Positions 1 to 39,526 of a stretch of 39,526 nucleotides of DNA are shown here, piece by piece. The stretch covers positions 1 to 39,526 of the forward strand of contig JAMQPK010000168.1 in assembly GCA_023717525.1 (NCBI GenBank), written 5' to 3'. The notes under the pieces are model-generated. The model did no database searches and had not been told where the DNA came from. It saw nothing but the letters and a program-made list of their open reading frames with translations. The DNA is from Vicinamibacterales bacterium. Lineage in GTDB: Bacteria > Acidobacteriota > Vicinamibacteria > Vicinamibacterales > JAMQPK01. The stretch's first letter is position 1. Each line of letters begins with the position of its first letter. The position numbers and the translations under genes were made by a program.

Positions 1-38
1 CACCGCAAGACCTCGTTTTCGCCTTTAGCTTTGACCAT
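1..38 (-). CDS. clpX: ATP-dependent Clp protease ATP-binding subunit ClpX, 5' fragment
   Basis: Only the first 12 codons are inside the window, reading M-V-K-A-K-G-E-N-E-V-L-R from an ATG eight nucleotides after the clpP stop codon. The length and charge of this stretch fit the N-terminal lead-in to the zinc-binding domain of ClpX, and clpP-clpX adjacency is the usual bacterial order. ClpX is the AAA+ unfoldase that feeds substrates to ClpP. The identification rests on gene order and this short start, so it is an inference; the Cys-rich zinc motif lies outside the window. Confidence 0.6.
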   Translation of the reverse strand, partial: MVKAKGENEVLR

Positions 39-46
39 ATAAGGAG

Positions 47-649
47 TTAGGCCCGTTTCCGGATCACATCATCAATAATACCGTATTCCTTCGCCTGGTC
101 GGCATTCATGATGTAATCCCGCTCCGTATCGTCCTGGATACGCTTTATCGGCTGCCCAGTGTGGTGCACAAGAATTTCATTGAGGCGCTCGCGCATGCGG
201 AGAATCTCCCGCGCCGCGATGTCGATGTCGGTCGCCTGGCCCCCCAGCCCGGACATGAGCGGCTGATGGATGACGATGCGCGAGTTGGGCAGCGAGTACC
301 GTTTTCCCTTGGCGCCGGAGGCCAAAAGCACGGCTGCCATCGACGCCGCCTGGCCCATACAGTAGGTAGCCACGTCGGGCCGGATGAACTGCATCGTGTC
401 GTAGATCGCCATTCCCGCGGTAATGGAACCGCCTGGGCTGTTGATGTACAGAAGGATGTCTTTATCGGGGTCCTCGGCCTCCAGGAACAGCATTTGCGCG
501 ATGACGAGGTTGGCAATCTGATCGTCAATCGGGGTGCCGATGAAGATGATGCTGTCCTTCAGAAGCCGCGAAAAGATGTCGTAGGCCCGCTCGCCGCGAT
601 TAGTCTGTTCCACCACCATGGGCACGAGCTGCATGTGCGAATCTGGCAT
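47..649 (-). CDS. clpP: ATP-dependent Clp protease proteolytic subunit ClpP
   Basis: A 200-residue serine protease subunit, the normal ClpP length. The catalytic Ser lies in the G-Q-A-A-S-M-A-A-V motif near residue 100, the His in V-I-H-Q-P near residue 125, and the Asp in D-D-T-E-R-D near residue 175. ClpP forms a double heptameric chamber that degrades proteins delivered by ClpX or ClpA. The first in-frame ATG is used; Met6 and Met11 are alternatives, since family members usually begin a few residues before the L-V-P-M-V-V-E motif. It sits between tig and clpX in the conserved order; the 84-nt gap to tig could carry its own promoter. Confidence 0.97.
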
Positions 650-733
650 AAGCGTCTTTAAAATGAACGGCTTGTTAGGGGGTTTTACGCGATTCTAACA
701 CGCTCAGAATATCGGCCGATACGGCGCTTCCGA

Positions 734-2011
734 TCAGTCCCTGGTGACCTGCGCTCGCGAGAGCACGTAATCCATGGTCTTTTCGCGCCGCAGTCCGGCA
801 GCGAGGCGAGACAGCGCTCCCTCTTTCTCGAGCCGGGCCCGCACGGCGGCCGGCGTCAGGCCGCTCCGTTCGGCGTACTGTGCAACATCCTTCTCGATGT
901 CCTCACCGGTAACCGTCACGTTCTCCCGGCGCGAGATTTCATCGAGCACAAGGGCGCTTTTCACAGAATCCAGGCTCGCCTCACGCTGGCTGTCGCGGAA
1001 CTGGTCCCAGTCGATGTTGGCGCGGCGCGGATCGATGTTCTGATCCATGAGCCTGCGAGCAAACTCCTCTGTCCGGCGGTCGAGCTCGCGCTCCACCAGC
1101 GAGGCAGGAATGTCGACGGTGATGCGGCCGGCTAGTTCCTTCAGGAGATCCGCCCGAAGGTTGCGGTCGGCCTCGGCGTCAGCCTCGCGCAGCAAATCCT
1201 CCTGAATCCGCCCGCGCAACGCGTCGAGCGTGTCGAATTCGCCCACATCCTTTGCGAACTCGTCATCCAGGGCGGGCAGCACCCGTTTACGGATGTCCTT
1301 CACCTTTATGGCGTAGCCGACGTCGGTATTCGCCATCTCCTTCACCGCGTAGTCTTCGGGATAGTGAATGGTGAAGCGCTTCTCGGCACCAGACTCGAGC
1401 CCCTTCAGCTGCTCGTCGAAGCCTGGAGGATTCGTCTTGCCGCCGATCTCCACAACGACATCGTGGTGGTGGCCGCCTTTATCCGTCTCCGTAGGAGTGC
1501 GATCGACGTCGAGCGTGACGGTATCGCCCACCTCGATGCCACGCCCCTCCACGGGCTCGAACCGGGCTGCCCGCGTCTGCAGTTGTGACAGGGTCTTTTC
1601 GACCGCGTCTTCCTCGAGTGTGACGGCGGGGCGGCGCAACGCGATGGTGTTGAGCTCTCCGGGATCGATCGGCGGCAGCGTTTCGAACGTCGCGGTGAAC
1701 TTCAACGCCTGGCCTTCGTCCAGCTGCACGTCCTTCACATCGGGCGTATCGACCGGTTCGAGGCCGCGCTCGCGGAGCGCTTCGTCGATGGCGCGCGGAA
1801 TCAGGTCGTGCGCAACGTCGTGCAGGATTTGATCGCGGAAGCGTTTCTTGATGAGCGTCGGCGGAACTTTGCCCTGACGGAAGCCGGGAATACGCGCCTG
1901 CCGGCCGTAGCTGCGAGCGACGCGCGCGATCTGCTCATCGACGATGTCGCTGGGAATTTCGACGGCGACGCTCTTGCGCGTTTCAGTGAGATCCGCGAAT
2001 TCTGTTTTCAC
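734..2011 (-). CDS. tig: Trigger factor, ribosome-associated chaperone and prolyl isomerase
   Basis: A 425-residue protein with the full trigger factor architecture. The N-terminal ribosome-binding domain carries the signature G-F-R-Q-G-K-V-P near residues 43-50. A central FKBP-type peptidyl-prolyl isomerase domain follows (about 150-245), then the helical C-terminal chaperone arms. It binds ribosomal protein L23 and shields nascent chains. The start is GTG. A TATACT hexamer ends about seven bases before it, so the transcript may have almost no leader. The gene lies upstream of clpP on the same strand, as in many bacteria. An inverted array of heptamers lies just upstream. Confidence 0.97.
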   Translation of the reverse strand: MKTEFADLTETRKSVAVEIPSDIVDEQIARVARSYGRQARIPGFRQGKVPPTLIKKRFRDQILHDVAHDLIPRAIDEALRERGLEPVDTPDVKDVQLDEGQALKFTATFETLPPIDPGELNTIALRRPAVTLEEDAVEKTLSQLQTRAARFEPVEGRGIEVGDTVTLDVDRTPTETDKGGHHHDVVVEIGGKTNPPGFDEQLKGLESGAEKRFTIHYPEDYAVKEMANTDVGYAIKVKDIRKRVLPALDDEFAKDVGEFDTLDALRGRIQEDLLREADAEADRNLRADLLKELAGRITVDIPASLVERELDRRTEEFARRLMDQNIDPRRANIDWDQFRDSQREASLDSVKSALVLDEISRRENVTVTGEDIEKDVAQYAERSGLTPAAVRARLEKEGALSRLAAGLRREKTMDYVLSRAQVTRD

Positions 2012-2016
2012 TTTCG

Positions 2017-2025
2017 CAGTATATC
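2017..2025 (-). promoter_or_regulatory. Possible tig -10 element (leaderless promoter)
   Basis: On the minus strand, GATATACT followed by GCGAAA stands directly before the tig GTG. A TATACT -10 this close to the start would give a leader of zero to a few nucleotides. No Shine-Dalgarno sequence is visible, which agrees with this. The -35 region falls in the heptamer array and has no clear consensus. Inference from sequence only. Confidence 0.35.
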
Positions 2026-2028
2026 AAT

Positions 2029-2123
2029 TTGGTCGTTGGTCATTGGTCGTGGGTCGTTAGTCCAGTCGTTGATCGCGATCGTCATCGCTGGGACCAAGGA
2101 CGAAGGACCAAGGACCAAGGACC
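2029..2123. repeat. Inverted pair of 7-nt tandem repeat arrays
   Basis: The left arm (2029-2063) is five degenerate copies of TTGGTCG. The right arm (2091-2123) is nearly five copies of GGACCAA, with one GGACGAA variant. GGACCAA is the reverse complement of TTGGTCC, so the arms can pair in several registers around a 27-nt spacer. The element fills the gap between the tRNA-Leu 3' end and the tig start. It could end tRNA transcription as a hairpin or be a neutral short repeat. Confidence 0.8.
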
Positions 2124-2129
2124 TGAAAG

Positions 2130-2211
2130 TGGGGGCTGAGGGATTTGAACCCACACGTCTCGCGACACAAGATCCTAAGTCTTGCGCGTCTGCCAGTTCC
2201 GCCAAGCCCCC
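2130..2211 (-). tRNA. tRNA-Leu (anticodon UAG)
   Basis: Minus-strand sequence folds as a tRNA. The acceptor stem is GGGGGCT pairing with AGCCCCC, with discriminator A. The anticodon stem CAAGA/TCTTG encloses the loop CTTAGGA, so the anticodon is UAG. The T-arm carries GGGTTCAAATCCC. The TGGCGGAACTGGCAGACGC D-arm region and a long variable arm are typical of tRNA-Leu. The 3' CCA is not encoded (CTT follows the discriminator), so it must be added enzymatically. Confidence 0.95.
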
Positions 2212-2314
2212 GCCGGCAAGCTAACTGATATTAATCCAGCCAGTTAGCAACTCTAGGCAAACGATCCTCTCCCGTCGATAAGACAAGCGTGATTCGGCGC
2301 ATTCCCGTATCACG

Positions 2315-2344
2315 TAGGACAATGTAGTAGTCATATTTGTCCTA
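2315..2344. promoter_or_regulatory. Inverted repeat TAGGACAA-N14-TTGTCCTA upstream of the polysaccharide operon
   Basis: Two perfect 8-bp half-sites in inverted orientation separated by 14 bases lie in AT-richer DNA upstream of the first operon gene. The right half-site runs into the 22-nt element shared with the BY-kinase promoter region. The geometry is compatible with a dimeric repressor or activator site. The protein that binds it is unknown; the Fis-type regulator encoded immediately downstream is a candidate. Confidence 0.5.
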
Positions 2345-2359
2345 TAGAGTCATCTATTG
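2338..2359 (+). promoter_or_regulatory. 22-nt element shared with the BY-kinase upstream region (copy 1)
   Basis: The element reads TGTCCTATA, two variable bases, GTCAT, one variable base, TAT. It matches the element upstream of the BY-kinase gene at 18 of 22 positions, in the same orientation relative to its downstream gene. It ends 43 nt before the proposed GTG start of the regulator gene. It may be a core promoter, an operator, or both. Confidence 0.55.
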
Positions 2360-2402
2360 TCAGCATAAACGTATCCTTTTTGACCCTTTGAGCAGGGATC
2401 AT

Positions 2403-3344
2403 GTGACTGGCGGGGCGAAGCTGCAGATGGCCCCCGGCGTCCTCGCAGACGTCGCGGAACTGGCCGGCGGTTCACCACTTGCCGCGCGAGCGCGATCGGT
2501 GATGGCACGAGTGTCGGCGATCGTCGATCCTGTGTTGATTTCTGCCGAGGAAGGGCTCGACGCCATCCAGGTTGCGCGCGCCATTCATCTAGCGGGTCCC
2601 CGATCGGCCGGTCCGGTTGTCGTGGTCGATTGTGCCGGCGCCGATGCCGCCGAGCTCGGGCGACAGATGTTCGGCTGCGACGCACTCGGCGGCTCGCTGC
2701 TGCTCCAGCAAGTGGAAGAACTGCCGACCCCGTTGCAGACGCGCCTCGCACGCGCGCTGCGCGACGGCCAGATCGATACCGATGCGTCAGGACGGGGAGT
2801 TGCGTTCGACGTCCGCGTGCTGGCGACGACAGCCGATCACCTTGAAGCCGATCTCAAAGACGGCAAGCTACGCCGCGAGCTCTATGTGCGATTCACGCAG
2901 CGGCTCGAGCTGCCTCCCCTGCGACATCGCCCTTCCGACATTCCCACACTCGTTGGCTGCCTGGTCGCGGAGTCGGCCGCGGCTTCTCGCGTGCCAGTGC
3001 CAGCGTTCAGTCGCGAGGCACTGACCCTCCTGTCGGCACTGCCATGGCGGCGCAATCTCGCCGAACTGCGCGAGGTGCTCGATGTGTTGGTGCTCGGCGC
3101 AGTTGGCGGGACCGTTCAGCTCGAGGATGTGCTCGGGCACGTCCCGGTGGAGCGTATGTCGTCTGGTTATGCCACGGCTGTCAGCCTGCGCGAGGCGCGC
3201 ATCAGTTTCGAGCGCCAGTTCATCGCCTCGGTCCTGCATCGCCATCGCGGCCGCATGGAGGATGCGGCCAGGTCGCTCGGAATTCAGCGGACGAATCTCT
3301 ACCGGAAAGTCCGGCAGCTCGGGCTGGCGCGAGCGAAGGGATGA
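2403..3344 (+). CDS. Degenerate NtrC-like AAA+/Fis-type transcriptional regulator
   Basis: A 313-residue protein shaped like the central and C-terminal parts of a sigma-54 activator, but with key motifs lost. The Walker A position reads S-A-E-E-G-L-D-A-I (about 47-55), lacking G-x-x-G-x-G-K. The GAFTGA loop is deleted: M-F-G (89-91) runs straight into G-G-S-L-L-L-Q-Q-V-E-E-L-P, which also lacks the Walker B acidic pair. The R-R-E-L-Y-V-R-F arginine-finger region and a Fis-like helix-turn-helix (about 282-308) remain. Known activators need these motifs for ATPase and sigma-54 contact, so this one probably acts only by binding DNA. The GTG start has an AGGGA four bases upstream; a TTG at 2337 lies inside the upstream repeat and is less likely. 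Its stop overlaps the next gene (ATGA). Confidence 0.85.
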   Translation: MTGGAKLQMAPGVLADVAELAGGSPLAARARSVMARVSAIVDPVLISAEEGLDAIQVARAIHLAGPRSAGPVVVVDCAGADAAELGRQMFGCDALGGSLLLQQVEELPTPLQTRLARALRDGQIDTDASGRGVAFDVRVLATTADHLEADLKDGKLRRELYVRFTQRLELPPLRHRPSDIPTLVGCLVAESAAASRVPVPAFSREALTLLSALPWRRNLAELREVLDVLVLGAVGGTVQLEDVLGHVPVERMSSGYATAVSLREARISFERQFIASVLHRHRGRMEDAARSLGIQRTNLYRKVRQLGLARAKG

Positions 3345-4570
3345 CATTGAAGATTGGAGCATTGAAGATTGGGGGATTGGTACTGACGTGTACGCTGGTG
3401 GCGCCGGCTGCAGCTTTCGCGCAGCTGACGGCACCCGCCGAGCGAGCGCAGATCGAGCTCGGCCCTGTCTCGCTCTATCCGAGCGTACAGCTCGTCGAGG
3501 CTGGCTACGATGACAACGTCTTCAACGAGACGGTCGATCCGAAGGGCGACTACACCTTCACGCTGGCGTCGCGCATTCTTGTCGTGACGAAGATTGCGCA
3601 GAATGAACTGATGTTCTCGAGCGGCGCCGACTATGTCTGGTTCAAGGAGTATGTCTCTGAGAGGAACAACAACCTGAAACACGCCGTCCGGTTCAATCTG
3701 TCGGTCAGCCGATGGAAGCCGTACGTCGGCGCCACCCGGACCGAAACGCAGTCCCGTCCGAATTCGGAAATCGACGTTCGCGCGAAGCGGCTCGAACACT
3801 CGGCAGTGGTGGGATCGAACTTCAACCTGACCGCCCGCACGGCGATTACCGCGTCGGCTCAGGCGGACGACTCGGCGTACGACGACGGCGAGACGTTTCG
3901 AGGAGTGGCGCTCGACGACGCCCTTGATCGACGGGGCCAACTGTACTCGGGCGGTGTACGGTATGCGCTGACGCCGCTCACGACGCTGCACGTGACCGGC
4001 AACTACCAGGAAGACGTGTTTCCGCAGTCGCACACGCGTGATGCCACCCGCGTCAGCGTGACGCCGGTCCTCGAGTTTTCCCCTGATGCCGCGATCCGCG
4101 GGCGCTTTTCAGCCGGCTATGAACTGTTCAAGCCGAAAGACCCGAGTCTTCCAGAACACCCTGGAATCGTCCTCGACGGTTCGGTGAACTGGGCTACGGC
4201 GTCCCTGACGGGCTTCGATCTTCAGGTCGGCCGCAACGTGAGCTACTCTTATCAGGAGACCGAGCCCTACTACATTTCCACGAGTGTGCGCCTGGCCGTC
4301 AGCCAGCGCGTTTTTTGGGATGCCGAGCTGGTGGCCAACGGTTCGCGAGAGCTGCTCTCATATCACTGGCACGCGGGAATCACACCGCCGCCGGGCGCAC
4401 CGGTCCGCCGTGACACGGCGGATACATATGGTCTAGGGGTCGGTGTACCGCTTCACCGTGGGTTGAAGTTCGTCGTGGGAATGGAATGGCAACGGCGCGA
4501 ATCGGAAGAGCACCCGGAAACCGGCTACAACCGGCGGCGGTTGATTAGCACATTCACCATCGGATATTGA
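3341..4570 (+). CDS. Outer-membrane beta-barrel protein of a polysaccharide locus (BBP2-like)
   Basis: 409 residues with a clear signal peptide cleaved after A-A-A-F-A-Q (about residue 28). The mature protein is rich in alternating hydrophobic and polar strands with many Tyr, Arg and Asp residues, and ends T-F-T-I-G-Y, an outer-membrane barrel C-terminus ending in an aromatic residue. A-G-Y-D-D-N-V-F near residue 65 is typical of the putative beta-barrel porin 2 family found beside EPS genes. The likely role is an outer-membrane pore or assembly partner for the polymer. It follows the regulator with an ATGA overlap and precedes the Wza-like gene. A 15-nt in-frame duplication creates L-K-I-G-A/L-K-I-G-G in the signal peptide. 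Confidence 0.8.
   Translation: MTLKIGALKIGGLVLTCTLVAPAAAFAQLTAPAERAQIELGPVSLYPSVQLVEAGYDDNVFNETVDPKGDYTFTLASRILVVTKIAQNELMFSSGADYVWFKEYVSERNNNLKHAVRFNLSVSRWKPYVGATRTETQSRPNSEIDVRAKRLEHSAVVGSNFNLTARTAITASAQADDSAYDDGETFRGVALDDALDRRGQLYSGGVRYALTPLTTLHVTGNYQEDVFPQSHTRDATRVSVTPVLEFSPDAAIRGRFSAGYELFKPKDPSLPEHPGIVLDGSVNWATASLTGFDLQVGRNVSYSYQETEPYYISTSVRLAVSQRVFWDAELVANGSRELLSYHWHAGITPPPGAPVRRDTADTYGLGVGVPLHRGLKFVVGMEWQRRESEEHPETGYNRRRLISTFTIGY
3346..3375. repeat. 15-nt in-frame tandem duplication in a signal peptide
   Basis: ATTGAAGATTGGAGC is followed directly by ATTGAAGATTGGGGG, differing at two positions near the end. The repeat lies at codons 3-12 of the beta-barrel gene and duplicates L-K-I-G-[A/G], lengthening the n/h-region of the signal peptide. 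It resembles the other short tandem repeats in this window. Confidence 0.8.
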
Positions 4571-4580
4571 GGAATTGACC

Positions 4581-5435
4581 ATGGTGTCTCGCACACTCGC
4601 ATTGCTCCTGTTTCTCGGTACGACGCAGATCTCGGCCCAGCAGACAACGCTTCCGCTTCCACCGGTGCCTCCGCCGGCGGCTCCGTCAGGCGACTATCTG
4701 GTCGGCGCCGGCGACATCCTGCAGGTCACCGTCTACGGAGAGAAGGAGCTGACGGGTTCGTTCCGGGTCGACAACGACGGCACATTTCCGTATCAGTACT
4801 TGAACCGTGTGAAAGCGGAAGGCCTGACGACCCAGGCCATTGAAGAGTCGATGGAAAAGGCGCTGGCCGATGGTTTCTTGAGAAACCCTCAAGTGTCCGT
4901 CGAAGTGAGGGAGTACCGCAGCAAGAACGTCTGGGTGCAGGGCCAGGTGCGCGCACCTGGGAAATATCCCCTGCCGGCCAATGCCAGTTTGATGGATGCG
5001 ATCTTCCTTGCGGGCTCGACAACGGCGGATGCGGGCAACTGGGTGGAGATCTATCGCCAGCGATCGGCCGCGGCGCCGGGTCCGAGCGTGGCAACCGCGC
5101 CGGGGAACAAGCCCGACGAGCGGATCAAGCTGACCGACGTGCAGAGCGGTATCGCGCAGTCGATCAAGATTCAGGACAACGACACGATCTTCGTTCCCAA
5201 AGCACAGGTCATCTACGTCGCCGGTATGGTGCGCGCGCCAGGCGCCTTTCGCTTCGACGATGGGATGACGGTGTTCGAAGCGATTTCATTGGCTGGTGGC
5301 GTCAACGAAAAGGGCTCGAATTCGCGGATGTCGATCGTCCGGTTCGTGAATGGACAGCGGAAAGAGGTCGACGCGAAGTCCGGAGATATGCTCCAGCCCG
5401 GAGACCAGGTGGTCGTCAAAGCGCGCCGCCTGTGA
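4581..5435 (+). CDS. Polysaccharide export protein, Wza/SLBB family
   Basis: 284 residues. A signal peptide (M-V-S-R-T-L-A-L-L-L... to I-S-A-Q, about 20 residues) shows no lipobox Cys, so the protein is probably not a lipoprotein, unlike E. coli Wza. A proline-rich linker is followed by the poly-export domain (Y-L-V-G-A-G-D-I-L-Q-V-T-V-Y-G near 39-53) and two SLBB domains (V-W-V-Q-G-Q-V-R-A-P-G-K-Y near 115 and V-I-Y-V-A-G-M-V-R-A-P-G near 210). The family forms the periplasmic and outer-membrane channel for polymer export. The ATG has a GAGGA Shine-Dalgarno seven bases upstream, which decides against a TTG six bases earlier. Confidence 0.93.
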   Translation: MVSRTLALLLFLGTTQISAQQTTLPLPPVPPPAAPSGDYLVGAGDILQVTVYGEKELTGSFRVDNDGTFPYQYLNRVKAEGLTTQAIEESMEKALADGFLRNPQVSVEVREYRSKNVWVQGQVRAPGKYPLPANASLMDAIFLAGSTTADAGNWVEIYRQRSAAAPGPSVATAPGNKPDERIKLTDVQSGIAQSIKIQDNDTIFVPKAQVIYVAGMVRAPGAFRFDDGMTVFEAISLAGGVNEKGSNSRMSIVRFVNGQRKEVDAKSGDMLQPGDQVVVKARRL

Positions 5436-6652
5436 GGATCGTCTTCCTCAACCCGAGCGGCGAGCTTGGGGGAGCGGAGACTGCACTGCTCGAGATGCTG
5501 GCCGCCCTCCGGGAGGCGCGCCCTGCCTGGACGCTCGGCGTTGTGGCGTCGGCGCCCGGCCCACTTCTGGATCGCGCAGCTGAGCTCGGTGCGGAGGTTG
5601 CGGCGCTCACCTTTCCCCGACAACTCGCCAGCCTTGGGGAGTGGGGCCAGCGTGGATCGCTGGCGGCGCGTGCCAGGCTCGCAGCCGCTGCCTGCGGCGC
5701 GGCACTCCCCACGATCGGCTATGCATCACGTCTCCACCGCCATCTCGTCACGTGGAGACCGGACATCGTCCACACCAATGGATTGAAAATGCATCTGCTG
5801 GGTTCGCGCTGCCGGCCTGGCGGCGTGCCCGTGCTGTGGCATATGCACGACTATCCGGATTCTCGCCCGCTGACGGCGGTCCTGCTCCATGCGCAGGCGC
5901 ATCGCTGCGCACAGGTTGTCGCGAATTCCGAAAGTGTGGCGCGCGCGGCGCATGAGCTTCTGGGACCGCAATCGCGCGTTCGGGTGGTCTACAACGCAGT
6001 CGACCTTGACCGGTTCCAACCTGAAGGCGCCTCTATCGATCTCGACGCGCTCGCCGGTCTGCCTCCTCTGGAGGCCGGCGGGCTCCGCGTCGGCCTGGTC
6101 GCCACTTTCGCGCGGTGGAAGGGGCACGACGTATTTCTGAAGGCGTTATCGGCTCTGCGCGCTCCGGTGCCGGTTCGGGGATACGTGATTGGCGGACCGA
6201 TCTACGAAACGGCCTCAAGCCAGTTTTCATCAGAAGAGCTGCGTCATCTCGCGGCCTCGTGCGGCCTGCGTGGTGGATCGATCGGCTTTACGGGCCGTGT
6301 TGCGGATGTGCCCGCGGCAATGCGATCGCTGGATGTCGTGGTGCACGCGAGCACCGACCCCGAGCCGTTCGGCCTGGTGATTGCCGAAGCCATGGCGTGC
6401 GGACGGCCGATCGTGGTGAGCCGCGCCGGCGGCGCTGAGGAAATCGCCCAGGCCGGCGCCCTCTTTCACGCACCGGGCAATGCGGCGGAGCTTGCCGGGC
6501 GGCTCACGGAACTCGCGTCCAACCCTGCGATGAGAGCGGCGCTCGCGAAGGCCGGCCGAGACGCCGCCGTCCGCCTGTTCGGCCGGGCACGACTTGCCAG
6601 CTCGCTGATTCCTCTCTACGAGTCGCTTGCGCCCGGCGCCATCAACAACTGA
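5432..6652 (+). CDS. Glycosyltransferase family 4
   Basis: 406 residues with the GT-B fold. The N-terminal Rossmann domain has N-P-S-G-E-L-G-G-A-E-T-A-L-L near 7-20, and the C-terminal domain has the E-P-F-G-L-V-I-A-E-A-M motif (E-x7-E nucleotide-sugar site) and the K-G-H-D phosphate-binding region near 230. It would transfer a sugar from a nucleotide donor to the lipid-linked intermediate on the cytoplasmic face. The donor cannot be read from sequence. The start is GTG, overlapping the wza-like stop as GTGA. Confidence 0.9.
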   Translation: MRIVFLNPSGELGGAETALLEMLAALREARPAWTLGVVASAPGPLLDRAAELGAEVAALTFPRQLASLGEWGQRGSLAARARLAAAACGAALPTIGYASRLHRHLVTWRPDIVHTNGLKMHLLGSRCRPGGVPVLWHMHDYPDSRPLTAVLLHAQAHRCAQVVANSESVARAAHELLGPQSRVRVVYNAVDLDRFQPEGASIDLDALAGLPPLEAGGLRVGLVATFARWKGHDVFLKALSALRAPVPVRGYVIGGPIYETASSQFSSEELRHLAASCGLRGGSIGFTGRVADVPAAMRSLDVVVHASTDPEPFGLVIAEAMACGRPIVVSRAGGAEEIAQAGALFHAPGNAAELAGRLTELASNPAMRAALAKAGRDAAVRLFGRARLASSLIPLYESLAPGAINN

Positions 6653-6657
6653 CAACC

Positions 6658-7788
6658 ATGCGCGTTCTCCATGTGCACAGCGGCAACCTGTATGGTGGCG
6701 TCGAGACGTTTCTGCGTACGCTCGCCCGCTGCAGGCACATGACGGCGTCGATGGACATGACCGTCGCGCTTTGCTTTGACGGGCGTATCGCAGACGAGCT
6801 GCGCGCCGAAGGTGTGCCGACGCGGACGCTCGGGCACGTCAGACTGCGGCGACCGGACCTGGTCTGGCGCGCCCGGCAAACTCTGTCCTCCCTGCTACGT
6901 GCGGAAAACTACGACGTCGTGGTGTGCCATCAAGCATGGCCTCTCGCCGTTTTCGGATCGACCGTGAAGGCTGCAGGTCTTCCGCTCGTGTCGTGGGTTC
7001 ACATGGCTCATACCGGAAGGCATTGGCTCGAGCGTCTGGCCGGGTTGACCGAACCGGATCTCTTCATCTGCAACAGCCGGTTCACGGCGTCCGTGCTGCC
7101 GAAGACGAACGCGAAGGTGGAAGTGGTCTACTACCCGGTCAATTCGGGTGCGGGAGGTGCGGGAGGTGCGGGAGGTGCGGGAGGTGCGAGAGGTGCGGGA
7201 GGTGCGAGGGGTGCGGGAGGAGTGGTCATCATTCAGGTAAGCCGGATGGAACCGTGGAAGGGGCAGAGGGTCACGCTCGAGGCGTTGGGGCGGCTTCGTG
7301 ATCTTCCCGGCTGGACGTGCCTGCAGGTTGGCGGCGCGCAGCGGCCGATCGAGCAGCGGTATCTCGACTCGCTGAGAGAGATCTGCACCCGCCTGGGCAT
7401 TGCGGATCGTGTGCAGTTTCTCGGTCATCGCACCGACGTGGGTGAACTGCTTGCGTCGGCCGACATTTTTTGCCAGCCGAATCTGGAGCCCGAACCTTTC
7501 GGGATCAGCTTTGTCGAAGCGCTCCTGGCCGGCTTGCCGGTCGTGAGTTCGGCGGTCGGTGGCGCGCTCGAGATCGTCGATGCGACCTGCGGTGTGCTGG
7601 TTCCAGCCGGCGACTCCTCGGGGCTTGCGGCGGCGCTCTCGCGGCTGGTTGCCGATGAGCGCGAACGTGAGGGACTGGGACGAAAGGGACCTGAGCGCGC
7701 CCGCGCGCTCTGCGACCCGCAGACGCAGATGACTCGAATTGCCGCGGTCCTCGAGCGGGTTTCGTCCGGCCGCGCGGTTGTTCACTGA
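6658..7788 (+). CDS. Glycosyltransferase family 4 with Gly-Ala-Gly repeat linker
   Basis: 376 residues, GT-B fold. The N-terminal H-S-G-N-L-Y-G-G-V-E-T-F motif and the C-terminal E-P-E-P-F-G-I-S-F-V-E-A motif support GT4. Between the two Rossmann domains, residues 164-187 are eight copies of Gly-Ala-Gly/Arg encoded by a 9-bp tandem repeat. The repeat falls at the natural interdomain linker just before V-V-I-I-Q-V-S-R-M-E-P-W-K-G, so the fold is probably preserved. The gene follows the previous one by 5 nt. A similar repeat occurs in the unrelated membrane glycosyltransferase gene near 12950. Confidence 0.9.
   Translation: MRVLHVHSGNLYGGVETFLRTLARCRHMTASMDMTVALCFDGRIADELRAEGVPTRTLGHVRLRRPDLVWRARQTLSSLLRAENYDVVVCHQAWPLAVFGSTVKAAGLPLVSWVHMAHTGRHWLERLAGLTEPDLFICNSRFTASVLPKTNAKVEVVYYPVNSGAGGAGGAGGAGGARGAGGARGAGGVVIIQVSRMEPWKGQRVTLEALGRLRDLPGWTCLQVGGAQRPIEQRYLDSLREICTRLGIADRVQFLGHRTDVGELLASADIFCQPNLEPEPFGISFVEALLAGLPVVSSAVGGALEIVDATCGVLVPAGDSSGLAAALSRLVADEREREGLGRKGPERARALCDPQTQMTRIAAVLERVSSGRAVVH
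7147..7218. repeat. Eight tandem copies of a 9-bp unit GGTGCGGGA
   Basis: Eight units in a row, six exact GGTGCGGGA, one GGTGCGAGA and one GGTGCGAGG. The unit is a multiple of three, so changes in copy number keep the reading frame and lengthen or shorten a Gly-Ala-Gly linker in the glycosyltransferase. Six copies of the same unit in the same codon frame occur at 12947-13000. Confidence 0.95.
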
Positions 7789-8867
7789 TGCGGCTCGCGG
7801 TCTTCAGTTACGGGTTGCCGGTCCCGGGCGAGAAACGCGGCGGCATCGAACGCGCGGCTCACTCGCTCGCGCAGGGCCTTGCCGAGCGCGGGCATGGGGT
7901 CGTCGTGTTTTCGCACGACCCCAAGCCGAGCGGAGCTGCCTACGACGTGCGCCAGTTGCCGTGGCAGGGTTTCATCAAGACCTGGCTTGGTCGCCGCGTC
8001 ACGATGGGATATCTCGGCAACGTCATTGCCCTCCTTCCCGACTACCGCGAGTTCGACGCCATCATCGCGCACGGCGACAGTGTCCTGCTCCCGCTGACCG
8101 GCAAACCGATCGTGCGCGTGATGCACGGCAGCGCCTGGGGTGAAGCGGCGTCTGCGACGTCGCTGGGGCGGTCGCTGCTGCAGTACGGCGTCTACGCACA
8201 GGAGCTGCTGACGGCGCTCGTGGAAAGCGGCACCGTCGCCGTGAGCGAGAACACGCGGTATGCGAACCCTTTCATCCGGCACGTGATCCCGAACGGTGTC
8301 GACACGCGGCTCTTTCAGCCGCTGCCTCGCGAGAAGACCGCCGAGCCGTCGATCGTGTTCGTCGGTACATTGGGCGGGCGCAAGCGCGGTGCGTTCCTTC
8401 TCGACGTGTTTCGGCGCGTGGTCCGCACGGCGTATCCGGACGCAACGTTGATGTTTGTGGGACCGCCGGGCCCCGAGGTTCCTGGCGTCACCTACTACAC
8501 CGGCGTCAACGACACGGATCTCGCAACGCTGTACCGGCGCGCATGGGTGTACGCGTCGCCAAGCACGTACGAGGGCTTTGGGCTTCCGTACCTCGAGGCG
8601 ATGGCGTCGGGCACGGCTGTTGTCGCGACACCGAATCCCGGCAGCCGCGAAGTGCTTGGCGATGGGGATCACGGCCGCCTCGCTGAGGATGCGTCGTTCG
8701 GCGGGGCAGTTGTCGATCTGCTCGGCAGCGAAGACCGGCGGCGCGCGATTGAATCGGCCGGCGCGCTGCGCGCGCAGCAGTTCTCGCTCGACGTGATGGT
8801 CGACCGTTATGAAGCGTTGCTGATGGAAATGTGCGGACTTCATGCGAAGCGAATCACCTCAACCTAG
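7788..8867 (+). CDS. Glycosyltransferase family 4
   Basis: 359 residues, GT-B. The N-terminus has Y-G-L-P-V-P-G-E-K-R-G-G-I-E-R-A-A-H-S-L-A. The C-terminal half has G-T-L-G-G-R-K-R and S-T-Y-E-G-F-G-L-P-Y-L-E-A-M-A-S-G, the usual donor-binding motif in which E-G-F-G-L-P-x2-E-A places the two Glu residues. The role is transfer of one sugar of the repeat unit. The gene overlaps its predecessor by one base (TGATG), and the next gene starts 26 nt before its end, so the whole set is translationally coupled. Confidence 0.9.
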   Translation: MRLAVFSYGLPVPGEKRGGIERAAHSLAQGLAERGHGVVVFSHDPKPSGAAYDVRQLPWQGFIKTWLGRRVTMGYLGNVIALLPDYREFDAIIAHGDSVLLPLTGKPIVRVMHGSAWGEAASATSLGRSLLQYGVYAQELLTALVESGTVAVSENTRYANPFIRHVIPNGVDTRLFQPLPREKTAEPSIVFVGTLGGRKRGAFLLDVFRRVVRTAYPDATLMFVGPPGPEVPGVTYYTGVNDTDLATLYRRAWVYASPSTYEGFGLPYLEAMASGTAVVATPNPGSREVLGDGDHGRLAEDASFGGAVVDLLGSEDRRRAIESAGALRAQQFSLDVMVDRYEALLMEMCGLHAKRITST

Positions 8868-10275
8868 CCAGATCATCTTTCCGGTTGCCCTGCAGCCCGT
8901 CGAGGAAGAGGTGGGCGCTATTGCGGTGACGGGATCCGAATCGTGGGGCTGGATAGAGATCTTCGTGCTCTGCCAGGTGTTCTGGGGCGTATTGCTCTTC
9001 CTGCCCGGCTCGCAGGCGTACCGCATGTACATCCGCGCGTTCCCGTACGTCACCAGCATCGTGGCGCTGCTTGCGTGCGCGCGATCCCGGGGCGCTGAGC
9101 TCGCGGTTCCCGGCGCGCGGTGGATTGTCGCCGCACTCCTGTTGCTCGTGTGCAGCCTGACGCATCCCGACACGTGGCTGCAGGCCGGTGCGGCGCAGGT
9201 GGTATTTCAATTGGCGATTGCCGCGCCGGTCTTCTGGGCCGCCCGCGTGTGGATCAGCGAAAAGCGGCTCGAGCGGCTTCTCTGGCTTGTCTTCGGCGCG
9301 CACTTCGTCAGCGCAGCCGTGGGGCTACTGCAGGTCTACTATCCCGAACGGTTTCTTCCAGGGCAGTTCAGCACGCTCGCACTGCAGATGAATCCCGAAT
9401 TCATCCACTCGCTGACCTACACCGGCGCGGGCGATCGCCAGATCGTCCGCCCGCCTGGGCTCAGCGATCTTCCTGGCGGCGCGGCAATCTCCGGCACAAT
9501 CGCGGCGTTGCTCGGCTTTGCCTTCGCCATGCGGGCTGGCGAGAAGCAAGTCAATCGCCTGCTCTACATGGCGGTTTCCATCGTGGGCATCACCGTTGTC
9601 TATCTCACCATGGTCCGATCGATGCTGCTGATGGTGGTGGGCTCGATGTTCGTGCTCGCACTGATTCGGGCGCGACAGGGCCGGGTGGTGCAGAGCGGCT
9701 GGGTGGCTGCATGCGCGGGAGGCCTGGTCTTCGGTTCGTTCATCTGGGCCGTGACCGTCGGCGGCGATGTCATCCAGGATCGGTTTGCGAGCATCGTCGA
9801 CTCCGGCGTGTACGAAACCTATCAGGATAACCGTGGGTTCTTCCTCGACTATACGATCACCGAGCTGCCGTTTCAGTATCCGTTCGGCGCCGGCGTCGGG
9901 CGGTGGGGCATGATGTCGGTGTACTTCCACGATCCGCAGGCATGGCAGCGGCCGAGGCTGCACGCCGAAATTCAGCCGACCGGCTGGTTGTTCGACGGCG
10001 GGCTGCCGATGTGGATCTTCTATCCTGTCGCGCTCCTTGTCGCCATGCGGTACACCTACCGGATCGCCATTCAGCGATCCGGCACGCTCAACGATTTCGC
10101 CACGATGGTGTTCATCGTGCAGTTGTTGATCATCGGCCTGTGTCTCACGGGGCCGGTCTTCAACACGCAGATCGGCGTGCTGTTCTGGCTCGTCACCGCC
10201 ATTCTCTTCGGGCGCGAGCGCACCGCGGCCGTCGAGGAATGGAACGCGCAGATCGAGGCTGAAGAGGCCGAGTGA
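8842..10275 (+). CDS. Wzy/WaaL-like O-antigen polymerase or ligase, integral membrane
   Basis: 477 residues with around ten or more hydrophobic segments, beginning at I-E-I-F-V-L-C-Q-V-F-W-G-V-L-L-F-L and continuing to the C-terminus. A large soluble loop sits near residues 320-390 (Y-Q-D-N-R-G-F-F-L-D... H-A-E-I-Q-P-T-G-W-L-F-D-G-G), the position of the catalytic periplasmic loop in the Wzy/O-antigen ligase superfamily. Such proteins join polyprenyl-linked units or transfer the chain to an acceptor. Polymerase and ligase cannot be told apart from sequence. It overlaps the preceding gene by 26 nt and the next by GTGA. Confidence 0.8.
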   Translation: MRSESPQPSQIIFPVALQPVEEEVGAIAVTGSESWGWIEIFVLCQVFWGVLLFLPGSQAYRMYIRAFPYVTSIVALLACARSRGAELAVPGARWIVAALLLLVCSLTHPDTWLQAGAAQVVFQLAIAAPVFWAARVWISEKRLERLLWLVFGAHFVSAAVGLLQVYYPERFLPGQFSTLALQMNPEFIHSLTYTGAGDRQIVRPPGLSDLPGGAAISGTIAALLGFAFAMRAGEKQVNRLLYMAVSIVGITVVYLTMVRSMLLMVVGSMFVLALIRARQGRVVQSGWVAACAGGLVFGSFIWAVTVGGDVIQDRFASIVDSGVYETYQDNRGFFLDYTITELPFQYPFGAGVGRWGMMSVYFHDPQAWQRPRLHAEIQPTGWLFDGGLPMWIFYPVALLVAMRYTYRIAIQRSGTLNDFATMVFIVQLLIIGLCLTGPVFNTQIGVLFWLVTAILFGRERTAAVEEWNAQIEAEEAE

Positions 10276-11180
10276 GCGCACCCGCGACGGCGACCGTCGT
10301 CGTGCTCAGCTACAACCGGCCGGAGTTGCTTGGAAAAGCGCTCGAGTCGATTGCGCAGCAGACCTTCGGGTCTATCGACGTACTGGTCGTTGACAACCAC
10401 AGCGCGTCGAGCGGACGCGTTCGAGACGTGGTGTCCGCATTTCCCGGCGTCCGGCTGATTGCCAACGAAAGAAACCTGGGATTCACCGGCGGAATGAATC
10501 GGGGGCTCGAAGAGGCAAGGGGCACGTACGTCTACTTGACTGAAGACGACCTCGAGCTGGCGCCCGACTGTGTCGGCCTTCTGATCGACTATCTGGAACA
10601 TCATCCGAAGGTCGGAATAGCAGGCCCCGTGATGTGGAATCGTCACTCGCCGACGATTCGCTGCGCCGGCGGGCAGTTTCGCATGGGGAGCGTCTTTCAG
10701 CTGAGCGTAACAGCCGCAGGTGCCCGCGCTCTTTCCGACAGCGAGCCGTTCGAGACGATGTTCCTGCCGGGCGCCATGGTTGCCGGCAGGACCGCGTTGC
10801 TACGCGAACTCGGCGGATTTCATCCCGACTTCTTCATGTACCAGGAAGACGTCGAGCTCTGTGCTCGCGTGCTGGAACGCGGGCTCGACATCGCCATCGT
10901 CCCACGGGCCAGGGTGTATCACCACGAACCTACGGACGTGTCCGACTCGTCCCTGCTGAGCTTCCACAAGCACAAGAATCTCGCCGCACTGTACTTTCTG
11001 CACGCGCCCCTGCGAGTGCTGCCGGGGTTCCTGTTTCGCTACGTTGTTGTCGACGGGTGGCGCCGGGCGTTTGAGAATCGGGCGATGTTTACGCCCTGGC
11101 TGAAGGCCTGGGGATGGGCAGCAGCGCGATCGCCACGTCTGCTGATGGAGCGCTTCAGGAGACCGTGCGCGACATCTTGA
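10272..11180 (+). CDS. Glycosyltransferase family 2 (rhamnosyltransferase-like)
   Basis: 302 residues, GT-A fold. Seen motifs are V-V-L-S-Y-N-R-P near residue 10, V-V-D-N-H-S near 40, N-L-G-F-T-G-G-M-N-R-G at 68-78, the metal-binding E-D-D at 91-93 (in place of D-x-D) and Y-Q-E-D-V-E-L-C-A-R at 190-199, which supplies the catalytic-base region. The N-L-G-x-x-x-G-N/M-N-x-G pattern is typical of rhamnosyl- and galactofuranosyltransferase-like GT2 enzymes, though the sugar is unproven. It is the only clear GT2 in the locus. The start is GTG inside the previous stop (GTGA). Confidence 0.9.
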   Translation: MSAPATATVVVLSYNRPELLGKALESIAQQTFGSIDVLVVDNHSASSGRVRDVVSAFPGVRLIANERNLGFTGGMNRGLEEARGTYVYLTEDDLELAPDCVGLLIDYLEHHPKVGIAGPVMWNRHSPTIRCAGGQFRMGSVFQLSVTAAGARALSDSEPFETMFLPGAMVAGRTALLRELGGFHPDFFMYQEDVELCARVLERGLDIAIVPRARVYHHEPTDVSDSSLLSFHKHKNLAALYFLHAPLRVLPGFLFRYVVVDGWRRAFENRAMFTPWLKAWGWAAARSPRLLMERFRRPCATS

Positions 11181-12262
11181 GCGTCGTGCATCTGGTTCCA
11201 GCGCTCTTCGGCGCCGAAGGCATCGTCGGCGGGGCAGAGCGGTACGCGTTTGAGCTGGCTCGCCACATGGCCGACGAAGTCCCGACGCGGCTGGTGACGT
11301 TCGGGGAGCGCGCAGAAACGCTGCAAGCGGGGAAGCTCGACGTGCGCGTGCTGTCCGATGTCTGGCGTGTGCGCGGGCAGCGAACGAACCCGTGGTCCTT
11401 GTCGGCGATCGGCGAGATTCTGCACGCCGATGTCGTGCACTGTCATCAACAACACATCCTGATGAGCAGCACGGCCGCCGCCGTCTGCAGGCTGACGGGA
11501 CGCCGCGTGTTCGCAACGGATCTGGGCGGTGGCGGTTGGGATGTCTCGGCCTACGTCTCGACCGACCGCTGGTTCCACGGTCAGCTGCATATCAGTCAGT
11601 ACAGCCGGGAAGTGTTTGGCCAGGCGGACAATCCCCGTGCGCGCGTGATTCTCGGTGGCGTCGACAGCACGAAGTTCACGCCAGACCCATCGATCCCGCG
11701 CGGTGGTACGGCGCTGTTTGTGGGACGGCTGCTTCCGCACAAGGGTGTTTCGGATTTGATTGCCGCGCTTCCCGAGCGCATGTCGCTCGACATCATCGGC
11801 CCGCGAGACAACACGGGCTACGCGCAGCAGCTACGCGCTCAAGCCAGTGGCAAGGACGTGCGCTTTCGGGACGACTGCGACGATCAGACGTTGGTCGATG
11901 CCTATCGCCGGGCCCTCTGCGTCGTGCTTCCCAGCGTCTACCGGACACCGGACGGCCAGGATACCAAGGTTCCCGAACTGCTCGGCCAGACACTGCTCGA
12001 AGCGATGGCGTGCGGTACGCCCGTCATCTGTACGCGCGTCGCGAGCATGCCAGAGATTGTGGAGGACGGCCGCACTGGATTTATCGTGGAGCCCGGAGAC
12101 ACGCGCGCGCTCGGCGAACGGCTGTGCTGGCTCGCCGGGCACCCTGCGGAAGCGTTCGCGATGGGAGCAGAGGGACGTCGGGTCGTGCTGGAGCGTTTCC
12201 AATGGGCACAGGTCGTTCAGCGGTGCTTCGCAGCGTACTCGTCCGTGGGAACCAGTGCGTAG
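11114..12262 (+). CDS. Glycosyltransferase family 4
   Basis: Up to 382 residues, GT-B. Motifs are H-L-V-P-A-L-F-G near 26, V-G-G-A-E-R-Y-A, F-V-G-R-L-L-P-H-K-G near 200, and K-V-P-E-L-L-G-Q-T-L-L-E-A-M-A-C-G with the Glu pair. Family alignments place the first beta strand at S-V-V-H-L-V-P, so the true start may be GTG 11165 or TTG 11177 (TTGA overlap with the previous stop) rather than this ATG, which overlaps the previous gene by 67 nt but does have GAAGG seven bases upstream. Function: one sugar addition in the repeat unit. Confidence 0.88.
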   Translation: MGSSAIATSADGALQETVRDILSVVHLVPALFGAEGIVGGAERYAFELARHMADEVPTRLVTFGERAETLQAGKLDVRVLSDVWRVRGQRTNPWSLSAIGEILHADVVHCHQQHILMSSTAAAVCRLTGRRVFATDLGGGGWDVSAYVSTDRWFHGQLHISQYSREVFGQADNPRARVILGGVDSTKFTPDPSIPRGGTALFVGRLLPHKGVSDLIAALPERMSLDIIGPRDNTGYAQQLRAQASGKDVRFRDDCDDQTLVDAYRRALCVVLPSVYRTPDGQDTKVPELLGQTLLEAMACGTPVICTRVASMPEIVEDGRTGFIVEPGDTRALGERLCWLAGHPAEAFAMGAEGRRVVLERFQWAQVVQRCFAAYSSVGTSA

Positions 12263-12716
12263 GCTGCCGCCGATCGCGGTCTCACTTGTGGTGATGTTGC
12301 TGCTCGGTTTTGCACGCTCAGGGCTGGCGACAGGACGGTTGTATCTCGAGTTGTTCAGTGCACCGGCGGCAAGTGGGCCGGCGGCCACAATTGAGGGCTA
12401 CCTGAGTCCCTTGAATCTGGGATCAGCCGACGAGCTGAGACACGCGGTGAAACGCGCGCGGTGGAGAGACGACGCCGACATATCGATGATTGTCGATCCC
12501 GCCTCCTTCCTGGCAGGGGAACGCAGCCAACTGCACATGGCGACGAGCTACGCGCTCTATCCCGCTCGCGTGTTTCTTCGATCAGAAGATGACGTTCGCG
12601 CAATCCACTCTGCAGGTCGCGCGCAGCAGCTGATTGTCGCCGGGCCGACGAATCCATTTCCCGGCGCGGGGGTGGAGGACGTCTCCAGCCGGCTCAGGCT
12701 GGTGAGCCTGCCATGA
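12255..12716 (+). CDS. Small membrane-anchored protein of unknown function, paired with the GT-C gene
   Basis: 153 residues from a GTG that overlaps the preceding stop by 8 nt; its own stop overlaps the next ATG (ATGA), which supports it as a real coupled gene. Residues 5-25 form one hydrophobic segment (P-P-I-A-V-S-L-V-V-M-L-L-L-G-F-A), a signal anchor. The rest is soluble, with H-M-A-T-S-Y-A-L-Y-P-A-R-V-F-L near residue 95. I do not recognise a catalytic motif. Small proteins of this shape are sometimes found next to membrane glycosyltransferases of the GT39/GT83 type, so it may be a periplasmic partner of the following gene. That is inference. Confidence 0.7.
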   Translation: MRRLPPIAVSLVVMLLLGFARSGLATGRLYLELFSAPAASGPAATIEGYLSPLNLGSADELRHAVKRARWRDDADISMIVDPASFLAGERSQLHMATSYALYPARVFLRSEDDVRAIHSAGRAQQLIVAGPTNPFPGAGVEDVSSRLRLVSLP

Positions 12717-14098
12717 TCGGATGGACGTGGCTGTGGGTAGCCATCGCGTTGCTTTTGCTGATGGCGCTTGGGACCGGGTTGCTGGCGTTGATCGTACGAA
12801 CAACTGAACTCTACCGCTCGGAGCAGTGGGCACTTTCATTTCTGATCGGAACGGGCGCCGGTGCATTCCTGTGGTTCGTGCTCTCTCCGATCTACGGAAT
12901 CGTGTCGCCGATCTGGGCGATCGGAGGGATTGCGGTATTGGTGAAGGGTGCGGGAGGTGCGGGAGGTGCGAGGGGTGCGAAAGGTGCGGGTGGTGCGGGC
13001 CCGCTCGAACGGGTGCTTGGCCTCCTTCTCGTCGTCGAGTGCGCGGTGATGATCACGGCGGCGCTGCGCACGCCGCTTGGATGGGACGCGCTCTTCAATT
13101 TCGAGATCAAGGCGCGGCTCGCGATGGAGAATGCGACACCTGGACGGCTACCGCTCGCGTATTTCTCAGACACCACACGCAACTGGTCGCATCCCCAGTA
13201 TCCGCTCGTGGTGCCGTTCGCGGAATTCTGGATATACAGCTGGATCGGGCACGTCGATCAGTCAGCGATCAAGATTCTGTTTCCGTTGTTCTATCTCAGC
13301 CTGATCGCGATCGTTTGTGGCGCCGTCCGGCGTGTCGCCGGCCTGGCGATGGGCTTGGGTTGCGCCGTCGCGCTGGGGCTCTTGCCCCCTCTCGTTGTTC
13401 AGCCGGGCGCTGTCTTTGGCTACGCCGACGTGCCCCTGGCAGCGGCATTTACTGGCGCCGTATCTTTAACGATGCTTGCCCTCCGAACGGGAAATCGCGA
13501 TGCGCTCTGGCTTGCAGCGGCGCTTTCAGCAATCGCTGCGTGGACGAAGACCGAGGGCTTGATGCTGGCGATGGTGCTCGGCATCTCTGCCTTCCTCTCG
13601 CAGTCGATCGCGCACGCGGGATCCGGCGTCAAAATGCCGCGCGGTGCCCTCAGCGTTCTCTTTTGGCTGCCATTGCTGATGATCGCGCCCTGGCTGATTG
13701 TTCAGCGGCTGTATGGCGTGCCGCCCGGCGACCTTCAACGAATTTCCATCACGACGACCATGGAGAACCTGCACAGGCTGCCAGTGATTGCTGGTCTTAC
13801 GGCACGTGAACTTGTCCGTCTGTGGCAATGGGGGTTCATATGGCCAGCCTTCGTCGTGTCATTGGTCGCCATGATCTGGAAGAGGAAGGTAACGTCCGTC
13901 GATTGCGTGATGGCTGCTGTCGTCTCGATTTCGCTCGCCCTGTATGTCCTCGTGTACGTCTATAGCGCGTGGCCGGACGTGCGCGAGCATATGGGCTGGT
14001 CGCTGTCGCGCTTGCTGACTCCGCTGGCACCGATCGCGCTCATGTTTGCCGTGCGCCAGATTTGGCCGCTGCACGCGGGGAGCACCGAGTGGGCGTGA
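12713..14098 (+). CDS. GT-C-fold membrane glycosyltransferase (GT39/GT83-like)
   Basis: 461 residues with about ten hydrophobic segments. The first extracytoplasmic loop contains L-G-W-D-A-L-F-N-F-E-I-K-A-R (about 122-135), an acidic motif in the catalytic position of GT-C enzymes, and S-H-P-Q-Y-P-L-V-V-P, like the H-P-P-L/Y motifs of ArnT and protein mannosyltransferase families. Such enzymes use polyprenyl-phosphate sugars on the periplasmic side, so this could decorate the polymer after flipping. Residues 79-96 are a Gly-Ala-Gly-type repeat between the second or third membrane helix and the catalytic loop region. The stop overlaps the start region of the next gene. Confidence 0.75.
   Translation: MIGWTWLWVAIALLLLMALGTGLLALIVRTTELYRSEQWALSFLIGTGAGAFLWFVLSPIYGIVSPIWAIGGIAVLVKGAGGAGGARGAKGAGGAGPLERVLGLLLVVECAVMITAALRTPLGWDALFNFEIKARLAMENATPGRLPLAYFSDTTRNWSHPQYPLVVPFAEFWIYSWIGHVDQSAIKILFPLFYLSLIAIVCGAVRRVAGLAMGLGCAVALGLLPPLVVQPGAVFGYADVPLAAAFTGAVSLTMLALRTGNRDALWLAAALSAIAAWTKTEGLMLAMVLGISAFLSQSIAHAGSGVKMPRGALSVLFWLPLLMIAPWLIVQRLYGVPPGDLQRISITTTMENLHRLPVIAGLTARELVRLWQWGFIWPAFVVSLVAMIWKRKVTSVDCVMAAVVSISLALYVLVYVYSAWPDVREHMGWSLSRLLTPLAPIALMFAVRQIWPLHAGSTEWA
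12947..13000. repeat. Six tandem copies of the 9-bp unit GGTGCGGGA
   Basis: Units are two GGTGCGGGA, then GGTGCGAGG, GGTGCGAAA, GGTGCGGGT and GGTGCGGGC. They are read as Gly-Ala-Gly/Arg/Lys in the same codon frame as the array in the glycosyltransferase gene 5.7 kb upstream. The host genes are unrelated, so the array was probably inserted or expanded independently of protein ancestry. Confidence 0.95.
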
Positions 14099-15252
14099 TT
14101 CACCTGCTGACTCCGGAGTATTTGCCCGCGTTCGGCGGCGTTGCCAACTACACGCGTCAGGTGGCGAGGGGACTAAGCGAGGTCGGCCAGGAAGTGCACG
14201 TCTGGTGCCCGGCCAACGGCCGCGCCGAGTCCAGTGAGCCGTTTGCCGTCCACCCGGAGCTCGGGGCATTCGAGCCTGCCGATCTTGAACATGCCGGCAG
14301 GTTGCTCGACCGATTTGGAGAGCCGAGGCGGTTGCTCGTGCAGTGGGTGCCGCATGGTTACGGCCGGCGCGCGATGAATGTCCCTTTTTGTTTCTGGCTA
14401 TGGAAGCGTGCCCGATCGGGAGATGACGTGGAGTTGATGGTGCATGAGCCCTATCTCACGTTTTTGGAGGGCACATGGCGCCAGACGGCCGCCGCGGTCG
14501 TGCATCGCTTCATGACGATGGTGTTGTTGCGCGCCGCCAGCAAGGTGTGGGTCTCGACACCGGCCTGGGAACAGATGTGGAAGCCGTATGCGCTTGGACG
14601 CGAAGTGCCGTTTGCGTGGCTGCCGATCCCCAGCGCACTGGCGCAACCCGACCCTCGGGACGTCGACGACGTTCGCAGGAGATTGGGCGCCGATTCTCGC
14701 GCGATCGTCGGTCACCTTGGCACCTTCGGCGGTCCGGTGTCGGCGCTGTTGACCTCGATGCTGTCCGCGCTGTTCGCTGCACCTCTCGACTGTGACGTGC
14801 TGCTGATCGGATCGGGCAGCGAACAATTTCGATCGGCGTTTCTGGAGCGGCATCCTGAGTGGGCTGATCGCCTCAAGGCGACGGGTGCGCTGCCCGAGCG
14901 CGCACTTGCGGCGCATGTTGGCATCTGCGAACTCCTTCTCCAGCCCTATCCCGACGGCATCACGTCCCGACGGACCACGGCGATCGCTGGTCTCCAGCTT
15001 GGCGTGCCGATCGTGACGACGAGCGGTTACCTGACGGAGGCGCTGTGGAAAGAGAGCGGAGCGGTCAGCCTGACGCCCGTCGGCGATGGTTTATCACGTA
15101 TCGTCAGCGAGGTGGCCGATCTGCTCGCGAAGCCTGAACGGCGGCGGCGGCTGGAAAAAGCGGGACGCGAGCTCTATGCACGTGTTTTCGATCTTGGGCA
15201 CACGATTGCCGCGCTGCAAGGCACCGCGCCAGTGTCTGGAAGGGCGGCGTGA
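14089..15252 (+). CDS. GT-B-type glycosyltransferase (GT4-like)
   Basis: 387 residues from a GTG with GGGGAG six bases upstream; a second GTG (14095) overlaps the previous stop as GTGA. The N-terminus M-G-V-I-H-L-L-T-P-E-Y-L-P-A-F-G-G-V-A-N-Y-T is a GT4 acceptor-side strand and loop. The C-terminal half has G-H-L-G-T-F-G-G and L-Q-P-Y-P-D-G-I-T-S-R-R-T-T-A-I-A-G-L, where the usual E-x7-E is replaced, as in some divergent GT4 members. It probably adds one sugar. The preceding gene is the GT-C enzyme and the next is the ABC permease. Confidence 0.82.
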   Translation: MGVIHLLTPEYLPAFGGVANYTRQVARGLSEVGQEVHVWCPANGRAESSEPFAVHPELGAFEPADLEHAGRLLDRFGEPRRLLVQWVPHGYGRRAMNVPFCFWLWKRARSGDDVELMVHEPYLTFLEGTWRQTAAAVVHRFMTMVLLRAASKVWVSTPAWEQMWKPYALGREVPFAWLPIPSALAQPDPRDVDDVRRRLGADSRAIVGHLGTFGGPVSALLTSMLSALFAAPLDCDVLLIGSGSEQFRSAFLERHPEWADRLKATGALPERALAAHVGICELLLQPYPDGITSRRTTAIAGLQLGVPIVTTSGYLTEALWKESGAVSLTPVGDGLSRIVSEVADLLAKPERRRRLEKAGRELYARVFDLGHTIAALQGTAPVSGRAA

Positions 15253-16067
15253 TGATTACGCTGCGCCCGACGAGCGGCTGGGTCGCGGTCGACATCGCGG
15301 AGATCGTCCGGTTCAGGGACCTTCTCTACGAACTGGCGAGCCGGGACATCAGGCTTCGCTACAAGCAGACACTGCTGGGCATTGCGTGGGTCGTGTTGCA
15401 GCCACTGATGGCGGCGGGATTGCTGTACTTCGCCTTTGGTCTCGTGGCCGGGATGCGGAACGAGCAGCCGCACTACTTCCTTTTCACGTTCGCCGGTCTC
15501 CTCGCGTGGAACCTCTTTTCGTGGACGCTCAGCAAGGCGAGCACGTCGATGGTGGGGAACGCCTACCTCGTCAGCAAGGTCTACTTTCCGAGGATCATTC
15601 TGCCGCTGTCGGGGACGCTCTCGACGTTGCTCGATTTTGGTGTGTCGCTTGTCCTGATGCTCGCGCTGCTGGCCTTCTATGGCGTGCATCCGGGAATGGC
15701 GCTCTGGCTACTGCCAATACTGGTCGTGCTCGTCCTGCTGATGGCGCTCGGCGCCGGCCTGGTAGCGGCATCCCTCACGGTGCGCTACCGCGACGTGCAA
15801 TACATTCTGCCGATGGTGATCCCATTTCTACTGTGGGCCAGCCCCGTGGCATACGACGTGTCGCGCCTCACTGTGGAACACCAACGGTGGTTTTTTCTGC
15901 TGAACCCGCTGGCCGGGTTGATGGTCGCCTTCAGGTGGTCGATCTTGAACGCACCGCCACCACCGTGGTGGGCGCTTGCATGGTCGGCCATCGCGTCGGT
16001 CGGTCTGTTTGTGTTCGGCGCCGCCACCTTCAGCCGTACCGAGCGGGGATTCGCTGATGCCCTCTAG
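15249..16067 (+). CDS. wzm: ABC-2 type polysaccharide export permease (Wzm-like)
   Basis: 272 residues with six predicted membrane helices. The N-terminal amphipathic region L-L-Y-E-L-A-S-R-D-I-R-L-R-Y-K-Q-T-L-L-G followed by I-A-W-V-V-L-Q-P-L is the hallmark of the Wzm/TagG/RfbD family of permeases that move lipid-linked polysaccharides across the inner membrane. The ATPase partner follows with an 11-nt overlap. An ATGA overlap with the previous gene and a second ATG at 15252 leave a one-codon start ambiguity. The presence of Wzm beside a Wzy-like gene is unusual. Confidence 0.93.
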   Translation: MMITLRPTSGWVAVDIAEIVRFRDLLYELASRDIRLRYKQTLLGIAWVVLQPLMAAGLLYFAFGLVAGMRNEQPHYFLFTFAGLLAWNLFSWTLSKASTSMVGNAYLVSKVYFPRIILPLSGTLSTLLDFGVSLVLMLALLAFYGVHPGMALWLLPILVVLVLLMALGAGLVAASLTVRYRDVQYILPMVIPFLLWASPVAYDVSRLTVEHQRWFFLLNPLAGLMVAFRWSILNAPPPPWWALAWSAIASVGLFVFGAATFSRTERGFADAL

Positions 16068-17289
16068 CGATCTGGCGGTCTCCGTCAGAGGCGTCGGCAA
16101 GCGCTACGTGATTCGGCACGATCGCTTCGCGCCGACGACGCTGGCAGAGGCGGTGGCGCAAAGGATCCGCAATCCGTTTTCGCGGCAGGAGCGCGAAGAG
16201 TTCTGGGCACTGAAGGACGTCAGCTTCGACGTCCAGCGGGGAGAGGTGCTGGGGCTCGTTGGCCGGAACGGCGCAGGCAAGAGCACGCTGCTGAAGATTC
16301 TCTCGCGCATCACCGAGATGACCGAAGGCGAAGTGGATCTCCACGGCCGCGTCGGCAGCCTTCTGGAAGTCGGCACCGGATTCAACCACGAGCTGACCGG
16401 CCGCGAGAACATCTTCCTGAACGGCACCATCCTGGGAATGACACGCGCCGAGATCCGGCGGCAGTTCGACGCGATCGTGGCCTTCGCCGGGGTAGAGCGG
16501 TTCCTCGACACGCCGGTGAAGCACTACAGCAGCGGGATGTTCGTGCGGCTGGCCTTCGCGGTCGCTGCCCACCTCAGAAGTGAAATCCTGATCGTCGACG
16601 AAGTACTTGCCGTCGGCGACCAGGAATTCCAGCGGAAATGTCTTGGCAGAATGCGAGAGGTTGCCACCGATGGGCGGACGGTACTGCTCGTCAGCCACAA
16701 CATGGCCGCCGTCACGAGTTTGTGCTCGCGGGCTCTGGTGCTCCGAGCGGGGCAACTGACATTCATCGGCGATGTGAGCGGTGCAGCGGCCGAGTACGCC
16801 AGTCGCGACGCGAAGCCGCTGGTCGGCGATCTGCGGAACCGGTTCGATCGACGCGGCAGCGGCGAGATTCGCTGCATCAGCCTGGCCGTTCGAAACCGGA
16901 GCGGTGAGCTGACACACGTGGTTCGGCCCGCAGAGCCGTTTGAGATCGTCGTCGAGTACGAGGCGAAGACGGCGCTGCGCGATGTCGGGTTCAGCATCGA
17001 TGTCGAGCTGCTCGACGGCACGCGAGTATCGACGCTCTTCAGCGCGTTTCGCAACGAGACGTTCTCGATCGAAGAAGGACACGGCACGTTGTCGTGTCAG
17101 ATCTCTGGCCTGCCGCTGCGTCCGGACTCTTACTCGCTGAACGTGTTCATCGGGGCACACTCGGCCGTCTACGATTTCGTCGATCGCGCGCTGACGTTCG
17201 ATATCGAGTCGGTCGACATCTTCGGGACAGGCAGGCTGCCGGATGCGGCGCACGGCCCGCTCATCGCCAACTTCCGCTGGACGGCATGA
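16057..17289 (+). CDS. wzt: ABC transporter ATP-binding protein with C-terminal sugar-binding domain (Wzt-like)
   Basis: 410 residues. The nucleotide-binding domain has Walker A G-R-N-G-A-G-K-S at 69-76, the signature Y-S-S-G-M at 157-161, Walker B I-L-I-V-D-E near 177-182 and the switch His in L-L-V-S-H-N. Residues from about 260 onward form a beta-sandwich-like extension, as in Wzt proteins that recognise the modified non-reducing end of the glycan before export. This extended type fits with methyltransferases in the same operon that could make the terminal mark. The chosen ATG overlaps the permease stop by 11 nt; a longer start would run deep into the permease gene. Confidence 0.93.
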   Translation: MPSSDLAVSVRGVGKRYVIRHDRFAPTTLAEAVAQRIRNPFSRQEREEFWALKDVSFDVQRGEVLGLVGRNGAGKSTLLKILSRITEMTEGEVDLHGRVGSLLEVGTGFNHELTGRENIFLNGTILGMTRAEIRRQFDAIVAFAGVERFLDTPVKHYSSGMFVRLAFAVAAHLRSEILIVDEVLAVGDQEFQRKCLGRMREVATDGRTVLLVSHNMAAVTSLCSRALVLRAGQLTFIGDVSGAAAEYASRDAKPLVGDLRNRFDRRGSGEIRCISLAVRNRSGELTHVVRPAEPFEIVVEYEAKTALRDVGFSIDVELLDGTRVSTLFSAFRNETFSIEEGHGTLSCQISGLPLRPDSYSLNVFIGAHSAVYDFVDRALTFDIESVDIFGTGRLPDAAHGPLIANFRWTA

Positions 17290-18350
17290 AAGTACTTCTG
17301 ACCGGCTTCGAGTGGTTCGGCGATCTGCTGCCGTTCGTCGAGCGCGCATTGAAAGAGCTGGGAGCGGAGGTGTCGGTCGTCGCGACCAACCGCGATCAAC
17401 TCATTCGGGAGCGCGCGGAGGCCCTGCGGAACCTCGAAGCTCTGCCCCTCATCGGCGCGTCACTGGCGGCTCGACAACGGTTGACGCTCACGCTGGACGG
17501 CATCCGACAGGTGAACGACGCCTTTCGCCGCGAAGTGGACCGCTTCGCTCCCGACGTCGTTCTGTCGATTCTGTGCTGGGGCGAGCCCCTGAGCGCCGAG
17601 TCGCTGGGCTATGCCGCGCGCGCGCGCCGCATCGGGTGGCTGATGGACGACCCATTCGGCTACCAGGAGAGTCTGCTGGAAAACCTCCTGACCTCGTTCG
17701 ATAGTCTCTACAGTCCAGACGAACGCTGGTCCGACAACATCGAACGGATGACGGGCGTGCGGCCGGCCTGGCTGCCGTGCGGCGCTGACCCTGGGTCGCA
17801 TCATCCCATCGACGTGACGGCGCTCGACCAGGACCTCGCCGGGCACATCGTCTATGTCGGATCCAGCTGTGCCGGGCACCCAACCGGTGTCTATCGTCAG
17901 ACGCTGCTCGAATCGCTGGACGGCCTGCCGCTTGCGATCTACGGCGACAAGGGGTGGTGTGGGCTCGGTGGATTCGCCGCGAAAGCTTACCGGGGCGGTC
18001 CTGTCGACTCGGAGCGCGCGAATGTCATCTATGCAAGCGGCGCCATCGCGTTGAATCTTCATCACACGCAGTTCCATCGCGGCACCAGTCTGCGCACGTT
18101 CGCGCTTTGCTGCGCCGGAACCTTCCAGCTCGTGGACTGGCGTGACGGTCTCGATCGGTGGTTTCGTCCCGGCGTCGAACTCGAGACCTTTCGAACTCCG
18201 ACAGAACTTCGCCGTCAGGCGGAGCGGTACCTCGCTGACACCGGAGGGCGAGCACGCATCGCTGCCGCCGGTCGTCGGCGCGTGTTGTCGGAGCACACGT
18301 ACCGCCATCGATTGTCCCTGATGTTGAAAACCGGACATCATGCCGGTTGA
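17286..18350 (+). CDS. CgeB-like glycosyltransferase
   Basis: 354 residues. The N-terminal region M-K-V-L-L-T-G-F-E-W-F-G-D, the central I-G-W-L-M-D-D-P-F-G-Y followed by D-S-L-Y-S-P-D-E, and the C-terminal A-I-A-L-N-L-H-H-T-Q-F-H-R-G-T-S-L-R-T-F-A-L-C-C-A-G-T-F-type motif match the CgeB/glycosyl transferase 1_2 family (GT-B fold) named from a Bacillus spore protein. Members occur in many polysaccharide loci, and the substrate is unknown. ATGA overlap with wzt; the next gene begins 11 nt before its stop. Confidence 0.85.
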   Translation: MKVLLTGFEWFGDLLPFVERALKELGAEVSVVATNRDQLIRERAEALRNLEALPLIGASLAARQRLTLTLDGIRQVNDAFRREVDRFAPDVVLSILCWGEPLSAESLGYAARARRIGWLMDDPFGYQESLLENLLTSFDSLYSPDERWSDNIERMTGVRPAWLPCGADPGSHHPIDVTALDQDLAGHIVYVGSSCAGHPTGVYRQTLLESLDGLPLAIYGDKGWCGLGGFAAKAYRGGPVDSERANVIYASGAIALNLHHTQFHRGTSLRTFALCCAGTFQLVDWRDGLDRWFRPGVELETFRTPTELRRQAERYLADTGGRARIAAAGRRRVLSEHTYRHRLSLMLKTGHHAG

Positions 18351-19038
18351 GCCCACGAGCGCGCTATACGAGCGCCGTCTCGACGCGGCGCGGGTCAGCA
18401 AGGGCACCAGCAAGTCGGCGGTGTACCGAATGCTGCTCGCTGCGGCCTCCGAGGTCCTGAAGCCGGGCGCGCACCTCCTCGAGTTCGGTGCTGGTACGGG
18501 ACAGCTCATCACGATGCTTCGCGAGGAGGGGTTCCGCGGGCCGATCACGGGCGCCGATATCCTTCCGAAGCCAGAGTCGCCTGGGCTCGACGTAAATTGG
18601 ATCGAAGCGGATCTGAATGAGCCCTTGCCGGCTGCAGGCGCGACATTCGACGCCATCATCTCGACCGAGGTGATCGAGCACCTGGAAAATCCCCGTGCCG
18701 TCTTTCGCGAGTTCCGTCGCCTCCTGAAGGCAGGCGGCTTCATTCTAGTAACGACGCCGAATCAAGAAAGCGTGCGGTCCCTCTTGTCGCTGTTCGTGCG
18801 CGGTCACTATGTGGACTTCCTCGACAGCAGCTACCCGGCGCACATCACGGCCCTCGTGCGGACGGATTTTGTGCGGATGTGCGCCGAGAACGGGTTCGAG
18901 CCTCCGCGGTTCCGCTATTCCAATACCGGCAGTATCCCAGCGGCGCCCCACCTTTCGTGGCAGCAGTTGAGCGCAGGTCTGTTGAAGGGGCGACGGTTCA
19001 GCGACAACCTCGCGATGATTTCCCGGAAAGTCGACTGA
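18340..19038 (+). CDS. Class I SAM-dependent methyltransferase
   Basis: 232 residues. Motif I is L-L-E-F-G-A-G-T-G-Q at 46-55, followed by the acidic D-I-L near 75, an I-I-S-T-E-V-I-E-H-L-E motif near 107-117 and L-K-A-G-G-F-I-L-V-T-T-P-N near 130-142, all typical of the Methyltransf_11/UbiE-like fold. It could methylate a hydroxyl of a sugar in the growing polysaccharide. Its place directly after the Wzt and CgeB genes suggests a role in end capping, but this is inference. It overlaps the preceding gene by 11 nt. Confidence 0.88.
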   Translation: MPVEPTSALYERRLDAARVSKGTSKSAVYRMLLAAASEVLKPGAHLLEFGAGTGQLITMLREEGFRGPITGADILPKPESPGLDVNWIEADLNEPLPAAGATFDAIISTEVIEHLENPRAVFREFRRLLKAGGFILVTTPNQESVRSLLSLFVRGHYVDFLDSSYPAHITALVRTDFVRMCAENGFEPPRFRYSNTGSIPAAPHLSWQQLSAGLLKGRRFSDNLAMISRKVD

Positions 19039-20243
19039 TGCGGGTGGCGGTTCTCACCTGGAGTTCGAGGCGAATCGGCGGCGTCGAGGACTACGTGTCG
19101 AGTGTGCTGCCGGCGCTGCATCGGGCAGGTCACGACGTGGCGTTGTTGCACGAGATTGACGAGCCAGCGGACCGAGTCGCGATCGACGTGCCACCCGGTG
19201 CGTCGATATTCTGTGTCGCGTCGCTTGGCGACGACGCGACGCTCGATGCGCTGCGCGGCTGGACGCCGGACGTCCTGTACAACCAGGGACTGTCTGATCC
19301 ATCGTTTGGAGAACGAGTCACCAGCGTCGCCCCCTCCGTCTTCTTCTTGCACAGCTACGTCGGCACCTGCGTCAGCGGCGGCAAAACCTTCAAGCGCCCG
19401 ATGCCGGTGGCGTGCAACCGTCGATTCGGCTGGCCATGCCTGCTGCACTACTTTCCTCACAACTGCGGCGGGCGAAGCCCGATCACGATGTGGAGCGAGT
19501 TCACGCGTCAGTCGGCCCAGCAGGGCGTCTTGAGGCACCAGGCCGCGATCGTGACTCACACCGAACACATGCGTAACGAGATGGCACGGCACGGACTTCA
19601 CGCGGAAGTCGTGCCCTTTCCGATCGAAACCAGCGCCCCGGCGGATATGCCGTTTAGCGGCGAGTGCTGGCGGCTGCTGTTTGCCGGCCGCATGGATTTT
19701 CTGAAGGGCGGGCTCGTCTTCCTCGATGCGCTGCCACACGTCGCGGCCGTGGCTAAAAGGCCGATCCACGTCACGCTGGCAGGCGATGGTCCAGATCGCC
19801 AGCAGTGGGAAGCGCGCGCCCAGGAACTACGTGGAGGGTGGCCGAATCTGACGATCGAATTCACCGGCTGGGTAACACAGCAGCAGATGGGCACGATCAT
19901 GAACGCTGTCGATCTCCTCGTCGTGCCCAGTGTATGGCCCGAGCCCTTCGGGACCGTCGGGCCGACGGCGGGGCAGCACGGTTTGCCATCGGCTGCGTTC
20001 GCTGTCGGCGGCATTCGTCAGTGGCTCGTTGACGGCGTGAGCGGCCACCTGGCCCCGGCCGATCCACCCAGTGCCGCGGGACTGGCCGACGCGATCGTGC
20101 GGTGTCTCGAGGACCCGCTGCACTACACGGCACTGAGGCTGGGTGCCCGGCAAATGTCGAGTAACTTCACGATGGCCCGCCATCTTCCGGCGCTGCTCGC
20201 TGTGCTCGAGCGTGCCGCCGCTGGTGAGAGAAGGGTCGTCTGA
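19038..20243 (+). CDS. Glycosyltransferase family 4
   Basis: 401 residues, GT-B. The N-terminus has I-G-G-V-E-D-Y-V-S-S-V-L near 15-26, and the C-terminal half has L-F-A-G-R-M-D-F-L-K-G near 215-225 and P-S-V-W-P-E-P-F-G-T-V-G-P-T-A-G-Q. In the latter motif the second Glu of E-x7-E is replaced by Gln or Ala, so donor binding may differ. A Cys-rich stretch (C-V-S-G-G-K... C-N-R-R-F-G-W-P-C-L... N-C-G) near 113-152 resembles that of some GT4 enzymes with a bound metal or disulfide. It overlaps the methyltransferase by one base (TGATG). Confidence 0.88.
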   Translation: MRVAVLTWSSRRIGGVEDYVSSVLPALHRAGHDVALLHEIDEPADRVAIDVPPGASIFCVASLGDDATLDALRGWTPDVLYNQGLSDPSFGERVTSVAPSVFFLHSYVGTCVSGGKTFKRPMPVACNRRFGWPCLLHYFPHNCGGRSPITMWSEFTRQSAQQGVLRHQAAIVTHTEHMRNEMARHGLHAEVVPFPIETSAPADMPFSGECWRLLFAGRMDFLKGGLVFLDALPHVAAVAKRPIHVTLAGDGPDRQQWEARAQELRGGWPNLTIEFTGWVTQQQMGTIMNAVDLLVVPSVWPEPFGTVGPTAGQHGLPSAAFAVGGIRQWLVDGVSGHLAPADPPSAAGLADAIVRCLEDPLHYTALRLGARQMSSNFTMARHLPALLAVLERAAAGERRVV

Positions 20244-20956
20244 GACCAAAAGAACAGTACGACGAGTGGCATAGTCGCTACGACGTCGATCGCGATGCGG
20301 ATACGCCCTGGCATCGGCTGGTACTCTCGCATCTCAATCCAAACCGCGACCTTCAGGGAAAGCGGGTCATTGAAGTGGCTTGTGGTCGCGGCGGATTCGT
20401 TGCGCGCCTGATCAGGCTATCGGTGCCGCCGCCGTCTTTGGTGGCTGCCGATTTTTCATCGACCGCGGTCGCCAAAGGCAAGGCATTTGCTGAGCAAGCG
20501 GGCCTCCGTTCGATTCGCTGGGAGGTCGCCGATGCACAATCCCTGGGTCATGGCGACCGATCATTCGATACCGTGATTTCCTGCGAAACCATCGAACACC
20601 TCCCGAATCCCCGCAAAGCGCTGTCTGAGTTCTTGCGCGTCCTCAGGCCGGGTGGCCGATTGCTTTTGACGACCCCAAACTACATGGGACCGATGGGTGT
20701 CTACCGTGGGTACGCCAGGTTGCGGGGCCGGCCCTACACAGAGGAAGGGCAGCCCATCAACAACTTCATGCTTTTGCCGCTGACGGTCAGCTGGCTTCGG
20801 CGTGCGGGATTTCGGATTCTTACCGTTGACGCCAGCGGTCACTACCTGCCGTGGCCGGGCCGGCAGCCTCGAGAAATCGCCGAGCTCGAAAGGATCCGTC
20901 TCCTTCGATGGTTTGCGCTGCATTCGCTGGTCGTGGCGGAGAAGCCGGACGCGTAA
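20240..20956 (+). CDS. Class I SAM-dependent methyltransferase with probable CTG start
   Basis: 238 residues if translation starts at the CTG that overlaps the previous stop as CTGA, with AGAAGGG four bases upstream. No ATG, GTG or TTG exists in frame before the GTG at 20375, and that codon lies inside motif I (V-I-E-V-A-C-G-R-G-G, residues 43-52), so starting there would destroy the cofactor pocket. The upstream residues (P-K-E-Q-Y-D-E-W-H-S-R-Y-D... T-P-W-H-R) look like a normal N-terminal helix of this family. The later motif D-T-V-I-S-C-E-T-I-E-H-L-P-N-P and L-R-P-G-G-R-L-L-L-T-T-P-N confirm the fold. Probable sugar or lipid-linked glycan methyltransferase. Confidence 0.82.
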   Translation: MRPKEQYDEWHSRYDVDRDADTPWHRLVLSHLNPNRDLQGKRVIEVACGRGGFVARLIRLSVPPPSLVAADFSSTAVAKGKAFAEQAGLRSIRWEVADAQSLGHGDRSFDTVISCETIEHLPNPRKALSEFLRVLRPGGRLLLTTPNYMGPMGVYRGYARLRGRPYTEEGQPINNFMLLPLTVSWLRRAGFRILTVDASGHYLPWPGRQPREIAELERIRLLRWFALHSLVVAEKPDA

Positions 20957-22086
20957 TGCGATTCTTGCTGGCCGCGGCGGTGCGGAACTCCCCAAACACC
21001 GGCATGGGCAAGTGGGCGCATCGCGTGGCCGAGGCACTGGCGCAGGACGGCCACGATGTGACTTTGTGGTTCGAAGACGACGTCCTTCCTGATCGCGCGG
21101 GGACGGCAGCCAGTGTGTTGGTCTATCCGCTGAAGCTCTGCCAGAAAATCGTCCGGCAGCGCGATCGTTTCGACGTGGTAGTGGTGCACGAGCCCGGCGG
21201 CTTCTGGTACGGCCTGGCGCGCAAGATGTCGCCGGCACTGCCGCCGCTCGTCGCGATGTGTCACAACGTCGAGAGCAAGTGGTTTCGCCAGCGTGTTGCG
21301 GCGGCGAGGCACGGGCTGGCATCGGTGCCGCTCGGCACGCGCGTCAAAACGCCGCTGTTCAGGAACTGGCAGACCGACGGCACCATTCGCCTGGCCGATC
21401 ACGTGGTGTGTTTGTCGTCAGAAGACCGGCAGTACCTCGTCGCCTCGCTTGGGCGCGACAACGATGATGTGACCAGAGTGACAAATGGCGTGACGCCTGA
21501 CGATTTCGTGCCGCCGGGTGACAAGCCGCGACGAGACATCCTCTTTGTCGGGGGCTGGCAGGACGTCAAAGGGTCCCGGCTGCTCCCCGAGATTCTGGCG
21601 AAGATTCGGCCGCGGTATCCGGGCCTGGCACTCACGATTGCCGGATCCGGCGTGGCGCCCGACGCGGTCGCTCAGAGTTTTTCCGCCGCCGACCGCGACA
21701 GTGTACGAATCATTCCTGGGGCGCTCGGTGCCCAGGATTTGCGCGCGCTCTATCAGTCGCACGCCGTTTTCCTGATGCCATCGTTGTCAGAAGGGTCGCC
21801 GCTCTCGCTCCTCGAGGCCATGGCCGCCGGCTGTCCGGTTGTCGCTGCGGCGGTTGGTGGCATTCCCGATATCGTTCGCGACGGCACCGATGGGTTGTTG
21901 TTCCGGCGCATGCACGCGGGAGATGCGACAGAAAAGCTGGCGCGCGTGCTGGGCGACGTCGTCCTGGCCAGCTCGCTCGGCGACGCCGCTGTTCAGCGGG
22001 CGCGGGCGTTTACCTGGAACGAAACGGCGCTCGGCATCGCGGCTGCAGCGCGCGCCGCCGTGACGAAAGCCCTATGTCACGCCTGA
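20956..22086 (+). CDS. Glycosyltransferase family 4
   Basis: 376 residues, GT-B. The first strand is M-R-F-L-L-A-A-A-V with the N-T-G-M-G-K-W-A-H-R-V-A-E-A-L loop. The C-terminal domain shows F-V-G-G-W-Q-D-V-K-G near 196-205 and S-L-S-E-G-S-P-L-S-L-L-E-A-M-A-A-G-C-P-V, the canonical E-x7-E. One sugar transfer step is expected. It starts on an ATG that shares one base with the preceding TAA (TAATG), and the next gene begins 13 nt before its end. Confidence 0.9.
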   Translation: MRFLLAAAVRNSPNTGMGKWAHRVAEALAQDGHDVTLWFEDDVLPDRAGTAASVLVYPLKLCQKIVRQRDRFDVVVVHEPGGFWYGLARKMSPALPPLVAMCHNVESKWFRQRVAAARHGLASVPLGTRVKTPLFRNWQTDGTIRLADHVVCLSSEDRQYLVASLGRDNDDVTRVTNGVTPDDFVPPGDKPRRDILFVGGWQDVKGSRLLPEILAKIRPRYPGLALTIAGSGVAPDAVAQSFSAADRDSVRIIPGALGAQDLRALYQSHAVFLMPSLSEGSPLSLLEAMAAGCPVVAAAVGGIPDIVRDGTDGLLFRRMHAGDATEKLARVLGDVVLASSLGDAAVQRARAFTWNETALGIAAAARAAVTKALCHA

Positions 22087-23231
22087 ACGTCCTCTACTTC
22101 TGCGAGGGCTTCAACGACATTCGATTCGTCGTCGGACTGTCAGAACAGTGCGAATTGACGATGGCGATTCCGGAATGGGAACTGCACTCGAGCGGTTTGG
22201 CGGAGCGCATCCGGCAGAGCGGCGCGAGGTTGACGATTCACGAAATTTCGGGCCGCCGCCCCGCCTTCCAGCTGAAGTCGTTTGTGTACCTGCTGCAGAA
22301 TATCCGCAAATTCGACGTGGTGCTGTCGCAGGGCATGGTCCGCGGATCGCTCAACAGCACGATTGCCGGTCGATTGGCTGGCGTACCGGTCGTCACGTAT
22401 CTCGGCATTTCGCCGGTGGAATACTGGCGATGCCGCCGCGAACGCGGGCAGATTGGCCGGCTGAAATCAGCAGCCGGTGAAGCGTTCATTCGTGTCTGTA
22501 TGAACGTCAGCGGCCGCCTGGCGACAACGGCGCTGGCTATGGGGTTGTTTCTGAAGGACCTTGCCGGAGAATACTCGGCGCATCCATCGGTCGGTTACTA
22601 CTACGGCGTCGATCTCAATCTGTTCAAGCCGGTCGAGGCACCACAGCGCTCAGCGCTTCGACGCCGTCACGATTTGCCAGACGATGTATTCCTCATCTTC
22701 TTTTCAAGCCGTATCAGCCACGAGAAGGATCCAGAGACGGTGCTGCGAGCGACGGCGGCTGTGCGCGCCAAGGGACTCCCCGCGGTGCTGTTGAATCTTG
22801 GAGGGGGCTACCAGGATTTCCTGAACGTTGCCAAGGATATCGGCATAGCCGACGCCCAACAGTGGGTGATCGGCCGTCCGGCCGTTCATCCCATGCAGGA
22901 CCTGTGCGAGTACTTCCAGGCGGCCGACCTGGTGATTCAATCGTCGCTCGCCGAGGGCTGCGGAATTTCTCCGCTCGAAGCGCTTGCCTGCGGCACACCG
23001 GTTGTGGCCACTGACGTCGGCGGTATGGCGGTGCAGTTGAAGGGCCTCGCGCAGTTGACACCGCGCCGCGACGCCGCCGCCATGGCCGATGCCATTCTGT
23101 GGGTGGCGCGCAATCGAACGGAGGCGCTGGCGCAGGCGATGCAGGGCAGGGAGTATGTCCGCGCGACGTGGCGGCGAGAGAAGGCGTTTGCCGACTTGAT
23201 GACGGTGCTCCAAGAGGCGGTTGATGCCTGA
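22074..23231 (+). CDS. Glycosyltransferase family 4
   Basis: 385 residues, GT-B. The C-terminal domain has F-F-S-S-R-I-S-H-E-K-D-P-E-T-V near 210-224, L-N-L-G-G-G-Y near 240, and S-S-L-A-E-G-C-G-I-S-P-L-E-A-L-A-C-G-type donor-binding residues with the paired Glu. The N-terminal domain (L-N-V-L-Y-F-C-E-G-F-N-D) is less typical. The substrate is unknown. Overlaps of 13 nt with the previous gene and 8 nt with the next support operon expression. Confidence 0.88.
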   Translation: MSRLNVLYFCEGFNDIRFVVGLSEQCELTMAIPEWELHSSGLAERIRQSGARLTIHEISGRRPAFQLKSFVYLLQNIRKFDVVLSQGMVRGSLNSTIAGRLAGVPVVTYLGISPVEYWRCRRERGQIGRLKSAAGEAFIRVCMNVSGRLATTALAMGLFLKDLAGEYSAHPSVGYYYGVDLNLFKPVEAPQRSALRRRHDLPDDVFLIFFSSRISHEKDPETVLRATAAVRAKGLPAVLLNLGGGYQDFLNVAKDIGIADAQQWVIGRPAVHPMQDLCEYFQAADLVIQSSLAEGCGISPLEALACGTPVVATDVGGMAVQLKGLAQLTPRRDAAAMADAILWVARNRTEALAQAMQGREYVRATWRREKAFADLMTVLQEAVDA

Positions 23232-23997
23232 TCTGCGTAGCGTCATCGAGGGCGGGCACTATGCGCGGAAGCAGATTTTCTCGCGCGACCGGCTGGTGTC
23301 GTGGAGCCACAGCCGGCGGTTCGCGATGGCCGTGTCGCTTGCGCGCCAGTTCTGCAACGGGCGAGTGCTGGACTACGGCTGTGGCGACGGAACGTTCCTC
23401 GCGTTGACGCTGTTGGCCGATGCTGCGCCGGCGCTGGCCGTTGGCGCCGAGCTTTCCGTCGAGACGGTCAGCGAATGCCGGCACCGCTATATCGGCGAGC
23501 CGCGGTTGCAGTTCGTGACGGTTGACGAGCTGGTGCGCGCCGAGCACGCGCATCGCTACGATGCCGTGTTTTGTATGGAAGTGTTCGAGCACGTGGTGAA
23601 TTGGGATCCTGAGCTCGCTCGCATCGAACGGTTGCTCGCGCCGGGAGGCAAACTCGTCGTCAGTGTGCCGGTCGAAACTGGATTGCCGCTGCTCGTGAAG
23701 CAGACCGTGCGACGAATCGCCGGCTGGCGCAAGATCGGTCACTATCCCGGGACGTCGCCCTACTCATTTCGCGAGCTGGCGGCCAGCCTGTTCGCGGGGA
23801 CGAAGCAGCACATGGAGCGTCCGGTGTTCTCGTACACGGGCGGCGAGCCGTTTCACGACCACAAAGGGTTCAATTGGATGGCGTTGAAGGAGCGTCTGGC
23901 ACGACAGTTCGATGTCGAACGCGTGCTGGCGAGTCCATTCAACTGGCTCGGGCCTCGTCTGGCCACGCAGGCCTGGTTCGTCCTCCGGCGCCGATGA
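23224..23997 (+). CDS. Class I SAM-dependent methyltransferase
   Basis: 257 residues from an ATG that overlaps the previous stop by 8 nt; a TTG lies one codon upstream. Motif I is V-L-D-Y-G-C-G-D-G at 48-56, with the acidic G-A-E-L-S-V-E-T near 77, D-A-V-F-C-M-E-V-F-E-H-V near 113-124 and L-A-P-G-G-K-L-V-V-S-V-P-V near 136-148. A C-terminal region rich in aromatic residues (F-S-Y-T-G-G-E-P-F-H-D-H-K-G-F-N-W) may bind the sugar acceptor. It is the third methyltransferase of the operon. Confidence 0.88.
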   Translation: MPDLRSVIEGGHYARKQIFSRDRLVSWSHSRRFAMAVSLARQFCNGRVLDYGCGDGTFLALTLLADAAPALAVGAELSVETVSECRHRYIGEPRLQFVTVDELVRAEHAHRYDAVFCMEVFEHVVNWDPELARIERLLAPGGKLVVSVPVETGLPLLVKQTVRRIAGWRKIGHYPGTSPYSFRELAASLFAGTKQHMERPVFSYTGGEPFHDHKGFNWMALKERLARQFDVERVLASPFNWLGPRLATQAWFVLRRR

Positions 23998-25139
23998 AAC
24001 CGCTGCGCATCGGCGTCGTCTGCGATCTCCGGGAGGAGGAATGGCACAGCATGGATTTGATTGCCGACATGCTGCTCGAGCATCTCCCGGCAGTCGCCGC
24101 AGGGGAAATCGAAGCGACTCGCCTTTGCCCGCCCATGACCCACCGCTGGAGCCGTCTGCCGCTCGTGGGGAGCGGCGCTCGCGCGCGGCTCGGCGATCGT
24201 CTGACCGGGCGCCTCTGGGACTACCCGCGCTGGCTCGCGCCACTGTCACGCGATTTCGATCTGTTCCACATCATCGATCACAGCTACGCGCATCTCGTGC
24301 GCGTGCTGCCGGCGCAACGAACGATGGTCAACTGCCACGACCTCGACGCGGTACAAGCGGCGCTGCCTGCAGGCGCTGCCCCGTTTGCGCCGTCTCGATT
24401 TCTCGCGTCCGGTATTCTCGACGGGCTCGCACGGGCCGCGCACGTGGCGTGCGTGAGCCATGCGACGAGCGATGAGCTTTTGGCGACGGGTCGCGTCACG
24501 CCCGACCGGGTCAGCGTCGTCCACGCAGGCGTTCACCCGAGTTGCGTGCCGGCGAGCGCCGGCGATCCGACACCCGGCGAACGGTTCCTCCTTCACGTCG
24601 GCAGCACCATTCCCCGCAAACGCATTGACCTGCTGTTGAGGATCTTCCAGGGCGTGCGGAGGAAGTTTCCGGAGCTGAAGCTCCGTCGAGTGGGGGGAGT
24701 GCTGACGCCCGAGCAGCGTGCGCTCGCTACTGAGTTGGGGGTCGCCGAGGCAATCCTCGAGACCGAACATCTCACGCGTCCCGCGCTCGCAGCGTGTTAT
24801 CGATCGGCCCGGCTCGTCGTGCTGCCATCGGAGAGGGAGGGCTTTGGACTTCCACTGGTGGAGGCGATGGCTTGCGGCACGCCCGTCGTGGCGAGCGACA
24901 TTCCCGCGCTGAAGGAAGTCGGTGGCTCAGCGGCGGTATTTTGTCCCGTCGGAGATATCGATCGATGGGTGGAGACAATTTCGGCGTTGCTCCGAGAGGA
25001 AGAGCACGAGCCGTCCGCCTTCGAGATCAGGCGTCAGGCGTCGATCGCGAATGCGGCGCGCTTCAACTGGAATTCGTACGCGCTCGAGATGACACGTCTC
25101 TATGTGTCGCTGCACGAGCGACAACTTGCGACCGCATGA
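23994..25139 (+). CDS. Glycosyltransferase family 4
   Basis: 381 residues, GT-B. Motifs are H-I-I-D-H-S-Y-A-H-L near 93-102, V-N-C-H-D-L-D-A-V, H-V-G-S-T-I-P-R-K-R-I-D near 202-213 and P-S-E-R-E-G-F-G-L-P-L-V-E-A-M-A-C-G with the paired Glu. The H-D-L-D and R-K-N/R-type signature resembles mannosyltransferases of the WbaZ/MtfB kind, but the donor is unproven. The ATG overlaps the previous stop (ATGA), and the next ATG overlaps its own stop. Confidence 0.9.
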   Translation: MKPLRIGVVCDLREEEWHSMDLIADMLLEHLPAVAAGEIEATRLCPPMTHRWSRLPLVGSGARARLGDRLTGRLWDYPRWLAPLSRDFDLFHIIDHSYAHLVRVLPAQRTMVNCHDLDAVQAALPAGAAPFAPSRFLASGILDGLARAAHVACVSHATSDELLATGRVTPDRVSVVHAGVHPSCVPASAGDPTPGERFLLHVGSTIPRKRIDLLLRIFQGVRRKFPELKLRRVGGVLTPEQRALATELGVAEAILETEHLTRPALAACYRSARLVVLPSEREGFGLPLVEAMACGTPVVASDIPALKEVGGSAAVFCPVGDIDRWVETISALLREEEHEPSAFEIRRQASIANAARFNWNSYALEMTRLYVSLHERQLATA

Positions 25140-26266
25140 AAGTCCTCCACCTTGGAAAATTCTATCCGCCGGCCAGGGGCGGTATCGAGACGATCCTGAA
25201 GCTCGTGTGCGATCGGACGTCGCCAGAGGTGCGCAATCGAGTGCTTGTCGCCAACCACAGGACGGGCGGCATGACAGAGCGTGACGGAGACACGGATGTC
25301 GTGCGCCTTTCCGTGTTGAAGAAGATCGGCGCAGTTGCGTTCTGCCCCGCGATGCCGGTGCGACTGGCTGGCGAGCGCGCGGACCTTATCGTGATTCACG
25401 AGCCGAATCCCATGGCTCTGGTCTCGTATTTCCTCGCGCGGCCGGCAGGGAAGCTCATCGTCTGGTTCCACAGCGAAGTCATTCGCCCGAGCTGGCTATA
25501 TCGGGTGTTCTACCGGCCCTTTCTGCACTTCGCGCTTTCACGTGCATCGCGAATTATCGTGGCCTCGCCCACGCTGGCAGACTCGACGCCCCAATTGCGG
25601 GGATGGCGCTCCAAGTGCGCGGTGATTCCGTATGGCATCGATGTCGACGACGACACCTCAACAGATGTGGCGCAGCAGGCCGACGCCATCGGCAGGCGTT
25701 ACGAACGGCCGATCGTGTTGTTTGTCGGCCGGCTCGTTAAGTACAAGGGAGTGGATGTCCTGCTCGAGGCGATGCGCGACCTGCCGGCCGTCGCGCTCAT
25801 CGTCGGCGATGGGCCTGAACGGGCGGCGCTGGCACGACAGGCGGAGGTGCTCGGTGTAGCCGATCGGTGCCGTTTTCTCGGGGAAGTGCCCGACGAGGAG
25901 CTCGCGGCACTCTATCGAGCCTGCGACATCTTCGTTCTGCCGTCTGTCACGCGGCAGGAGGCATTCGGTGTGGTGCAACTCGAAGCGATGGCGCGAGGCA
26001 AGGCGATCATCTGCACGGACCTGGGGACTGGCACGGGGTGGGTCAATCAGCACGGCGACACGGGCCTTGTGGTGCCTCCTCGAGACGCGTCCGCGCTGCA
26101 CGCGGCCATCGCCGAGCTGCTGGCCAATCCTGATCGACGTCACTTGTTCGGCGCGGCCGGCGCGAGGCGCGTGCGCGCAATATTCACCGTGGACCGGATG
26201 ATCGCGGCCGTCCTGTCGCTGTATCGCGATGTCATGGATGAGGATGAACGCAAAGCGGTTGCTTGA
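25136..26266 (+). CDS. Glycosyltransferase family 4
   Basis: 376 residues, GT-B. It has the complete GT4 set: H-L-G-K-F-Y-P-P-A-R-G-G-I-E-T near 5-19, V-I-P-Y-G-I-D near 164, L-F-V-G-R-L-V-K-Y-K-G-V-D near 197-209, V-G-D-G-P-E-R near 226, and R-Q-E-A-F-G-V-V-Q-L-E-A-M-A-R-G with the E-x7-E pair. It is one of the best-conserved glycosyltransferases in the locus and, placed just before the initiating transferase gene, may act early in assembly. Order in the operon is weak evidence for reaction order. Confidence 0.92.
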   Translation: MKVLHLGKFYPPARGGIETILKLVCDRTSPEVRNRVLVANHRTGGMTERDGDTDVVRLSVLKKIGAVAFCPAMPVRLAGERADLIVIHEPNPMALVSYFLARPAGKLIVWFHSEVIRPSWLYRVFYRPFLHFALSRASRIIVASPTLADSTPQLRGWRSKCAVIPYGIDVDDDTSTDVAQQADAIGRRYERPIVLFVGRLVKYKGVDVLLEAMRDLPAVALIVGDGPERAALARQAEVLGVADRCRFLGEVPDEELAALYRACDIFVLPSVTRQEAFGVVQLEAMARGKAIICTDLGTGTGWVNQHGDTGLVVPPRDASALHAAIAELLANPDRRHLFGAAGARRVRAIFTVDRMIAAVLSLYRDVMDEDERKAVA

Positions 26267-26852
26267 CGTGCTGCTGTCTGGCACCGGGCTCATCGCCTCG
26301 GCGCCTCTCTGGCTCGTCATCTCCGGGCTCATAAAGCTCGAGGATGGAGGCCCGATTTTCTTCTCCCAGGAACGCGTAGGAGAGCACGGCAGAGCATTTC
26401 TCGCGCTGAAATTCCGTTCGATGATCACAGACGCCGAAGCGCGCGTCGGGGCCATTCAGTCCGGGAAAAACGATCCGCGCGTGACCCGCGTAGGAAAGGT
26501 CCTGCGTGCGACCGCCATGGACGAGCTGCCGCAGCTGTGGAACATCTTCAGGGGCGACATGAGCTTCGTCGGCCCCCGGGCGCTGCGGCCCGGCGAAATC
26601 GAAGTGAACGGCCGCGGCACGCTCGAACGCCTGGAGGATGTCCCGGGATTCGAAGAACGCTGTGCCGTGCGTCCGGGGTTGACAGGCGTTGCGCAGATCT
26701 ACGCGCCGCGCGACATCATCCGGCGTCACAAGTTCCGCTACGACCGGCTGTACATCAGGCACCGGTCCTTCTGGCTCGACTTGAGACTGATTGCCTTGTC
26801 GTTCTGGATAACGTTCCGAGGTGCGTGGGAATCGCGGGACAGGAAGTTCTAG
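26229..26852 (+). CDS. Initiating polyprenyl-phosphate sugar-1-phosphate transferase (PglC/WcaJ catalytic domain)
   Basis: About 203-207 residues, a minimal monotopic phosphoglycosyl transferase without the extra N-terminal membrane helices of WbaP or WcaJ. One hydrophobic hairpin (residues 10-30 from the inner start) is followed by G-P-I-F-F-S-Q-E-R-V-G, L-K-F-R-S-M, the catalytic Asp-Glu in M-D-E-L-P-Q-L-W-N and G-D-M-S-F-V-G-P-R. It would transfer a sugar phosphate from a UDP-sugar to undecaprenyl phosphate, starting repeat-unit synthesis. Three in-frame ATGs (26229, 26238, 26244) are possible; family N-termini favour 26244. Confidence 0.92.
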   Translation: MSWMRMNAKRLLDVLLSGTGLIASAPLWLVISGLIKLEDGGPIFFSQERVGEHGRAFLALKFRSMITDAEARVGAIQSGKNDPRVTRVGKVLRATAMDELPQLWNIFRGDMSFVGPRALRPGEIEVNGRGTLERLEDVPGFEERCAVRPGLTGVAQIYAPRDIIRRHKFRYDRLYIRHRSFWLDLRLIALSFWITFRGAWESRDRKF

Positions 26853-26862
26853 ACCGATTAGA

Positions 26863-28029
26863 ATGCCCGCAATGCAAGACGTTGTGATCGTCGGCGGCGG
26901 CCCCGCGGGGCTCTACGCCGGTGCTCGTCTGGCCGGTGCCGGATTCGCCACCACGCTTCTCGAGGAGCACGCGACCGTCGGCGAGCCAGTCCACTGCACA
27001 GGTGTCCTTGCCGCAGAAGCCCTCGACGAATTTGGCCTTTCGCAGCGGTCGAAATTGAACGACCTGACAGCCGCTCGCTTCTGGTCACCCGCCGGTGCGG
27101 AAGTGCGCTACTCGAGCGGGCGCGTCGAGGCCGTGGTCGTCGATCGCAGCGCGTTCGATCGCGAACTGTCCGAGACTGCGCTTCGATCCGGCGTGTCGGT
27201 GGAGTCCGGCGCAAGAGCGAACACAATTCGGATCGACAGCACCGGCGTTACGGTCACGACCTCGTCGGGAGAAATTCGAGCTCGCGTCTGCGTCCTCGCC
27301 TGCGGCGCCAACTACTCGCTGCACCGGCAGGTCGGCCTTGGGATGCCACGGTTGTTCCTGAACACGGCCCAGGTCGAGCTGCCCGCGTGCCAGCTCGGCG
27401 ATGTCGAGCTCCACTTCGGCAGCGAGATTGCGCCAAAGGGGTTCGGATGGGTGGTTCCGGTCGAGCGTCCCGGCCAGGCGTGCGCGCGCGTCGGCGTCAT
27501 GTGCGAACACGATGCTGCACACTTCTTCGACCAGCTGACCAGCCGGATCGCGCTCCGATGGGGGATCAGCCGCGGCGATGCTCCGAGACCGCGACAGAAA
27601 ATCCTCCCTCTGGGACCTATCTCGCGGACCTACGACGATCGGCTGATCGCCATCGGCGATGCCGCCGGCCTTGTCAAGCCGACGACCGGTGGGGGCATCT
27701 ACTACAGCTTGATGAGCGCTGCGCTGGCCAGCGATGTGCTGAGCACGGCGCTGAAGGCCGACGATCTCTCAGCCGAGCGTCTGGCGCCGTACGAGCGCGG
27801 ATGGCGCGAGCGGCTTGCCGGCGAATTCCAGGCGCAGCTGAAACTGCGCCTCGTGGCGCATCGGATGAGCGACGCCGACATCGAACAACTCTTCGAATTG
27901 GCCCGCACCGACGGCGTGATGCCGATCGTGCGGCGCACGGCTTCCTTCAACAAACACCGCAAGCTGATTCTCGCCCTGCTGAAACACCCGCCTGTCAGAC
28001 AAATACTTCTTCGGCGACTCGCGTTCTAG
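26863..28029 (+). CDS. Geranylgeranyl reductase-like FAD-dependent oxidoreductase
   Basis: 388 residues. The FAD-binding Rossmann motif is V-I-V-G-G-G-P-A-G at 8-16, with a second flavin contact in L-I-A-I-G-D-A-A-G-L-V-K-P-T-T-G-G-G-I near 262-280, followed by the helical tail of the family. A-P-K-G-F-G-W-V-V-P-V corresponds to the P-x-x-Y-x-W-x-F-P substrate motif. Family members reduce isoprenoid double bonds in archaeal lipids, phytol, or polyprenols. Separated by only 10 nt from the initiating sugar transferase, it could modify the polyprenyl carrier or another lipid, but this is inference. Two ATGs nine bases apart compete as start. It is the last plus-strand gene of the operon. Confidence 0.82.
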   Translation: MPAMQDVVIVGGGPAGLYAGARLAGAGFATTLLEEHATVGEPVHCTGVLAAEALDEFGLSQRSKLNDLTAARFWSPAGAEVRYSSGRVEAVVVDRSAFDRELSETALRSGVSVESGARANTIRIDSTGVTVTTSSGEIRARVCVLACGANYSLHRQVGLGMPRLFLNTAQVELPACQLGDVELHFGSEIAPKGFGWVVPVERPGQACARVGVMCEHDAAHFFDQLTSRIALRWGISRGDAPRPRQKILPLGPISRTYDDRLIAIGDAAGLVKPTTGGGIYYSLMSAALASDVLSTALKADDLSAERLAPYERGWRERLAGEFQAQLKLRLVAHRMSDADIEQLFELARTDGVMPIVRRTASFNKHRKLILALLKHPPVRQILLRRLAF

Positions 28030-28075
28030 ACACTCTTCGCTGTCAGGGAAGAGGGATGAGGGAAGAGCTTTGCCT

Positions 28076-28103
28076 GGAGCCCGCAGCCCGGAGCCCGCAG
28101 CCT
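28076..28103. repeat. 14-nt tandem duplication between convergent genes
   Basis: GGAGCCCGCAGCCC is followed at once by GGAGCCCGCAGCCT. It lies between the flavoprotein and HAD genes, which converge across 72 nt; its last two bases are the first bases of the HAD stop codon. Just before it, AGGGAAGAG also occurs twice. No terminator hairpin with a T-run is evident in this gap. Confidence 0.75.
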
Positions 28104-28821
28104 ACTTGTCCGAGTGCGGAGGAATCGGCCGGGCCGCGCGGGGGTTCATCGGCAGGACGTGCGCGTCGGGCTCACGTTTGAAGAACCAGTCCGCCAGGCG
28201 CAACACGCTGCCACGCTTGCTCGGCAGAATATCCTGGAGCTGGAGCAGTACCTCGATCACCTCGTCCAGGCGGTGGACGACGCCTATGCCGCGATCGGTG
28301 GCCTGCTGCTCCAGACCTGCATCGCCCATCCGCAGGATCAGGATGGCCTTGGTCTGCGAGGCTCCAACGACTTCCAGGCAGTTGAGCAGCTGATCATCGA
28401 TGATGAGATCGAGCCGGAGTGCGTTGGCAATCTCGCCGCGTGAACCGGGCACCGTGACGACCGCCGGCATGTAGTAGCCATAAGTTTCGAGCCACGCCTG
28501 ACTCTGGAACTGCACGGAGTCGCCGGCCGTCGGAATGCGCGAGGTGAGAAACGAGACCTCCCAGCGATAGCGCCGGGCCAGTTGATACAAGCGCGCAATC
28601 TGGGCGGGCTCGTAGGGTGCAAGGCCCACCCACCAGTTGGGCATCGCGGTAATCACCTGCCAGACGCGCTTGGCGTCAGCGGCCGAGACCGCATCAAAAT
28701 CCGGCATCGGAGAGCTGGGCCGCTGGATTGCCTGCTGGCCGAGCAGTTTGGCCGCCGCATCGAGGAACGCCGTGCGGAAGTCTGCGACCACGCCGTCGAG
28801 GTCAAAGCCGATTCTCAACAT
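28102..28821 (-). CDS. HAD-superfamily phosphatase, 5'-nucleotidase-like
   Basis: 239 residues. The N-terminal motif I is F-D-L-D-G-V-V-A-D (Asp7 nucleophile, Asp9 acid/base), followed by a helical cap and F-L-T-S-R (motif II) near 92-96. The acidic pair L-I-I-D-D-Q near 144-149 supplies motif III/IV metal ligands. The pattern D-x-D-G-V-V-x-D and L-T-S-R resembles 5'(3')-deoxyribonucleotidase-type (NT5C) HAD enzymes. It may be a nucleotide or sugar-phosphate phosphatase. It is coupled to the ligase gene by TGATG. Its connection to polysaccharide export is not evident. Confidence 0.78.
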   Translation of the reverse strand: MLRIGFDLDGVVADFRTAFLDAAAKLLGQQAIQRPSSPMPDFDAVSAADAKRVWQVITAMPNWWVGLAPYEPAQIARLYQLARRYRWEVSFLTSRIPTAGDSVQFQSQAWLETYGYYMPAVVTVPGSRGEIANALRLDLIIDDQLLNCLEVVGASQTKAILILRMGDAGLEQQATDRGIGVVHRLDEVIEVLLQLQDILPSKRGSVLRLADWFFKREPDAHVLPMNPRAARPIPPHSDK

Positions 28822-30170
28822 CAGGAACGCTCTTCGTGCCCTCGAGGAGACGGCGTGTAGGTGGCAATCGCGGCGAGCACTGCAAACAGCATAGCGTTAG
28901 CGGGCATTCGAAGTCCCGTTTCCCAAAGGCTCTGCGTCAGCGCGCCGGCAATGCCGGCTACCGCACCCGCGCGCACGAGATGGTTCGAGCTGGAGACGTC
29001 CTCGAGCCGCCGCTTCGAGAGCCGCACGAAGGTGCCAAGCGTGAGAATCACCGGCAAGCTCAACAACAGTCCTCCTTCAGCAGCCAATTGCAGGTAGTGG
29101 TTGTGGGCCTGGCCAATTGCGTATCCGGGTTCCGACGTCTGGTATCCGACGATGGCCTCGCCGTAGGTGCCGGCGCCCGTGCCGGTGATTCGAAAGTCGC
29201 TGATGAGCTGTTGCGTGTCTTTCCAGATCGCCCGGCGTCCACGTTCGCGGGCCACGGGCGCAAGTGTTTCATCGACGCGTCCCATCAAGGCACCGAAGTT
29301 GGCAAACGCCAGTACGACGGCAACGAGCATCGCTGCCTGAAACGCCATCCATCGGCGAGTCTCCTTCTGGCGGCGATGCGACAGGAGAGCACTGACCACG
29401 AATGCCGCGACCAGGCCGACGACCCCCGATCGCGACGTCGAGATCAGCACCGCAAGCGTCATCAGACACACCGATGTGGCCAGCCAGATTCTCATGGATC
29501 CGAGTTGTTCGGCCGCCGCAACGAGCCGCTGCGTCAATCGCTGGCCCTCGCGGGCGGCGGGTGCTCGCGCCAGCAGGTACCCGAAGACGAGGGGACACGC
29601 CATGATCGCCCAGGTTGCGAAATGGTTCCGGTTCACGAACGGACCGAACGGACGCGCGCCGGCGTCGAGGGGTCTCCAGATGCCGTAGAGCAGCTCCTTG
29701 CTCTGCGCGCGCTGAATGATGGCAGCCAGCGATGCCACCAGTCCCATGATTGCCACGCCACGGACGATTCGGCCAGTGCCGCCGGCGCTGCAGATCTGGC
29801 GGGACGACCAGAACAGCAGCGCGGCGGTGACGAAAATGCCGAGCGCGGCCCATGTATCCTGCGGACGGATGCTGATCGGGAGTCTCAACGCTGCGAGATC
29901 CGTCGTCGACATCAGCCACAGTGTGCTGCGAAGAGGCAGAGCCTGGGGATCGATGGTGTTGAGCAGGGCGGGGGGCAGGGGAACGACTTGCGCCGCGATG
30001 GTGAGCGCGGCGGTCGCCAGCATCCCCTCGATCAGGCCGAAACGGTCATTGCTTGCGTACCGCTGTCCCACTCGTGCGGACAGCGCAAGCGTGCCGCACG
30101 CGGCGGGAATCCAGACCCACGCGTACACGCCTCCCGCAAGGAACGTGACCCACGCGAGCAGGATCGCCAC
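28821..30170 (-). CDS. O-antigen ligase/polymerase family membrane protein (WaaL/Wzy-like)
   Basis: 449 residues from a GTG 28 nt after the BY-kinase stop; a longer frame begins inside the kinase gene, but its Thr/Ser-rich N-terminus is a shadow of the Tyr-rich kinase tail. About 10-12 hydrophobic segments are visible. The Wzy_C-type signature R-P-F-G-P-F-V-N-R-N-H-F-A-T-W near 175-190 and a soluble loop with G-T-G-A-G-T-Y-G-E-A... A-H-N-H-Y-L-Q-L-A-A-E-G-G near 330-365 mark the O-antigen ligase superfamily. The conserved H-N-x-Y-L-x-x-x-x-E-x-G region is where the catalytic His lies in WaaL. It may polymerise units or attach the glycan to an acceptor. Confidence 0.85.
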   Translation of the reverse strand: MAILLAWVTFLAGGVYAWVWIPAACGTLALSARVGQRYASNDRFGLIEGMLATAALTIAAQVVPLPPALLNTIDPQALPLRSTLWLMSTTDLAALRLPISIRPQDTWAALGIFVTAALLFWSSRQICSAGGTGRIVRGVAIMGLVASLAAIIQRAQSKELLYGIWRPLDAGARPFGPFVNRNHFATWAIMACPLVFGYLLARAPAAREGQRLTQRLVAAAEQLGSMRIWLATSVCLMTLAVLISTSRSGVVGLVAAFVVSALLSHRRQKETRRWMAFQAAMLVAVVLAFANFGALMGRVDETLAPVARERGRRAIWKDTQQLISDFRITGTGAGTYGEAIVGYQTSEPGYAIGQAHNHYLQLAAEGGLLLSLPVILTLGTFVRLSKRRLEDVSSSNHLVRAGAVAGIAGALTQSLWETGLRMPANAMLFAVLAAIATYTPSPRGHEERS

Positions 30171-30198
30171 GCCCGTGGCCGTCGCAGGACCATGTGGC

Positions 30199-32448
30199 CT
30201 AGGCAGCGGTCGATTTGACGTAGTAGTTCTTGTACTTGTAGCCGTAGTAACGCGAGTAATAGTACTTGTTGCGGACGATGTCAACGCGGTTGAGCACCGC
30301 GCCCAGCAGGTGGGGGCGGCTCGTGTTCAGGGTTTCGATCGCGCGCTCTGCGAGCCGGCGCTGCGTCATTTCCGAGCCGATGATGAACACCACGCCCGAG
30401 ACCCACGGCGCAATGATGACGGCGTCAGTGACGGCGAGGACTGGTGGCGTGTCGATCAACACCCAATCGAATGGCCCGTGCTGCACGTTCGAGATAAGCG
30501 TCTTCATCCGGTCGGAAGCCAGTAGTTCCGACGGGTTTGGCGGTGTCAGGCCGGCCGTCATCACCCAGAGGTTCTGCACGGCTGTCGGCTGAATCGCCTG
30601 GCGGGCCGTGGCCTGAGCTGTCAGCAGGTGCGACAGCCCGATGGTATTTTCGATACCGAGGGTTTTCGACACGCTGGGACGGCGCATGTCGGCGTCGATG
30701 AGCAGTACGCGCGACCCGCCGTAGGCGAGCGCAATCGCCATGTTGCAGGTGGTGGTCGTCTTACCCTCGACTGGCTGCGCGCTCGTCATCGCGATGACGC
30801 GCGTACCTTCACTGCCGCTGCTGAAGACCAGCGACGTGCGCAGCGCGCGGAACGCTTCGCCAAACTCGTGCGGCACTTCCCCCGACAGCAGCGGGTGATC
30901 GTTTCCCTTCACCGCGGGCACCAGCCCGAGGAAGGGAAGCTTCAGCCGGCGAGTGATGTCTTCCGGAGTCTTGACCGTGTCATCGAGGTAGTCAATCGCG
31001 AGCACCAGGCCGAGCGCCAGCAGCACGCCGGCGAGCGAGCCCAGCATCAAGTTGCGTTTCACATCGGGCGTGAACGGCGATCCGGGGGGAACCGCGCGAT
31101 CCATCAGCCGGACGTTGTTGCCGCCACTGTTGCTGACAATCTGCAGTTCGTTCTGACGCTGGAGCAGTTGCTCGTAGATCTGGCGGTTGCTTTGTGCTTC
31201 CCGCTCGAGCACCGTGTAGCCGACGCTCTTCCTGCTGAGGTCGGTCGCGACGCCCTTCTGCTCCTCCAGGGCGGACGACAGGCGCCGCTCCAGGGCGAGA
31301 GCCGTCTCGTAGTCGCTCTTCATCGTGTCGACCGCGGACGCCAGGGCCCGCTCGTAGTTCTTTGTGGTGTCCACGATGGCGTTTTCGTTCTCGATGACGA
31401 GCGGATTCTTCGGCCCATACCGCTCGTTCAGCTGGACCTTCTGGCGGTTCAGGTCGCTGAGCCGCGTGCGCAGCGTCTGCACATTCGGGTTGGCGCTGAC
31501 CGCAGGCGAATCCGCGAGGCCCGACAGCGACAGCGATTTCGCCTGGTTGTAGACCGATTCCTTCTGAATCCGTTCGTTGCGCGCTCGCAGGTAGCTGTCG
31601 TTCACCTGGGTGAGCGCCGATTCGACCGTGTTCTGACGCGAGTCCAGCGAGAGCGCGTTGTTGCTTGCGCGGTACTCGGCCATGGCGCGCTCGCCGTCTT
31701 CCACTTTCTTCCCTTGCTTGGCGATCTCGTCGGCGAGGAACGCGAGACTCTTGCGCGTCGCGTCATTGCGAATCTCAAGATTCTGCTTCACGAATTCTTC
31801 GACGAGCGTGTCCGCTGCGCGCGCCGCAAACTCCGCATTCGAAGAGGTCACCGAGGCGTTCACCAGGCGGGTTCCCAGCGCAGGCTCCACCGACACGGCA
31901 CCCTGGAATCCGTTGACCAGGTCGTTGACCGTTGGTTTGACCGCCATCGCGGCGGCTGGCGGCGCGGCGCCCGTTGCGGCCGCCACGGCGCCCAGCACCT
32001 GCTGCTTTGCCGAATGCAGCAGCGACGCGAGGCCTGTACGCTGGGGCCCCTGCCCGTTGAACTCTGGATAATTTTCAAGGTGCAGGCGCTGCACGACCTT
32101 GGTGCCGAGTTCGCGTCCAGTAAGAATGCGCAACTGCGTCTGGAAGTAGGCGTCCTGATCCTGATTGTTCGCGTCCTGGGCCGTGTTGAACCCGGTGACA
32201 TTCGATGCGCGGTCATCATCGATCATCACGCTCGTTGTTGCGCGGTACATCGGTATCGTCGTGAAGGTCCGCACGAGCACGCCGATCATCACCAGCAGGA
32301 ACACGGCGACGGCAAGATAGCGGTGCTTGTAGATCGCGTTCAGGCGATCGAGCAGATGCGCGTCCGAATCGGCCGGGAACAGGCTCTTTGGGGCAACGCT
32401 TTGAGGACGCGCGGGCGCGCCTGTAGCCGGTTTTGGGCGTGACTCCAT
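30199..32448 (-). CDS. Polysaccharide co-polymerase with BY-kinase (Wzc-like)
   Basis: 749 residues. The N-terminal Wzz domain has a membrane helix near 44-60. A long coiled-coil periplasmic region with the GNVR domain follows, then a second membrane helix near 465-485. The cytoplasmic tyrosine kinase has Walker A P-V-E-G-K-T-T-T near 555, Walker A' L-L-I-D-A-D-M-R-R-P near 582 and Walker B W-V-L-I-D-T-P-P near 680. The tail is a tyrosine cluster (about ten Tyr in the last 24 residues), the autophosphorylation site of such kinases. It controls chain length and coordinates with the Wza-like channel. The 22-nt element upstream resembles the one before the operon's first gene. Confidence 0.95.
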   Translation of the reverse strand: MESRPKPATGAPARPQSVAPKSLFPADSDAHLLDRLNAIYKHRYLAVAVFLLVMIGVLVRTFTTIPMYRATTSVMIDDDRASNVTGFNTAQDANNQDQDAYFQTQLRILTGRELGTKVVQRLHLENYPEFNGQGPQRTGLASLLHSAKQQVLGAVAAATGAAPPAAAMAVKPTVNDLVNGFQGAVSVEPALGTRLVNASVTSSNAEFAARAADTLVEEFVKQNLEIRNDATRKSLAFLADEIAKQGKKVEDGERAMAEYRASNNALSLDSRQNTVESALTQVNDSYLRARNERIQKESVYNQAKSLSLSGLADSPAVSANPNVQTLRTRLSDLNRQKVQLNERYGPKNPLVIENENAIVDTTKNYERALASAVDTMKSDYETALALERRLSSALEEQKGVATDLSRKSVGYTVLEREAQSNRQIYEQLLQRQNELQIVSNSGGNNVRLMDRAVPPGSPFTPDVKRNLMLGSLAGVLLALGLVLAIDYLDDTVKTPEDITRRLKLPFLGLVPAVKGNDHPLLSGEVPHEFGEAFRALRTSLVFSSGSEGTRVIAMTSAQPVEGKTTTTCNMAIALAYGGSRVLLIDADMRRPSVSKTLGIENTIGLSHLLTAQATARQAIQPTAVQNLWVMTAGLTPPNPSELLASDRMKTLISNVQHGPFDWVLIDTPPVLAVTDAVIIAPWVSGVVFIIGSEMTQRRLAERAIETLNTSRPHLLGAVLNRVDIVRNKYYYSRYYGYKYKNYYVKSTAA

Positions 32449-32503
32449 TAGTCCACTTTAATTATCGGCCGTAGCTCGTTCAATCGACAGGAATTTGAGG
32501 GAA

Positions 32504-32525
32504 CTATATATGACATTATAGGACA
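32504..32525 (-). promoter_or_regulatory. 22-nt element shared with the operon upstream region (copy 2)
   Basis: On the minus strand it reads TGTCCTATA, two variable bases, GTCAT, one variable base, TAT, matching 18 of 22 positions with the element upstream of the regulator gene. It ends 55 nt before the BY-kinase start. It contains TATAAT, a perfect -10 hexamer. The other copy has TATAGA at that place. No good -35 is seen, so an activator could be required. Confidence 0.55.
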
Positions 32526-32565
32526 TAAAAGACCAACAGCGGAAGGCCCTTCGGAGGGTGCGGGA

Positions 32566-33042
32566 CTACTTTTCCGGGCTCGCCACCGGCAGGACGCCCG
32601 TCTGCAGCACCGTCACGCCGATGCCTGTGACTGCCGCCATGACCGAGGCCGCTGTATCGCCGAAGATCGCACCGCTTGCCGGAAGCTTTGCGGGAAGCGC
32701 CACGAGTGTTGCCGCTGCGTCGCCCGCTTGAGCGTTGACGACATCGCCGGCGGCGAGAGTGCGCCCGGTCTGGTCGGCGATCTCGGCGACGTACGGCGTA
32801 TCTGGCCGCACGACAAACGAAAACTCACCCTTGTTGTCCGACACCGTCACCTGCTCGATTTGCTTGGTCTGCAAGTTCCGCAGTCGGATCGTCGCGTCGG
32901 CCAGCGGCTTCTGGTTCGCATCGACCGCCCTGCCGTTGAGGAGGCTCTGCGTGCTTGACAGCTTCGGGGCGGGATTCTGCTGAGCCACAACCGTGGCGCT
33001 CAAGAGCGTGCCGATCATCGCCCACTTCAAGCTATTCATCAT
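32566..33042 (-). CDS. Secreted carboxypeptidase-regulatory-like (Ig-fold) protein
   Basis: 158 residues from ATG-ATG; longer in-frame starts extend into or past the divergent thrB promoter region and are unlikely. A signal peptide (M-N-S-L-K-W-A-M-I-G-T-L-L-S-A-T-V-V-A-Q) is followed by one beta-sandwich: L-N-G-R-A-V-D-A-N-Q-K-P-L-A-D-A-T-I-R-L-R-N through F-S-F-V-V-R-P-D-T-P-Y, typical of the carboxypeptidase regulatory-like (CarboxypepD_reg) domain. The C-terminus has a hydrophobic Ala/Gly-rich stretch. It is probably a surface or periplasmic accessory protein with no enzymatic motif. A 117-nt gap separates it from the BY-kinase gene. Confidence 0.75.
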   Translation of the reverse strand: MMNSLKWAMIGTLLSATVVAQQNPAPKLSSTQSLLNGRAVDANQKPLADATIRLRNLQTKQIEQVTVSDNKGEFSFVVRPDTPYVAEIADQTGRTLAAGDVVNAQAGDAAATLVALPAKLPASGAIFGDTAASVMAAVTGIGVTVLQTGVLPVASPEK

Positions 33043-33140
33043 AAAGTGCTCTCGCTCTTCAAAAACGCTTCGTGTGCCGTTTTGCAGCACCTGGTTTCGG
33101 ATTGGTAATCGATTCGCCGTGCTAATCTTCGTAACTTCAT

Positions 33141-34076
33141 ATGGCGCAACGTATTCGGGTCTTCGCACCAGCAACAGTAGCGAATCTCGGGCCAGGGTTT
33201 GATGTGCTCGGCCTGGCCCTCCCAAGGCCCGGCGACGAGCTCGAAGCCGAGCTGTCGGATCGCCCTGGCGTCGAGATCGTCGCGGTCACCGGAGACGGTG
33301 GTGTACTGAGCACCGATCCGGACAAGAACGTCGTCGGATGTGCGGCAAACGATGTGCTGAAACGTGCAGGCAGCCGCAGGGGCCTACGTCTATGGTTGCA
33401 CAAACAGATGCCGCTCGCGAGCGGATTGGGCAGTTCTGGCGCGAGCAGCGCCGCGGGCGCAGTGGCGGCCAACGAACTGCTCGGGCGCCCGCTGACGCCG
33501 AACGAGGTCGTCCTGAGCGCGATGGAAGGCGAGCGCGCCGCATCCGGCAGTCCGCACGCCGACAACGTGGCGCCGAGCGTGCTTGGCGGCATCGTGCTCG
33601 TCAGGAGCCTCGAGCCGCTCGAGGTGTTGTCGCTGCCCGTGCCGGACAGCCTGCACGTCGTCGTCGTTCATCCTCACTGCGAGGTCTCGACAGCCGACGC
33701 CCGCCGTCTTGTGAAGCAGGCTCATTTTCCGCTGAGCGCGATTGTGGCGAATCTGGGGAGCCTCGCCTCGTTTGTTCAGGCGCTCCATCGCGGCGACCTC
33801 GCCTTGCTTGGGCGGAGCGTCGACGACCAGTTGATCGAGCCGCTGCGCGCGCAGCTGATCCCGGGGTTCAGTGCGGTCAAAAAGGTCGCGATCAAGGCGG
33901 GCGCACTCGGCTGTTCGATCGCGGGATCCGGGCCGTCGGTGTTTGCGTTCACTGCCAGTCTCGCGTCAGCGCAGGACGTCGGCGCGGCGATGCAGTCCGC
34001 GTTTCGCACATCGGCCGGCCTGGAGAGCGATCTGTTCGCGGGCACGGTCAGCCACGAGGGCGCAAGAATTGTCTGA
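33141..34076 (+). CDS. thrB: Homoserine kinase
   Basis: 311 residues of the GHMP kinase family, phosphorylating homoserine in threonine synthesis. The N-terminal F-A-P-A-T-V-A-N-L-G-P-G-F-D-V-L-G and the ATP-binding loop P-L-A-S-G-L-G-S-S-G-A-S-S near 91-103 are diagnostic, and the C-terminal G-C-S-I-A-G-S-G-P-S-V-F-A-F is motif 3. The length is normal. No other threonine gene is in the window. Its stop is overlapped by 8 nt by the probable TTG start of the PqqD-like lasso gene, so the two are likely co-transcribed. Confidence 0.95.
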   Translation: MAQRIRVFAPATVANLGPGFDVLGLALPRPGDELEAELSDRPGVEIVAVTGDGGVLSTDPDKNVVGCAANDVLKRAGSRRGLRLWLHKQMPLASGLGSSGASSAAGAVAANELLGRPLTPNEVVLSAMEGERAASGSPHADNVAPSVLGGIVLVRSLEPLEVLSLPVPDSLHVVVVHPHCEVSTADARRLVKQAHFPLSAIVANLGSLASFVQALHRGDLALLGRSVDDQLIEPLRAQLIPGFSAVKKVAIKAGALGCSIAGSGPSVFAFTASLASAQDVGAAMQSAFRTSAGLESDLFAGTVSHEGARIV

Positions 34077-34365
34077 CGGTCAGCTCTCTGATACGGCGGT
34101 GGTCGTCATCGCTGGCGACGTGCTCTGGAGCGAGCTTGGATCGGAGCACATCCTGTTGAGCCTGCGCGATGGGACGTACTACGGTCTCGAAGAGGTCGGA
34201 GGCGAAATCTGGAGACTGTTGCAGACGCCCGTTCCGGTGACCGAGATCTGCCGGGCGCTCGTCGAGCAGTACGACGTCGATCCCGCGCGCTGCCGTCGCG
34301 ATGTCGTCAAACTGCTCGGAGATCTCGTCGGCCGGCAACTCGTGGAGATTCGCGATCCTGCATGA
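34069..34365 (+). CDS. PqqD-like lasso peptide leader-recognition protein (B1)
   Basis: 98 residues from TTG, overlapping the thrB stop by 8 nt; GAGGG lies 8 bases upstream. The winged-helix PqqD/RRE fold is supported by I-L-L-S-L-R-D-G-T-Y-Y-G-L-E-E-V-G-G-type residues near 30-45 and the helical C-terminal V-T-E-I-C-R-A-L-V-E-Q-Y-D-V-D. This domain binds RiPP leader peptides and passes them to the leader peptidase B2, whose gene follows with an ATGA overlap. The next start GTG (34099) would shorten the first strand. Role assigned from family and from the neighbouring B2 and C genes. Confidence 0.88.
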   Translation: MSDGQLSDTAVVVIAGDVLWSELGSEHILLSLRDGTYYGLEEVGGEIWRLLQTPVPVTEICRALVEQYDVDPARCRRDVVKLLGDLVGRQLVEIRDPA

Positions 34366-34745
34366 CGTCGACGTTCCTCCTGCTCGAATCGCTGGCGTTG
34401 ATGACCTCACTGAACCTGGGTGTGCGTTTGTTGCCGTTCACTGTCGTTCGGCGTGGGTTGGATCGCTGGGCCGGGTGCTCGCGGCGGAACACCGAAGACA
34501 TGGTCGACCAGATTGCCTGGGCTGTGCGGGCCATCGGACGCCGTATGCCCGGCGCCACATGTCTGCTCGAAGCGCTCGTGGCGCATTGCATGCTGCGGCG
34601 ATTTGGCTACGTACCTGCGTTGAGGATCGGCGTTCGGCGAGGTGCGTCTATGTCTATCGACGCGCACGCGTGGGTCGAGTGCGGGGGAGCGATCGTAATC
34701 GGGACGATCCCCGGACTGACGGAGTACGCCGTCCTCTCTCCCTAG
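34362..34745 (+). CDS. Transglutaminase-like lasso peptide leader peptidase (B2)
   Basis: 127 residues, the usual length for stand-alone B2. The catalytic Cys67 lies in P-G-A-T-C-L-L-E-A-L, the family C-L-x-x-A/S motif, and the His102 in D-A-H-A-W-V-E. A clear third (Asp) residue after the His is not obvious: the following segment is C-G-G-A-I-V-I-G-T-I-P-G-L-T-E-Y-A-V-L-S-P. It would cut the leader after the residue following the Thr at position -2. The 3' end overlaps the kinase gene on the other strand by 92 nt. Confidence 0.88.
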   Translation: MTSTFLLLESLALMTSLNLGVRLLPFTVVRRGLDRWAGCSRRNTEDMVDQIAWAVRAIGRRMPGATCLLEALVAHCMLRRFGYVPALRIGVRRGASMSIDAHAWVECGGAIVIGTIPGLTEYAVLSP

Positions 34746-35691
34746 GTTGTCGCACATCCTGCACCACGGCGTCGCAGACGGCACCGAGCGACGACAGCTT
34801 CCGCGGATACTCGAGCCGGCGCACAGGAACTTCCCGCACGAGGTTCGTGGCCATGGCGAACTGATTCTTGAGTCTCGCCTGATTGACCTGGATCAAATTG
34901 AACGCCGCCCGTGTGACCTCGAGGAATGCGTCCTGTCCGGTCACCGGTGTGATCCGGACGGCCGTCCTCGCACGCCGTTCGCGGTGCGCCGGATCCGGAA
35001 GGATGTAAAGCGACCGAAGCGGGACGGTCGGCGGGCCTGCCTCACTCTTGCTGAGGGGTAGTACCAGCTTCGACGTCCCCGGGTTCAACCGGCTGCCCGT
35101 CCCGCGCGCCAGCACCTTGCGGGCGACTGAAGGAAAGAGCTTCAGCCGCGGCGGCCCCGCGTGCGCGATCCACTTTCCATCCTGCCGTTCGAGTGCCAGC
35201 ACGTCGTCGGTCAGCAGCGCGTGTCCTCGCGCGACGAACGCCGCACCGATCGTCGACTTGCCGTACCCGCAGTCGCCGAGAAATGCCACGGCCTTGCCGT
35301 CGATGAGGACCGTCGTGGCGTGCAAGGGCTCATATCCGAACGCGAGCAGCGAGAACGAGAGGACCTGGCCCAGGAGATATGTGGAGAAGGATTCGTTGCT
35401 GGCCCTCCGCAGGCGCGCGTACGCAATGGTGCGAGCGTCCGGCGAAATCAGGAACTCGAAGAGTTCGGCCCACCGAAGATACGTGCGACCATCCGGCAGC
35501 GTGCCGCACACAAACCATTGCTGTGAGGCTGCTGGGAGCTGCAGGGCCTGTCGCGCGGTTTCAAACTGTGCAGGTTGTCCGGCAAGCAATCGAACGTCGG
35601 GCGGGCGAGACGGCGAACATGCTGGGCACGGGAGCGGGATGGGACTCTCGACTGTCAGGCCGTACAGACGATAGCGCGCGGCGCCGCTCAC
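34654..35691 (-). CDS. HPr-kinase-like kinase of the lasso cluster
   Basis: 345 residues. A Walker A loop, G-D-C-G-Y-G-K-S-T at 139-147, and an acidic T-D-D-V-L-A-L near 161-167 are as in the HprK catalytic core. N-terminal residues are variable, as in kinases encoded beside lasso precursors. Relatives from paeninodin-type clusters phosphorylate the precursor's C-terminal Ser. The last 35 residues are Arg/Pro-rich, overlap the B2 gene and probably extend beyond the fold. The start GTG overlaps the precursor stop (GTGA), so kinase synthesis should be coupled to precursor synthesis. Confidence 0.85.
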   Translation of the reverse strand: MSGAARYRLYGLTVESPIPLPCPACSPSRPPDVRLLAGQPAQFETARQALQLPAASQQWFVCGTLPDGRTYLRWAELFEFLISPDARTIAYARLRRASNESFSTYLLGQVLSFSLLAFGYEPLHATTVLIDGKAVAFLGDCGYGKSTIGAAFVARGHALLTDDVLALERQDGKWIAHAGPPRLKLFPSVARKVLARGTGSRLNPGTSKLVLPLSKSEAGPPTVPLRSLYILPDPAHRERRARTAVRITPVTGQDAFLEVTRAAFNLIQVNQARLKNQFAMATNLVREVPVRRLEYPRKLSSLGAVCDAVVQDVRQPRERGRRTPSVRGSSRLRSLPRTRPTRARR

Positions 35692-35849
35692 GCCTGCGGA
35701 AAGTTGTTTCTGGTATTCGGCTTTCCGGAGCCGTCGTTCTTGTTACTGCCTTTTGACGCCGTGAGCTTCCGGAAATTCCCGTGAACCTTGAGCTCAGGCG
35801 TGCGATAGGGGCGCTTCTGTTGCGACGCTGCCTTGGGCTTTTGCTTCAT
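35688..35849 (-). CDS. Lasso peptide precursor (A), 53 residues
   Basis: Starts at M-K-Q-K-P-K with GGAAGA just upstream. The leader carries the lasso motif Y-R-T-P-E-L-K-V-H-G-N-F-R-K-L-T, matching Y-x-x-P-x-L-x-x-x-G and the conserved Thr at -2. Cleavage after L-T-A leaves a 22-residue core beginning S1-K2-G3-S4-N5-K6-N7-D8-G9; an isopeptide bond from the Ser1 amine to the Asp8 side chain gives an 8-residue ring. The tail is hydrophilic, with Arg16 and Phe19 as possible plugs, and ends in Ala. The gene overlaps the 3' end of the cyclase gene by 56 nt in another frame and the kinase start by 4. A longer ATG exists (35915) but precedes the family-like start. Confidence 0.85.
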   Translation of the reverse strand: MKQKPKAASQQKRPYRTPELKVHGNFRKLTASKGSNKNDGSGKPNTRNNFPQA

Positions 35850-37758
35850 TCTTCCAGAATACCCGAAGCCACATTTCCAGGCCATAGGTATCCCCGAGGT
35901 TCCAACTATTGACACAGTCGGCAGCGTTCAGTCCCGCTGCGAGTCGAGCGAGCTCTGGCGCGAGTCGTTCGGCGTCGAGATAGCCGAATCTGACGCCGAG
36001 GCAGTCGGGCGTGAGTGTTTGAAGGATGACGGCGGCGTCGTGGCTCAGCCCCATGTTGACGAAGGGACTGAAGTCAGATTTCCACGTGCGCGCACGAATC
36101 GAATCGGGCAGCACTCCGCGCATGCCTTCACGCAGCAGCGCGCGCGGGACGCCGTTGTACGCGTGGACGTCGCCTGGGATGGACATGATGAAGGCGATGA
36201 GATCTCGATCGAGAAATGGGTACGCGAGATCGAGCCCATGCAGCGCGCCGACTTTGGCGTTCCACTCCATGCACTGCACCTGGTACTTCGAGCGCGCTTC
36301 GATGTAGACGGCCTGCGCGTGCGCCGAGTGGAACGCGCGTTCGAAGGTGGCGAGCCGATATCGATGACGCAACGCGCTTTTGAGAAAGGCAGCGGCGAAC
36401 CAATCCTTCGTTCTCCGGCGATCGAGCAGTTGGAGGCGCAGCCACTTCAGAGGTGGCGCGATGGACCGCGGCACGTGATAGCGCACGGCATCGACGAGCA
36501 ACAGGCGGCGGCGGCGTGATGCCTCCTGGGAACCGAAGTAGCGCGCGTACTCGCGTGTGTGGCGCCAGATGGTGGAAACGGCACCGCGGCGGAGCAGGTC
36601 GATCAGGTACGCCGAGGAGAACAGCATCTGATCGCCCCAGTGTCCCGAGAGCATCGATCGCGCGCCCGTCGCGGCAGCGCGCGTGTGCAGCTCCCGTGTT
36701 ACGCCCCACATATAGTCGACGAACGGTGCTTCGATGGCGGTGATCTGCGCCTCGGCGCCATCGACCAGGCCGATGAGCGGTTCGATCGGAAACCGGTCGA
36801 ATGACACACCGAATTGCGCCTCGATATCGCGCAGGTAGTGCTGTTCGTCGGTCTCGCGGCGGTTCGAAACATACGAGATCCCGCGCACGCCCGGTACCGG
36901 CACTGCCCCTGAACGCCGCAGCGTCTCGGCCTCGCAGAAGATCGACGAGGAATCCAGGCCGCCACTCACAGACACGGCAACCGGATAGCGGGATCGCGTG
37001 CGGCGCTTCACTGCCTCGGCGAATCGTTCGCGAAATGCGTCGACGTACTCGTCGAACGACCGGAGTCGCAATGCGGTGTGCGTGTCGAAATCCCAGTACC
37101 GGCGGCGCGTCAGTCTCTCTGGCGTCACGATCACGAGATGAGCGGGCACGACCGACGAGATGCCCTTGAAGCAGGTGAGGTCCTGGTGATCGAGCGGCCG
37201 CGATCCCACGAGCATGAAGTCGGCAACGCCTTCATCGTCGGGGTGCGCCGTGATCTCCGGGTGGGCGAGCAGCCCTTTGATCTCGGATGCAAACGCACAG
37301 AAGGATCGGCTGTGAAAGTAGTAGAGAGGACGCACCCCGATCGCGTCCCGCGCCAGCACCAATCGCTGGCGGCGCGAATCGAAGATCGCCAGCGCAAAGT
37401 CCCCGCTCAGCCGCTCCGCAAATCCCTCGTCAAAGGCTTCGTAGGCCGCGAGCACGAGGCGCGCATCGCTGAGCGACGCGTGGAGGCCGAGCGCACCGAT
37501 GAGTTCCGCGCGATTGTCGAGGCGGCCATCCATCACGAGCATGGCGCTCTGGCCGGCGTGTTCGATGGCGAGAGGCTGATGCTCGCCGTGCTCTTCGGGG
37601 GTCACCCAGGAATGCTGGCAGGCGAAGCCGACGGCGCCCTCGATGCGCATCGCCTCGCCGTCTCGTCCCCGGTGGCGCAGCCGGCCGCTCATCGCCGCCA
37701 CGGCGTCGCGAGCCATCGGACGTCGGTCGAGATTCCACGCGCCCGCAATCCCGTTCAT
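35794..37758 (-). CDS. Lasso peptide cyclase (C), asparagine synthetase-like
   Basis: 654 residues. The N-terminal glutaminase-like domain begins M-N-G-I-A-G-A-W, without the Cys2 nucleophile of true AsnB, so it cannot hydrolyse glutamine; this is characteristic of lasso cyclases. The synthetase domain has the ATP PPi loop S-G-G-L-D-S-S-S at 265-272. The enzyme adenylates the ring Asp or Glu and closes the macrolactam. The ATG is only 29 nt from the divergent nucleotidyltransferase start. Its 3' end contains the start of the precursor gene. Confidence 0.93.
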   Translation of the reverse strand: MNGIAGAWNLDRRPMARDAVAAMSGRLRHRGRDGEAMRIEGAVGFACQHSWVTPEEHGEHQPLAIEHAGQSAMLVMDGRLDNRAELIGALGLHASLSDARLVLAAYEAFDEGFAERLSGDFALAIFDSRRQRLVLARDAIGVRPLYYFHSRSFCAFASEIKGLLAHPEITAHPDDEGVADFMLVGSRPLDHQDLTCFKGISSVVPAHLVIVTPERLTRRRYWDFDTHTALRLRSFDEYVDAFRERFAEAVKRRTRSRYPVAVSVSGGLDSSSIFCEAETLRRSGAVPVPGVRGISYVSNRRETDEQHYLRDIEAQFGVSFDRFPIEPLIGLVDGAEAQITAIEAPFVDYMWGVTRELHTRAAATGARSMLSGHWGDQMLFSSAYLIDLLRRGAVSTIWRHTREYARYFGSQEASRRRRLLLVDAVRYHVPRSIAPPLKWLRLQLLDRRRTKDWFAAAFLKSALRHRYRLATFERAFHSAHAQAVYIEARSKYQVQCMEWNAKVGALHGLDLAYPFLDRDLIAFIMSIPGDVHAYNGVPRALLREGMRGVLPDSIRARTWKSDFSPFVNMGLSHDAAVILQTLTPDCLGVRFGYLDAERLAPELARLAAGLNAADCVNSWNLGDTYGLEMWLRVFWKNEAKAQGSVATEAPLSHA

Positions 37759-37766
37759 TTTGATCG

Positions 37767-37778
37767 GCAGTATACTGC
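37767..37778. promoter_or_regulatory. 12-bp palindrome with overlapping divergent -10 boxes
   Basis: GCAGTATACTGC is a perfect palindrome at the centre of the 29-nt space between the cyclase and nucleotidyltransferase starts. On each strand it contains TATACT about 10-11 nt before the start codon, so both transcripts could be leaderless or nearly so. The -35 regions are weak. It could also be an operator that shuts both promoters at once. Confidence 0.55.
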
Positions 37779-37787
37779 GCCAAATTC

Positions 37788-38912
37788 GTGGCTTCGCTCG
37801 GTCGCTTTCCCGCCCTGGCCGCGTTTCTCGCCGGCTGTTCCGCCAGCTGGCCGGATCTGAACATCACACCGGACGAGCTCATCGCGTTGTGCGAGAGCGA
37901 GCAGCTCGTGCCGCTGCTGTATCAGCGGATGGTGGAATCCAGTTTTGCCGATGGCTGGCCTTCGTCGCTTCGCGACACGCTGTCCGATAGCGCGCGTCGA
38001 AGCGCCGGCGAGGAGCTGTTGCGGGGTGCGGAAGCGCGCGCGGTGATCGACGCCCTCACCCGCGCCGGAGTTCAGCCGATCCTGATCAAAGGCACGCCCC
38101 TCGCGTACGGTTGGTACGCCACTCCGGCATCGCGGCCCCGGGATGACACCGACGTGCTCATCCCTTCCACCCAGGTCGCGAGCGCCCGTGACGTGTTTGC
38201 ATCGCTCGGCTACATGACGACCGTGCATTGCAGCGAGCTGTTTTCGCAGTTCGAAGTGCAGAAGACGGATCGCTTCGGCATGACGCACGCCTTCGACGTC
38301 CACTGGCGCATCAGCACCCAGCCCGTGTTTGCCGAGTTGCTGACGTACGAGGAACTGCTGCCGGAAACCGTCCCCGTGCCTGCGCTCGGCGCATCAGCCA
38401 TCGCGCCGCGAGCAATCGATGCGCTGCTCCTGGCATGCGTACACCCGGTGATGCATCACCGCAGCAGCGAGCGGGTACTTTGGATCTACGACATCCATCT
38501 CCTGGCCTCTGCGCTGTCCGCGCCCGAGTTCGACGCCTTTGCACGGCTGGCGCAACGGAAGAAGGTTGCCGCGATTTGCACGCACGGGCTGCGGCTTGCA
38601 CAAGTGATGTTCGGCACGTCCGTGCCCGTCTCCGTCACAGCGGCGCTCTCGCGCGCCGAATCGCCTGAACCGTCGGCAGAGTATCTGGCGTCCGATAGAA
38701 GGTGGCATCACGAGCTGATCGCGAGTGTTCGCGCACTGCCGTCGCTCGGCGAGCGAATCCATCTGCTGCGGGGCGTCCTGTTTCCGAGTCCCGGCTACAT
38801 GCTCGGCGCCTACGGACTCCGCGATAAACCTTTGGGTCCGTGGATCTTGCCAGCGCTCTACGTGCACCGCAATCTGCGCGGCGCCTGGAAGATGATGTCG
38901 GGAAGAAAGTGA
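37788..38912 (+). CDS. Nucleotidyltransferase family protein of the lasso cluster
   Basis: 374 residues from GTG. The motif I-L-I-K-G-T-P-L-A-Y-G-W-Y near 98-110 followed by R-P-R-D-D-T-D-V-L-I at 116-125, with its metal-binding Asp pair, is typical of the uncharacterised nucleotidyltransferase family (NTP_transf_5) seen in HprK-type lasso clusters. H-A-F-D-V-H-W-R near 166 and a helical C-terminal half follow. It may nucleotidylate the peptide or another metabolite; the substrate is unknown. It is divergent from the cyclase gene and 18 nt before the sulfite/nitrite reductase gene. Confidence 0.85.
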   Translation: MASLGRFPALAAFLAGCSASWPDLNITPDELIALCESEQLVPLLYQRMVESSFADGWPSSLRDTLSDSARRSAGEELLRGAEARAVIDALTRAGVQPILIKGTPLAYGWYATPASRPRDDTDVLIPSTQVASARDVFASLGYMTTVHCSELFSQFEVQKTDRFGMTHAFDVHWRISTQPVFAELLTYEELLPETVPVPALGASAIAPRAIDALLLACVHPVMHHRSSERVLWIYDIHLLASALSAPEFDAFARLAQRKKVAAICTHGLRLAQVMFGTSVPVSVTAALSRAESPEPSAEYLASDRRWHHELIASVRALPSLGERIHLLRGVLFPSPGYMLGAYGLRDKPLGPWILPALYVHRNLRGAWKMMSGRK

Positions 38913-38930
38913 GATAATGACGGCTTACTC

Positions 38931-39526
38931 ATGGCAGCAGTAGACGACCCCAAGACGCTCGGCCGGACACGGCTTTCGTTTGCCAGCGAAGCCGATATCG
39001 ACGAGTTCGTCGCCACGCTCGAAAGGTTCGAGAGCGGCGACCTGACGCCGGATCAGTGGCGCATGTTCCGTCTGGTTCGCGGAACATACGGACAGCGGCA
39101 GCCCGGAGACGTGCAGATGCTGCGCGTGAAGATCCCTCAGGGTGTGCTGAATGCCGCACAGCTCGAGGCGCTCGCCGATGTGGGCGAGCAATTCTCGCGC
39201 GGGTTTGGTCATATCACGACGCGGCAGAACATCCAGTTTCATTTCGTCAAGCTCCACGACGTCGAAACGGCGATGCGCATGCTCGCCGATACCGGCCTGA
39301 CGACGCGCGAAGCGTGCGGCAATTCCGTGCGCAACATCACCTGCTGCCCGATGGCCGGCGTGTCGCCGACGGAATTGTTCGATGTGACGCCGTACTCAGA
39401 GGCGACGACTCGCTACCTGCTGCGGCATCCCCTCAGCTCGTCGCTGCCGCGCAAGTTCAAGATTGCGTTCGAGGGCTGTGCCGACGAAGACCACGCGCTG
39501 CTCGGTATGCACGATCTCGGCTACCG
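38931..39526 (+). CDS. Sulfite/nitrite reductase (siroheme, 4Fe-4S), N-terminal part
   Basis: The gene continues past the window end; 198 codons are visible from an ATG 18 nt after the previous stop. The first ferredoxin-like half-domain ends in F-G-H-I-T-T-R-Q-N-I-Q, and N-S-V-R-N-I-T-C-C-P-M-A-G and S-S-L-P-R-K-F-K-I-A-F-E-G-C are diagnostic of the nitrite/sulfite reductase family. It reduces sulfite to sulfide or nitrite to ammonia; the two cannot be separated here, and the Cys motifs for the cluster lie outside the window. It is probably part of a sulfur or nitrogen assimilation operon. Confidence 0.93.
   Translation, partial: MAAVDDPKTLGRTRLSFASEADIDEFVATLERFESGDLTPDQWRMFRLVRGTYGQRQPGDVQMLRVKIPQGVLNAAQLEALADVGEQFSRGFGHITTRQNIQFHFVKLHDVETAMRMLADTGLTTREACGNSVRNITCCPMAGVSPTELFDVTPYSEATTRYLLRHPLSSSLPRKFKIAFEGCADEDHALLGMHDLGY

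Follow-up and report, generated by a model that had tools for sequence, protein, structure and literature searches.

The described gene clusters closest to the one reported here are of two kinds. In the Bsf cluster of Bradymonas sediminis (PMC10368454), B1, B2, the cyclase C, an HprK-like kinase K and a nucleotidyltransferase N are encoded by separate genes, and the kinase BsfK, whose catalytic positions have been tested by mutation, phosphorylates Ser3 of the precursor BsfA with strong help from B1 (PMC10368454). The paeninodin and pseudomycoidin clusters (viz. those of PadeK, PsmK and PsmN; PMC9266682) likewise contain a tailoring kinase gene and split B1 and B2, their kinases mark a C-terminal Ser, and in the case of pseudomycoidin PsmN adds a hexose to the phosphate, either directly or via a nucleotidyl intermediate (PMC9266682). 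Parts of this gene set are also found in two other systems. The LPP clusters of Bacilli, which are often located beside capsular polysaccharide loci, contain K, N and an RRE module but no cyclase, and their leader is removed by a SipW-like signal peptidase (PMC13381572), whereas the HPr-rel-A system (TIGR04352/TIGR04353) combines an HprK-like kinase with a PqqD-like protein. As characterised Bsf and paeninodin/pseudomycoidin clusters exist, the cluster described below, which is present in a DNA stretch of 39,526 nucleotides (referred to as the window), belongs to a known class, and it is an additional case of this class with these clusters as its precedents.

Gene content and organization of the cluster

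Profile searches identify six lasso genes at positions 34069-38912 of the window (Table 1). A sequence-only reading had described a complete cluster at this place in a probable acidobacterium, and the six genes, their families and the similarity to relatives are all in accordance with that description. The genes thrB, B1 and B2 are on the plus strand, C, A and K follow in that order on the minus strand, and N is divergent from C and is succeeded by a NirA-like gene. The precursor gene A shares 56 nt with the 3' end of C and 4 nt (GTGA) with the start of K. B1 has a TTG start and overlaps the thrB stop by 8 nt (34069-34076); due to this location of its start inside the last codons of the homoserine kinase gene, B1 may be translated together with a housekeeping gene. 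In the genome to which the window belongs (3.78 Mb draft), a single match to B2 was found. The lasso genes include no recognisable dedicated ABC exporter, and no transporter was assigned.

Table 1. Features of the lasso cluster and of the adjoining polysaccharide locus in the window
Feature	Position	Strand	Basis
Polysaccharide export protein, many glycosyltransferases, Wzt/ABC2 exporter	4575..26266	+	
Initiating sugar transferase (PF02397) and FAD-dependent enzyme; locus markers in relatives	26229..28029	+	
Wzy/O-antigen-ligase-like polymerase	28821..30284	-	PF04932 E=4e-20
Wzc-like polysaccharide chain-length determinant/tyrosine autokinase	30199..32448	-	TIGR01007 189 bits vs cutoff 108
Small CarboxypepD_reg-like protein beside Wzc, neighbour kept in relatives	32566..33165	-	
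B1, PqqD-like leader-binding protein (RRE)	34069..34365	+	PF05402 E=2e-20, above cutoff; NF033536 lasso_PqqD_Bac 75.6 bits, just under cutoff 80
B2, leader peptidase (transglutaminase-like)	34362..34745	+	NF033537 lasso_biosyn_B2 88 bits vs cutoff 33
K, HprK-like peptide kinase	34654..35691	-	TIGR04352/TIGR00679 core match
A, 53-residue precursor, MKQKPKAASQQKRPYRTPELKVHGNFRKLTA / SKGSNKNDGSGKPNTRNNFPQA	35688..35849	-	NF033521; homologues beside C and K in relatives
Predicted core SKGSNKNDGSGKPNTRNNFPQA, 22 residues + stop	35688..35756	-	Thr(-2) register, single acidic residue
C, lasso cyclase (AsnB-like)	35794..37758	-	NF033535 best family, E=2e-101; 341 bits vs cutoff 525
N, PF14907 nucleotidyltransferase-like protein	37788..38912	+	PF14907 E=6e-34

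The enzyme assignments proposed from the sequence are borne out by these searches, with the NCBIfam cutoffs for B1, K and C not being reached by the window proteins. B1, which had been read as a PqqD-like leader binder, is related to lasso chaperones of solved structure (9x90, E=7e-15; TbiB1 5v1u, E=3e-10), and B2 contains both Cys67 and His102 that had been pointed out. In B2 of the window a Gly is present 12 residues after this His, where other B2 proteins have Asp/Glu; the idea that this loss of a catalytic Asp is an oddity was rejected, as Gly is common to many B2 proteins of kinase-type clusters. The cyclase begins with MNG, thus lacking Cys2 in favour of Asn2 as had been noted, and it contains the ATP loop SGGLDSS at position 265. 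For N, the proposed NTP_transf_5 family is supported by the match to PF14907, and its resemblance to PsmN is one of annotation. Searches by sequence found no relatives of solved structure for either B2 or N. The kinase matches the HprK family in its core only, and the window lies far under the HPr-rel-A cutoffs (TIGR04352, 39 vs 200 bits; TIGR04353, 15 vs 35 bits).

B1, B2 and C together define a lasso pathway, and the genes seen in the window are very probably best explained as a lasso-peptide cluster bearing a kinase and a nucleotidyltransferase. The product predicted from this complete-looking gene set is probably a small lasso peptide, which is likely to be phosphorylated as well.

The precursor and its predicted core

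The precursor scores 19.5 bits against NF033521 (lasso_leader_L3; cutoff 19), and its leader of the YxxPxL type is in register, with Tyr(-17), Pro(-14), Leu(-12) and Thr(-2). Asp8, located within the 7-9 range for the Asp/Glu of lasso precursors, is the sole acidic residue of the core and a Ser1-Asp8 ring is therefore predicted; the leader motif, Thr(-2), the hydrophilic 22-residue core and this ring prediction, all put forward from the sequence beforehand, hold in view of the register and the lone acidic residue. The calculated mass of the core product is 2299.11 Da, or 2379.07 Da with one phosphate. A core starting at Gly3, with a six-residue ring to the Asp, was considered and rejected because Thr(-2) would be lost and lasso rings of six residues are not known to occur.

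A precursor frame arisen by chance, with the enzymes acting on another peptide, is most improbable. Although the overlap of 56 nt with the end of C could be taken in this sense, homologous frames occur at the same place in relatives, the leader register is exact, and the precursor profile also matched frames (<1e-5) in genomes outside the set from which it was built. The frame is thus conserved in close relatives, a lack of which had been named earlier as a possible refutation.

A further alternative, which we consider quite unlikely, is that the product is unthreaded, viz. a branched-cyclic or linear phosphorylated peptide similar to the LPPs of Bacilli. The presence of K, N and B1 is common to the LPP clusters (PMC13381572) and bulky plug residues are few in the tail of the core (Lys12, Arg16, Phe19); however, the window encodes a B2 of the lasso type together with a lasso-type cyclase, both of which are missing from LPP clusters, and the Thr(-2)/Asp8 register is seen in its precursor.

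Relatives of the cluster

The best relative is G017, which has all six genes (identity: C 55%, K 49%, N 49%, B1 44%, B2 42%); its precursor is homologous to that of the window, is located between C and K and likewise overlaps the end of C. Precursor homologues adjoin homologous C and K genes in G017, G188, Methylomirabilota L101 and Desulfobaccales L102, while in G183 one is found beside C. Precursor, kinase and cyclase thus recur together in relatives of three phyla, and due to this recurrence the cluster is more than a chance assemblage. The cores of this precursor type (SKGSNKND, TKGGNRAD, TKGGNHQD, AKGGPNVD and AKGGTLAD) share the pattern [STA]-K-G-[GS]-x-x-x-D. The earlier remark that Ser is less common than Gly as residue 1 needs a shift of emphasis, since within this lineage Ser, Thr or Ala in first position is normal. 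The leader of G183 must be two residues longer. In the precursor at L081:2709-2873, two extra residues are present between the Thr and the TKGG core (ITKVT-TKGGNHQD), and Tyr shifts to -19 if the eight-residue ring is kept.

In the cyclase tree, the window groups with G017 (SH-aLRT 99) within a six-row set (99) that includes G183, L101 and L102, and hence the family spans phyla. The contig scan yielded 80 loci, about 14 of them with B1/B2; because it was driven by generic AsnB motifs, most of the 80 are ordinary amidotransferases. At L101:1949-6543 one precursor is flanked by two tandem cyclases; genes close by encode an ABC exporter, a methyltransferase and an XrtA/PEP-CTERM-type ATPase (below cutoff).

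Comparison with the Bsf and paeninodin-type systems and the candidate phosphosite

The Bsf cluster and the window have in common, besides their separate genes, a YxxPxL leader, a hydrophilic core, a 1-8 ring, the lack of a C-terminal Ser and identical kinase-motif spacing, and the BsfA core (GTSGNEVD-GSTPADRGNNPGD) resembles that of the window. However, BsfA has Ile(-2), Gly1 and a phosphorylated Ser3, whereas the window precursor has Thr(-2), Ser1 and Gly3, so that the combination of Ile/Val(-2) and Ser/Thr3 characteristic of the Bsf subfamily is not seen. B1, B2 and K are detectably related in sequence to BsfB1, BsfB2 and BsfK (E=2e-11, 7e-6 and 2e-14, respectively). The window shares with pseudomycoidin the gene for N, but the leader is of the WxxP type in paeninodins (PMC13381572) and YxxP in the window, and the window core, ending in Gln-Ala, lacks the C-terminal Ser that is the paeninodin-type phosphosite.

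All eight BsfK catalytic positions are kept in K with identical spacing (H124; G139, G142, G144, K145 and S146 of the P-loop GxxGxGKS; and the Asp-Asp pair D162, D163), so that the HprK-like kinase recognised earlier has an intact catalytic motif in BsfK register. In the related cores, [ST][RK] is found in the tail at Asp+5..8 in 11 of 11 cases, compared to 1.7 expected upon shuffling each tail, a value which is to be read as a description and not as a strict test, because the motif was chosen by eye once the sequences had been viewed, and because the peptides are related to one another. In the window this motif is Thr15-Arg16. In view of this conserved motif, and of the core having neither a C-terminal Ser nor Ser3, Thr15 is most likely the best candidate for the phosphosite, with Ser4 and Ser1 as alternatives; the assignment is uncertain because position 3 is Gly and because K and BsfK share only about 26% identity across 192 residues. 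Even so, this family of cores gives a concrete prediction of a kinase site other than a C-terminal Ser.

From the genes, motifs, conservation and neighbourhood observed, we infer the enzymatic steps and phosphosite, as well as the export and function, of the product. B1 would bind the YxxPxL leader and K, aided by B1, would phosphorylate a hydroxyl residue of the core (most likely Thr15, possibly Ser4 or Ser1), upon which N may place a nucleotidyl or hexosyl group on the phosphate. B2 would cleave after Ala(-1), and C would link Ser1 to Asp8 around the tail, giving a hydrophilic 22-residue lasso.

Association with a polysaccharide locus

The lasso cluster abuts a Wzy/Wzc polysaccharide locus (window 4575-32448), and this adjacency, which was absent from the sequence-only reading, is the more interesting feature of the window. 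In G017, G005 and G088 a locus of this kind also contains the lasso genes, flanked by Wzy on one side and by the FAD-enzyme/sugar-transferase pair on the other, and in G038 this place is occupied by B2, with A, K and C on another contig. A search of the order with the FAD enzyme matched 51 of 161 genomes, and B1 or B2 was seen in 23 of 53 stretches around this enzyme and the known clusters, many of which end at contig ends. A cyclase and a leader-bearing precursor near polysaccharide genes (i.e. with Wzc, Wzy or the FAD/sugar-transferase pair no more than about 15 kb away on their contig) were found in about 15 genomes (viz. the window, G017, G005, G088, G371, G093, G071, G077, G492, G034, G053, G075, G073, G023 and G222; G009 and G058 are less certain members), a count which overstates the rate, as the locus itself was in part what had been searched for. 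In a location-blind search of the order for B2, 6 of 17 places (14 of the 17 were examined) were near polysaccharide genes, against our own estimate of roughly 1-2% for random places. The chance of this result is about 7e-7 at an assumed 2% per place and about 1e-4 at 5%, figures that assume an independence which does not hold. Further, with labels based on the contents of the fetched stretches, the polysaccharide-linked state must have changed at least 6 times along well-supported branches of the cyclase tree, so that several cyclase lineages are present in one kind of locus.

These observations bear on whether the lasso cluster is a self-contained, ordinary one (antimicrobial, signalling or other) whose adjacency to polysaccharide genes reflects only a shared genomic niche, an explanation to which we give a little less than an even chance. 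It is in agreement with the separation of the two by thrB in the window, with the location of several lasso loci of the order elsewhere, and with the closest cyclases outside the order (L101 and L102), whose surroundings show no recognisable Wzc/Wzy locus. However, the 6 of 17 places in the location-blind search and the presence of cyclases of several separate lineages in the locus argue against a mere sharing of niche. Since relatives repeatedly carry such clusters in or next to this type of locus, the product may well have a role in surface-polysaccharide or biofilm biology and not that of a classical antibiotic; this part is much less certain than the lasso assignment itself, its chances being about even. 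A more specific proposal is that the kinase-type lasso peptides of this acidobacterial order are working parts of the polysaccharide locus, where the threaded peptide would be phosphorylated, linked to a sugar by N, and attached to or controlling the polymer, and where the CFI-box fusions noted below would be lasso-capped proteins for the same purpose; as a whole this proposal is unlikely to be correct.

In the literature searched, a parallel for a link of lasso peptides with polysaccharides was found only for Bacilli, in which phosphorylated lasso peptides are often near capsular polysaccharide loci and their role is called unknown (PMC13381572, 2026). The same link in a distant phylum, involving cyclases of several lineages, leads to a testable surface-polysaccharide hypothesis.

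Fused and other precursors in related loci

In three of the related loci (L063:5156-5617, L064:2000-2398 and L062:8050-8475; G088, G038 and G005) the lasso precursors continue past the core into a domain of 85-100 residues that begins with CWIAEALYG or similar and is CFI-box-like. NF041770 (CFI_box_CTERM) matches the G038 fusion at E=2e-6, which is below its cutoff, and the term CFI-box gave no match in the literature search. G005 also has a second, unfused precursor. A second family of precursors is found in the same kind of polysaccharide locus (L269:12220, L272:6722, L277:14396, L099:11062, L285:13119-13775, L315:13195 and L321 near 620-830), mostly with a [ST]GG[ST]T..E ring and a Cys-Leu at the C-terminus; this Cys occupies the position at which the Cys of the CFI-box starts in the fused precursors. 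Lastly, in two genomes peptides with a WxxP leader and ...NKLTVVGDPAEPGK.PGPD, and with no obvious ring (L296:3652-3831 and L305:4086-4304), are located between an AsnB-like protein and a kinase inside the polysaccharide locus.
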